From Cladochytrium replicatum (Eukaryota > Chytridiomycota > Chytridiomycetes > Cladochytriales > Cladochytriaceae), in assembly GCA_025526935.1 (NCBI GenBank), contig JAHLKD010000085.1:124001-188000 (forward strand): DNA of 64,000 nt, in the 5' to 3' direction. Below are positions 1 through 64,000 of the stretch, one piece after another; position 1 is the first letter of the stretch, and the number at the start of each line of letters is the position of its first letter. Both the position numbers and the translations under genes were made by a program. Below the pieces are notes generated by a model. It saw nothing but the letters and a program-made list of their open reading frames with translations, searched no databases and had not been told where the DNA came from.

Positions 1-215
1 TCCACAACAATAATATTTCAAAATGTGTGATATCCCATTTGTTCGAACACACTAAAAAATAAGTAATAAACATATCCAATTACAAATTAGAACAGCTGCC
101 TTCCTGCTGTTGCCATGCCCTGTACTGCCCTAACGCCTACAATGGTGGTAATGATGTGTTCTTTTTTTAAGTACAACCTTTTTCTGTGTGATCTCCAAGC
201 CAACCAAAATCCCAA

Positions 216-2137
216 ATGGTCTCGAACACCCACGAAACGTCTGGCATCGCGGCCACATGGGAAGCTTTCAAGGCTGCCTTGCCCGACACCGGCCGCATCG
301 GCACTGTCGCTGCTGACCTGTTCGCTGACGACGCCGCCTATGTTTGCGTGCCGACCGGGGCTGGAGCCTCAGGCAACGCCGATATCGTTACGTTCTTGAG
401 GAAGGTTGCTTCGCAGTCTTCGGTTGTCGAGAGCGAGCAGGTGCGTTGCTGGATCGATTGAGAGTGGGCTCTCGAAAATTGTTTTTGCATTTACGATGCT
501 CATTTTTGGGCGATGTAGATTATTGGAAGAGCCGTTGGACCGAGCACGGTCGTCGAAGAGGCTATCCTTATCTTCACTCATGAGAGCGTGCTTGACTGGA
601 TTCTTCCTGAGGTGAAGGCTACCCGCAAGCGTGTTGTGGTCCCTTTGGTAAGTCCCCTGACTCCCCGGCACATGCACGACTACCTCCATTTGAAAATGCT
701 TGGAACCTGGCAATCGTGAGCCTGCTTTTCACTTGTGATTTGCTAACATCATTTTCACCAATCTTTCTCCTTTTATATTGTGATTGAACACCTTTGGCAG
801 ATCACCGCCGCCAACTTTAACGAGTACGGCAAGATTGCGTCAATCCGAAAGTACTGGGACCAGGGCTCCGTCCTTCGCCAGCTAGGAATTCTCCCCACCA
901 CGATGTTCTGCAAGGCAAACTCGTCCGAAACCACCCTCCCCATTCTCGGCCCTCGCATCGTTGACAAACTCCAGAACGCTGTGAACAATGTAGTCGCAAT
1001 CGAGTTGCCCGAAGAGCCTGTCTCCAGGGTAAACAGCAGCTGTGAACATCATCAATCTTTTCCGGCTTTCTGACACCTATCCAAAATTTACAGCCATCAA
1101 CTGCCCCTGCCGCAGAACGTAACGACTCCCCTCGTCGCCGCCACCAACCCGTGACAGGCATCCTCCCCCAAGGATCCGATGACGTCCCCGTGCGTCCCAA
1201 CACCTCCCGCCAGCACAAGAACTCCTCGAGCATCCTCGCCTCCGACGGCCCCCTGGGTTCCGACGACCCTGGCGCCTCTCCTGGCCGCGTCCGCCCCTCG
1301 ACACGCGTGGCCCAAGTCCCCGGCGGCCGCTCCAACAACATCTTTGAAATCGGCTCCGACCCTCTCCCTCTCAAAACCTCCGTGCCGATCGACCCCCGGC
1401 GCTTCCAGACCCAGATCGCGCTCTACGACGACTCTTCTGCGCCCGCCGAGCCAGTCTCGAAGCCCGGGAACCGTCGCGACCCGAACTGGAACGCTGAGGA
1501 CGCGGCCGCGACCGGGGCGGCAAGCGAGAAGGTGAGGGATGCGAAACCGCCAGGGATGGCGAAAGCGCCGAGCGCGAACGCGTCGCAGTGGAGCATTGGA
1601 CACGGAGAGTCGAACCTGGCGCCTGTGCACACGGGGAAGCGGATGGGACCCGTGTATGCGAATGAGAGCCATTGGTCGCTTGGGGTTCAATCCGTTGCAC
1701 CCGCACCCCCAGCTGCGACCGCCCCGGCGGTTCCTGTCGCAAGCGAGCCCGCGAATGTCGAAGATGTTGAGGAGGAGCCAGTTGCCGAGCCTGAGCAGGA
1801 AGAGGAAGAGGAGCGCGTCGAGGAAGTTGTTGCGCCGCAGCAGGAGAATCCCGAGGAGGAGGAAGCGGTTGAGTATGCGTCTGTGGAAGAGAGCGTGATT
1901 CCGGGAGTAAAGTCGCCGGCTACGCCTGTGAAGAGCGGCTTGTTGTTTGGCGCGGACGAGCCGATTGCGAGGCCGAACAGACGAGACCCGAACGCGCGCA
2001 GCGAGTTTATGCAGAGCCGTCCTTCAGCGCGGTAGGTTTTAAAGGGATGGAGGGAGAAGGGATTTTGCAAACTAAATTTTGCTTGTTGCAGTGTGATGGC
2101 ACCTCCCGGTGGTAACTCGACTATCAGCCTTGGATAA
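216..2137 (+). CDS. NTF2/SnoaL-like protein with Jupiter-type C-terminal motifs
   Basis: Five coding exons fit one frame: 216-440, 519-647, 801-1028, 1094-2031 and 2092-2137, giving about 521 aa. All introns are GT-AG. Residues 1 to about 165 form an NTF2-like/SnoaL fold, recognised by the exon-2 pattern VVEEAILIFTHESVLDWILP and the exon-3 pattern KYWDQGSVLRQLGIL, which I know from fungal SnoaL-like proteins of this type. The rest is disordered, acidic around residues 430-460, and carries spaced motifs: RVAQVPGGRSNNIF, GHGESN, two NRRDPN and, across the last intron, SARVMAPPGGNSTISLG. The last motif resembles the PPGG-(S/N) repeat of Jupiter/HN1 (JPT1) microtubule-associated proteins. The final 46-nt exon is needed to complete it. 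A role in microtubule or scaffold binding is inference; the enzymatic role of the NTF2-like part is unknown. Confidence is high that the gene is real and moderate for the C-terminal assignment. Confidence 0.85.
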
Positions 2138-2890
2138 GAGATTTACGAGATCTGGATGGAGTATGGTGCGATAGGATTTTGCTTATTTGTGTTTTGGAAT
2201 CTGAAAGCGTTTTTCAAACCAGGACGACCACGAAACGCGATATATTTCAGAATCCTTCTTAGACTTTCTACTTTTTTTCTTCGCTCTTGAGCAACTGCAG
2301 TCTGAATCCCATTCCTTTGAAAAATGTTCGGTAAATGAGAAACGAAAACAAAAAGCATCGTCAAGCGAATTTTATCTTTTTACAGGGTTTCTGTTTTGTG
2401 CCATGTTTTTTGTTCGCTGCTGTTTATGCTATTTTGCCGAGTGTTTCCATTTGGGATGATTCTGCGTCTCCTTTGTTCTTGATATGGCTTTCGGTTGTTA
2501 CTTTGAAACTAGAGTGGGGATGGGCATACAGCTATTTTTGAAGCGATTGAGGACCTCTTTTGTTGCAGTCTGAGTGTCGAATTTTCATTGCATTTTAACC
2601 GAAACTCGACTCGGTGGTGCCGAGCACAAGTTGCGGGCAAACGACGGCACTACGCTCCAGCTCACTTCCGCATGTTCCGATGACTAATAATATACAGTAA
2701 TACCCGTACTGCGACCAATCCGTCCCTGAGATCGTGCTCTTTGCCAAGTCGGTCCCACCTTCCATCTTTGGACATATGTGTCACTCATTCGTGCTCACTG
2801 GATCCTCCGCCCTGATCCCCCTTCCAGCAATAAAACCCGCTCCTCCTCTCTGCACCCAACAATCCCCACTCCCATTCTCAACTCAATAAA
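2138..2890. other. Intergenic, no gene seen
   Basis: AT-rich 3' flank of the NTF2-like gene, then the upstream region of the next gene. Open frames here are short and have no recognisable domain. A CAATAAAA string near 2828 and a pyrimidine-rich leader just before 2891 are the only promoter-like signs. Confidence 0.6.
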
Positions 2891-4073
2891 ATGACCAAAG
2901 ACGACCACCTCCCTGACCACTTCCCCTCCGTCGACGCTCCCCCTAACTACGCTCTCCACGCCTCCTCCTCAGGCTACCTCGTCAAATACGCCCTGAGTGG
3001 TGCAAAGAATCTCCCGCCCGGAACAGCTGCCTACCACGTCGTCCACCATGACGAGAACCACGAGAGTATCGGTGGCGCGGAAAAATATGTTGTAACAAGG
3101 ATGAAGCAGAGCGGGACGATCGCGGGGAACGAGGCAGCGAGCTCGGATAAGAAGGGACATGATCTTGAGGATGACGTCGAAGTGCCGTATTTGGTATGTG
3201 AGGATGGCTGGTGATTCGGATAAATGTGCTGATGAAGTGGGAATGGCTGTAGGTGACGCTGTCGAATCCCGTTACGAACGAACCCATTTTCAGGGCTGAT
3301 GCTGTAAGTTACACAGTGTAATTCACATGAATTCCTCGTTCTAACTTAATGCTCAGCCCACGGCATTTGATCTATGGGAACACACCAGCAAAGTCGGCGT
3401 CGAGGGCGGGCACCTTGCCGTGCACTACGCCGATCTGCACCACAGTGACCTGCGCACCCCCCAGCCCTGGCACAGTATTGCATTCAAAATCGACAAGGCT
3501 CACGCGCGGTTCGTGATGACGCTTCCGCCTGCACCCGGCGCGTCCTCCGACACCGGGATTCTCGCCGAGCACTTCCACGTCGAGCCGGCGATGGCGGAAG
3601 AGCTGAAGCAGGGGAGCGTGTTCTGGCAGGTTGTGCCGCCGCACGGATCATCGGAAAAAAGCAAGGAGACTGGGTTGAAAGAGGTTAAGAATGAGTGGTT
3701 CTGGATGGTGCTCAAGGCGGTTTCAAATGATAACAAGAGTGAGGTGAGAAGTGCACTCCTTAAATTCTTGCTTGGATTGAATATTGACGGGATGACTTTT
3801 TAGGAGGATATTCTGGCTTATGCGAAGATCAGGACGACGCATACCCAGGAGGTCTTTGTGGACTTGTTTGACCCACCGCTGGTTCAGGTGGCCCAGGACA
3901 TTCGCAAAAAGTCCAAGGAGCAACATGCGGCAACGGCGACCGAGGGCCGACCGCATCGGATTCAGGAGCATGTCGTTGTTGCTACGGCATGGATGCTCGG
4001 CGATCTTGTGCGGCAGCGCGTGATTGCCGTCGGCGTGGTCCCGTCGGACTCGAACAAGTGCATGATTTTGTGA
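2891..4073 (+). CDS. Uncharacterised protein with C-terminal CaaX box
   Basis: Four exons join in frame: 2891-3193, 3253-3303, 3357-3743 and 3804-4073 (336 aa), with short GT-AG introns of 53-60 nt. I do not recognise the family. The protein has no signal peptide or membrane segment. The middle part (about residues 120-245) reads as a globular beta/alpha domain with tryptophans (HSIAFKIDKAHARFVM, NEWFWMVLKAVS). The C-terminal exon is helical and ends NKCMIL followed directly by the stop. C-M-I-L fits a CaaX prenylation signal with Leu in the last position, typical of geranylgeranylation by GGTase-I, so membrane attachment is a reasonable inference. The start is the first ATG after a C-rich leader (CAATCCCCACTCCC). 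Codon use is GC-rich like the NTF2-like neighbour. Coding status is well supported by conserved frame across three introns. Confidence 0.8.
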
Positions 4074-4689
4074 TCTAGCCCGGTGTTTGTGTGCTGGCAG
4101 TCTTTGTTCTCCATTGCGTTATGCTACGGTGCGAGGTTACGATTAATGATTGTATTTTTTGCTTGTGATTACACCTGATAACTAACGTGTGAATACATAA
4201 TTCTCTTTTAAGGAACCGCTCTTCATAGACCCGCTGTTGGATATCCACCAAGCAAGGACACTCTTGCCTGCACACCAAAAGATACAACCCTCACATCCAG
4301 CAGTCGCTCGAACAACCTCCTAACGATGATATTCGTATTGGAGATGTGGTAAACGCTTGTGGGACAAGCTCGCGCGCACGTAGCTTCGGACCTGGAGACA
4401 ACCTTTATTAGCAGCGAACAGCGTGGCGGACAATCGCAAATGGAGATCAAGTCATTGCATACACTCAGCTCAACGCGAATGGGATCTCTCCTCTCGGTGG
4501 TATGATCAAGCTCCGGAGAACGAACGTGTACACCCGGATCAGGAGCAAGTCATTGTTGGACCGATCAAGCCGCCCACCTGCAGAGGCGCAATCTACGCCA
4601 CGCAGCACACAGCAACTCTGGAGTCCTGGTAGTATGCCCCCTGAAAACCAAAGATCTAGCATTTGAGTTCAGTCAAGATGCCATGCGAG

Positions 4690-5050
4690 AGATAGGACTC
4701 CTTACTGGCAAGGAGGAGCAAGTGGTTGTCACCGACAACGCACAAGAAATGATTTCAAAAGTGCGAGGCATGGCCACGCAAGCGCGGCATCCAACATAAC
4801 ACTACCATGCCGTACACCCCGATGCAAAATGGACCTGTCGAGCGAGCAAATTGGACCCTCTAAAATCTTACACAAGCTATGTTAGATGAGGCGGGAGTGA
4901 ACAGCAATCTGTGGGGCGAGGATGGAAACAGCATGTTACTTAAACAACCAGCTTCCACGCAAGAGGGGCAACAAGAGGATTATGCCATTAGAGGCCGCGA
5001 CAGGCAGGAAACCACTTTGTTTTAGCAGTCGCAGACACGAAATCTGAACG
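4690..5050 (+). mobile_element. Copia-type retrotransposon fragment (integrase), decayed
   Basis: Reading + with frame changes gives a Copia-type integrase: LLTGKEEQVVVTDNAQE, then HNTTMPYTPMQNGPVERAN (the TPxQNGxxER signature), then sequence matching the end of the integrase core. Stops and frameshifts interrupt it. The stretch about 4690-5045 is homologous, in reverse, to 5125-5470. No LTRs could be recognised. Sequence 4200-4690 is probably an older part of the same insertion but I cannot align it. Confidence 0.7.
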
Positions 5051-6390
5051 CTTTGTATCCGACAGAGATTCCTGGGATAGCTCGATTCGCTTGCTTGGAT
5101 GGGAAGTTATCGTGGACGTATGCCACGCGTCCCCAGGTCTGCTGTTTGCTGACATTTGGTTTCTTGCCTGTCGCGTTCTCTAATGGCATAATCCTCTTGT
5201 TGCCGATCCTGCGCGGGAGCCAGTGTTTAGGTAACATGGTGTTATCATTGCCTCGCCTCACAGCTTGCTGTTCACTCCCGCCTCATCTAGCCTGTGTAAA
5301 ACTTTGGAGGGTCCATTTCACTTGTTTGATGGGTCCGTTCTGTATCTGGGTGTACGGCATGGTAGTGTTGTGTTGGATGCTGCGCTTGCATGCCCATGCT
5401 TCGTACTTTTGAAATCAATTCTTGTGCATTGTCGGTGGCAACCACTTCGACTTTCTTGCCAGTAAGGAGTCGTATCTCTCACACGGCCATCTCCATTCCT
5501 TCAACTAACTTCTGGGCCTTCTCTATCCGATTGAATCCGGCGTGTCCAAACTTTTGTATGCCAACTGATGAGATCGGCTGTTGCGTTGTTACGCTCTACC
5601 TCCCTTACGATTGATCGGGACAGATCAAGAGCGAACAAGTCACAACATGTCTTATTGAACTCCATGACTTTCACGCTGTTGCAACTGATCTGCATCTTCT
5701 TTCCAGCACTGTAGAGCTTGAGACGGTGTTGCATGAGTTGATTCCATGATACCAAGTTGTCCGATAGGTTTGGAGCGAAGTACAGTTCACTAAGGATCAT
5801 CTCCCTCTCCCGCCCTCCAACTGATACCAGCAATTGAACTTTTCCGATGCATATCTGCTGGCTCAACATTGAAGGTATTCACCACTGGATTGAACTCAGG
5901 AGGGAGTGATGCAAGGATATACATCAGTTGCTCTTCGCTGCTAATTTTGACGCAGATCACTGCAAGCTGCTGGATGTAGTCTTGCAGCTTCAAAACGACA
6001 ACGCGGAGGTCACCAGATTCCAGGAGTGTCATGATGAGCTGGCGCCAGAGCTTCCCCTTGCTTGAGAGCGATCCGCCCTGAGCGAATTGAGCTTCTCCAG
6101 CATTGCTTTGGCCGTAGGCTCCTCATCCACAAAGTTGAGGGCAACGTCGTAAGTCGTTCCAGGATATGGCTATGTTGTCCTTGAGTGCTTGTTTGAGCTA
6201 TTCCTTGTGCTTTGCGAAAACCTCGTCGGAGCTTCCTGCTGGTGGAGCTTCTGGGAGACCATTCTCCACAACATCGAAAAGTTCTTTTCCCTGCAGATAT
6301 GCAACGAGTTGTTTGCGCCAGGTGTGATAGTTCTCGCCCTTGAAGATATGCTTGTTTCGAGCTTAGACTGTCCTCAGTGGTCATGGTGGA
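5022..6390 (-). mobile_element. Copia-type retrotransposon fragment (gag-protease-integrase), decayed
   Basis: Read on the minus strand from 6384 down. The gag start (MTTEDSLSSK) is followed one frame over by FKGENYHTWRKQLVAYLQGK, a UBN2/Copia gag pattern. Next come LASLPPEFNPVVNTF near 5950, the post-protease motif LYFAPNLSDNLVSWNQL near 5780, and integrase-like sequence to 5022 (RRIGNKRIMPLENATGKKP, GISVGYKAFRF). Several frameshifts and stops make it non-autonomous. It converges with the + strand fragment at about 5050-5120, so the two form an inverted pair. Confidence 0.75.
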
Positions 6391-6550
6391 GGTTGGTGTG
6401 GGTATGGTGTTGTTGCGGGGTTTTCCTTGTAGATGTTTTTGAAAAGATGAAATCGAACTGTAAAGGTCATGGTGGAGGTTGGTGTGGGTATGGTGTTGTT
6501 GCGGGGTTTTCCTTGTAGATGTTTTTGAAAAGATGAAATCGAACTGTAAA
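6379..6550. repeat. Tandem duplication, 2 x 86 bp
   Basis: The 86-bp unit starting GGTCATGGTGGAGGTTGG and ending GAACTGTAAA occurs twice head to tail (6379-6464 and 6465-6550), apparently without differences. The first copy includes the gag initiation codon of the adjacent Copia fragment. Confidence 0.9.
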
Positions 6551-7146
6551 GCGTGATGGTTAAAACTGATGGCAATAGAGTGAGGTTGATGAGTCAGAAC
6601 TAACCACTGCTACCAAGTTGAGTTTTGGAAAAAGGAGGATTGGGTGAAAGATCTTCAAGTACATTGAGGGGCATGAGCTCCGCTTTTAAATCGGTCCAAA
6701 GTGCTAGAATCTTCCCCAACATAAAATCCTGCACATTCCATCAAGTTTCCATCACGTTCCCTTAAACTAAAGCTTGTATGAAATAGCGAATAAAGTAAAC
6801 AAATGGAGTTCAGCTTTCAGAACAAACTTAGTGTAGTGGTTGCACCTCCGCCCAACCAGTGGAAGGGTTTCCTTTCGTACATCGACAAAACCTTTTTACG
6901 CTGCGAGTTTTCGCTTCTTTGCTAAAAAAGCTTTTATGAAGAAAATTATAATTCAACAATTCGTGAACGGGAACGGTTGTTTCAAGCTCGCAGATACGGC
7001 CGTGTCTTCTGGAGGTGTATTTTATGGGTAGTCCATGTCAATAAGTTCGTATGCCATTTGACTTTGCGAGGTTTGAATCACGCAAACAAAATTGTACACT
7101 CCGTCAGCGATAGCGAATCACCTCACCGATTCGAAGAGATCCCTCC
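6551..7146. other. Unassigned intergenic sequence
   Basis: AT-rich sequence between the Copia remnant and the racemase relic. Open frames of 60-110 codons overlap here but none shows a domain or splice-consistent continuation. Confidence 0.5.
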
Positions 7147-7236
7147 GCCGCTGCTTCCCCAGTCGTCCCAGTTCCCCCCCAGTCGTCACAGGCCGCTGCT
7201 TCCCCAGTCGTCCCAGTTCCCCCCCAGTCGTCACAG
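7147..7236. repeat. Tandem duplication, 2 x 45 bp
   Basis: A C-rich 45-bp unit (CCGCTGCTTCCCCAGTCGTC...CACAGG) is present twice in succession just upstream of the racemase-like relic. In one frame it encodes ASPVVPVPPQSSQ twice, so it may have been a Pro/Ser-rich linker or leader. Confidence 0.85.
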
Positions 7237-7870
7237 GCACCCACCGCCTCCTCGTCATCAACCCCAACACCTCCACCTCAATGACAGAAGCCCTCCATCC
7301 CCCTCATCGCCTCGCTGAACCACGCAAACCTACATACGACCTACCTCACAGCACCCCTCGAAGGCCCGCACCCCCATCGACCAAGCACCATCACAACAAC
7401 ATACATCGTCCCAACCCTCCTCCCGCACCTCCTACCTCGCAAACCACGACGCCTTCCTATTGAACTAACACTAATTCTATACAAAGGTTGAGTTGTACCA
7501 GAACCAGGTAAATAATCTTAAAAAGCTTGGTAATTGGTAAAGAAGGAAACTATTGATAAGAAGCCGGATTTTTAAACAAGATTGAATTTTTACATTAAAC
7601 AATGATTTCGAAAGCTTTAATCAACTGAACCGCAGGGACACTGGGGGCGTGTGGGATCGTGGCGACGGGGATGGTGTGGGCAAGGGCGGTTGGGGAGATG
7701 GCTGCGGGGAAGAGGAATTTGCAGGGGCCGAGTCGACGGGGTTGAGTGCGTATGAGTTGCATGCGTTGGATGCTGGGGAGGTGAAGAGGGCGATCACGGC
7801 TGCGACGAGGGCCAGATCGGGGTATCTCTTCTGCCAATGCGATGACTTTCTCTTTGATGTTGGTAGGCAT
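7237..7870 (+). pseudogene. Asp/Glu/hydantoin racemase-like pseudogene
   Basis: Two pieces of one family lie in order. At 7240-7310 the frame reads THRLLVINPNTSTSMTEAL, the canonical start of the Asp/Glu/hydantoin racemase family (Dcg1-like). It continues after a shift with LIASLNHANLHTTYLTAPLE and, in a third frame, SSRTSYLANHDAFLLN, ending in a stop at 7463. At 7640-7800 the C-terminal half reappears: GIVATGMVW in one frame and FAGAESTGLSAYELHALDAG in another. The middle, which should carry the first catalytic Cys (CYSDHPL-type motif), is absent, and at least three frameshifts are present. The gene is therefore dead. Confidence 0.65.
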
Positions 7871-7889
7871 GCGTTGGCGACAAGTTAAT

Positions 7890-8742
7890 GACATGCTTGG
7901 AGATTGAAAGACGATAGAAAGTAAATGTCGCTATTTTGCTGTTCCCTTTTCCATTATTCAGCTTGCGTGGTGCTGAAGAACGTTTGTGAGTTTGGATGTG
8001 GCAACTTCAATTTTCGTACCTTTGGCGCGCTCGATCCATTCTTTATCTCCTCCGGAGGGCTAAAAGACAGAGATTCAGGATCAAATGAACAAGAATAGAC
8101 GATAAGGCTTACCAGTGAGTTTCGGTCTTCTTAGGCACACAGAATAGTTCAAATTAAGAGGGGAAAAGTAACTGAAAAGATCCGCTGATTTCTGGGCACC
8201 ATTTAACCATAGTTTCGCATCCGCCTTGTAAACTAGGTTCAGATTTGAATGCAAACAGACGTAAAAACCACATGGTATGGTGGTATGGCGACTCGGGGAT
8301 ACCATAAGGTGTGGGAACACAGATCAGAGCGTTCTATAAATCACCAGCTTTCTTTGAACAGCTTGGATCACTTTTTAACACCTATTTTGTGTCTTTCATG
8401 TCTCTTTACTCGATCGATGGGATGGCAGGTCTGGTCGAACATTGAATGGATGGGCGGAATGAGCGCTTGTCGCCGAGCATATCGAGGGGACCCTTCATAG
8501 CTGGTGAGCCGGAACTGGCGAAATTTGTAAGTGCCCTGAGGTGGCCATTTCGGCGAATTGATGCCAAAGTCGCTCCCGGTCAAAAAATTTGATGTACTAG
8601 TGTGCCTTCCACTCGAGAAATCCATTTGGTTTCCTGTCGCACCCAGCAGCTCACCTCCGATCGTCCCGCTTTGATTTGATCCGCGTTTGTGCCCACTTTG
8701 TTCCCACGCACGGATCCAAGCCACCGCCCAACTCTCCACCGA
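7890..8742. other. Intergenic, no gene seen
   Basis: Upstream region of the Swc2-like gene. Overlapping minus-strand frames (8368-8739) have no recognisable domain and appear to be chance. Confidence 0.5.
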
Positions 8743-11383
8743 ATGGGTGCTGCCTCGGAACGATCGCGCAGATCCAATGCCGGCTCTCGGATGAAGAGCC
8801 TGCTAGCGAAAGCTCACGAGCTTGATGCTGATGAACTGTTCGAGGAAGTCGAAGGCGACGTCGAGTTCGAGCCGCAAGGTGGGCTGGAATCCAATATCAC
8901 AATTCATTCGAATGACCGAATTGCGCTGAAATGCAGAGGAGGAGGATGTAGTCGATTCGGATTTCGACGCGGCGGATGATGAAGAAGCTCGTGGCGATGG
9001 AGGTGATGATGAAGCAGCAGAAGAGGAAATGGTTCGACGAGAAGAGAAGATGGAGAAGAAGCGCAAGGTAGATTCCTTTCAGATATTTCAAGAAACATCA
9101 GAACTTTGATCGCTTATAAGTGTCTCAATAGCGACACCAGGAAAACATATTGGGCAAACGTCGCGAACAGCAACAGCGCAAATCACTCTCGGTTCCGAAA
9201 CTAGCTCCACCGCCTCCTGGGACTAGCGTTGCCGATGTCACAGCAATTGGGTTGAAGAGAAGACGGACGGTCGGGGAGGTGCCGAGCGACTCATCGAAGA
9301 ATAGATCACACAGAAGAGGTGAGATCAATGAGTTTTTTCAATGATAGTCCTTGAACTCAATGAATTTGATAAGATGTTTATGCAATTGTTAGTCCGGTGC
9401 GGAAATCCTCACGCACTTTTGCAGTTGCAAACAAACGCGAACTTGAGGAACGGCTTTACCAGAATCAGCAACGTTTGGTATGCTACAGCGGGGGCCACTA
9501 AACTAGTTTGAACACTAAGTCTACGATCATAGGCCGCGCTTCCAAGAAAGGAGAAACCGGTGGAAATTCAGCTCACACAGGAAGAGCTACTAGAAGAAGC
9601 GAAAGAAACCGAGAAAATCAACCTTGCGTCACTTCATCAGCTACGATTGTTGGAGGAGGAGCGGAAGAAAGTTGTAAAGAAGCCTGTTCAACTATATCCA
9701 CGCAGATATGACCTTTCTTCGTTCAAACATTCTTTCGTTTCATCCTTAACTTTCATTTTACGCCAGTAGGACCGATTATTAGGTACCATTCATTCGAAGA
9801 GAGGCGCTCCAGGCTGGTGGTCAATTTGGGACCCACATCCTCCAAGCGAAAATCATCGATCGACAAAACGTCATCAACTCAAGAGATTGAGTCTCCAAAC
9901 TCAGCAGGGATACAAGACTCGGAGAAAAGTGTTGAAAATGGACATGAAGCGTTCGATGGGAAAGGTCAGCCGGCTGGGGGCTCCCTGTCGAAGGATCTTG
10001 ATAGCACCGTTCCGATGAACCTAGTTGCTGATGGCGTAAATATGGAACTTGCAGAATCAGCCTCCACGAAAAACTCTTCGAAAGTTGTTGATGGTGGAGA
10101 AAGCAATTCAACTGTCGCAGAGCGCATTAGCATCGAGCCTATGGAGATAGATCCACCAGAATCTGCAGATGGTGCAGCTGAAACCACGCTTGGGGAGAAA
10201 ATGGGCAAAGCGGGAAATGACCTTCCACATGACAACTCATCGGCGAATGATGTGATTTCACCAGAAATCAGCCGTGGAGAGAGAGTTAGCGTCAAAAGCA
10301 TTGTGGGTGGGAAGAACGCACACGGCAATGCAGATCATCATGACCCACAAGAATTGGAATCTGACGAAGAAGCTACATCCTCAAGCTCGCGCGTTGATAA
10401 AGGAAAGTCAGTGGAAGTTGCCGACCTGACCGATCCGGACCGTCATGACGCAAACCACAAATCATCCCCACGCCGTCGACGGCACGTTTCTTTCGATGTA
10501 CCAATAGAAGAGAATGCGACCCACGATGATGAGAGTTCCGATCCAAGCGGGAGCAAGGGCTCAAAGTTCACACTCGATAAGAAGCGCGTAGCCCGAACAC
10601 ACATCTCCTTTATTAACTGGGAAGAAGGGACGTCGCCTTTCGATGAATGGAAAAGGAAGCCCAAACGTAAGTCTCAACCTTCTATCATAATTATCCTTGC
10701 TCAAAGTTTTTCGAAAACCAGACACGGAGATCGTAATCTGCCCCTTCACAGGTCTTCCAGCGAAATACCGTGATCCCAAAACCGGCGTCCCCTACGCAAA
10801 CCTCGACGCCTACCGCACGCTCAAACTTGTTCTCGACCACGCTTTTGTGTGGAGCAGCCTCCTCAAAGCGTACGTTCACTCTTTCGATACGGGAATGGAC
10901 GGATCGCTCAAGTACAGCCCTCGAGAGTGGATCGAGAGCACGTGGGGATATGAAGAGGAGGAATATTTGAGACGGAGGAAGGAGGGTGACGAAGCTTTTG
11001 CGAAGGAGAAGGAGATGAAGGAGCAGGCGAAGAAGGCGAGGCAAGCTGCGGCAGCTGCGGCAGCTGCGAATGCGAGCGGAGGACCATCTGCAACTCCTGC
11101 CGCGGCTCCGGGAAGTGGAGGAACTGCAACATCACCTGCTGTCGTGCAAGGTGGGGCCAACGAAAACACTGCTGCTTCCTCCTCGACGATCGGATCTGCT
11201 GACGTTTCGGCTAGGCCCGGGGATGTTTTGCGGGCCACAAGCGGGACCGCCGGTGCGGATGCTAGTCCATCAAAAGATAGAGCGCCGTCCAGTATCGGGA
11301 CTGCTCTTACAATTACAGCACAAGCGCAGCCTGTGGTAGATGCCAATGCTTCCACACCAACATCAAAGCCGAAAGAAACCTAA
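8743..11383 (+). CDS. SWC2: SWR1 complex subunit Swc2/VPS72 (YL1 family)
   Basis: Seven exons fit: 8743-8878, 8937-9067, 9132-9318, 9425-9477, 9533-9693, 9762-10666 and 10722-11383, about 744 aa. Swc2/YL1 is the SWR1 chromatin-remodeller subunit that binds the H2A.Z-H2B dimer in the nucleus. The N-terminus has the family pattern RSNAGSRMKSLL followed by an acidic stretch with EEEDVVDSDFD, known in YL1 as the H2A.Z-binding region. Exon 5 has LTQEELLEEAKETEKINLAS and exon 6 opens with GPIIRYHS, both characteristic. Exon 7 carries the YL1_C domain (CPFTGLPAKYRDPKTGVPYA). An extra disordered Ser/Glu-rich insert fills most of exon 6, and an Ala-rich tail follows YL1_C, making it longer than the metazoan protein. 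Exon 4 may start upstream: VRKSSRTFAVANKRE is open before 9425 and resembles the family, but no matching donor phase was found. The exon 5/6 junction needs a non-GT-AG intron (separate entry). Confidence 0.93.
9694..9761 (+). other. Probable U12-type AT-AC intron
   Basis: 68-nt intron of the Swc2 gene. It begins ATATCC and ends TTTTAC, with TCCTTAAC at 9743-9750, an exact match to the U12 branch-site core, about 12 nt from the 3' end. Splicing gives CT|G and reads KKPVQL-PVGPIIRYHS, restoring the YL1 frame exactly. No GT donor in the correct phase exists in exon 5, and the frame otherwise hits TAG at 9767. Confidence 0.75.
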
Positions 11384-11730
11384 ACAACCACGTCAGAGCC
11401 CAAATCCAACTTCGGTCAATGTGCAAGGAAGCATGGCCTCACAGCCGTATCGGTCTGTTAATCCAATTTTATGTAAATAGAAAAATAAAGCCCTCCCAAA
11501 ATTCTCACATCGCTGCCGCGCATGGAGCGACATTAGGCCATCACTCAGGCAAACCAAAACTTGGCTAAACAATCTCTACTACCTCCACAAATGCAACAGT
11601 ACCTATTATCCTCCAGTAACTTTACCAAATTCTCCTGATTCCTTTTCGTGAGTTTTATTGAGGTGGTCTCCCCTTATGGACAGGTATAAATCTCCGTGTC
11701 TGGTCTAGGCAGAACAGAATTTCTGCAAGA
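11384..11730. other. Intergenic, poly(A)-signal region
   Basis: 3' flank of the Swc2 gene; AAATAAAG-type strings near 11480 could be the polyadenylation signal. No gene seen. Confidence 0.4.
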
Positions 11731-12240
11731 ATGTCCGCCATGCCGCCATCACGACTTCCTATTGAGATTATCGACAACATTACATTATCCTCCACCTCGC
11801 AACATCTGCATAACAACCCAAACTACATACAAAGTCGCCACGCATCTCCGACTCACTCACTTCCGCACCTAGTTCCTCTCCCTCATCCGCTTCTGCACCG
11901 TCTCCCAAGTTAGCGAACGAGCTTTGGTTGATCTTCTGCAATATTGCAGGATTCCGGTGAAGTCCTTGATGCCTTCGACGTTCATGATACATGAAGTTAG
12001 CGTCAAAAAATCGCCACGTTGATGTGCTCGAGTGGTGGGCAAAAAGGGCGCTTCATCTGCACGAACCATTCTGCGAAGTGGTTGCGGATCCAAGTGAGAG
12101 TCAGACAGTGGTTGCGTGGATGTTTTGGAATGGTGGAAAACTCAAACGAATTCGTCATCACAGTTTTGCATGTTCAATCAATTAAAAGCATTTCGATTCT
12201 TTACTACTCAAAACGAATCAGACAGATATTTAACACGCTC
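11731..12240 (+). pseudogene. F-box/ankyrin-like gene relic (chytrid-type VDVLEWW repeats)
   Basis: An ATG at 11731 opens MSAMPPSRLPIEIIDNITL, an F-box-like LPxEIIxxI start. Downstream, in shifted frames, come MKLASKNRHVDVLEWW (about 11991-12040) and MDVLEWWKTQTNSS (about 12116). These are two copies of the (C/A)SxNGHVDVLEWW repeat found in chytrid F-box/ankyrin-like proteins. Repeats are in different frames with stops between them, and the spacing implies lost repeats. No intact product is possible. Confidence 0.55.
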
Positions 12241-12249
12241 TTCTGATCT

Positions 12250-14347
12250 CATTTCATTTTGTTTGTTTTGTTTATTGTTTGTACGGCTGAGCATAAACAC
12301 GGATCACGACGTTGGGTTCCAAGTTTCGATACAGATCAGAATTCAGCGCGAGCTAGTAACGTAAAGAACGGCGGATTCATCCCTCCATAAGGTGATCTCA
12401 TTCGCGATATCGAAGAAGATATGGAAAGTACTACAAAAACGCTCAGTCCGTTGTGGGCCGAATTCAGATCATCCCAACCTGAATCACCATATGTGGTCAC
12501 TCCAAAAGCCGAGAGAACCAAGCTCCTAAATCCAAGCAGGTGGACAAGAAGGAAGGTGGCCATGATCAAAGTATGTGATTAACGATCATTATTCCTAGCT
12601 CGATCTGAAGTGAGAAGCGCTCGTCTTGTGGGCGAAGGTGCTAGAGGCGTTCCATTTTCAATCGCACCCAACTCAGAAGAAGCGGCTAGGTCCATTCCTC
12701 TAACGGAAAGTCTGGTATAACTACATTCACCACCCTTTGGCATAGTCATCATCTTCCGCCAGGACCCATGACGCATTCTGAGACTCCCACTCACCATTCA
12801 GGAGCAGGCTGTGGTGCTTTTATCTCTCTCGTCATCTATTGAAATGCTCTGATCTTAAACCATACTAGCTTACAATTACACATTATGGAATGTCAGCCAG
12901 AAATTTGAGCCATGCACTGTTTGATCTTGCCATCATCGGCTATCACAAAATTAGACATCACACAGTCACCCAAAGCCCATATCACCAATCTTTTTCCAGC
13001 AACGACACTGGCAGGAAGCACACCATAACACTAATCAATTGATCTGGAAAGCGAATCAGTTTTATATCATAGAACTCCGAGCTCGCGAAGAATTCGGCCA
13101 AAAAGTGCTTTCGACTCATTCAACCAAAGCCAAGGACCTCCTTCAACCATCCAGACTACCCAGATGCAATTTAGGATCCAAATCAATCCGACTGGTGCAG
13201 AAAGCAAACCCTTCTCCCCCAAGTCTGCGACCGCCTCAAGCAAAGTGATACTGAGACTTCTGAAGCGTGGAGAGTTGGCGAAGTGGTATAAGAAACATTG
13301 CTGTGGATTTAGTGGTCTTCACTTTTAAATTTTCGTGTAATTAGGAAAACATCAATCTCTTCTGTGCAACCGTCCCTGTTGATAAACTGGCCTTTAGAAG
13401 TCAGTCTAATTCGAATTGAGCAACTCAGTTGCAGATGTTCGAAAACAACACTCAGGCGCATCATCTTCGTTCCCTAACTCGTCCACCAACGACATCGAAT
13501 CAGGCTTGGGGTTATCCGATGCCATGTCTTTATACGAGCCATAGACATTCCCGGATATTCCGAATACCGGCACATATCTGTGCAGAAGAAGTACATGGAC
13601 GTCAGCCACGAGGGCTCACAACGAAGAACGGCTCCTATTCACCAATAGCGAGCAGAATGCAGCGATATGTCGCTTGAGGGCCGGACGCCGGATTTCAAAG
13701 ACACCGACGTCATTTGCATCAGCAATTCGAGAGGCTTTTCAGGCACTAACGACGGTGCATCGAGCAGAAGAATCTGGTTTAGGGAACTTTACCAGAATGC
13801 TAAGTACAATGGGGTACAGACGGCCACGTCTGTGGTAACCGTCTTCAATGATCTAATTTAGGCACCAATCTTGTTCTTTGATGGAACAGCTTGGGTGAAG
13901 TCTAGAATCCTACCAGGCTTGTTCTTACGCACGCTTGCGCAATATCCTTTGGGACAACCGTCCATCCTGGAGGTGTTCTTGAGGTCTTTTACGTTGCGAC
14001 GGAGTTTGAACTCGAGTAAGTATGTTTTGTTTGCAAGGCATTTCCCTGGCCAATTTAATAGAAGTTATCAAGCCGGTGCAAGCAGGACGCTTACGACGAA
14101 ATGAAGTTCCTGCCTCAGGCACACTACGCATCGCTCAAGTGGTGGAATTTGGCTAAAGTTTTGTAACCTGCGTCTGGTTGGCGAGCAAAGTTCTGGATCA
14201 TGACGACATCGCCTGCATGACAACTCGTGAACCAAGGAACACTTGGAACTGGACCGAGCCCGGATGATACATCGTGTAATAAAAATACAACAGAGCAAAC
14301 ATACATCACATGAAGTTAAGAAAACAAGTAAATACTCATCGTGCAAA
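12250..14347. other. Unassigned 2-kb region
   Basis: Both strands hold only short open frames. A coding-like stretch at about 12420-12570 (+; ESPYVVTPKAERTKLLNPSR) and one at 13667-14104 (+; two frames split by a stop near 13860) look like old exons, but I cannot identify a family or a splice-consistent gene. Confidence 0.4.
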
Positions 14348-15603
14348 TCAACCGCTGTAAGCAGGTGGCGGTCCTCTGCCCTCATTCTGTCTTGAGCTGC
14401 CTCCTCTTCTTCCGTCATATCCAAGCGGTCGGTATACCAGCGGCTCGGCTTCCTCGGGTAGCGAGTCTGCAAAGTATGCCACTTTGCTCCTTCTCCCAAC
14501 CCCACAGCAGCAACAGCACGACGACACCACCGCCGAAAGACAGAACGCCAGCACGATCCACCGCGCCCACACAGTAAGCAGCACGGCAACTCCGTCTCGT
14601 GGTTTAAAATGAACCGTCGCAATTGCCGATTTGGCACCGAGGGGTGCTTCAAGCATCACGAAGCCCGTCGACGGCCACCACCACGAACTCGATGACAATT
14701 TCTTCGTTTCCATTTTGCACGCCTTTGCGTTCTCCTTGCATTGCGAGACTGGTGCAGGGTTCGTGATTCCGTACATCCGCGCACGGACGTTAACTGAGGC
14801 CAACCCACCACCGGAGCTGGAGCGGCCTGGTGTCGGGACGATGATTATGAAAAAGGCTTCTGCAGTAAGAGGTTCGCGTTGGATGCCGGGACGCGATGTC
14901 ACAAAAGTGAGAGTGCCAGAGTTTCCAGAAGCGGTGTCGATGAGAGCGGGGGAGATGATGGTACCTGTGCGGAGGTAGACGGCAACAGCGCCCTCGGTTC
15001 GGAAAGCGTACATTGTAATTTCGTCACCGGGCCTGAAGCAGGTCAAGTCAGCCTCCATGGATTCAATAAGTATCCAGGGATTATATTACCACATCCTCCA
15101 TGAAATTGACACTTCCGAGTCGGGGAACAAGTTCTGGCGCAAAATCTGAAAATCTGCGTCTGGGCATGCATATTAGAGATTCCCAGCGAAATCCCTTCGT
15201 GTAGTACTGATCAAACCTTTAAAGCTAATCTGCGCCAACAAGGTCGGCCACTTGACGCTCTCCATCACCGGCTTGCGCTGAAAGTAGAAAGACCGCGCAC
15301 CTCCATCGACCGTCAAGCTCTCGTAGTATCCATCCCATGCATGTAGCAGACGCTGTTCGCCCGGCTAAAAATGTGTCAGTAAAACCAGAGACGCGGAGGT
15401 TGGTAGGTTGACAATACTTGAAGTTCAATGGATGAGGTCGACGTGCCTGGAGAGAGTACGAGGAACGCGCCGGTTACGATCGCGACGATGAGCAAGAAGG
15501 AGCGGAGGAGCGAGCATGAGCGACGGGAGTGTGCTGGTAGTCTGTGGACAGCAGTTTCCCCCGAGGGACCGACCACAACGACCACCGAATCACTGGAGTT
15601 CAT
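14348..15603 (-). CDS. Two-TM protein with PPxY-containing cytosolic tail
   Basis: Four exons on the minus strand (15418-15603, 15217-15364, 15090-15159, 14348-15032) give 362 aa. I do not recognise the family. An N-terminal Arg-rich stretch precedes a hydrophobic segment at residues 33-52 (SLLRSFLLIVAIVTGAFLVL). A predicted extracytosolic beta-rich domain of about 220 aa follows, including YYESLTVDGGARSFYF and PGDEITMYAFRTEGAVAVYL, and then a second hydrophobic segment near residues 285-310 ending in five consecutive cysteines. The last 45 residues are basic and end GPPPAYSG, a PPxY motif of the kind bound by WW domains of Nedd4/Rsp5 ligases. The Cys cluster next to the membrane is a plausible palmitoylation site. 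Topology and ligase binding are inference. The exon 3-4 splice (phase 2, 57-nt intron) avoids an in-frame stop and supports the model. Confidence 0.75.
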
Positions 15604-17499
15604 TATTGTCTGGCTAACTTCGGATCACATGTCAAACTGTGGAACTAATGTTCTTGATAAGCATTCGAGAAACATCTAAAACATATGGAACTTGTAAGTG
15701 AACAGATACACTCACGAGTTGATTTGAAAGACTATTTCCATGGAAAAGGCCGGAAGGGGGTTCGATCTGCAGGCTAATTGGTGCATTGGTTTGGAACTGG
15801 ATCAGAGAAAGAAATAGATTTGTTGAATCTTCCTTATAGAGTCTCAATCTCCCGAACAAAATGACAAACCAGCTGACCTCCCGCTGAATGAGACGGAGAA
15901 ACTCATATGACTACGGGCAGAGATTACATATTCTACTCCTTGTAACCTGTTCTTTGATATCCGCCTCCATCGAATCATTCCCCCTAAGCAACTGACATTC
16001 AAGCCCTTTTCAAGTGGATCCCGTACGCAAACTGCAGTGCGACGACATTTTGGATTCACTCTTGCATGAGAGAACGCTGGATCCTGCTCGTATTGTCGCA
16101 AGATTCTCTTGGCAGAGAATATGACAGCATTGGGAAGTCCCAAGCTTTTCGCCCACGGGCTCGTTTCTCGACACATTCTCGCCAGCTTGCTTGCCATTCC
16201 AAAATAGAAATAAGTACAGACCGCATTCAATAGTTCCAATCAAAAGGAAAGGAAGCAAGCACTCGTAACCTCGTGTCAAGTATCCCACACCCAATATTCA
16301 GTTTGTTTCGGTTCGCGTATGGGGTGATTTGCGTGGAATTTGCGTTTCGCACAGTTCCAAAACTTTGTGGAGATCAATAAAATAAAATACTATGACATAC
16401 ATTTATTGAAGTGTCGATTCGCTAACGTTGACAACACTCTGTTGAATTCGCCATGATATCACTTTGTAAACACATAATATTTGTCCACAAAAAAGACATG
16501 AAAGCAGGAACTGAAACAAGATGGCCGAGCAGTAGTTAGTGTGTCCCAGAAAAGTTAGCCTATGAAAACAGAACGTATCTGGTTATTCCTGTTGTCCGAA
16601 CCCTGTAATAGAACAGCCAAACAAAATGTCTTTAGCTGCAACCGTCGTTCGTCTTGATTGAAGAGCAGTGGATTTTCAAGGTGTCGCACCTATTTGCTTA
16701 TCGAACCCACACCACATTCAGCTGCCTGTCGTATGCTTGTCAGCGCATTATTGATGGCTGTCAACCCTGTCATTCCCCTTCTCTGTGCACACTCCAGGTC
16801 GCCTTGCTTTAAGGGTGTTCTCACTCAAGAACACACATCCATCACCGGAAAGGCTATATAAGCTGCAATGGCATACCCTGGCAGAGTCTTTCCATTTGGA
16901 TTGGTAATGGGATTGAGTACATCCAATATATGGTCAAAGAATGCTCAACTCATTTTGGAATCATTCCAAGGTTGGGCCAGCCCCAAACAATTGTTCCATC
17001 AGCATCAAAACAGAACGTACCTGTCTACTTTGCCAGTATGGAGCCAACCGTTGTAATATGCATTTTTCTTGTTGGCTAGAGTTGGTTCATGTATGTCCTA
17101 GTTCTTTATGTCAATGAAACCCCACACGTTTTCCATGAGAGGCTCCCTCTGTGTTCCCTCTGTTGTTCATGTTTGGCCTCAAAACTGCTGCAGCAGGGAG
17201 ATCAAGCAAAGCTTGAAAGAACCATCGTTCTGCCCTGTGCACGGTGCACGAAAGAGTAGCTGGCAGTATACAAACATCAGCTGGAGCGTCTTAGTGTCCC
17301 TCTGGCAGAAGTAGAAATGTAGAAGACATGCGAGAATTGCATGTTTGTTCTCGAGAGGGTCTTGCCAGTCTGCAGGCAGCCGCTGAAACTTTTCAACATA
17401 ATGAATTTTGACATGTTGGGCACACGTGAACGGAAGGATCAAACCATTTCTCGCACTTGGTGCAATGGGCATTGCCCAGAATGATCAAAGTCTGGCGAG
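15604..17499. other. Unassigned region, probable decayed sequence
   Basis: Minus-strand frames at 15844-16294 contain a hydrophobic stretch (ECLLPFLLIGTIECGLYLFL) but frames overlap and break. Plus-strand short frames from 16650 on lead toward the Copia remnant at 17.5-18.1 kb and may be its older gag part. Nothing can be named. Confidence 0.35.
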
Positions 17500-18092
17500 T
17501 GCTGCAGCAGCGGAGCTTTCGCATGCGCTTACTACAGGACAAGTCGATTTCAATTTCGGGTTTAAAAAGTTGCTGTCGGGAAACACTGGAGGTTCAGAAA
17601 AACACCCAAGAGATGACGAACGGAGATTTAGCCTCAATAGTGTACCCTCGAACCCAACCTACTTCTGTTGATGAAGATGCTGACACATACATCGGAAATT
17701 TCGATAGTGAACGCACACTCAGCACAGAAGGTTGTCCGTGTACATGTTTGAGCAAAGGATCGTGTGGGTTTGCTTGAGCCTTTAGTTCACTGACGTACAC
17801 GAATGACGACGACGTGGTGGAACTAGCAGATAGTCATACAATTCCAGTTTGTGGTTTTGGAGATGTATCTGTAGTTTTACCCAATGGGCGAATTAAGATA
17901 ATACACAACGGTCTTTATGTTCCTGATCTAGAAGACACACTCGCATCGGTGTGTAGTATCATTGGCGACTCCGGGGACATTGTGAGTTTCACCAAAGACA
18001 AGTTTATCCTCACGATACGGATGAACACGTTATTATTGGGTGACGGGAAAGAGATTTGTACTATCTCTATGCTGATGTCAGTACAGAATTAA
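17500..18092 (+). mobile_element. Copia protease-region remnant
   Basis: The frame 17814-18092 reads VELADSHTIPVCGFGDVSV followed by IIHNGLYVPDL, the Copia pattern downstream of the aspartic protease (xxLADGxxIPVxGxG...LxNVLYVPxL). Upstream sequence from about 17500 reads into it with stops near 17777. The active-site region is degraded and no reverse transcriptase or LTR was found. Confidence 0.6.
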
Positions 18093-20830
18093 AAGAGAGA
18101 TGATACATTGGACAGCTTGTTTTTCCTGAAGAACAATACAAGTTAAGCAAGAAGACAGCATTCTGTATTGTTTTCCCCCTACCTGGTCAATTCCATTATG
18201 GTCTGAGTCCCAATCGTTTTCATCAGGAAACTTCATCACTGCAAACAGCACATGGTGTCTACAGGTGGTTGCGGTTGGTTGAGTGGGTTGCAACGTCTGT
18301 GTCAGGATGCTTTCTTTGCGGCTTTTGACAAAATTGTTTATGATCTTGACTTCTCTTTCAAGCGCCGATACTTTGGTGGTATTGATGGAATAATTTTTAT
18401 TGTTGCTTAGAGTCGGAGATTGATCAACGCTGCCTCCAAGTTGTTCACTATATGAAACATGGCCTTGACTTGTTACTCTTGTCCTATTATCCACTTCAAT
18501 GTTGTCGTGGCAGATCCTCCGGCAGTACTGTGCAAGTCTGTTTTCAGATCTTCTCGGTGTGTGACGCAAGTATGCTCATTTCTGTTGCAGGGAGAAGTGC
18601 AACGTCCAGAGATGTTCCTGCAACCAACCAGATCTGTTGCTTGAGTTTTGATCTTGGTATCAGCATGGAAATCATGGGCGCGGCGCTGTTCACAGGAACT
18701 TTTATTTTCCATCTCAGCTGCAATCACCAAAAAGCCATCAGCTGCTTCAGCAATAGAGCTGGAGTCAGAAGTAGGTTTGTTTGTTCTTATCAATGTGCAC
18801 AGGTGAGCAGTGCCTAAGAAAATCTTGTGGATGATCAATCGAATCAGCTGACGATAAAGTCTTGACTTGTTTCCCTCCACTCAGGTTTACTGGAGCCAAG
18901 GATCAGCTTCTTGGCTGGAAGTAGGGTGCAAAGAGATGCATTTTCTCTTGTCTTTGGGGTTGAGATTGCATTATTCCAGTCAGGCTGTTTTTTGATCTCG
19001 TACTTCCCCAAGGTGAGTGTGGTTGTTCCAACCCTCCCAGGTGAGTGGCAAACCTGTTTGTTGTATGTGTTCTTGATGACAAATCCACTGATATTTATAT
19101 CCCAAATTTGATTTGAATATAGCTCTGGTAGATAAATTAGAAGGAACAATAATGATAGGTGCAATTTCAGGAAAAACAAATAAACGGCTATTGTTAGTCA
19201 AAAAGTGGGAAACAGAATGAGTTATTTATGGATACGTGAACGTTGATTGGCCATCGGTTGGGTTATGAGAGCATATCGCACACTCACTCTTTGAGATTCC
19301 CAGTCTACCACAACAGCACAGGTTCCTTCACGTTTTTCAGTTTTAATCTATTATGCTCATGAAATTCCTTTTCTCCAGGAAAATATGTCAGGTCTCATCC
19401 AACCTCCTCGCGTAAATACGCAAGTCGTGCCCAAGAGCGTCTACGGCTTGTTTACCAGCGAGTTTGTTTTGTAAGTCCCGAGCACCACTCAACATCAATC
19501 CCATCGTCGAGAGAACGAGATTTCGGAGAGCACGAACAATTTAAACGCAAGTTTTCTCTGCCAAGTGAGCTGGAGCGACTTTTCGCCATAACTGAGGCTG
19601 ACTCAGGCCAACTTTTGTTTGTATTATCCGGCCGAGCAGCCAACACCAATCCAATCGCATCAGACCGAGATTTTGAGTAGTGCAAGGTTTGCTGATCAGT
19701 CTTATAAATATCAGATGAGGAAGAATCTACGACGATCTCACCCGTCCGTCGGCTCAGCACTCTAGATCCTTATCGCAACCCCTCTAGACATACGAAATTC
19801 AAACAGCCCCTGCAGCAAGCTACTCACTCCAATGCTCTCCATTCGCGCTGTAGAGCGATTCCGGCTTTCGGTGGGATTCGATCCTGGAAAGCCCAATCTT
19901 ATAAACCTCAATTATACTCCTGACTTCTCGGCAGAATCGGCTGTTAGCAAAGGCGAATACCGACCCTCTGAAACCAAAATCATCACACTGTGCTCATTTC
20001 AGTCTTGACTTATCGCATACCGGTAAACCAGAACAGGAAAAAGAAATACTGCCAAGGATGAAAAAACGTCATAATTCCAACGGTATCACAAGCCCACTCT
20101 TTTCTGCACTTGATCTGGTGCTTTGGTACTTATATTCTCAAGAGACTTTTCCAAAGAAAGCTTGTGGTTACGTTGCGATCCGGAAATTCAGCACCTCCGC
20201 TCTGTATCGATCAGCCAGTTATGGTTACCATGCTACCCACATCACCACTGTCATTTGAGGAGACACCTGGGAAACCTCAAGGCACAAATCAGAGCGAAGA
20301 ACGAAGTAATCCGTCAAAAGTTGGTCAGATCTCCTTTCTGGAGAGCTTTGTGGAGGCTTTCGTTGAGAGCAGTGTTCACCACCAAGTTAGAAAAAAGTTT
20401 GATGAGTACTGCAATAATTCTATTTTCCTGAGGTTAAACATCCGGTGTTATCACCTTTGCGTTAGTGACTACTTTGCGACGGACCAGCAGACTTTGCAAC
20501 AATCCCCACGAGAGATCATCAAATCGTCTCTAAAAACTCACTGGAATTGTTCTGCAGCGGGGTTCAAACCGGGTTCTGGACCCATCCAGCGAGTCCATGA
20601 ACTTAAAGTTGATTATGTTGGAATGTAGAAGAAAGACGGACAGACATACATGCCATCAACATTTTGCGGATCATTTGGAAGTGCCAGAAAGTTTTGAACT
20701 AGCTTCATTTAAGTTGTGTCATGGCATCGAAGTCATCCAGAAAACATCATATTTAAATGGAGGCTTTCTTGGCATTATGGAGCAAATCTACAGGCACACG
20801 AACGATTGAAAACATACACCGCTTGGTCTT
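18093..20830. other. Unassigned 2.7-kb region with one orphan exon-like piece
   Basis: At 19386-19471 a clean first-exon-like piece (ATG, SGLIQPPRVNTQVVPKSVYG, then a GTAAGT donor) follows a plausible leader, but no continuation could be joined to it. Frames at 20110-20628 (+) and 18473-18880 (-) lack domains. I suspect a truncated or decayed gene. Confidence 0.35.
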
Positions 20831-23157
20831 TCAGGACCAGAGCCACTCCCGAAGGTTGGGCTTGAAAGCAAGCTCCTGAACAACATGGGAGCACATCTTG
20901 CCCATCAGGTCAAGGAGTTCAGGGGAAACGTTGTCGACCGTGTCGCAAGACTGGTGATAGCTGGGAACGATGAGTTTTCAGGTAAAACGTCGTCATTCGA
21001 GAATTTCCGGTACTCACCAAGGGTCAAATGGAGTGTTCGCAAGGCTGTTTGTAAATGCAAAATCAATAAGCGAAGAGAATGCAGAATCAAACAGACTTAC
21101 CCGCTGCGTTAAATAAGCCCATCGACAGTGAAGATTAAGTTGGGTTTCAATCAGCTAAATATTCGCAAATTTCCTCACAGCTCACTTACCCGTACAACTT
21201 CCTCTGCTCAACCTTCAAACAACATATTAGAGCTCACCAACTTGAATCAGTCAAAAAACTTGCTCACCGATTTAATTCCGCCGGCACCAGTTTCCACTCC
21301 ACCAGCAGGCACACCAACGGATAAGAACGAAAAGTGGTCACTACCGGCGTGAAGCGGTGCGAGGTGGTAGTTCTTCCCTGGAAGCTGGTTGACAAAGTAG
21401 TCCGTGTAGATACTCTGGATCTTCACGTTGGGGCTGTACAGAGTCCTGTTGGCGTAGTAGGTGGTGCCGTCATGGATTCCGGGGTAACCGTTCGGGGAAC
21501 TAAATCAACAGCAACTGATTTAACGATTTCCCGATTCCAGAGATTTTATAAGTTACCCTAACATGTCCTGAAATTGCATGTTTTCTTTAGTAATGATGAG
21601 ATGATTGAATCCAAATGAGACTTACGTGGTTCAGGTTAAGCGCAATCTAACGAGAAAGACAAATTTGGGTCACGTACAGTCGACAAGGGCCATGACTGTG
21701 CCACCTACCTTCGCCAGTTCTTCCTTATTGTTCTCGAACAGGTCAGCCGTGTAGTAAACACTTCCGAGGAGACCGGCTTCTTCCGCACCCCACCACGCAA
21801 ACCGAACCTTGTTGGCAATCCGTGCAGAGAGTCCAGTCCGGTAAAGCTGGATCGCCATCTCCAACACAGTCGACGTACCTGAACCGAAGTTGTCGTGATT
21901 ATGCATCAGCTTCTAGACCACAAGTGCTTTTTCCAAAATTCTTACCAGATCCATCATCGTTGATTCCACTTCCGTAAGGAACACCGTCGAGATGGGCGCC
22001 GACAACAACGATACTGTTCTTGTCACCCGCGGGGGTGTCGGCAAGAATGTTGAATGTTTCGGTCGTGCGCTTCTCTCCGGTTTGGGAAACCCTGAACACA
22101 GCAGATGCTTTCCTGCTGAAGACATGTTTCTTCAGCGCGAGGTCCAGTTCTGCGCCTGGCCTGGCGAAAAGCACAAATTCCGGGCCGATGGAAACTGATT
22201 TCTGCATAGCTTTGCGACCAACTGCTGCGTTCTGGTCACACGAAGTAAACATATTTAGATACTATGATATCGGCATGGCCAAATCCCTATTTACCAAACC
22301 CTTCATTATGGATTCTTCGCTATAGTCTTCCATGGTTTTGAGGTTATTTTCAATCTGGAGTGTCACGAAAATTCCGGCAACGTTGGGCTAGATTGAACGG
22401 ATTAAATCGAAGTCACTCCAACGAACCACAGATGTTTTGAGTTTACTTTAAAGAGAGTCTCGAACCCGCACTCATCCGCAAGAATGCTAATTGTGGTGGA
22501 AACATGGTATGCCGCCGTTGGATCCGCTCCCTCCCACAATGACTCGTCACAGAACCTCGCGCCGGACAAGTATTTCACCGTAGCTCTGGGCACATCGACC
22601 GAATCCAAAGGATACACAAACGAAGCTGAAGCCAAATTTTTGGTCAGTTTACTACATACAATATCACGAATAGATCCGTCTACCTCCGGTGGAAAGTATC
22701 GGGGCAACCACGGGTTCCAAAATATCAAGTGAGAGAGATTCCACTTTAAAGCGCGTAACGGTGAACGGTTGCACCGTGACATTGTAGTTGGTGCGCTTCT
22801 TCAACTGCTCGAGGACGTATTCACCGGTGGCATTGTAACCGGGAGATCCGAGAGCACGGTTGGGTATGCCGCCGTCGGCAGTGGATGCCTGAGCTGCGAT
22901 TTCGAGGTTGCGGAGGTGGACGAAAGTGTTTACAGCATCGACAGCCTCAGTGAGCGGGATGGGGGAGTAAACCACTGCAATGGATTTTCTGAAAGTGGGT
23001 GTGTGTGATAACACAACGATGGTGGCAATTTACCAGAGAAACCGATGCCCAGGATGACGGTGACACCGATGACGGCCAGGGTTTGAAAGAACACCTTGAC
23101 AGGGTTCCGGACCGGCGTTCGCTCGGAGATCAGAGGTTGGGCCTCGCTGTCCGCCAT
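20831..23157 (-). CDS. M28 family aminopeptidase, type II membrane form
   Basis: Twelve minus-strand exons join in frame to 528 aa: 23034-23157, 22684-22974, 22447-22625, 22295-22387, 21946-22231, 21709-21878, 21626-21646, 21557-21567, 21268-21499, 21190-21212, 21018-21044 and 20831-20960. A short cytosolic N-terminus is followed by one TM segment (residues 21-40), so the catalytic part should lie in the vacuole lumen or outside. The M28 di-zinc ligands are all visible: His in VVVGAHLDG, Asp in INDDGSG, Glu-Glu in WGAEEAGLLGS, Asp in DMLG and His in HAGSDHFSF. The C-terminal DPCYHQSCDTVDNVS is also typical. Residues about 140-230 occupy the PA-domain position but are divergent. Four exons are 27 nt or shorter, and one 11-nt exon encodes the zinc-ligand Asp. 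The nearest ATG to the TM segment was taken; an in-frame ATG at 23214 is possible. Confidence 0.93.
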
Positions 23158-23364
23158 TTTGAATTTGAAGTGTTTAAGGGGCACGTGGGTGTAAACAGGA
23201 AACGTGGGTTTCACAGAGAAACGAAATCGATTTTAAAAATAGAAACAACTTGGAATCAGTTCTTTCTAAGTAGTGAAATGATAACCCAGAAACAAGGAAG
23301 CTGGTGTGGTGAAGTGAACGGTGTTTCTTGCACTAGAAAAGTTTTCGACGGCCGCGCCATTCAA

Positions 23365-24260
23365 ATGGCCGATGTTCTGGCTACATCGGCAGCACTGGTT
23401 CTGTGCTCGCTCTTCACGATCATCTTCGTCGGTTCTCTGTATGTCGCGCAAAGAAAACTACCGAGTTCTCTCACGGAACCATCCCGCCGTGATCATCGCT
23501 CGTTTCAAATGAATCGCCATTGCTGTAGTGTTGTCTTTGTCAGTAGTTGCAGTCATCTTCGCTATCTCAGGAGCATTCCCGGCGTACTTGGACACTCCCT
23601 ATGTATGGATTTGTAAACCAAGTCGTCGAGAATAATTTTTGAGAATTCCCCTGTTAGGCGTGGTTGGATGCGATGCGGTTGACCTTGCGGTTCATTGGAT
23701 TATGGCCAGATGGTGCAATCCTTGCAGCTGTTCAATGCTTGCTCGTAACCGCTGCACTATTTGCCGGCCCGATCTTCCACCTCATTTTTTACGGGGATGC
23801 AGAGGAAGTTGACCGTGACGGAGGGAACAAGGGTTTTCGATGGTTTGATTTGGCACCTGTTTTTGCAACAGGTGAACTAACGCTGATTGACTGGAGAAAC
23901 TACATTGTGCTATGCTGCGTTGACAGTAAGCAAATGTGCGATGATTCAAGCTCATTCTGATAGGGACCGCTGCAGAGGAGATTGTTTTCAGATCAGAGTC
24001 AGTAGTACCTCATATACACGTCGTTAGTACCTCACACATTTCCAGCACTTCAAATGACGTATACGACAGTGTTTGGGTGGTCATCGTCATTTCTGTTTCT
24101 GAGAACAGGTATGTTTCTGACCAATTAACTTTGCATCGTCGTATATTGATCATGTTCTCAGGCAATGTTAGCGGTCCTTTCGTTAGCCATATGTTTTGCA
24201 ACTACGTGGGTGTTCCAGATATTCCAGACATCGTATCACGGCCCTAGCGACAGAGTGCAG
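23365..24260 (+). pseudogene. CAAX prenyl protease 2 (Rce1) pseudogene
   Basis: Pieces of Rce1, the ER CAAX endoprotease, lie in order. 23365 onward reads LVLCSLFTIIFVGSLYV, then NHPAVIIARFK one frame over, followed directly by TGA and IAIAVVLSLSVV. After a GT-AG intron, 23657-23910 gives an intact exon including LRFIGLWPDGAILAAVQCLL. At about 23965 comes GTAAEEIVFRS, the EExxxR catalytic motif. The segment with the FxxxH catalytic motif (GxAHxHH) should follow, but only about 50 nt separate this from TYTTVFGWSSSFLFLRTG and VSHMFCNYVGVPDI. One frameshift, one nonsense codon and this internal loss make the copy inactive. It is divergently oriented from the M28 gene. Confidence 0.8.
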
Positions 24261-24429
24261 GCACGTTCTCCCGTTAACCAGCCAGTTCTGTCCGTTTTAA
24301 CCCAATCTCTAATTGCAAGGATATAAAAACGGTTCAAAGTCATTGGAAGACAGTTTGGAGAGGGATTTTACATGTATCAACAGAGCTTCAGAATAGAACT
24401 TGATATGCACATAGAAAGATAAAGGAAGC

Positions 24430-25370
24430 GTTAAATGATATACATAGCTTGAGTAGGTCGATATAAATCTTCCCATAGCCATGGTTGAAGATCAGGTTTG
24501 TTGGCAAGGCATTGCACAGCATGACCGCACATCTTAGTCATCAAGTCAAGCAATTCGAGAGACAAGTTGCTCATAGTGTCACAATACTGACGGTAGCTCA
24601 GCGCAAGTAATGAATAGATCGAAACACGCCGACAGATGCTATCGACATACGAGGGATCCATAGTCTCATTTGCAACACTAGTCAAACGCAAAAAAAATAA
24701 TTGCCCATCAATGCTCCTCTTTTGGGAGGAAAGCTTTGAATACCAAAGGGTGATTGTACCATAGATTTAGTGAATGCATTCTTAGTGTCACGAGCAGAAC
24801 AGACATCATCCACAGTCATTAAGAACAGGCCTACGACCCGCGTTGAGAGTAGAAAACATCGGTTCCACACAGAGTCTGACGGTACTCGCGCTTGCAATAA
24901 CGTGATAAGCAGCCGAAGAGTCTACATCTTCCCATCCTCAGGATCACAATATCGGGTTCCCTCGTATCGCTTCACCGTAATGCCTAAGTTTTTATTGGAT
25001 TCATATGGATAATGACCGAACCTTCGACAACTGTAACATATCACCATAACGAGCGTGAAAGTAAATATACCATCTGACTTTCATTATATTACTGCTTTAC
25101 GATCTGGTCCGAAAAATTCGAAACTCGAGCAGCACTTGTCGGTAACGAGGAACATTGAAACGTTTATAGTCCGTGTGCTCTTTCAGCTGCTACACAAAAT
25201 ACTCGACAGTGGCGTCGCATGCTTTCGAGCCGACCGCTTTTCCATCAGCGGTAGAAGCGGTGGCAGCGAGTCCAGTTGCTTGAGGTGTACAAAGCGCTCC
25301 AGTAGCCTCACAACAATCTTAGCGAGATCATTTTCCTTGAAAACGATTTCGATTCAAGGGACATGCGTTC
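24430..25370 (-). pseudogene. Second M28 aminopeptidase copy, decayed
   Basis: Three stretches on the minus strand match the intact M28 gene in order. Near 25290-25150, ASTADGKAVGSKACDATVEY parallels ASTADGGIPNRALG...YNATGEYV. Near 24850, VVGLFLMTVDDVC parallels VAGIFVTLQIENN. At 24640-24440, YRQYCDTMSNLSLELLDLMT parallels the C-terminal YHQSCDTVDNVSPELLDLMG. The whole zinc-binding core is missing between the last two pieces, and stops and frameshifts occur in the first. This is a duplicated and inactivated paralogue. Confidence 0.75.
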
Positions 25371-25399
25371 GTACCGCAGAGTTTGTAGCCCACCACAAC

Positions 25400-27079
25400 A
25401 TGATACGATTAACGATTAACGCAAGCGTTAGTAGATTCTCTTCATGATTGTTATTACGATTTGGGCCTTTGACTTTCGATAGATAAACGTGGACACTTGT
25501 CAAGGCAAAGAAAGGACGCTATCAAGCCTACCAAGTGGAAAGTGGATGTTGCGTATCCTAAAACCAGCGCCAGTTGCTCCACAAGCCAGGCTTTCAAAGA
25601 CTTGTCCAATGTTTTGCCGAGACACTTCCAAGCGACGTCGTGGAGGTTCTTGATACAACCAAATGCGTAGTTGTCTTGTCCTCTTAAGGAGCTTTGCGTG
25701 AGAGCTTCGGTGTGATAATGTGAAATATAAACAAAACATCATGCCGATCAGCCAATCAGCCACTATCGCCATGCTTACACACAACTCTTCTTTTCCGTGT
25801 GTCGCTCCTGTCATCAAACTTACTGTACTCAAAAGTATTATCCTGCGGACCCGGAAAATAAGGCCGTCCTTTCTGATCTCTTTTCGTACCCCCTCGGGCA
25901 CCAAGAAGATCTAGAATAATTCGCAGGAGATAGAGGCAAACTGATAATCATACATGAGAACGATATGAAAGGAAAAAAACTGGAGGGAGGCCCACTGAAG
26001 GTTCTTCGGCAGTGTGATGACGCATAGTTGAGGTGCCAGGAAAAAAGCTTTAGGCGCATCCTCTCTTGCGAGCGGATTTGGCTGCAGTGGATCGCTCGAG
26101 TTTAAATGCTCTCCCAATCTTCCACGTGCTTGCTTGTCCCTTGATTCGGTCTGACTTTAGCGCTCTACTGTGATCCAATCGAAGTGTCTACGTTTCCAAT
26201 TACATTCATTCTCCACCAGCGTTTTAATACATAATTGGAGTGCCAGCTTATCCCCATAACACTTCATAGATGATTAAGAATGGGATGGCAATGGCTGCAG
26301 GAAAGATTGGTCTGTCAATGCAGAAGTTTATCTGTTTGAAAAACTGTGTAATCCTTATAATACAGAATTCACTCCATGGAAACTGCCATGTCTCTGCTTG
26401 GAGGTGTGGCAATTAAGACTTCCTGACTATTAGTGCAGTACAAGGGAGCTCCCTTGTGATGAACGAAGGAGGTAAGGAACTCGGTTTCCGTTTCTATTCA
26501 ACCCACAGTTTGATAAAACAATCAGACAAACTCCATGCAGTTGTGCAACCCCTTTTACATCAGCACCGAGCCTCTCAAACGCTCCAAACGAGGGCAACGC
26601 AGATCGAACGGAGACGAGGAGAAAGGATCTCTGAGCATATCATTGAACACTCGATTCGTCAATGCAGCTGGAGCGAAGAGACGGGAAGTGACGGAGAAAG
26701 CTCGCCGGAACTCTCATCGGAAGACTGGACGAATCAATTGCGAGTTTTCCGAGGAATTGGAGTATTTGATTCAAGCAAGCTCCTGTATATCTTCATTGAG
26801 TCGGAAGCCTCTCGAATGACCACGTTTGTTCTCAAGTGACACAGTTGTGCAATTTCCAGCGAGATCCCACTTTTACTAACACATCAATAAACCGTCTACT
26901 AAAAATACACACTGTTTTGATATATCGGCGAGCTGCACACAACTCGGGAATAACGTCTAAGTAAAGTAGAAAAAAGATTAAGCACGCACGTCAGGTCATA
27001 GAGCAAAAGCAAATACGTAAACTGAATGCAAAGAAAAAAATATAAAAAAAAATGTACGAATTACTAGTAACACTTGGAG
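25400..27079. other. Intergenic, no gene seen
   Basis: AT-rich region with short overlapping frames. A basic frame at 26535-26819 (+) has no domain or obvious splice partner. Confidence 0.4.
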
Positions 27080-28869
27080 CTAATTAGTGTCATTGAATTG
27101 CCGTGATACACGCCTCTCCCGGTGTTTTTTGACTTCAGCCTTCCACCGTCGCCTCATCTCCACCCTTTCAGCACTGTCATCCAGTGTGTACGCTGGTGCA
27201 AATTCCTCATCGGTCGACTGTTGCTGGTCAAGCTGTCTCGGCGGTCTCCGTTGGCGCCGTGCAACCCCGTTGGCTTGGTTAGGTGTGGCATCCGCTGGTC
27301 CTTCATCAAATAATACGCACAGCCCTTCCCACCACCTCGCCATGACTAGGACGACAAAGAAAAGATGAAATTCGACAAGCACACGAGCAAAGGTGAGTGG
27401 AGATTCTCTGAGCACCGGAAGCCCACCTCGAAACCGTCCCGCTTGAACCAGTGGTCCAGCAGCCTCGTCAACGGGGGGAATGTTTTGTTGTGCAACGCTA
27501 TTTGGCGTGGTGGGTGTAAGTGGTCGAATCTGACGAAAGCGTCCAGGGTCGGAACCACGTACTAAAGGCGAAGAAGGCGATGCGATGGGCCGGCTACGTG
27601 CCACGACGGTGTCCAAGGCATTTGTTCGAATAATAGGTCGAGGTTTTGGAGACGAGTCGGAACGACTTTTCGAAGGTGAGTTCGGGCGAGACAGGGTTAT
27701 ATCAAGAGCTGTCTTTGTAAGAACGGGTGTGAAATTGGAGTGTAACAATTCATTCGCTTGCTGTTCTTGACGCTTTAAACGTCGTTCAAACTTGCGAATC
27801 TGTTTCTGCTGGAGAAGATAGAGCTGCTGCTGGTCCCTCAATGAAAGGTGCCCTTCGGACAAGTCACTGTTGGAGTCAGACATGTAAAACCCCATCGAAC
27901 CAGGGTTGAATTGGCTCGGAAACGCCACTCCCGGTGGTGAACGATAGGCGTGAGGAGTTGCTGACCGCCACTCTTTAAGATTAATGGGTTCCATCGATTG
28001 TGGTACGAAGTCGTCGATAACTGTGATATTTGAGGTCGTTGGCCACCCGCCGTCCGAGTCAAAATTATGGGTTATGCGACTAATTGGTGATTGCCTGCAA
28101 GTGCATTCATCAGGGGGACAGCCACAAGCAGCTTGAGTAAACGATTCTCCGTCATCTTCCACATTGAATGGAATACGAAGAGAGCTTTGTGATCGTACTG
28201 GTCCGAATTTTTGTCGAGATCCCGGCCGATTGCTGAAGCTAAATACTGGCTCTTCATCATCTCCCTTGAAGGCTGGTGTGTTCGACGTGCGTGGAGTATC
28301 AAATGCCATAAAATGCGGAGTTTGTGGACGGGATTCTTCCACCACAACCTCGGCGGAATGACTGAAGTTGTGGACCGCGCTTTGACCTTCGTCGATGAGA
28401 GACTGCAAGACGTTCATCATTCGATTGTATCTTGCTTCCTCTTCTTCCGCCATGTTAGGGGTATCGGCGCGCGAGGCGAGAGTGCTACTGCTCGAAGTGG
28501 CTTCTGTGGGTGTTGTGGATGGTGGGCGCCAGGAGTCCTTCATGTTTAAGTGCATCCTGCGAAGAGAGTAAGTACACATCGTAAGTCGATTTGGGCATCA
28601 CCCACTGCTCCATGTTGTTCTTCAGGTCTTGCACGGTCATGGACAGCTGGTGCTGAGAGCTCTGAATGGTGTGGAGCGCTTGCAGCATCGAGGAAATCTA
28701 ATGCAAGGAAATGAGAAACTAGCCTACTAGTATTTCTCCGGAGTACCTTGACGTTAGTTTCGCCCTGGCTAAGAGAGCTCTCCGAGAACAGTCGTTGAAT
28801 GAGCCTATCATCAACTTTCAAACTTCTTGGAGAGACCGCTTGCAGTTTTTCGATTTCGGTTGTGTCCAT
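27080..28869 (-). CDS. Uncharacterised coiled-coil/disordered protein
   Basis: Three exons (28747-28869, 28606-28697, 27080-28556) give 563 aa. The family is not recognised. Residues 1-75 are helical (SSMLQALHTIQSSQHQLSMT) and a second helical segment follows (YNRMMNVLQSLIDEGQ). A long Ser/Pro-rich disordered middle contains a short Cys cluster (CGCPPDECTC) and a Gln-rich coiled coil around residues 305-335 (LLQQKQIRKFERRLKRQEQQ). Near the C-terminus LTFARVLVEFHLFFVVLVMA could be a tail anchor. The alternative is an unspliced intron, because the stretch also shows GT...CCTAG ends. The exon 2-3 junction uses a GTGGGT donor in phase 2 and is less certain. The gene starts 172 bp from the divergent gene at 29042. 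Confidence 0.65.
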
Positions 28870-29041
28870 GGTTGCAAGAAATCCTGCACGCAACGATGAC
28901 CTGTTGTGTCGAATTGGTGGTTAGAGCCAAACGCGGGCGTGCAGAAGTCCTCAGCCAGACAAAGCGACCGTATTCTTCGGCTCCTTCCCGGAGTGATGTC
29001 AGCTGCAAATTTTTATAACTGCTGGTGCATTAATTGGAATT

Positions 29042-32000
29042 ATGTATATTTTACACAGCCATTTCAGTGGTTGTTGGAAGGTGCCGCTCGTGTTCGTGGG
29101 AATGACCGTGCACTGCTTGCCATCCCAGATCCCTCCAGAGTTCTATGCCCGGGTGGAGAACCTCTACAGGGACTGTGGATACCCAGTGCCAGAGAATATA
29201 GAGAGGCTCAACCAGAACAAAGAATCCGGGCGCGTATCTGTTGTACCCACCATTGAAGTGACGATCTCAGTCAATGGTCAAGACATCCAGCAGCCAACCG
29301 CACAATCGAAACTTATCGACACAAGACAGGTACCAGATTAACTCCTAAATTTGAAAATATTGACGCGAAATTGTAATTAGGGGAACTTCTTGACCGCCAT
29401 TCTTACCGCCAGTGATGCCCATCGAGCAATGCTATACGGATGCGTAGCTCAGGTTGCGTAGAAATCTTGTGCGTATCTCAACTTTTGACTTTTAAAATAG
29501 ATGATTGAGAGCTTCTGTTCGGGAACAGAAAAGTCGACAGGAAAGCTCGACGATTTGTACTGCTCGCTGCTGTGGATCCAGCAGTCGTATCCCCATCATC
29601 CTCTGAGCGTACGTCAAAGCATAAATGAGAAGCTGCTTTTTTAATCTTACAGTATCTTATAGTCGTCTGAATGGTTATATTCTCGCATCAGGCTCTTTTC
29701 ATCTGTCAGAAGGTGCTGATGAATCTTAATGAATAGGTTTGGCTGTACTAAACTGAAATCAGTGCGTTCCTTCTGCTCGTATCTCCTACACCTCAGACCC
29801 ACCCCGTTGAGTCACCGCCTGTCATGAAGCACTACGTTCGCGGCAGCAGCGACCCAGATGATGCTGAACGCAGCGACGAAGAAGACGCAATCATCTCATC
29901 CATCCATCACAGTCAGAACATTCGCACACCTGTAGATGTGTCAGAATGCTACAGATTAATTCTACGCTTGGAAAGCACTATCCTCGCCGAGTTTGAGAAT
30001 CCAATGGACGTTATCATAACGATGCTGGAAGACACTCGGTCGTGGATCATCAAAGCAGAAAAATTATCAAATGAATTAATCAGCGCTATGATAACGTATT
30101 CTAACGAGCATTGGCAGCAAAAGACTCTCGCCGAAAAATCTGAAGTGTCTCCTGACCATCCCGACGACATTGGAGAGACTAACATCATGGGTTCCACCTT
30201 TTCGTACGACGACGAGTTTCTTAAAGAACGGCAAGTTGCATTCTTCGATGGACTACGCGAGAAAAGCTACGACGAAATGGTTAATGTAAGTCAGGAATTT
30301 ATTACGGACACAAACAGGTTCTGAATGTCGAGCACTGAGATAGATGCTACTCGACGCTCCCATGAAGTCCGATATATCAAGACGGCACAAGCATCAGCTT
30401 GCGAAATTGCTTGCCTCGTTCACGACACTTAATGAAACATATGGAATGATATTGCTGCACTGTCATCGTCTGGTTGACAGAATCAAATGGTTTAGGAGAC
30501 TGAAGAAGCAAAAAGACGCAGCGAAGCCCGACGATCCGACCCCATGGAAACAACTCGAAGAGATGGCACAACCAGATCCGAAGCAACCTAACACGAGGCA
30601 CAAACTGACCATCATTACCAGCCCCAAGAATGACGAGCATGAGCAACACAAAGGAACTGAAAATCTCCAAGAGAAGCTTTCGTGGTGGCTCCGGTTTTTG
30701 GCACGTATGTGATCTACGATACTCTTTTTTTATGAGGCTAACTCAATGCCAAGAGCATATAACCCATTCTCCACCTTCCATATCAATGCTAGAAGAGTGT
30801 CGTAAATTGATTTTGGAAGTTCGAAACTTTGCTGTTCCTCTTATCATCGGCGTGAACGAATCCGCCGACCGTCTACTTCGAGTTATCCAAGCAGGTAAGA
30901 TTGGTGGTCAATAGTCCCATCGTCTTCTGAGACCCTCCTTTTTTTTCAAGCTCGAGCGCACCAGGTATTAAGCTGTGTAAGATAGTTTTTATCCAGCACC
31001 ATTTGAATATTGTGCGGCGCCCTGCGACATAGATCAAGGATCTGCATATAGACGCTCCCCCGATCGCTCTGACCAAGTTTCAGACAAGCCATGTCCTGAA
31101 GGTTTGGCAACCAAGCTTTTCCAAATCCTATAGCTCTAAAAGCTTATCTTAAAAGCTACTGCAAAGAAAGGCAATAGAAGAGGCAAGGTATCCAACAGGA
31201 GTGATCACAGATAGAGAAGAAGACACTGACAACACCAAGGTATAATGAATGCACTTTGTGCTTTAATTATCAAGTATTCTTACAACCCATAGTTTTCTGC
31301 AACAACAGCATTGTTACCGAGCGCTACTGCAGAGTATTCCCCGGCAAAAGGAGGTCCAAAGGGCAAGTTAGTCCCTCCATCAGAGCCACCAATCGAAGAG
31401 ATCCTCGCTCGAATAGATAAAACTTGGATTCAAGTTGACACGATTGTCGATCGTGTTGTTGCCGCCGGGAGCCAAGGTGGGAATCCTTATGATGTAGGCA
31501 TACTCCAATTTGTGGAATTGCTTGCTGAGAACTTACACTAAACAAAGGAAATCATGACATCGGTTTTCCCGGGCACCGTCATACTTACCCGAACCGAGAC
31601 ACAGTGGTGGGGAATAGATCGCCAAAAGTATCTTTCAAGACCCACACGTAACACGGCGATGTCACCCGTCTTCCCTACCTCTCCCATATTACTTTCTCCC
31701 ATGAAACGTTCGTTATTGTCAAAAGGGGACGAAGATCGCACATTAACTGCGCTCCCGACCGATAATACAACTGCTGGTGACGGAGATCCCGAGATCTGGC
31801 GAGACGGACCAGAAAAGGTCCAATTTGAACCCGCAATTAAGCTCGAACACAACCAAATCATACGCTATACGACGGGATTCATGCAAATCGGAGACGGGGC
31901 ATCCCGAAAGCCGCTGTTGTCTCAAAAGGCGGCTGGTCAACCCGCTGGAAATGGAGGAGCTGAAAAAATCAGGAACGAAATGAAAGTGGTTGAAGAATTG

Positions 32001-33036
32001 AGTGAACAACATGATTTGATACATCGTGCGCAAAATCTTTTCCGAAAGATGTCAGCCCGGAAGGTCGTTCCCGAAGAGGTGCAGTCGGATCGTGCTGCCG
32101 ATACGTCGCCGAAAGCTCAACGTGCCACGACAGTCGTTTGTTTTCTGGCGATTTTCACCAGAGACGAGGTGTACAAGTTTTACCCCTTCAACGAAGAAGA
32201 AATCAGGGGCATGGTCCGCGCCGTCCAAGCGGTCACAGGTCTCAACCCATTCCAAAGCGATGAATATGTCAAAAGTGTGTTGGTGAGTGAGATCAATACT
32301 GCACCTTATTTTATCAACGTTTCAATGATAATATTTTCCATCAGACGAAAAAGATGGAGTATGCACGACGTACGATACTCAATACCCTGCTCAAGGAGAG
32401 CGGAAACCCATGGATCGAGCATTCCGGGCACCTTATGCGCATAATAAAGTCTCTTACAGCTGAGCACAGCGCACAGCGACTGCCTGATCTGGAGAGGTTG
32501 TACCATTCTTGTCGAATGGAGGCGGAGGTAACAAAGGAAGCCGTGTATCAGCTAAGGGTAACCCTGCAAAGTGTTATCGCTTCTCTGAGCTACGTTGAAA
32601 CATTTTATTTCATGCAGAGAATTTGGCACACGACACAGTCAGAAGAGACGAAGCTCAAAGTTCTCTCAGTATTTGATCGCTTGCTTGATAAGTCGGTGAT
32701 GCGGGAAGGCGATGCTGTTTTCATGACCGCCTTTCGCTGGCTTAAGCTTTTGGAGGACACTGTTAGCCCTTACAAAAGGTAACCGAATAGTATGAGATTA
32801 TTGTCATTGAGTTAATGATTGTTCTTGTGGTTTCCAACAGCGCGGATGCTTTGAAAATAGTAGTGAGCCTGGTTAAGAGAGCGAAAACAATCCAAGTGGA
32901 GCCACTTATGTCTTCGGCCATTTCTCAATGCTACGGCCAGTTTGACAACTGGGAGGACTTTGCGTTTCTGTTGACATTTTACGACCCAACTGAGTCATCT
33001 ACAAATCCAATGAGATTAAACCCTGCTTATATCTGA
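29042..33036 (+). CDS. Uncharacterised large helical protein, 14 exons
   Basis: Fourteen exons join without frame conflict: 29042-29329, 29381-29452, 29501-29608, 29692-29712, 29797-30285, 30344-30704, 30754-30894, 30951-30964, 31033-31101, 31171-31239, 31293-31493, 31548-32282, 32345-32778 and 32841-33036. The product is 1065 aa; the next ATG (29102) would remove 20. No domain is recognised. The protein is mostly alpha-helical, with no TM or signal peptide. It has a disordered segment around residues 610-690 and a helical-repeat-like C-terminus (YVETFYFMQRIWHTTQSEET, SADALKIVVSLVKRAKTIQ). Exons of 14 and 21 nt are included. Intron 31494-31547 is 54 nt and removes an in-frame TAA. A 60-nt in-frame stretch inside exon 13, near 32555-32616, has intron-like ends and may also be spliced. 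Confidence 0.8.
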
Positions 33037-33165
33037 ACGCTGCTCATTATTGTGTTCATGATTTTGTTATGACAATACAACGGAGTCAGGGGCAAAACGA
33101 GAATGCATGTGCAAAGTATAACGGCTCTTGACGACCGCGGTTCTGTTCGATCGTCTTTCATATAA

Positions 33166-36100
33166 CTACTTATCAAAGCGCGCCTGTGCTTGTTGGCGTT
33201 TCAGTCTGTTTGCTCCAATCCCGTCCTTTTTCACAGTTGCCGCACCTCCCCGTGTGGGAGTTCCCATGAGGGCACCTTTGCTTCCAGTTCGGCTCGCCGC
33301 TGCCTTTGTCTTTGAAGGAACCTGTGTGCTCGGATTTGAAACAGCTGTTGGTGCCCCGTTTTTATCCGCATTGTCCCCGGCCATCTCGTCCAACGTCTTC
33401 ATGGGAGTCGCAGCGCCATTCCCAGAATTGGCGTTCTGCTCGCAACGCTTGACCCTTTCTTTCACAGACGCCGAACGGCTCAAGAAAATTCCGGGTGGTT
33501 GTGGACGTGATGGGGGAGGATGCGAGTCGAATCCGTGGGATTGCAAATGCACGACGTTCTGTGGGTTCGCGGGCTCCTCGATTAGGTGCGATGAATCACG
33601 ATCAAACAGGTTGTTCACAGCTTCGCTTGAACCAGATGTGTTCTGGGCAGAAGTGGTCGCCAATTTTTCTTTGCTTGATGTTCGTGATCCCATTCCTCTC
33701 TGGGTCCATGCAGATCGTCGCTTGGAGGCGTCCGTAGAGGAATCTGAGCTTTTTTGGTGACCATTCTTTGATGATGGCTGACTGGATCTCTGCTCCATGT
33801 CACGCATTTTGGCCACTGTAGGAGCATTCAGTTTTTGTGGTGAAACAGATGGTGAAACGCCGCCTGGCTTCTCCGCGAGAGCGATGGGAAGAGATGCTGG
33901 AAGAGGCGAAGAGCTTTGAGGAACTGCAATTGACATTGTCCCCCGTGTAGGCGTAACAGGCTTCGATGGCGAGTCCCCCTTTCGATTGCCGCCGGAATAA
34001 TTAGTGGTTACTGACGGTCGATTGCTTCGTGTGACGCTCTCCCTTGCTTGCTGATTTGACCGATTTGTTTTTGGGGAGAGCTTAGTTCTGAATTCTCTCC
34101 CTTCCGACCCAAACCTATTACTCAAGGAATCGTCATCAAACTCTCTACTTCCTCGCTCTTTCAGATTTCCATCCTCTGACAAAGGGATTTCATCAGATGT
34201 TGAAGAGACAGTTTGATTAACCACCACAGACTGAAGTTGTGGGATCTCAGCAGAACTTTTGGTCGGAAGCGGGGGCGGAGTTGCTGGAATGTCAGATGTT
34301 ACTTCACTATGTCCATCGCTGGAGCCTGGTCCGAGCTTCGTCTGGGGAGCCTTTTCTAGCAAAGTTGTAAAAGGTGGGGAAGCAATTGATCTAACCTCAG
34401 AAGTGCGGACACCAGTGGTCGCCTTCGATGATTCGTTGTTCGTTGAATAGGCAGATTGGAAGAACGAAACCTTTTGTGAGACAGCGCTATTCCGGGTGCT
34501 CGGAAGTGGTTTGGAATTTTCCGAACCTGTTCATTCCACATTAAACAAGACTCGTTGTGATGAATCTTGTACAGACTCACCCGACGACAGGTTTTCTTTG
34601 GGGAGGGGAGATGATGAATCCATCTGCTGCTTATCTGGCGATTTTTTTGAGACGGAAATGGGAATTTGTGATTTTGGATGCGTCCGAACAGCGGGAGGGC
34701 TCTTCTCGGTTTCCGGAGGTCTCGTTGGCTTGTTGGTGGGTTGCTCTACAATTTCATGTTCGTTCTCACTCACTGAAACAGCTCCGACAGTTTGCATTTC
34801 TGGTTTCAATATCAGGACACTTGTCTGGGCACACTCTAGTTTAGTGTCATTGCTGGTATGAGCAGGGTAGGGAGTGGACGAAGTCAATTCTTCCTTGTAG
34901 TGCTCCTTTGAATTGTGCTCTTCACTTTCGACTTCAACCACTCGTTCGATTCCAGAATCGTGGTAGACGGGAGCAATTGGATGCTTCACGGGTTCATCAG
35001 TCGTAGGCTTCACATTGCCTGTGACCTGGCATGATTCCATCTCGATGCTTTCGATTGGTGGCTCATCAATGGGCTCCATCCCACTTGGTTCCGTAGGTTG
35101 TGGGCTGTTGGACTTGGAGGTGAAAGTAGCTTCAGCATCAGGTATTGATGAAAATTGTTGCATCATGCTCTTGGAATCTGCGGAGCTCGCCTGTGGCAGT
35201 TCCTCTGACTGGTCGCCTTCCGAATATTTTCGTTGAATACTTTCTGTTTTTTGCGAATCCGCCAGTAGTGTCTCAACTGGATAGTCTGTCTCCCCCCGCG
35301 CTTGAATCTCTTCGACAGAGCCGGAATACACTTCCTCTTCTGAATTTGTGATCACCTCATTTTCGCTCATGGAGAATGCTGGCTGAAGCGTCAATTTCTC
35401 TGCAGGAGACGAAGGTTCTTCACAATACGTCGCTTTGGGAGAAATTCCTTCGCGAGCTTTGTTGGCTGTTTTCCCGTTTGATTTCTTTACATCCTCCACG
35501 TCAGATTCATCATCTTCGTCATGATCGCTGCCTTCTTCAACTGTCGATTTTAATACGTGTGAATGGAGGTCCGTTCTGGGCTTCGGAGGAAATCTTTTGT
35601 TGAGGTCTAAGTGCCAAAATGTTATTAATTTGTATTAACAGAGAACCCGAATAGGTTCGAATTACCTTCAAGTAAAGCTTTGATCTCTTTCTCTTTTTCC
35701 TCCAATGCCACATCTTCCAATGTTTCTCCATCATCGGTTTCGGCTATAAGATCGATTGGACCATCAGGCGGATAAAACCACTGGGCATTCGCTTTGTAAC
35801 CCGGCGGAGCACTCGTGCTCAGATCATCCTCTGTTCTCCCCTGGCACCTTCCGAGTAGCTTAATTATCTCAATGTGGCCCTCGGCGACAGCGCAGTGAAA
35901 CGGCGTCCAACCTTCCTTATCTTTGACGTTGACCATCGCTCGAACTTCGTTCCCAATCAAAAGCTGCACAATGTTGGTGTTTCCGTGTGTACACGCGAGG
36001 TGAAGGGCTGTAAGCCATTGATGAGGCGTGGATAAATTGTTGATGTCCACCGTCAAGTCCACTGGGGGTACTTTGGATTCCTCAGGTATTTCGCAGAGGC

Positions 36101-37400
36101 CCAAGGTTTCTCGAAGAGTTGGTAGGCTGTCATTATCAACAGGATCCCCACGCATACAAATGTCCAACACCGTTGTTCCTGGATCGAAGAGAACTCTTCC
36201 ACGATTTTTCATTTTGGCCTTCGCTTTCACTAAAATCCCTGATCTGCCGCTTGGATGTGGTAGATCATCGGAAGAGATGGCACCATTTTGTTGCTCGGTT
36301 AGTATTGGAAGAGTTGATGTCGGAAGGGAGCGAGAAAGAGATTCAAGTTCTAGCTGGACAGACGCTCCATGCTTTCGCTTCTCCCCATCAGTGGTTTTCT
36401 TCTCGTTCCGTGAATTCGTTGCTTCTTCCGAAGTGGTCCGAAAGGTCGTTGTCGAGGCTAAGTGACGTGGTGGCCACGCAAGTACGTTTTCGACAGAGTA
36501 TTGTTGCCGTGATGGATTAAGCGGAGATTTTGGGCTACTGTTCGTATTCTTCGGAAGCACTTAGAATAAGACTGTCAATTTTGGAGTTACAATAAGATGT
36601 GTAGCTACCTTCCGAAACAGTAGTGAACATTTTTCGAGTTACGTCGTCATCCGCACAGTCAACTGGCTTGTAACCTCTCTCATTCTTTCGGTTTGGGTTA
36701 GCACCATCCTGCATTCGCCGGTCAGTAGTTGTTGTCGACTGCAGTAGAATAAAACTTACCTCAAGCAATTTCTTTGATTTTCGTCAACGAAATATTTATG
36801 TCAAATCCAGAAGCATTTCGACATTCACTTGACTTACCTTAACCAACTCGCTCATTCCCAAGAACGCCGCCAGGTGCAAACCAGTATTTCCCTTTCCCCA
36901 TACCCTCCCCATGAACTCATACAATACTTTGCGTGCAACCATCTCATCTGTCACTTTTTGGACAAACCCCAAAATATCCAGGGCCATTTCTTCGTCCCCC
37001 AGCATGCAAGCGATTTGTACCGCATTAAGATTTTCAACACTTCAACAAAAGAGAAATTTTAGGTATTTCTTCCTGCCGGATTGCCGGACCACTCTTACCT
37101 GGTACCTAGCAGTTCATGAGCGTCAGTCAATGTATCTGGGTCGTGCGAGTAAAACTCTTCATGGTTTTGATATGAAGTCGTCAACAAAATCTGAAGAATT
37201 TCCGTTGAATCCGCTTCATTGGCGAATATTGCTTGTAAACCGTTCCGGTCCCCATCGTTGATTGCAGCAAACACCTTTCGTTCCAGCTCCGCCGAGTCAG
37301 TATACCCACCGACGCTTTCACTAGATTCTTGTCGATTATGCTCCTCAGTCCCGGTCTCAACATCAATATCTCCGCACTCTTGGCTTTCGCTGTGTTCCAT
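33166..37400 (-). CDS. RVxF-ankyrin protein, ASPP/PP1-regulatory-like
   Basis: Seven exons give 1298 aa in one frame: 37099-37400, 36838-37039, 36760-36771, 36609-36708, 35666-36559, 34581-35606 and 33166-34526. There are two ankyrin blocks. The first (about residues 145-200) reads GNTGLHLAAFLGMSELV, KLLE, DGANPNRKNERGYKPVD. The second (about residues 340-420) includes LTALHLACTHGNTNIVQLLI and GWTPFHCAVAEGHIEIIKLL. Between them GRVLFDPGTTVLDICMRGD is an RVxF docking motif followed by the turn seen in PP1-binding ASPP/53BP2 and MYPT proteins just before their ankyrins. The C-terminal 750 residues are disordered and Ser-rich. PP1 binding is inference from motif order; no SH3 domain follows, unlike animal ASPP. 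A 12-nt exon supplies KLLE of the first ankyrin helix. Confidence 0.85.
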
Positions 37401-37580
37401 TCGACTTCAAAAGGCAAAACGCGAACCCGCGGTCGCCAGTCACGTGAACATGGTGGTTTTTGTGTGTTTGTCGATTTGGAAGTTTTGCTTTCCAACTTTT
37501 TTTAACAATGTGAGACATTCAACAGGAGACATTTGGGGATTGGTTTGGGTGCACCAAAAACATTATTGGGATAAAGAACT

Positions 37581-37588
37581 GTGTGTGT

Positions 37589-37639
<51 letters not shown>
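37581..37639. repeat. (GT)n microsatellite
   Basis: About 59 bp of GT dinucleotides with one A interruption near 37593, lying between the 5' end of the ankyrin gene and the 3' end of the AAA-NTPase gene (both minus strand). Confidence 0.95.
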
Positions 37640-37640
<1 letters not shown>

Positions 37641-37690
37641 ATGTGTTATGTAATGTGTATTTGTTGCTGTTTTTTTCAGTTTTGGACCCG

Positions 37691-40600
37691 TTACTTGTCG
37701 GAGTCCTTACCCAACTTAAACAGTCCACGCCAAAACTTTCGATTCAACGGCATTAAATGGTATTCGCACCCAAGCTCTTGGGCTATTTCTCGGTATTCGG
37801 GAATCTTGTTTTGAGCTGAGCGCACGAGTTTTGCAGCATCTGATGCTTCAGCGACAGCCTCTCCCCTTCCTTTGGTTATATCTTCCATCATAACATCGAT
37901 GTACGCAGCAGCAAGCCCTTCGTGGTAACGCATTTCATACTTTCGAGCCTGTTCCATAGCTTTCAACAGAAGACGGAAGGCCAAAACCTCTCTTGTATGT
38001 ATGAAAGCGTAAACTCCTTCAATGAGCCAAAGCTCAACGCTCAAAATTGGGTGCAAATCACAATTTCGCTTGAAAACACTGTGTACTATCCACAGCTGCT
38101 CTTCAAGCATCTGACCTTCCTTCTTGGGGAGAATTGAACGCAAACGAAGCATCCCCTCGAGGACAGCCGAGAGTCCAAGACCATAAGTGATCTGCAATTT
38201 CGCTCTATCCGTGGGAGAGTCGTAAGTCTGCTGATTTCCTTTCAGTTGTTCTTTGGAACCTTCCGGGCTGTTGTTGTTACCATTCGATCGGAACTTTTCC
38301 GACCCAATGGCTTTCTCATCAAAAATTTCCATGTTGATCTTGATCTCCTTTGTTTCATCTGGCGAATTCGAGTCACCATATGTACTCCCCATAATGTATC
38401 GCGTCAAGATTAGGGAAAGAACAACCTGAGACGCCCGAATATCTTCCACAATGGAAAGGAACAAGAACATATGAGCGAGCAATCGAAAATCATGCGGGGT
38501 TGTGTCGGGTCTGGATGGCATGACGACGTCTTTTGGTTCTGGTTCTTGATTCGACCTGCTTGATTGAAGAATTCGTATCACCTCTTCCATCAGCACATGA
38601 CGCATTCCGGAGATCTCTGGCAGCCCATTAGTTCTCCTCAAAGCAAGTTCCAGCCGGTAGCACTGATATAACACAAAGCTGTGCAACCGATGTTCGAATG
38701 GATTGTCACTCTCAGCAAGCGCTGCAAAGTTGGGGCGTCGAAGACCGCCTGTGCTTCTCCGCTCCTCGCTGCTCATTATAATTGGCTCAAGCTCTTCATC
38801 AAGAACCTTTGCTGCCGATGTAAATCGACCAGTGAGGTAAAACGCCGTGATTTGAACGTGATACAGATGTGCAAAGCTCCGCGCATGCCCAACAAGGTTC
38901 CCCGCTATGGCGCGTGCTGCATTCAGAGTCTCCGCAGCCTTTTCAATCATCCCTTGATTAATCAATGCACCTGCAAGAAAGGTCTGGAACTCGATCATCG
39001 CATACGGATCGTTGAGCTCTCCTGCCAAAGCCCGACCTTTCTGGACGTATGATTCTTGGAGATAATGGAACGAAGGGTTCAAACTCAACGAAAAAATTGC
39101 ATGACCATATGCAATGAGCAAATCTCGAGTCGGGAGGATATACTCTTCCAGCAAGTTGATCGTCTGGAGTGTCCAGCACAGACCACTCAACGTGCAGAGA
39201 TTGCCCAGACCTTCCAAAACAAATAGCCGTCGCATCAAACTCCCTGCCCAGAAGAGTGACTCTTGTTCGTTACACCGACAAAATAGCGACGGCATCGCAT
39301 TCCTGATCAGCGCTTTGGTGACTTCGGTGGCAGCCATAATACGTTGACCTGTCCTCCATTGAGACATCTGGTATTCCATCCTCAAGAGCAGCTTCTGTGC
39401 ACAAAAACTGCCTTCAGCAAGCCATCCGCATTGAATTAGTGCCACAGTGCTCAAGTATAGTACTCGCAACAGAAGAGACTCGGGTAGAAGCATCTCAGTT
39501 TCTTCGTCAGTGAAATGATCGTATCTTGTAGATCTTGCCTTTTCTAAATCCTTGCCGCCTGGTGAATTCAACGACCCTATGCTGCCCTTCCGGAAACTGT
39601 CGCACACATGACGTGCACGAGCCAAGCACTGCAGTGCCATTCGACCATTGTTGTGCTCCACCTCATACTCTGCAGCCACGACATAATGAACGATAGCCCG
39701 TGACTTCACTCCCGCGCTCTCATAATTCCGTGCAATTGCTGCATACGGAACATATCCGGCACGCGAATCAATTGTTTGACCATGGTCCAAAAGTTCGTCA
39801 GCAGACTCCTGAGGCTCCAAGTCACTTGGTGACGAAGCGTTCAGAGTTGCTGGAGAGGCTGAGGGTGAATGTGCATCTGGTGATGTTGCGGTCGCAGAGG
39901 AAGGGGATGTGGAGAGATGGTATTGAGTAAACGAGTGCCGATTTACTGCATCTACTCGATCTTCCAAATATCGGGCGACAGCTAAGTGCACCTTTTTTCT
40001 GGTGCTTTTCTGCAACGATTCGTAAAGAAACTCTCGTGTTGTTGAGTGCTGCCAATGGTAGCCTTCCCAGTGACCCCCAGCGTTCGAATCCAGTCGTTGA
40101 TAGACTAGAATGTTCTTTCTCTCCACTTGTTCCAGCACATTCATCATATGCGGCAATCGCGCTGCTGAATGAACTTTCACAAGTACATTGAAGAGCATAT
40201 CGATTTCGATGAAGCTCCCCATCGCTGCACAAACCGAAAGAAATTCAATCTCCTCTCTCCACAGGTGCTTGATGTAAATGTCCATGATTAGCTTATACTC
40301 GGATGAGTCCAGTCCTCCGTCGCTTCTCCTTGCCGGACGCTCGTCAACTTTAGATTGCGGTCCATCATTAGGACCATTAGCATAATCTTTAACAAGAAGG
40401 GATCCAAGATCCGTTTCCGCGATCGAAGCTGACCTGCCTCTTCTTCGAGATACGTCATCACCCTCTCCACCATCTCCATGTCTGGTTTCCTCCTCCTTCC
40501 GTACATTCTCAGCCAATCGTACAATGCATAGCGGAACCCTTCCCGTTGATTCCATCATCTTTGCCATTGCGACAGGATCCCTCGACCCGGCTCGTTTCCC

Positions 40601-42726
40601 AACAGTCATAGAGTACAGAATCTGACATTCTTTCTCTCCAAGTGGGCCCAGGCCGACATGTGTTGTTTGCGATAGCCTCTTCAGCGTAGATTGAACCTGT
40701 CGAATGTATCGCCATTCCGATGCCGCCTGCTCTGGCGCCAATGGCTCTTCAAGTGCCTTCAGATTCAAATTTCCTCCGGCTGAAACTGAAAGCTCGTCGA
40801 GCAGAGAGACGGCACGGATATCGTGCTTTTCACGAGAGTGATATGTGCCCACTGGACGAGAAGCGAACACAAATAAAGTTTTCAACCCTTTAGGCCGCTC
40901 CATCACTATCAGCTCTATAAACAGCTCGACGGAGGTTACATCGCACCATTGTAAGTTGTCAACTTTAGCAGCAGAAAACCAAACATAATTTCAGATTTAC
41001 TTGCAGCTCTCTTTTTTGTATATCTCACCGAAGAAAGTGATGAACGGTCCTTTGAAGTGATTCTGGAGTAACAGCAGAATGATATTTGCGATTTGTTTCA
41101 GCGAACCACTTTCTGCCAAAATATTTCTTGTAAAGTCCGTCTCTTCATAGCCAGTGTCCACCAACGGATTGATCAAGGGCAAGAGTCGGATGATATCAGG
41201 ATCGCCTCTCACCAAATCCTTGAAAAAGTCTCTTCGTCGATCTCGATTACAATTGCGTACAAACCCGCCAAAGTACGACACGAACAACAGGCTCGCCGTC
41301 GAAAGCGAAACTAATTGAAAATCTGTTCCTGCCGACGCCTGCCAGATCAATCCGCCGCGTCCCCTTATAACTTCCAAAGCTTTCAGTGCCAAAGCTGTTT
41401 TCCCTATACCTGGAGAAAGCAATCGAGTCATCAGTGCTACGGATCGTTATCAGGAATGTGATCTTAACCTGTTTCTCCTTCAATAAATATACATCGCGAC
41501 TGCACGGTTTCCTCACTGCTCTTAATGAACCCATCTGCCACCAAAGCAACTCTCTCAAGCTCCAAAGCACGCCCAGCAAATGTCGGACCGACAAACAGAT
41601 CCTCTTCGACCTTGTTCCCTCTCCCAGGCCTATTCTCCGTGCTTAAAATCATCCTGCGTTTCTTCCATGCGCTGTGCTCGGTATCCCACAGTCCCGAATC
41701 ATCCAATTTCACTGAAACTTGCACCGATGCAATGCTCTGGTTCGAATTCGACGGTTTCACACCCAGCCCATCTACCGCGATGATCCCCTCGAGCTCCTTA
41801 AGATCCTCGATGATCTGCTGCCGTTGTGGCCGCCTGAGTTTCGAAGGCTGCCTTAAAAGCCTTGCCTTCTTCTGAGAACCGTCCTTTCCAAACGTCGCAA
41901 TCACCGAGCTCCCACGCACGTTCCCGGCTTTCGCAAAGGCCACCGAAACTCTTCGGTCCTCTTTGGATTTGCTCTTCGACTCTGCAAGCTCCTCGTCGGA
42001 CGGCAGCACGATGAATACCTCGCTACGGTGGCGTCCCCATCTTCCCTTGATAAGCAACTTTGTGACAAGAAAGTGCGCGAGCGGGAAGACGGTGTACAGA
42101 AATATACAGAGGATCGAAACGGAAAAGACCATGAGTGGCAGAAACGTGATCACGATCTGTGGCTCGCCCCACAGCGTCGCGGCGACCAGCAAGTCTTTCA
42201 GGATGATCAGGATCGCAGCGACTGTGGACAGTCTCCGCACTTCCAGCTTTGGCATTGGCATCGCTTTAGGGTACCTCCACACCTGCTTTGTGAAAAGCGT
42301 CACAAAGCTCGCATTGAAGACCGAAAGAACAGACGCTACCACGGCGACCCGAAAGTGCTGCCGGATCCATCTTCCGACAAGGTGGTTCATCCGCGAGACG
42401 GCAATGAAGCTGTACACGCCCCAGAGAACGTTCACAGCGGTGAAAATTGATAGGATCCAGACGAGTGGGCTGAACATCCTTCCTTCTCGGGTCGTTGGCT
42501 TGACATTGAGGAGATCGTACCGGCCGTCCACGTCCACGATTTTGAAGAGATAAATGCACAGGAGGACGTCGATCGAGAGATCATACACGTTGAATATGCC
42601 TAGGAGTAGCTTTGCACAATCCTGTAGTTGAAGATGGTGTCGTCGAAAGTAGACGGATGCGGAGAGTATCAAGAAGAGGCCTGTCAGCCCCACACAGGCA
42701 TACTCCATCGGTCCGAAGCGATTCAT
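37691..42726 (-). CDS. Multipass membrane protein with AAA-type NTPase and helical-repeat C-terminus
   Basis: Three exons (41469-42726, 41029-41409, 37691-40962) encode 1636 aa. Residues 1-235 contain six or seven hydrophobic segments, e.g. YACVGLTGLFLILSASVYF and IVITFLPLMVFSVSILCIFL. After a basic linker, residues 385-600 form an AAA/NACHT-like NTPase: FAGRALELERV, Walker A GETGIGKTALAL spanning the first intron, Walker B-like ITFFVDNLQWCDVTS spanning the second, and FVFASRP as sensor 1. This order matches the NTPase half of soluble adenylyl cyclase (ADCY10) and related signal-transduction ATPases. The remaining 1000 residues are TPR-like helical repeats, as in that family. No class III cyclase domain is present. 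The usual acidic pair of Walker B is VDN here, so hydrolysis may be weak. ATG 42726 was chosen just before TM1; an in-frame ATG 57 nt upstream also exists. Confidence 0.88.
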
Positions 42727-42976
42727 GGAGTGACAATATCTCAGCGCTAAGTTACATAAAGTCTTTGTATCAATAATATGCAAGCTGTTCGCTCCACATG
42801 TTTAGTCTACCAATCACTATTATTGACTAATATCATACTAGAGACTCAGAATACATACAATTAAACAAAAAAAGTACTAAATATAAGCATGCAGACAAGT
42901 ATGCAGAGCTACAGCTTTTTGCAAAGGAGGAACACAAAAAGGATTCAAACTGGAAGGTTGCAGTTCTTGCATAAAT

Positions 42977-44416
42977 CTACCAAAGAAAGTCCACCAAGAC
43001 AACACATATGATTAATAAACGAAAGACTGAACTCTTTCCGACCATGCGTGGTGCACCCGCTCTCAACGCTCCGTCAATAGAAGCATACGGTGCCCACAGC
43101 CTGAACGGATTCCACGACGCCGGTTTGCCCTGCACAGCGTCGACAAACGAAGTGTACTTCACGTCGCGGTACACGATAAACGCTTCCTTCGCCAACTCCA
43201 CAACATCCGTCGGATCAAAGTTCCCAATGTTCGTCACCGGCCATCCGCTCCCGTTCACAAGCGTGTATGACATGAGATAGTTCAACGCCTTCGCCGCCGA
43301 GCGACCGTCGTTGGTCTGAAACTGGAAGTACTCCACACCGGTGCTCTGGGCAAGCCATCCCTGCGTAAAGTGCGCTTTGAGGTTGAAGATCGAGTACTGC
43401 CACGACAGTGGTCGGGTGAGCTCGAGTGGTTGCTGTCCGTCGGGGAGGACTTGTTGCAAGAGTCGGCTGAGCGTGACCTTGCGCTGCACATCGGCAGCAA
43501 GCGCAGTCTGCCCGAGGAAAAGAAGGATCGTCGTGCGCTGGACGTCATACCACGTCCCTTGGTTGTTTGGAGAATTCCCTTCGGCCTGACCTCGAGGCGA
43601 CTCGATAAGCCAGTTATAGTAGTCGTTAAACCACGCTTGCAAGGCGTTCCAATCATCGTTGGTGAACGAGGGTGAGTTTCGAATCAGCCCGATTCCGTCA
43701 GTGACACGCCAAACCCTGGAGAACTCTGGAAAAAAAAGTGTGTCAATCTCTTGATCTTGAGCGCAAACTCAATTGAAATACTTGCCGAGAAGACCTCCAC
43801 CTAGTGCCGCGGTAGTCCCGTTGGCATTCGCGGGCGTGCCTTTGATCCAGTTCGCAAAGTTCAAGTTTGGGTTCATCTTTGTGGCCGGGTTGATAAACCA
43901 GTCCCTAAGTCGCTGAGCCGCTCGATCCGAATAGGTAGAGTTTCCGGTGAAAAAGTACGCCAGCCCGCAATCAAACACATCTTCCATCATCGTGTCCAAG
44001 AACGCAGAGTCGGGGATCGAATAAATCTCGGGGTTCGGATACCCATCCTTGCGTACATATTGACCTCCCGCAGTACTTGGCCAGTAGTAGCGCGCGAGAG
44101 AGTAGTAGTCGTGCGGATCTCCAGAGGGTGCGTACAAGCTGTTGACCTTGGCGGTCACCGAGTAGACGTTCGTATCTGCGGCGGCGGCATTCGCGTAACG
44201 AAGCAGGCGCTGCATGGCGGGATTGAGCTCGCGTCTGCCACGGTTAATAAAGTCCCTGTTGTCCCAGAGGAACATGGGGTTGATGTAGAAGGTCGTGATC
44301 GAGTTTGAAGCCGGATTTCCGGCGGAATCAAGTGGCCATGACGCAGCCAGCGCTGTTGCAGCATACAGAGCTCCTGTGATGAGCGAAGAAATGATTGCGA
44401 GGTTTGAGGGTCGCAT
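42977..44416 (-). CDS. Secreted alginate-lyase-fold protein (PF05426-like)
   Basis: Two exons, about 43795-44416 and 42977-43725, about 456 aa. Residues 1-28 (RPSNLAIISSLITGALYAAT) form a signal peptide. The fold is the (alpha/alpha) toroid of the alginate_lyase family: MMEDVFDCGLAYFFTGNSTY, RLRDWFINPATKMNPNLNFA and NNQGTWYDVQRTTILLFLG. In relatives I recall, the last motif is NNHGxxYD with a catalytic His; here it is Gln. The C-terminus ends with a hydrophobic run (SVFRLLIICVVLVDFLW) preceded by small residues, which resembles a GPI-anchor signal. A cell-wall or extracellular polysaccharide role is likely, but the substrate cannot be told. The intron boundary is uncertain: the best donor (GTATTT) is out of phase, so a weaker GTCTTC donor was used. 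Confidence 0.8.
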
Positions 44417-44646
44417 GGTTTGAGAGTCTCGCCGGATTCCACACGGAGAGCGGAGGAAACAGAGATCTATTGGCCCGGACACGACGCGCTGTCACGTGTG
44501 CAGAGGAGGGCAGCCAGAATCGGAAACTGAAAACTGTAGAACGGATTCTCTTCAGGAAATGGCTTTAAATAGAAATATACAAGCTGTGCGCTACAAACTG
44601 GAGCCGGATATAAGATGTACATAAAATACAAGCGCTCATCTCACGC

Positions 44647-46666
44647 TTATCTCCACACGGGTCCCCTTCCCAATTCTCCCATACGACCGGGAAGCGAAAT
44701 GTTCGCAGCTGGGGAGTCCATAAGGTAAAAATTTTGTTGTTGTTGATGTTGTTGCTGCTGCTGCTGGTGTCGTTGAAGATGCTGGGACTGCTGCTCCCGT
44801 GGACATTGCTGATTCTGCTGATTCATCGGTCGATGTTCGTGCTGGATGGCCCTGAGCAATCTGGCTATTCGGGATCTGGAGTTGGGGTACGGTATGTGTT
44901 CGGTGATTCATCTGCAGCCCCTGATTTTGGTGAACGGATTGCTGGTGCGGTGGATACGTTTGCTGTTGGCATGACTGTTGGCTGTGCTGTTGATGAGACT
45001 GAATCGATTGTGGGTTGGTCTGCTGGACTGTCCGGTGTACAGATCTTTTTAGAGGCGGTGGATGCAATTGCTTTTGAGACTCCTGGGGAACTTGCTGGCT
45101 CGGTTCCGGTGGTGAATTGCAAGTATGACATCGTAGATGTTGCTCTGGGCAGTCGAAGTAGCTTTCAGCAACAGCTCTTCGACTGACTGAGTCGAACCTG
45201 CCGATATTGGCGTTGTGGTAGATTGACCAGTTTTCGCGACCGCATTTGTGGAGCCTGAATTGGAGGTTGAACGCTTGCGTTGGAATTTGCTGTCCAAACG
45301 GTCGGTTTTACTGAAAGAGTGAGCAATTGAGCGGGTTACGATCCCATAGGGTAATCGCCAGTAAATACCTTGGGCCTTTTGCTCCAAATGCCACTGTTCC
45401 CGGCATCGTACGTAGTCCTACGCCAATGGAACTATCAACTCCGGTTGTCATACGTTCAGGGTCAAGCGGCACTCACTTTGTACTGCTCAGATTGTCTATA
45501 TATCTTCTTGAGCCGATCATATGCAGCCTTTGCAAATTGTAGCTTCCTGCTCAAGGATGTTCTTGTCGACTTCCGGCTCCTTCTTCGGATGTCGCTTGTA
45601 CCCACGCTTCTGAACGCTCGACATCCCAGTCGCACTCTCACCTTGGGTATCATTCGAGTCAGAAGCACTTCGTCGATTCGTCGAGGATCTTCTCCAGGAT
45701 CATAAATCTCATCAGACTGCACCGCCTTTCAAGGGGAAAGAAGGTTGAGACCACATCTGAAGCGGTCGATATGACATCATACTGTGGTGGTGCTTTCTTT
45801 TTGCTCTGGCCTGGGCATCAGTTGGGAGCACAGGTGGGTTCTGAGACTTTGACACGGTTGCGATGATGTGATCACTTGCTGAAATCGGCTGCGATGTCGT
45901 AATTGGAGGCGAGGTGTTCGCAAGAGTTTCTGGAGGCCGTGCAACGCTCATGGGTGGTGGACGAGAGGGTGGAAGCTGCAAAACAACATAAGGAAACGTA
46001 TTCGCCGCGGCCGCAGCGGCAGCGGCAGCAGCATTGAGACTTGCGCTCGTGTTTGCATTGAAAGTGGCCGCAACTGCAGCTACAGCCGCTTGATTTGTGT
46101 GCGTTGGTAACGTCAGTTGTTGCACGGGCGATAAATGACGACTGGATGGCATGCGGAGTATCCAGGTTCAAGTGTGCTGATAATGTATGTGGATAAGGCA
46201 CGTTGCAACGACGGCGGTGTCCGATCTTCACTTCTAGCGCTTGCATGTCGTCTTCGGTCTCCAATGCGAGGATTATCCATATTCAGTTCCACGTTTCGAT
46301 TTCGGCCACTTACGATATCCAATAGCTAGCAACGCGGATGACAATTAACAGATTACGGAATAATTGCGGCGTAATTATCCTTACGGAAATCATTGCATCA
46401 AAGCCTTCTGCAATGAATCTGTCCGCATAGATCCCCAGGTCGTTTGCATTGAGAAAGGTGCGCACATCCTGGTCAATTACAAAATCAGTATCCCCGTCAA
46501 AGCGATGTATTTTTAGCCATCCTTCATTCCTACCATCTAATGCTCCAGTCAGTATTTCCGAAATGAGATTCTTCAACTGCATTCTGTACCTCCTCAACGA
46601 TCGGCACCCACAAACCTGGAAATTGAGCTTGAAACGCGACGCTGAGTGTGTCCACGTGAAAATCAT
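44647..46666 (-). CDS. SAM-domain, HMG-box-type regulator, probably damaged
   Basis: A SAM domain is assembled from three exons: one ending at 46385 (DVRTFLNANDLGIYADRFIA...FDAMIS), a 12-nt exon 46314-46325 (LLDI), and one starting at 46258 (TEDDMQALEVKIGHRRR). A Pro/Ala-rich linker with a run of ten alanines follows at 46010-46040. Next comes QKRGYKRHPKKEPEVD, the basic lead-in of fungal SAM/HMG-box proteins, directly followed by NILEQEA and, one frame over, FAKAAYDRLKKIYRQSEQY, the end of an HMG box. The core of the HMG box (SAYxxFS...W) is missing. A Gln-rich tail (QHLQRHQQQQQQHQQQQNFY) ends near 44647. Several junctions do not connect in frame, so this is either heavily spliced or a pseudogene. 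ATG 46666 is a guess. Confidence 0.5.
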
Positions 46667-46942
46667 GTGTGTGGCTGTCACACAGAGTTCATGTTTTCGT
46701 AATTGCCATATTTGGCTAAATATTCCATTCTGTTAAATTTCACGGTGCCGATCCGCATCCATTTTCACCCGCCCCCAATTTTCCGCGTCCCTCAAATTTT
46801 CCATGATCGTCGACGATCTGCACACTTTGGATCGGGAAGTTCATCCATTACCTCAAGTCACTTTTTCATTTGCTCCCCATTTGCTTCCGCTCGCACTTAC
46901 TTCTCTCGGACCACTGCCGCCCGCACTCTGAACAGTCCTCGC

Positions 46943-48954
46943 ATGGCTGATTCTCTCCTCTCTCTGGCCTCTCGCCGCTCACTCCCAGGAGTGGTCGGCG
47001 ATTCCTCCGACGCATCGCCATCGGGCTTGTCAACATGCACGCAACAATGCGGAAATACGCCGAATCCAGTCGTGAGCTTTCGGTTCTCGCTGAGCCAATT
47101 CAGCAAGCTTGGAGGGTCGGCAAAGCATTATTCTCCGGTCTTTGGTTCGAGTAGCGGGAGACTATGGAGAATACTCGTGCATCCGCGAGGTGAGCCATGC
47201 CGCATTACCATCAGAGATGAGAATAGTTTTTCTGAAGCTGTCGGACTTTCAGGTGAACAAGTGAATGATCGTGAACTGGACTTGAATCAATACGTCGCGG
47301 TATTCTTGGAAGCCGTGAGAATGCCAGGTGAGTACTTAATAGCGTTCCGCTTTCATGTCCGACTTCTGAGCACATTCGTTTTATAGTTGAAGGACCTGGA
47401 TGGAGCCGAGGAACTTGTTTTACTCTGTCGATGGCAAAAGGTGTACGGCATCCACCAGTACGTGACCAACTGCGACTGTCTCACCAAACATTGTCTTAAT
47501 CCCTTTAATAGTTCGCCAGAAGCGCCCCGATGTTTCAATGGTTTCACGACGGGGCACTGAACTGGTAAGTGACCATGATCATTTTATATATCTCATCCTG
47601 ACATTATTAAATCAGGGGTTTCAAACGGTTCATCAAAATCGCTGACCTTCTGAACTCAGACAAGCTCGATTCAGACGTGCTCTTCGTATGCGCCGACATC
47701 TCCGAACCGGCCGAGCTCTCTCCAACAAGAAGACACACTTTCGACTCCGTTATCACCTCTCCGTTCAGTTCCGTCTCTGATTCTCCAACCCCGATACCCC
47801 AATCTGCCGAGTCCCCGTTCGCGACGCCTCTCGCTCACGTCAGTTCGGTCGGAAATCCAGAGTCGACGCATACATTGGGATACTCCCCTGACCTCAGGAA
47901 GCTCATCAACGACCCTACTTTTGCGGACGTTCGGTTCGTGGTATCGTACACTACATGCCCTCGGAATAATGGTAGCGGTGTTCCAACAGTCGCAACCGTT
48001 GTCAACTCTGAGCCTACCGGGCGGAAAACCATAAGACAATCCGCTACTGGTAAGCACAAATCCCCTCATCTCTTCAATGTGCTGATCTAGTATACTGCCG
48101 ATGTTCAGCTACTGCAGCGGGTGGGTGTTTCACACTACTGCATCAACGCCGATCCAAGAACCCACGCTCTTCTCGCTACAACTCCACCTCCTCCCTGTCC
48201 CCGCCACTACTCCCAGATACCCCACCACCCGCATCCAACATCTCTCCATCCCCCGAATCCGATTCCCCGCCATCGCCCGTCCCCGAAACCCCATCCTACA
48301 CATCCACATCCTCATCCTCGTCCTCCCAACGGCATCAGTCGTCCGACCCACCCCCAACCACAACAACTATCTACGCCCACCGCGTCTTCCTCGCCGCCCG
48401 CTCCTCCTGTAAGTTTTCCAGAAACATACACGTTTCCCTCACCAAAACCATTCCTCACCGAATTGTTTCACTACACAGATTTCTCAGCCATGTTTTCCTC
48501 CGGCATGCGCGAATCCACCCTCCCCGTCTCCACCATCTCCGTCTCCGATTTCGACGCCTCCACCCTCTGGCTCATGCTCGACTACCTCTACACCGGCAAA
48601 CTCGCAGACCTCCCCACGGACGACTGGACCGACGCCTTCCGCATTGCCGACACTTACGTGCTTGATGACATGAAAGCCCAGGCCGCGGCCCTCGTGAGGT
48701 CGCGCATAGGCGTCGGGAACTGCGTGGAGGTGTACGAGTTTGCGTTGAAAGAGTGCGAGAGACGGGATGGAGTCAAGAAGGAGGGACGGGGTGGTGGGGA
48801 TAAGGTGATGACGGAGCTTGCGGAGGCGGCGTTCAGGTATATTTGTATGAACTTGAAGAGCGTGATGAGTGAGAATGAGAGGTTTAAGGAGAAGCTTAAG
48901 AATGGTGATGATCCCGAGCTGGTGATGCGGATCTTGTTGAGCGTGGGAAGGTGA
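46943..48954 (+). CDS. MATH-BTB domain protein with split BTB
   Basis: Six exons (46943-47327, 47387-47457, 47512-47564, 47616-48049, 48109-48408, 48479-48954) give 572 aa with all phases matching. MATH domain, residues 35-185: VSFRFSLSQFSKLGGSAKHY, YSPVFGSSSGRLWRILVHP, EGPGWSRGTCFTLSM and NWGFKRFIKIADLL. BTB domain: NDPTFADVRFVV, then about 140 residues of Ser/Pro/Thr-rich insert, then IYAHRVFLAARSSYFSAMFS, SGMRES and LWLMLDYLYTGKLADL. The C-terminal helical part fits a BACK-like extension. Such proteins are normally CUL3 adaptors, with MATH binding substrate and BTB binding the cullin and dimerising. The insert sits between the first BTB strands and may be an exposed loop. It lies divergent from the SAM gene. 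Start chosen as first ATG in frame ahead of MATH. Confidence 0.87.
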
Positions 48955-49075
48955 AAAGTTGAAGAGACACGTGGAGGATGTTTAGGCAGTTATTCTAGTG
49001 TTCCTTGCAGTATTTACATTTGGTTTTATGATGAGGTGAACCCACTTTTTGACATATTTTCATTTTGTACTTTTC

Positions 49076-50700
49076 TTAATTATCTGTTTCTCTGTTTGAG
49101 TGTTTTGTATGTGTGAATGCCCGACCAACAGGCAAGTTTATTAGCCAGAACTCCCAGCTTGCGATTTGAAAGAAATTATTCACTGTGATCAACGATACAT
49201 CAGTTCGAATAGACCGCAGGTTTGGTGGTGCGTCAATCTTGTGGCCAACTTTCCCGGCCTCCAAAGTATCCAGAACATCGAAAAGAGAGACCGTAGCAGT
49301 TCCGGTCTCCTTCTTGGATCGAGGATACAGCACCTGCTAAACAAGTCTCGACAATCAACATCTCTCTCGTTTCGGCCAACAATGGACCTACCTTGAACTC
49401 ATCCCATCTCAAATAATCGATCCCAAAAGCACCTGCGTACAACCTCACGTTCCCCACCTCCCCGTCCTTCCCAGCGTCCGCATCCCGACCCAACCCGTCC
49501 GGTCTCCACAATCGTCGAAACGTACACACTTCTGATGCGTTCGTACCGCCCTCGCCAAGATCCGATCGCGAACCTAGCAAGCATTCAATCACCCATCCAT
49601 CACCAACTTCCTTTCCACTTTACACAAGCATAATGCGGATGCGGATCGCCGTCCGCGCCAGGCCACCGTTCCCGTTCCGACACCGTCCTGAACGAATCCG
49701 GACGCCGCCAGCCCGCGATCGCAGGAACTTCGTCCTCGCACTCCTCCTCGCCGCTCCAAGGCTCCGCGCGGGGGCGCAAAAGTCCTCATCTTCCGAGTTG
49801 ACGACGATGAGCCAGGGCATGAGACGCTCAAAGATCCTCAAGCAAACTTCTTGCGATCTGATAAATTTTGGGCGTTTGAGTGCGACCAGAAAACAGAAAG
49901 AGGTTCTTGTGGGCGGGTTTTACTTGAGTTTGCGGGCTGGGTGGGGGGGAGTCCGACCTATGTACAAGAGCTCGCCGATCGTGCGTGGGTCCGTGCACAC
50001 TTTCCATTTCCCCCATATCTCTTTGGATGACGTCACCTGCGTAAACATTGCAAAGGAAATGTCGCTTGGGTGATCTCACATCTTCCAGGGCTTTCCTAGA
50101 AGCTGGTAGTTCGTCGTGTCTCTCCATAAGCGTATCGCGGTCGACCCAAATGAGTCCTCCTACCAACAATATAAGATTACTCGACGAGATATCCATGTTT
50201 GGTTATTTCTAGCGCACCGCTGCGGTAACGTTTCGATATCAAGCGGTGTAACTCCCACCTGCGAGAATCCGACAAACGTGATGGGCTTTCTCAAAAGCCG
50301 CCTGAATTCCGTCATCAGATAAAGCTGAACATGTTTGTTATCGGCGGGTTGCTTAAAATTCGAATGTCAAACAAAATATGTGGACACGTACAAGCAAGAT
50401 ATCATATGGCTCGTCTATAAAGTCGACGCAGTGCGCACCGAGATACTTTACGGTGTATTTCTTGACGTATTCAACCCACCGTCGAGGAGAACTTTTTGCC
50501 TACAAAGAACAATCGCTGATGAATGAGAATGAAGTTTAGGCATTCTTATTTTGCGCTTCTTCGCCTGCAATACGTACCTTTGGATCTTCTCGTCTCCTCC
50601 TTGCAAACAACATTTCGATCGTGCAATCTTCGAGAAGCTGTCTGGGTCCAGTGGAATACTTTAGACAAGTTTGTAACGGGCTCTTGGGACGAGGATTATT
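49076..50700 (-). CDS. Uncharacterised multi-exon gene
   Basis: A series of splice-flanked coding stretches runs down the minus strand: LKYSTGPRQLLEDCTIEMLF (about 50670-50580), SSPRRWVEYVKKYTVKYLGA (about 50500-50395), LMTEFRRLLRKPITFVGFSQ (about 50320-50255), WVDRDTLMERHDELPASRKA (about 50160-50090), VTSSKEIWGKWKVCTDPRTI (about 50040-49970), YAGAFGIDYLRWDEFK (about 49440-49395) and a last exon to 49076 (SLFDVLDTLEAGKVGHKIDA). Each has plausible GT/AG borders. The region 49580-49840 is very GC-rich and its frame is unresolved. The first exon was not found. I do not recognise the family. It is convergent with the MATH-BTB gene, 120 bp between stops. Confidence 0.5.
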
Positions 50701-50759
50701 CGATTGCTCCGTGGTTGGAAAGAAGGCGAGATAGATCGAGACACAGTGAAATGCAAAGA

Positions 50760-50860
50760 GTGGCCAAGGAAAGAGTTCAGGTATTCATCGCACGGAGGGA
50801 CTGCAAAGGAAAGAGTTCAGGAATTCATGGCACGAAGGGACTGCAAAGAGAGTTCCTTGT
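50760..50860. repeat. Imperfect tandem repeat, about 44-bp unit
   Basis: The unit around AAGGAAAGAGTTCAGGAATT, then CATGGCACGAAGGGACTGCAAAG, occurs two and a partial third time with small differences. No function is suggested. Confidence 0.75.
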
Positions 50861-50869
50861 TGATACGTG

Positions 50870-51845
50870 ATCACGGCGAGCTGTTTTAGGTGGACTTTGA
50901 GTCGCGATGAAGTGGGAGTGCAACATTGGATCTTACCTGTTAAGTGGCTCGGAGATAGCTTGTGAACGAATCCAATGCGGATGACGAATAAAAATCGCTG
51001 TGCAGAACCAAATAAACGACTAACGAGACGTGGTTGTGTGGCCCTTCCAGGCGAGGGCTTTGTCAAAGTCAATTGTGTCCTCAAATGCGAGTCCATTACG
51101 GCTTATGTCGATCAAAGTGTCTCAAGAAAGAATTCATTTAGAGAAGTATGTTTAATGTTGAATTACACCCGGACAGCATTTCGGTTTGGTCGCGAAATGT
51201 GTTTTCGCCAACAAAACTTTGTCGGCAAGACACAGTTGCCAGCCATTCGGATCCTGCAGCGTACAAGCTGATCAAAACATAAGCGAAAGTGAGTGAGAAA
51301 AAAGAGCGAGGAGGTCTGCGGTTTCTTCACTTGAGATCACACAAACTTGGTGGTGTGACTCAGGGTTCTATCACAAAATCAACCACATTTGCTTGTCAAT
51401 GCTGTTGGGCACGAAACCCATGTAGCAGGGTCGGAGCTTGACAAACGCGCTACGTTCCCAGAATCTGGTGTCGGCAGGGATGTCCGTGCAGAAGCCACTC
51501 CTCCCCTTTCGTCCAGATGATTTCCTGTCAGTCGATCAAAGATTATTAGCCGTGATCGATCGAGGGTCGGCATCATTCGACTCAATGTGGACGATCTTGG
51601 GCATGACGGTGAGGTGATGACATTCAATAACCAACACATGCTACTTGGCAAAAAGCAGTTACATTTAGTGTAGTAGCATTAGTACGTGACAACGATATGC
51701 TCCACTGTATCCAGCGTATCAAATATTCTCCTGTATTTTCTCATAATACATATCATATCACCTGCATGTGATACGACACCTCCAAAACGCGTGTCTCGTG
51801 TGTGCGCGTCTCTCCCTGTATCCAAAGGAAGCTCAGCTCTGCAGC
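50870..51845. other. Intergenic, no gene seen
   Basis: AT-rich sequence with only short frames. The right end is the upstream region of the VWA-Vint pseudogene. Confidence 0.5.
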
Positions 51846-51852
51846 TATAAAA
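51846..51852 (+). promoter_or_regulatory. TATA box candidate
   Basis: TATAAAA lies about 108 bp upstream of the ATG at 51960 of the VWA-Vint pseudogene, followed by a pyrimidine-rich leader. It is probably a relic of the promoter. Confidence 0.4.
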
Positions 51853-51959
51853 CCTGACAAGAAAATGCTTCGACAACCACTTTATCCTCTACAATTCTCT
51901 TCTTAAAGAACCTGTTTGGGTGCTTTGGTCCGCCAAAACGCACCGCCCAATACTCCACA

Positions 51960-53898
51960 ATGCCCTCCGATACTCCAGACTTACCGGCTTATGCCCCGCC
52001 GCGACCCAATCCACCTCCCGCTGCTTCTTCTAATGGAATGAATACGAATACACAGCACCCTTCGGTGCGTTGAGACAGCTTCGGCCTTGAAGCGGAGTTT
52101 AAGAAAATGGGCGATGATGGCCCTTTCTACACCAACGTCCGGGTCATCCCACCTTTTCAGGGGCCTCGTAAGCCCGCTCTGATCGTCTGCGCGATCGACG
52201 TTTCATATTCAATGATCGATGCCGTGTTTCTCGACGGACAATCCACAGGACTCTCCATCCTAGATCTGGTCAAGCACTCTGTGAGCACCCTCATCGAAAT
52301 GCTCGGCCCCGAGGATAAGATCGCCTTTGTCCCGTTCACGACCACAGTGGTCGACGAGATGCCTCCGACACTCATGACACCGCAGGGCAAAGACCAGGTG
52401 AGCGCCAAACTGGCGGCGCTGAGGCCGCTGGAGAGCACAAAAATCGGAGACGCACTGATCAAATCCGTGGAATTCGCCTCCAGCGAACCCACTTACGACA
52501 ACGTTGCGACTCTATTGCTGTCGGACGGAGTGTCCAATGTCGGACCCTTAGTGGAGTTCGAGCTGGAGAAAATCGCTCTCAAACGACAGGAGCGTCAATT
52601 CAAAGGCATCATCCACTCCTTTGCGTACGGCTATTCCACCGACACAAAGCTGATGCGCCAGATCGGCGAGACCGGCAAAGGCATGTTTGCATTCATCTCC
52701 GATGCCTCGATGGCTGGCAACGTCATCATCCACGCCGTCGCCTCCGTCCTCTCCTTCTCGCTCCAGCCCGTCCTCAAACTCGAAGCCGCGGGCGGGTGGA
52801 TCTCTGTCGTCGACATGGGTGAGCTCATGTACGGCCAAACGCGCACCCATGCGCTCTCCATCCTGCGCAACAAACCCCTCAAGGCGACCCTGACGACGTT
52901 GGAAGGCCAAGTCATCCAATCCATCGAGGTTATGGAAACCCCCGGCGACGACGAATTCTGGTTCCACCACGCGCGCTAACTGGCCATCCAGGAGCTCGAC
53001 GCCATCGCGGCGAGTCTGGACCGCTCTGAAAAGCTCAAAGCCCTCATCGCGACCTTCGAGGCCCTCCCCGCACAACACGAGCAGCGGCTCGAAGCTCTCG
53101 TGAACGATCTTGCGGGAGAGGTGTTGCTCGGGTTGCAGGACGACGCGACGTGGAGCAAGTGGGGCGAGCGGTACCTGCTCTCTTTCCGACGGTCGCATGA
53201 GTTGCAGGTGTGTTCGAACTTCAAGGACACGAGTCTGAAGCCGTATGGCGGGCCGATATTCCAGGAGTTTAGGAATATGGGCAACGAGCTGTTCAAGACC
53301 TACCACCGCCGATTCCATCGCTGGTGAATGCGCCGGCGTATAGTAGCAACGGAGCGCAACACACGCCCGCGCCGACAGTGCAGATGGCGCGGCTGTATGA
53401 TGAGTACGGGTGTTACGATGGCGAGGGGATGGTGCCGTTGGCAGATGGAGACATAAAGCGGGTCAAGGAACTCGTAAAGGGCGATGTACTTGCTCACGGT
53501 GCCGTCGTCGAGTGCGTCGTATACTCACCGCTGAAAGTCCCCGTGGACACTGTGACACTCAACGGGGTCAAGGTGAGCCCGTACCATCCCGCGAAAACAC
53601 CCACGGAGACAAAATGGAGTTTCCCGATCACGATGGCGGATCGCAACAAAGCAAGCTGTCCCTGGACGCGTTTTATAATCTGGTGGTGAGCGATGGGGCT
53701 TACAAGGCAACGATCAATGGGTACGATTTTGCGACGCTGGGACATGGACGAACGGACGACGTGGTGTTGAGGCATGGGTATTTAGGGACGGGGAGGGTTG
53801 TTGAGGATCTGAAGAGGTTGAAGGGCTGGAAGGATGGGAGGGTGGTGGTCGGGAGGGTGGTGACAGATTCGGAAGGGTTGATTGTGCAGATGAAGTGA
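51960..53898 (+). pseudogene. VWA-Vint (Hint-related) protein pseudogene
   Basis: Nearly the whole gene is readable. A Pro-rich start (MPSDTPDLPAYAPPRP) is followed by an in-frame TGA near 52070. A VWA domain follows with the MIDAS motif DVSYS (AIDVSYSMIDA), STGLSILDLVKHSVSTLIE and LLLSDGVSNVGP. After ETPGDDEFWFHHAR an in-frame TAA (52977-52979) interrupts the helical linker, LAIQELDAIAASLDRSEKLK. Near 53310 the frame shifts to PPPIPSLVNAPAYSS. The Vint domain follows (CYDGEGMVPLADGDIKRVKE, VKVSPYHPAKTPTETKWSFP) and needs another shift near 53650 for SKLSLDAFYNLVVSDG and GYDFATLGHGRTDDVVLRHG. Two nonsense codons and two frameshifts in otherwise well-preserved sequence indicate recent inactivation. 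The normal function of this fungal/protist family is unclear. Confidence 0.85.
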
Positions 53899-54023
53899 TT
53901 GAGAAAAAGGTTCATCGAACGCAAAGGAGAGATATCTACATCGACGAGGGAGGATTCAAGGACATTCTTATTTTGCATATTCAGTTACCTAACGAAGGAG
54001 ATCAGGTTTTTGTACAGAAATAC

Positions 54024-54314
54024 AATACAGGAGCTGGAGACAAAACTAACTCATAACCAAACAGTTTGACCAAATGCGGTTAAGTGCACGAAGAACAAGA
54101 ACCCACTGGGAAAAAGCAGGGGAAGGATAAAAAGGCCGTGGTGAAAGCATATCAATTGCAATGTCAAGAGGTAGGCGGGGATCGTCAGGCGGGCCCAAAT
54201 CAAAACTAGCAGACAAACTAGCACGCAAATGTAGACACACAGAGGCATGGGCACGCGACACTTCAGGGGCATCATGACAGTTCCTACAATAAGGTCGGGG
54301 GTTTGGAAACAGGC
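54024..54314 (-). mobile_element. LINE family A, 3' part of copy 1 (split by hAT)
   Basis: The minus-strand frame (PNPRPYCRNCHDAPEVSRAH, LPLDIAIDMLSPRPFYPSPA) is nearly identical to the C-terminal end of the LINE ORF at 62520-62860. It continues, after the hAT insertion, at 60068-60120 (TATAGCAGGAACAAACGAAG on + matches 62862 onward). Its 3' end is truncated relative to the other copy at about 54024. Confidence 0.85.
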
Positions 54315-54322
54315 GGCCAAGC
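54315..54322. repeat. Left target-site duplication of hAT1 (GGCCAAGC)
   Basis: The eight bases GGCCAAGC immediately precede the element terminus CAGGGTCTGCC and recur at 60068-60075 right after CCCTG. The uninterrupted LINE copy has a single GGCCAAGCC at the corresponding place (about 62850). Confidence 0.92.
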
Positions 54323-54597
54323 CAGGGTCTGCCACGAGTCAAATCGAGTCAAATATTTTGCTATATTTGACTCGTGACCATTTGTGGCTTCCTTTGATTT
54401 GACTCGTTAGGTAGCTACTGTCCTAGCAGAGAGCACAGCGTCGACCAAGACGTGGGTGATGCCAGGCAATTGAATTCACTCGATTGAGGGGTATACAATA
54501 TCTGTCCTAACCTTCTGTACCTGTCCGTGTACCCACTCGATGTCGATTTGCTTGGCCATACAAACAGTAGTCTATACCCGCGCCCTCTGGCACCCCA

Positions 54598-54687
54598 TAC
54601 AAGGCTAATGGAAGACATACACCGCCATTTGAATATTGAGTACAAGGCTAATAATGGAAGACATACACCGCTATTGGAATATCGAGT
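54598..54687. repeat. Tandem repeat, two units of about 43-46 bp
   Basis: ACAAGGCTAATGGAAGACAT... and ACAAGGCTAATAATGGAAGA... follow each other, differing by a 3-bp insertion and a few substitutions. It lies inside the hAT element. Confidence 0.8.
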
Positions 54688-54831
54688 CTGACGAGCTGGT
54701 ACCGATGCGTACTTGATCCAACTGTGGCGGTCACGTGACTGACTTTTTGAGGTCCGCACCGCCCGAAGTTGATATTGATTTCCATATAAACGACACTCCC
54801 GGCTGGCAAACTATACATTCGTAACTTAAAT

Positions 54832-54903
54832 GCTCCACGCAGGTTTCGAACCTGCAATCTCTTGAGTAGAGGCCGTTGCTGTAACCAACTGAACTACTAG
54901 AGC
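54832..54903 (-). tRNA. tRNA-like sequence, probably degenerate
   Basis: On the minus strand, 72 nt begin GCTCTAGTAGTTCAGTTGG and end CCTGCGTGGAGC followed by A. The B box GGTTCGAAACC with a perfect 5-bp T stem (GCAGG/CCTGC) and the A box TAGTTCAGTTGG are intact, and six of seven acceptor positions pair. The D stem has a mismatch and the anticodon arm pairs poorly, with A instead of T before a possible CTC (Glu) anticodon, so I treat it as a tRNA relic. It lies inside the hAT element, 10 bp from a LINE tail. Confidence 0.5.
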
Positions 54904-54913
54904 TATTTGTTAC

Positions 54914-55048
54914 TCGCACGGCTCCCCATGTGCTGCCAATTTACGTGTATTTTTACACTTGTATTTGGATTTTGCACCAGCGGGTGATATGTATTGGTTG
55001 GACAATAAATACATATTATGAAGTTCAAAAAAAAAAAAAAAAAAAAAA
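54914..55048 (+). mobile_element. LINE family A 3' tail, 5'-truncated
   Basis: CTCGCACGGCTCCCCATGTG through the A-run at 55027-55050 is the reverse complement of the two tails at 62231-62496. Only the 3' untranslated end and poly(A) remain. Confidence 0.85.
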
Positions 55049-55159
55049 AAGTTGTACGCTGTTGCATCTTGCTCGATTATATGCCCTTTCGATGACCTCA
55101 GCTTCTGACCTTCGTTTGACCCAGTGATTTGCTCTTTGCTGTTATATTCTTCAGAATGT

Positions 55160-55785
55160 TGAGTGTTCTTTCTTTTCTTTATCCCTCACCTGTATTTGAC
55201 ACCTGAGCAGAGCCTGACGGGTAGTCACAGGAATGAGTTTTTAAGATCTCAGATTTCTATTTCGCTTTGCCCTCCGACTTGTGCGCTTCCCTATGTGCTG
55301 GTCCACGACCATCTTGTAAGGCACTTTGGGTGTTGTTTATTGTTATGCATTGTATGTGCAAATAAATAAATAATTTTGTTCAAAAAAAAAAAAAAAAGAT
55401 TTCTCTCTTTTGTTTTCTTGATTTTTCGTATGATGCGCGCTTCACTATGTGCTGGTCCATGACCATTTGGTGGGCACTTCGGGTGTTTTTTATTGTTATG
55501 CATTGTGTGTGCAAAATATAAATAAATAATATTAATCAAAAATGTAAAAAAATTACTTTTTGTAATGCCTTTTATCATCAAAAGATATGTACTAAAAAAG
55601 GAAGAAACAAAAGTTTAATACTTTTATTTTAATTTTGCACCAGCAGGTGATATGTATTGGTTGGAAATAAATACATATTATGAAGATTTTCAAAGAATCA
55701 ATATGCTGAAATAATTATATTAATTATATTTAGAAATATGTTCAAGAATATAACTTTAAATCGGGTTTTACCAGATACCACAGCG
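55160..55785 (+). mobile_element. LINE family B 3' tails (two) and adjoining hAT sequence
   Basis: Two successive copies of a 3' end containing ATGTGCTGGTCCA(C/T)GACCAT and TATTGTTATGCATTGT lie at about 55160-55397 (poly(A) at 55382) and 55400-55545. The block, including the hAT sequence to 55785, is repeated in inverted orientation at 60773-61375. Confidence 0.8.
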
Positions 55786-55789
55786 AAGA

Positions 55790-56640
55790 CCGAGATTCTG
55801 TTCATCACAATGGTTAAAAGTTGTGTTCGTAATTAGACAGAAGCTCTGATCTTTCATTCAGTGATGGATGCAGCCGTCAGACATGCTACAAGTTCTGTTC
55901 GTCGCCATGGTTTAAGTTCTGGTCGTTACTATGGTGCAAGCTCGGTTTGTCACTATGGTCCAAGTTCTGTTCATCACGATTGTTCATGTTGTGTTCCTCA
56001 TTAGAAAAAGCTCTGATCTTTAGTCCAGTGATGAACTCAATGTCATCCCATCGGATATACTTCGTTTTCGCATTCTCGAAGCTTGTCACGACTCTCCTTT
56101 AGCTGGTCATTTCGGAGCAGCTAAAACTTTGGAATTAATACTTAGTGATTCTACTGGCCCGGCATCATTACCAAATAGGTCAAACGTTATACACGTACCT
56201 CAGCCATCAACATGCTACAAGTTCTGTTTGTTACCTTGATTCAAGTTCTGTTTGTCACTGAGTCGTCACTATGGTCCAAGTTCTGTTTGTCATTAGACAA
56301 ACGCTCTGATCTTTTGTCGAGTGATGAACACAGTTACACAGCTGTCACACCTTGCTGCAAGTTCTGATCACCACTATTGTTTAAGTTCAGTTTGTCACTA
56401 CAGTACAAGTTCTGTTGGTCACTATGGTCTAGGTTCTGTCTGTCATTAGACAAATGCTCCGATCTTTTGTCAAGTGATATTTGTAATGTTTGACATCAAA
56501 CACTCCAAATATGGTAAGTCTCCAGTTCAGCTGTCAAACATTCTGCAAGTTCTGTTCATCACAAATGCTACAAGATCTGTCCATCTCTATGGTTGAAGTT
56601 CTGTTCCTCACTATGGTGCAAAACTGGACAGTGGTCTTAG
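55790..56640. repeat. Subterminal short repeats, about 21-24 bp unit
   Basis: The word AAGTTCTGTT(C/T)GTCACTATGGT and variants recur more than ten times, with occasional longer units containing GCTCTGATCTTTTGT. In the minus frame 55886-56089 they read as DEQNLDHSD-like repeats, but stops prevent a long protein. Their position near one end of a hAT element suggests transposase-binding sites. Confidence 0.75.
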
Positions 56641-56835
56641 AGTAGCTCACATTCAGCCAAATTTACTTGATCGATATGGTTGTGCAAACAAGACTCTGCT
56701 TTTCAAATTTCAGACTGTTCGCAATTAAGAAACCAAAAAAGCTCTCTTTATTAAATCTCAATAATTTCAACCAACAGATCTTAATGAGTGGGTTAATATC
56801 ATTTTTCCTCTCCATGTATGAAGATCATTTTCCCC

Positions 56836-59681
56836 TCAGGTTGTTAGCCCCGTCCCAAACTGTACTTCCTCAGATTCGATACCAAACATTTCCACCAAAT
56901 CGTCCTCATTCACAGAACCCTCATCTGCAACCTGCACAGACCATCTTAACTTGTCCAAGTGCTCCATAAGTCCACCAACTGCCCACCAATTTGTCAAACC
57001 CATGATTGCTCCGAAAGTTCGTCCGGACATGTTATGGCGGTTCTTCTGCAAAGTAAGACCACCTGCTGAGAAGAGACGGTCTGATGCAGCACTAGAAAGA
57101 CAGATCACAAAATGGTCGTGGGCGACAAGTGAGAGCAACGGGTAGTCAAGGGCGTAGATCTTCCACCACTCGAGAGGGTTCACTTTCTCATCGGCAGTTG
57201 GACTGGACAGGAACTGCTCAAGTTCGTCCTCCCATGTACGCACCTCATCAAATTTAAATAAACAATAAACATCAAGTGGATTTTCTATGATGATATATGT
57301 TACCTTGTGTGCTGCTTTTCCTCTTGATCCACCCCAAATGAGTGCATCAAGCCCATTCACAGAAGCCGTGGAATCAGTCTGGTTGTCCCTGTAGATGCCC
57401 GGGTTTTCATCTGCATACCGCTTAACTGTTGTTTTCAAGCTAGCAATGCCCAATCATGTAGGGTAAATTTGGATTGTGAAACCATGAATACATACTGCTC
57501 TTCCATCTCTTTAGATATACGTGAACCCCACTTGTTTTGCTTGAAATAAACTCGCTTATGACGTGGATCCAGGATCAGTGCTGTGACTGTCACCTCGTCA
57601 TTAGTAGCATTATAGTAGTCGTGGATCGTAGTCCAGCATGCTAAAAGTACAAAGTATCACTTTGAATTCAAATGAGCTCATAACCTTATCATACAGTGTG
57701 CTGCTTTTTTTACAACTTCAATCGTGCTTGATTGTCCTTCCTCAACTTTGTTGAACATGATGTTGAACAGGGGAATGAGCTCGTTGTATGTAACTTGAGT
57801 TTCGCTCTGCACACGTTTGGTGAGTAGGTCAAATACTTCGAGAAAATCTGCAATATCGGCCATGTCCTTCCAGAATAGATCATCAATGCTGGTCCCTGGA
57901 GGCACTTCATCTTGAAGTTTTCTATCAGCATTGACCAGTAATTCAATTGCCTTTTTAAGTACTGGTGTCAGATAATTGATTCTTCCCGAAGCCCAATCTT
58001 CACTGCATAAAATTACCTTGCAGACCCTCAATGCCGTCACCATCATTGTGTAAGTTGAGTTCCAGCGAGTTTCATTATCCAGCTGCAGTTTGTTGTTGAT
58101 GGGACTGCTGTGGAGTGTCCATCATGGTTTGCTCATGCAACGATTTCAATTTTTCTTGCTTCTGCGGAGATAATTGAGTCTTGACAATGATGTGTCGAAG
58201 CTATTTGAGCAAGAAATTGAATCAGTCAAATTTGCAATTTTTACACCTTTCCGTACTTAAAACATCTACTCCGTCCTTGATAACTGTGAGGCATTGCTTG
58301 GAGACCAAATTAACGATATGTGCAAAGCATCGGACAAATGTGCGGCTTGCAGGCTGCTCAACATTTCGTGAGCAGCCTGTCTCTTGTAAAGCTTTGGTAA
58401 ACATTTCGTTGTTCGAAGCATTATCTGCTGTGATCCAGCCGATCCAATAAACAAACTGTAAGGATATCATGATCGAAAGTTGAGCGGTCAAGGAAATCTT
58501 ACCTTTTCAAAAAGATTATATTCATCGATAATGGACACAAATGCATCCCGAATTGCTTTGCCTGTATGGCGTCCAGAGGCCCCCTTGAAACCAAGAACAC
58601 AAGCACAAAGTTTCCAATCTGAATCAATCCAGTGGCCGGTGACTCCAATGAAAGGTTTCCCTGACTTGCTCGTCCACATGTCTGTTGTAAATGACATCCT
58701 CCCTGGAACAAGACCTAGGGGAAGAATTATTGAGCATAAGCAAGGACATAAATTCATGGATATTTGTCAAAACTGAATTGTGCTTACCTGCAATTTTCCT
58801 TTTGACTTGCCTAAGTTCAGCAGAGTAGATCTTCATGAGGAGCCGCTTAGTCGTCTGAGGTGAGTGATGGACAAACTCTGGGCACAAGTATGACAAAAAT
58901 CGACGGAAGTGGAGCCGGGATGACAGATTAAAAGAGAGGCCATCGCAGACAATTGCCTCAATGAGCAATCTGTTTGCTACTTTTTGCTTGAATGACCGCT
59001 GCAGAGATTGTGAGTAATGAGGTAAACTCATTCGATTCCAGACTTACGCGGTGCTTCCCACTCTGCACTTGAAGCATTTGCCCCACAGTCATTTTGGACT
59101 TTTTCAGCCCTTTATCAATTTCATCAAGGTCAATGGAATGCCTAGCGCGAAGATGTCCCTTCAAAGCATTGGTTAAAAAAAACAGAGCAAGAGGCTGCAT
59201 TTAAAGTTGCAAGACTTACCCTCTGATTTGTTGTCGAACTACTGATAACCTTGTAGCGCACCATCTTCTTCATTTGTTGGCATTTGATACAAACGTCGTA
59301 CTCAACCTCAACACCGCCCTCCATTTGCTTCTCTCGTTTATAGTAGCTGTGGATACTCAATGAAAATCTTGTGTCAGTCCTGACTCTGGCAGCATCTTGG
59401 GCCATGCCGAGTTCAGAAGTTGGTTCTGCTGCAGTAAACGAGCCCTGGTTATCAGCCTCCCCCTCACCCTCAACTGCTAGTGCTGAGCTTGACAATGATC
59501 TGCGTGAAGTATTCAACTTGCGTCGTTTACAATTGCGGGAGTTGTTCTGGGTTTCCCTCTCACTTTCAAGCGGTGAAGATGTTGATGAACTTTTATCAAT
59601 ATCCTCTGGTTCTTCATTGTAGATGTTGCCCTTATTTTGTTGTTCTTTCGATCTATTTGACCTGTATCCTAGGTAAGTCAA
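56836..59681 (-). CDS. hAT family transposase with BED zinc finger
   Basis: Multi-exon gene inside hAT1, read leftward. The N-terminal part (59681-59142) is acidic/Ser-rich, then has a BED finger: CIKCQQMKK and, after a short intron, LKGHLRARHSIDL. Downstream: LIEAIVCDGLSFNLSSRLHF (about 58950), FTTDMWTSKSGKPFIGVTGH (about 58700; the TDxWTS motif), WITADNASNN (about 58430; catalytic Asp in DNASNN), RCFAHIVNLV (about 58320), and ADFLEVFDLLTKRVQSETQV (about 57830). At the C-terminal dimerisation region are EWWKIYALDYPLLS and SSAASDRLFSAGGL (about 57160-57060). The final exon ends at 56836. Introns near 58490, 58750, 59035 and 59200 have GT-AG ends. All expected motifs are present and I found no clear disabling mutation, so the protein may be functional. 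The true first ATG is uncertain; an ATG near 59733 on the minus strand followed by a GTAAGT donor is a candidate. Confidence 0.85.
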
Positions 59682-60067
59682 GTATCATTACAAGCCTGAA
59701 ATTCCTACTTACCTCCTTTTTTCTTTTGGCATTTGCTTGATGTCTACCTCAAATTACAAGAACAATCAATGAAAGTCCAAGTTACAGCACAAACTGTTTA
59801 AGGGGGAATCGGGAGTGTAAGAGTATTAATGTTGGGTGGGGAGTCTGGAAACGTATTACGACGCACAATATTCAACAAATATTTGCCCAAGCCTTGCCGC
59901 CAATTTGCCAAATAGGTAGGTACCATTTGTATTTGACAAATTGGCACCCCTATTTGCTCAAATCACATTTGAGCAAATCAGGGAGCTCCCCTTGATTTGA
60001 CTCGCGCAAATAAGTGCAAATAAAATTTGACAAATCAAATAAACAATTTGACTTGTGGCAGACCCTG
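59371..60067. repeat. Left arm of large inverted repeat (hAT1 transposase 5' end and TIR)
   Basis: This stretch and 60121-60772 are reverse complements over about 650 bp with a few substitutions and small indels. Opposite-strand frames encode almost identical 86-aa peptides. The 53-bp spacer is LINE sequence. Confidence 0.9.
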
Positions 60068-60120
60068 GGCCAAGCCAATATAGCAGGAACAAACGAAGAC
60101 ATACTGTTGGGAGATGTTGG
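60068..60120 (-). mobile_element. LINE family A copy 1, continuation between two hAT elements
   Basis: The 53 bp match 62850-62902 of LINE copy 2. The first eight bases are the right target duplication of hAT1 (GGCCAAGC). The last eight, GATGTTGG, directly precede the CAGGG terminus of hAT2. Confidence 0.85.
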
Positions 60121-61140
60121 CAGGGTCTGCCACGAGTCAAATCGTTTATTTGATTTGTCAAATTTTATTTGCACTAATTTGTGCGAGTCAAATCGAGGGG
60201 AGCTCCCTTATTTGCTCAAATGTGATTTGAGCAAATAGGGGTGCCAATTTGTCAAATATTGTGTGTCGTAATGTGTTTCCAGACTCCCCACCCAACATTA
60301 ATACTCTTACACTCCCGATTCCCCCTTAAACAGTTTGTGCTGTAACTTGGACTTTCATTGATTGTTCTTGTAATTTGAGGTAGACATCAAGCAAATGCCA
60401 AAAGAAAAAAGGAGGTAAGTAGGAATTTCAGGCTTGTAATGATACTTGACTTACCTAGGATACAGGTCAAATAGATCGAAAGAACAACAAAATAAGGGCA
60501 ACATCTACAATGAAGAACCAGAGGATAGTGATAAAAGTTCATCAACATCTTCACCGCTTGAAAGTGAGAGGGAAACCCAGAACAACTCCCGCAATTGTAA
60601 ACGACGCAAGTTGAATACTTCACGCAGATCATTGTCAAGCTCAGCACAAGCAGTTGAGGGTGAGGGGGAGGCTGATAACCAGGGCTATTTTACTGCAGCA
60701 GAACCAACTTCTGAACTCGGCATGGCCCAAGATGCTGCCAGAGTTGGGACTGACACAAGATTTTCGTCGCTGTGGTCTCTGGTAAAACCTGATTTAAAGT
60801 TATATTCTTAGAACATATTTCTAAATATAATTATTATAATTATTTCAGCATATTGATTCTTTCCGAATCTTCATAATATGTATTTATTTCCAACCAATAC
60901 ATATCACCTGCTGGTGCAAAATTAAAATACAAGTATTAAACTTTTGTTTCTTCCCTTTTTTAGTACATATCTTTTGATGATAAAATGCATAACAAAAAGG
61001 TAACTTTTTTTTAACAATGTTATCTATTTACTTTGCACACACAATGCATAACAATAAAAAACATCCGAAGTGCCTTACAAGATGGTCATGGAGCAGCACA
61101 TAGTGAAGCTCGCTCATCATAAGGAAAATCAACAAAGCAA
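60121..61140 (+). mobile_element. Second hAT copy, internally deleted and incomplete
   Basis: It begins CAGGGTCTGCCACGAGTCAA and runs in the opposite orientation to hAT1. Transposase N-terminal coding is present to TDTRFS (about 60768), then the sequence jumps to the equivalent of 55785 in hAT1, deleting some 3.6 kb with all catalytic motifs. It continues as the inverted equivalent of 55785-55400. No second terminus with GCAGACCCTG or matching GATGTTGG duplication is found in the window, so the far end is lost. Such a copy could only move with a transposase supplied by hAT1. Confidence 0.8.
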
Positions 61141-61149
61141 AATAGAGGA

Positions 61150-62229
61150 AGTTTTTTATATTTTTTATTTTTTTTAACAATATTATTATTTATTTTGCAC
61201 ATACAGTGCATAACAAAAAACAACACCCAAAGTGCCTTACAAGATGGTCATGGACCAGCACATAGGGAAGCGCGCGCAGCATAAGGAAAAGCAACAAAGC
61301 AAAACAGAGAATGTAAACTCAAACCTGTGGCTACCCGTCAGATACTGCTAAGGTGCCAAAAAAACAGGTGAGTAATAAATAATGAGAAAAGAAAACGTTA
61401 AAGATCCACAAATGCAGGGCCAAAGAGGGAGTCTGGAGGAGAAACTTCTAATGGCAGACCCATACAGTGAAGCCAAATCTTATGGAGACAACGAAAAACT
61501 AGATACCACGGTGCAAGATTCGCTGGGTTGACAATGCGAAGTGGACGAAGGCTATCAATTGCAACGTCAAGCGGAAGTTGTAAAACAGGAACAGGAACAG
61601 GAGGCAACAATAGGTCAAGACGCAAACATTCTGAAACATGAGATCTAGAGAGAGTTGCAGTGCGGCAGTGACAACACTGCTTGCGGGGGTGATAAAACAA
61701 ACGTCCAAGGCGATACTGCAGAAGCCTCAAGATTGACGAAATAGGGAAGCATGGAGGAGCAATTGCTAGCGCATGAGGGTGTGCAGATGCAAGGGGAGCA
61801 AAGCTAGCAGCTATAGAACCATAGGCAGATGAGGCTACTTGGTGAAAGTGATTTGCGATAACATCAGAAGGTTTGGGAACTACAACATTTGCAGCCGGGA
61901 AGAGGAAGTGATTGTTGAAAGGGACAGGAGAACAACGAAAGTGCTTTCCCTGGTGAAGAAAGAATGACAACATAGAGTGAACCATATCAGGGGCATCATC
62001 ATCCAGCCAACGTTGAAACATCTGAAACTGCAGATATTGAAGCCGAAACTGAAGGTCAGGAAACTTAAAAAACAGTAAAACCCCAGCAATTGAAGTAGAA
62101 AATGAAAGGCGAAGAAATCGACACAAACATTGGTGAATAAAAGTCCGAACTGGTTTGCAAACAGCAACAGAGGGAAGAATAAAATATAAACCAAATTCAA
62201 GCGTAGGTCGAATAAAAGACAAAAGCAAG
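61150..62229 (-). mobile_element. LINE family B, 3' half
   Basis: The minus frame 62229-61398 encodes the C-terminal part of a LINE ORF2: LLLSFIRPTLEFGLYFILPS, RLQYLQFQMFQRWLDDDAPD, and a Cys/His patch CCHCRTATLSRSH. It is related to, but clearly distinct from, family A (LLFLSFIRPSLEFGLALIRP). It ends with the 3' tail containing the ATGTGCTGGTCCA word. The reverse transcriptase core is absent (5' truncation). Confidence 0.8.
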
Positions 62230-62230
62230 A

Positions 62231-62496
62231 TTTTTTTTTTTTTGAACTTCATAATATGTATTTATTGTCCAACCAATACATATCACCCGCTGGTGCAAAA
62301 TCCAAATACAAGTGTAAAAATACACGTAATTGGCAGCACATGGGGAGCCGTGCGAGCCGTAGATTTTTTTTTTTTTGAACTTCATAATATGTATTTATTG
62401 TCCAACCAATACATATCACCCGCTGGTGCAAAATCCAAATACAAGTGTAAAAATACACGTAAATTGGCAGCACATGGGGAGCCGTGCGAGCCGTAG
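62231..62496 (-). repeat. Two tandem LINE family A 3' tails
   Basis: Two near-identical copies of about 130 bp (62231-62360 and 62363-62495), each starting with a T-run on +, so the poly(A) is on the minus strand, and ending GGGGAGCCGTGCGAGCCGTA. The second is the tail of LINE copy 2; the first is a separate, extremely truncated insertion. Confidence 0.85.
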
Positions 62497-64000
62497 GAAA
62501 AGTAAAATGTTTCAAAACACTAAGGCATATCCAAATCAACAAAAGCAGACAAGATACAATCAGGAGCTGGAGACAAAACTAACTCATAACCAAGACAGTT
62601 TGACCAAATGCGGTTAAGTGCACGAAGAACAAGAACCCACTGGGAAAAAGCAGGGGAAGGATAAAAAGGCGGTGGTGAAAGCATATCAATTGCAATGTCA
62701 AGAGGTAGGCGGGGATCGTCAGGCGGGCCTAAATCAAAACTAGCAGACAAACTAGCACGCAAATGTAGACACACAGAGACATGGGCACGCGACACTTAAG
62801 GGGCATCATGACAGTTCCGACAATAAGGTCGGGGGTTTGGAAACAGGCGGCCAAGCCGATATAGCAGGAACAAACGAAGACATACTGTTGGGAGATGTTG
62901 GTGTGGGGGTAGCAACAAAGGGTGGCGAAGTTTCAAATTGCGGACAGGGGCAAACGAAACTGCAATTGGTCCATTATGCGCAACAGCTAAAGACTGAAAA
63001 TGCAACATCAACGGATGAAGTGGGAGCACAGCAGGCATAGGAACAATGAGATCATTGTGACAAGCGGAAAAATAAGGAGATGAACCATAACCGACTGGAG
63101 ATGACCGATAGAATTGCAACACAGCAGCAGGTAACAGAGGGCTGGAATCACTAGACCAGCGAGCAAACATACGAGCCTGAAGGTATTTCAGCCTGAACTC
63201 AAAAGTAGGAATTTGCGCTAACAGCAACAAACCAACACGCGAAGTGGTATGGGCTATCGAAAACAGACGACACAGTGCATGATAACAAAAACGCTCGAGT
63301 ACCTGAAGCTGAGCAGTGGAAGGCCGAATAAGTGCTAAACCAAACTCAAGTGAAGGTCTAATAAAAGACAGAAACAACAACCTGGCAACACGAGGAGCAG
63401 ACCCACCAAAGTACGAGACATAAGGTGCAAAAAGATACAATGAGGCACGAGCTTTCTCTAAGCGATGATCAATAGTTGCAGCAAGATCAAACCCTTCAAT
63501 AGTAAAATAGTGACCAAGGTATCTAAATGAAACCTCTACAGGGAGGGCAGAGCCATGAAGCTTCAAGGGGGTGGGTAACCGTTGAGAAGATAACACAGCA
63601 CACTTTGAAGGTGAAAACACAAAATGAGAAGCTAAAGCAAAATCTTCACAAATTTTCAATGCACATTGGGCTTGCTCAGGGGTGGCAGAAAACAGAGCTA
63701 TGTCATCAGCAAAAAACAACGAATTGAAAACAGGAGTGTTATAAGAAAACCTAGCAAGATGAGAAGATTCACGACGAAGGAGCTGTGCTAAAGGATTGAT
63801 GAAAACTGAGTACAAGAACGGAGACAAAACAGAACCTTGAAAAAGACCTCGTGGAAGCGAAAACAAATCAGAAGAACGATTCTCTATAACAACCTGAGAA
63901 GAACAACGATCAAACATACTCATCAAAACAGAGATCAAACGGTTTGGAATTCTGGGAAATTGACGAAGACGTTCCCACAAAAGAGGCCTATGCACAGTAT
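62497..64000 (-). mobile_element. LINE family A copy 2, reverse transcriptase ORF, runs off the window
   Basis: The minus frame from 63995 to 62796 encodes a non-LTR reverse transcriptase: LPRGLFQGSVLSPFLYSVFI (motif around QGSVLSP), FFADDIALFSATPEQ (catalytic FADD), the thumb with LGHYFTIEGFDLAATIDHRL, and the C-terminal region NPRPYCRNCHDAP. One TAA (62793-62795) interrupts the frame exactly where copy 1 has GAA, after which VSRAHVSVCLHLRASL continues to 62520. The palm start and any endonuclease lie beyond the edge. This copy is therefore nearly intact apart from one nonsense change. Confidence 0.88.

Follow-up and report, generated by a model that had tools for sequence, protein, structure and literature searches.

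The window analysed here, a stretch of 64,000 nucleotides, carries on its minus strand (42726-37691) a three-exon gene whose predicted product of 1636 aa joins six putative TM helices to STAND-type parts, whose sequence diverges at the second Walker B acid and at the GxP glycine, and to a long TPR-like tail. We consider the chance about even (probability near 0.5) that this is a membrane-anchored protein in which a divergent STAND core serves as a sensor-triggered nucleotide switch acting on the membrane module as its effector. Apoptosis, bacterial regulation and the NLR immunity of plants and animals all rely on STAND switches, whose well-studied members are soluble. It is unusual to find six TM helices combined with a nucleotide-binding switch and long helical repeats such as those of Apaf-1, MalT and soluble adenylyl cyclase (sAC), and the product may be a membrane protein switched by an intracellular sensor. 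Attached to a polytopic membrane module, a STAND-like core would represent a further means of coupling such a switch to membranes. Among the titles and abstract openings surveyed, mainly of open-access literature, no description of this architecture was seen. The gene structure, domain order, STAND-type motifs, winged helix and TM segments were obtained by computation and are listed here with the neighbouring frames.

42726-41469, minus strand: exon 1
41468-41410 (41410..41468), minus strand: intron 1, 59 bases, GT..CAG, splits the P-loop
41409-41029, minus strand: exon 2
41028-40963 (40963..41028), minus strand: intron 2, 66 bases, GT..AAG, splits the first codon of VDNLQW
40962-37691, minus strand: exon 3, stop codon included
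42007..42726, minus strand: N-terminal membrane module, aa 1-240, six predicted TM helices (hydropathy)
41602..42006, minus strand: basic, disorder-prone linker, aa 241-375 (composition)
40787..41601, minus strand: STAND-like/AAA_16 nucleotide-binding domain, aa 376-605, across two introns (Pfam AAA_16, alignments)
40307..40786, minus strand: helical domain, aa 606-765, with a GxP-like site GRVPLCI (aa 687-693) and a polar insert (alignment)
39947..40306, minus strand: winged-helix domain, aa 766-885, motif YHWQHSTTREFLYES..RKKVH (aa 848-872)
37694..39946, minus strand: arm and TPR-like helical tail, aa 886-1636 (weak TPR matches, fold matches)
42980-44491, minus strand: alginate-lyase-like frames, upstream
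35628-36560, minus strand: ankyrin frame, downstream

The coordinates and protein length given in the earlier note were exact, and the start codon is the ATG at 42726. Exon 1 runs from the TM module through the linker into the NTPase, as far as GET plus the first base of the next codon. The remainder of the P-loop, GIGKT, follows intron 1, and the P-loop is completed exactly on splicing. In the spliced product both Walker motifs are in frame, A as GETGIGKT at aa 417-424 and B as VDNLQW at aa 547-552. Since splicing of exon 1 to exon 2 completes the P-loop, the predicted TM and NTPase parts are encoded by a single gene, and the proposed fusion of a TM module to a Walker A/B NTPase and repeats is borne out at the level of the gene model.

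The nucleotide-binding domain carries a FAGR box (aa 383-386) and a FASRP motif (aa 579-583) in addition to the Walker motifs. Pfam AAA_16 matched the NTPase region with E 3.1e-9 (38 bits, cut-off 32.6) and the whole protein with 32.6 bits, at the cut-off of 32.6. The first Walker B aspartate is present (D548), and the second acid is replaced by N549. At this position D is found in all six bacterial AAA_16 proteins that were aligned (preceded by D in five and by E in one), while the ADCY10-like protein encoded on contig C52 of the same genome has H-E at the site. The second Walker B acid is usual in AAA+ proteins and is needed for hydrolysis; it is taken as not strictly defining. N549 therefore lowers any claim of an active ATPase. 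The VDNLQW noticed earlier is real in the spliced protein, and it may, as first proposed, hint at nucleotide sensing rather than turnover. In the helical domain GRVP aligns with xGNP, with the proline retained and R in place of the glycine two positions earlier. Given N at the second Walker B acid and R at the GxP glycine, nucleotide switching is something that we only infer. A winged-helix domain follows the helical domain, as in STAND proteins.

From the NTPase to the tail, the motifs are collinear in alignment with the six bacterial AAA_16 proteins. Fold search, which the earlier note had called for together with structure prediction, returned PH0952 and MalT as the best matches of the NTPase and repeats; the predicted TM module (single-sequence model, pLDDT 53) had no PDB fold match at E <= 0.001 from that weak input. 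The tail gave TPR_MalT, TPR_12, TPR_19 and TPR_14 in Pfam, all weak and below cut-off. Two sites in it fit a TPR consensus (shuffle mean 0.12; 3 of 500 shuffles reached two), and TPR solenoids are among its fold matches in a region where pLDDT is mostly low. By sequence and model, the NTPase and repeats appear to resemble a STAND core (nucleotide-binding domain, helical domain, winged helix) with TPR-like repeats. The figure of about 1000 residues of helical repeats was somewhat high, the helical domain and winged helix extending to about aa 885; about 750 mostly helical residues follow. A phmmer search of aa 373-1636 against PDB gave five matches, all at chance level. In a PDB profile search with a multi-protein alignment, the matches came from the cyclase and TPR parts of other rows and were uninformative on the 1636-aa protein.

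MalT has a DNA-binding end domain. In the 1636-aa protein a nucleotide-binding domain is followed by a helical domain, a winged helix, an arm and a TPR-like tail, an order that recurs in MalT and in PH0952 (Pyrococcus horikoshii, PDB 6mfv). The end domain of PH0952 is likewise DNA-binding (PMC6468293), whereas our protein has a six-TM module. Unlike both, the 1636-aa protein has N as the second Walker B acid and R at the GxP glycine. Apaf-1, CED-4 and NLRs are also among the closest known systems; NACHT (E 0.12, 12.7 bits against a cut-off of 26.7) and NB-ARC (E 0.2, 11.3 against 23.5) stayed far below the Pfam cut-offs. To our knowledge, the N-terminal TM module is none of the end domains usual in these proteins. 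Among the Pfam matches listed for the whole protein (AAA_16 and four weak TPR/STAND families only, after filters that drop most matches above E 0.1) there was no kinase or histidine kinase family. Class X hybrid histidine kinases and kinase-AAA_16 proteins have an architecture with such a domain. PADLOC gave no match at E <= 0.05 (best E 0.064). PMC12258605 reports NLR counts as low as one in some Chytridiomycota species; if the host is a zoosporic fungus, the protein would be a candidate intracellular sensor in such a setting.

Hydropathy on two scales predicted TM helices at about aa 9-27, 40-58, 84-109, 125-146, 167-187 and 190-225. Of the "six or seven" TM segments first counted, six were recovered and a seventh was not clearly seen; the sixth is long and could bend, which accounts for the earlier range. 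Charged residues lie within TM2 and TM5 (D49, D52, K178 and D179). With loop limits set by hand, the positive-inside rule favours a topology in which both ends would be cytosolic (N-in/C-in). The low-confidence model showed helices over all six segments, the second one broken in two. For aa 1-240 no family match, whether to GPCRs, rhodopsins or another known polytopic family, was listed in Pfam or NCBIfam, PDB sequences gave a single chance match to a ribosomal protein, and the search for relatives in the genome found only the module itself (one candidate scored). The charged residues in TM2 and TM5 had prompted the idea of a microbial rhodopsin or an XK-related scramblase; neither had a Pfam match. 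A genome search with PF09815 gave no match and was uninformative, as the controls were equally silent. A 47-base match (91%) to the linker was found at C38:188675, with unrelated flanks.

As described in PMC6468293, STAND proteins rest in an ADP-bound closed form, bind an inducer, exchange ADP for ATP and multimerise head to tail; effector domains stand at either end, and in several instances the inducer site is located in the repeats. The TM module occupies an effector position in this anatomy and the repeats are the usual sensor, so we read the TM module as the effector. From this we infer the nucleotide cycle, the joining of cores and the nature of the sensor as follows. At rest the nucleotide-binding, helical and winged-helix domains would clamp ADP, with the arm and TPR-like tail holding the core shut. 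A cytosolic inducer or partner protein would bind the tail and loosen the clamp, ATP would replace ADP, and the opened cores would assemble head to tail. As every core has a six-TM module at its N-terminal end, this assembly would bring the modules together or rearrange them in the membrane, and that change would be the output, e.g., ion passage or a platform for partners. Replacement of the second Walker B acid by N is expected to weaken hydrolysis in AAA+ proteins generally. N549 could thus slow ATP hydrolysis and prolong the ON state; alternatively, the switch may be dead, and R at the GxP glycine adds doubt. The architecture predicts nucleotide-dependent clustering in the membrane, which is plainly testable. 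A more specific version, a membrane-resident counterpart of the resistosome made of one protein, in which a cytosolic TPR-like sensor drives a nucleotide-dependent STAND ring and the six-TM modules form or gate an ion channel, is decidedly unlikely on present evidence. It would be a STAND-gated channel already inserted in the membrane, unlike soluble receptors, which insert a pore or recruit one, a distinction we put forward with equally strong reserve; if true, the built-in modules would form or gate the ion-conducting channel upon ring assembly of the STAND cores. In bacterial signalling and conflict proteins, multi-TM domains occur in variable C-terminal regions and might form membrane pores, as suggested by the authors (PMC8195603). 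Those proteins have another constant component and belong to another lineage than the 1636-aa protein.

The TM module could instead be the input: it would act as a membrane receptor, and the NTPase and repeats, as a cytosolic transmitter or scaffold, would read its ligand state. This is near the view of the earlier note and is possible, though we would not favour it. N-terminal polytopic modules of signalling proteins are often sensors, and a site for a ligand or ion could be lined by the charged residues within TM2 and TM5. However, STAND anatomy would put the TM part at the effector end and the sensor in the repeats, where the inducer site was found in several instances (PMC6468293), so that the receptor assignment of the TM part does not hold up well. 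Known receptor families gave no match in Pfam, NCBIfam or PDB sequences, and no recognisable output domain remains if the TM part is the input. It is unlikely that the TM module is a mere anchor, holding a STAND-like scaffold at the plasma membrane, ER, flagellar membrane or an organelle to gather partner enzymes: the altered Walker B and GxP sites would suit a scaffold and TPR-like repeats bind proteins, but six helices exceed what an anchor needs.

The likeness to ADCY10-type proteins, which had been noted at the outset, raises a question of origin that overlaps the other readings: the protein may descend from an ADCY10-type ancestor that lost its cyclase domains and gained a membrane module. 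Searches of a protein collection without a fungal genome set gave no orthologue of the full protein at E <= 0.001 (7989 candidates scored), no match to exon 1 at E <= 10 (7997 scored) and six weak matches to aa 375-1000 (7977 scored); the absence of orthologues means little in collections of this composition. Viral contigs gave no relative of the first 584 aa, and when prokaryote genomes were scanned once for exon 1, none of 80 pattern matches was confirmed. Five of the six weak matches carry a Guanylate_cyc domain, and these bacterial cyclase-AAA_16 proteins (P0001-P0004 and P0006) align collinearly with the 1636-aa protein. TIGR03903 (kinase/cyclase fusion) was the best NCBIfam match, although its hits to the NTPase part (E 1.3e-4) and the winged-helix part (E 0.0028) both scored far below the cut-off; it was also the best NCBIfam match (E 1.3e-17) of the separate ADCY10-like gene on C52. 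One segment of the C52 gene matches human ADCY10 structures (best E 8.2e-9), and an upstream segment resembles a first cyclase domain by eye only and had no PDB match. Guanylate_cyc was found in neither segment by Pfam or by a genome-wide search (23 matches, on other contigs). The C52 gene also has a degenerate P-loop and Walker B, a winged helix and TPR.

The 1636-aa protein thus does resemble cyclase-linked NTPases, but a specific tie to ADCY10 was not found. The C52 protein is weakly similar to it in the winged-helix region (E 0.002 by tblastn), and in a small-set search the six bacterial proteins scored E 3e-8 to 5.7e-6 against 0.0093 for the C52 protein, a comparison that is not even-handed since the bacterial set was picked by similarity to the 1636-aa protein. 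Full-length sAC has a predicted STAND domain with a P-loop after its cyclase part (PMC12802110), which explains the earlier impression of sAC. The STAND core and long C-terminal region common to ADCY10 and the 1636-aa protein are general STAND parts and not sAC-specific, as the fold matches and PMC6468293 also indicate. ADCY10 has two class III cyclase domains, whereas no cyclase family is among the Pfam matches listed for the 1636-aa protein, in agreement with the cyclase-free protein first described. We regard the ADCY10-derived origin as improbable.

An open stretch of 445 codons has a chance of about 1e-10, and one of 1099 codons about 2e-25, at the base composition of the window. With codon usage trained on exon 3, the TM exon scored only slightly better in the correct frame (0.027) than in any other (-0.004 at best), with a synonymous-codon score of about zero (-0.03). 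That this exon is coding is thus supported by its open frame and by the splice junction, and little by codon usage. G+C at third positions falls from 0.60-0.75 over aa 1-400 to 0.42-0.56 thereafter, with a step near the TM/NTPase junction; as it is also 0.64-0.65 in the two upstream alginate-lyase frames, the step may be regional, and it would be compatible both with the addition of an N-terminal exon and with a regional effect common to the upstream gene. A gene-model or assembly artefact fusing two genes, to which the step and the faint codon signal of the TM exon might point, is very improbable, as one unbroken exon extends from the TM module across the linker into the first half of the P-loop, splicing completes the P-loop in frame and the upstream frames share the high G+C.

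The window at 14.3-53.9 kb matches contig C98 at 159.6-190.0 kb in 22 pieces with 71-89% DNA identity (C98:145501-205400 compared), in conserved order and orientation save one inverted and one displaced piece. The two stretches are a duplicated segment. Similarity to the C98 copy of the gene begins at the ATG (window 42727); in that copy the first codons are retained and codon 852 onward comes a short distance after them, in several frames with stops, while the neighbours were kept. The C98 copy is decayed, so one copy of the gene was kept intact and one was lost. A weak match with three stops was seen at C38:277175 (E 0.004), where other parts of the protein gave no support. The alginate-lyase-like and ankyrin frames were considered as partners and rejected, as they show no functional link (20 window frames scanned). 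In the comparison with C98, 69 of 568 first, 49 of 564 second and 201 of 564 third codon positions differ; it covers aa 1-16, 852-955, 1006-1392 and 1565-1636, chiefly winged helix and tail, and is therefore almost silent on the TM module. For the parts still present in C98, this pattern is as would be expected of past purifying selection on the protein.

DNA comparison matched 22 pieces between window positions 14271-53898 and another contig of the source genome (G000:C98:159615-190002), with 71-89% identity. Judged from these alignments, the two regions make up a duplicated segment. Near the window end two pieces are 95-97% identical to C98, in contrast to the remaining pieces. Also located in the window are:

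42980-44491, alginate-lyase-like gene (PF05426) with at least two long frames
56839-57453, hAT transposase dimerisation region
62799-63998, reverse transcriptase match

Long frames similar to the alginate-lyase-like ones are found on C98 and look open by eye.

In the AAA_16 list of the genome, the frames on contigs C117 and C122 were judged by eye to be nearly the same, and the scores are nearly equal for C86/C125 and for C40/C52. These are likely further pairs. Together with the window/C98 segment, they hint at duplication across the whole genome, or at hybridity.

A stretch on contig C38 (G000:C38:188675-188721) shows 91% identity over 47 bases to window 41951-41997, within the basic linker of the studied gene; the flanks are unrelated.

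One further gene is located on contig C52:

L053 (G000:C52:241000-250900), 1357-7340, ADCY10-like gene

One segment of it matches human ADCY10 (E 8e-9). It carries a degenerate P-loop (GGQGLST), a Walker B variant (FHETHW), a winged helix and TPR. By eye, it also has what looks like a first cyclase-like segment. In L008/L058 (G000:C2), an AAA_16 P-loop was seen by eye after a kinase-like frame, an arrangement resembling that of class X hybrid histidine kinases.
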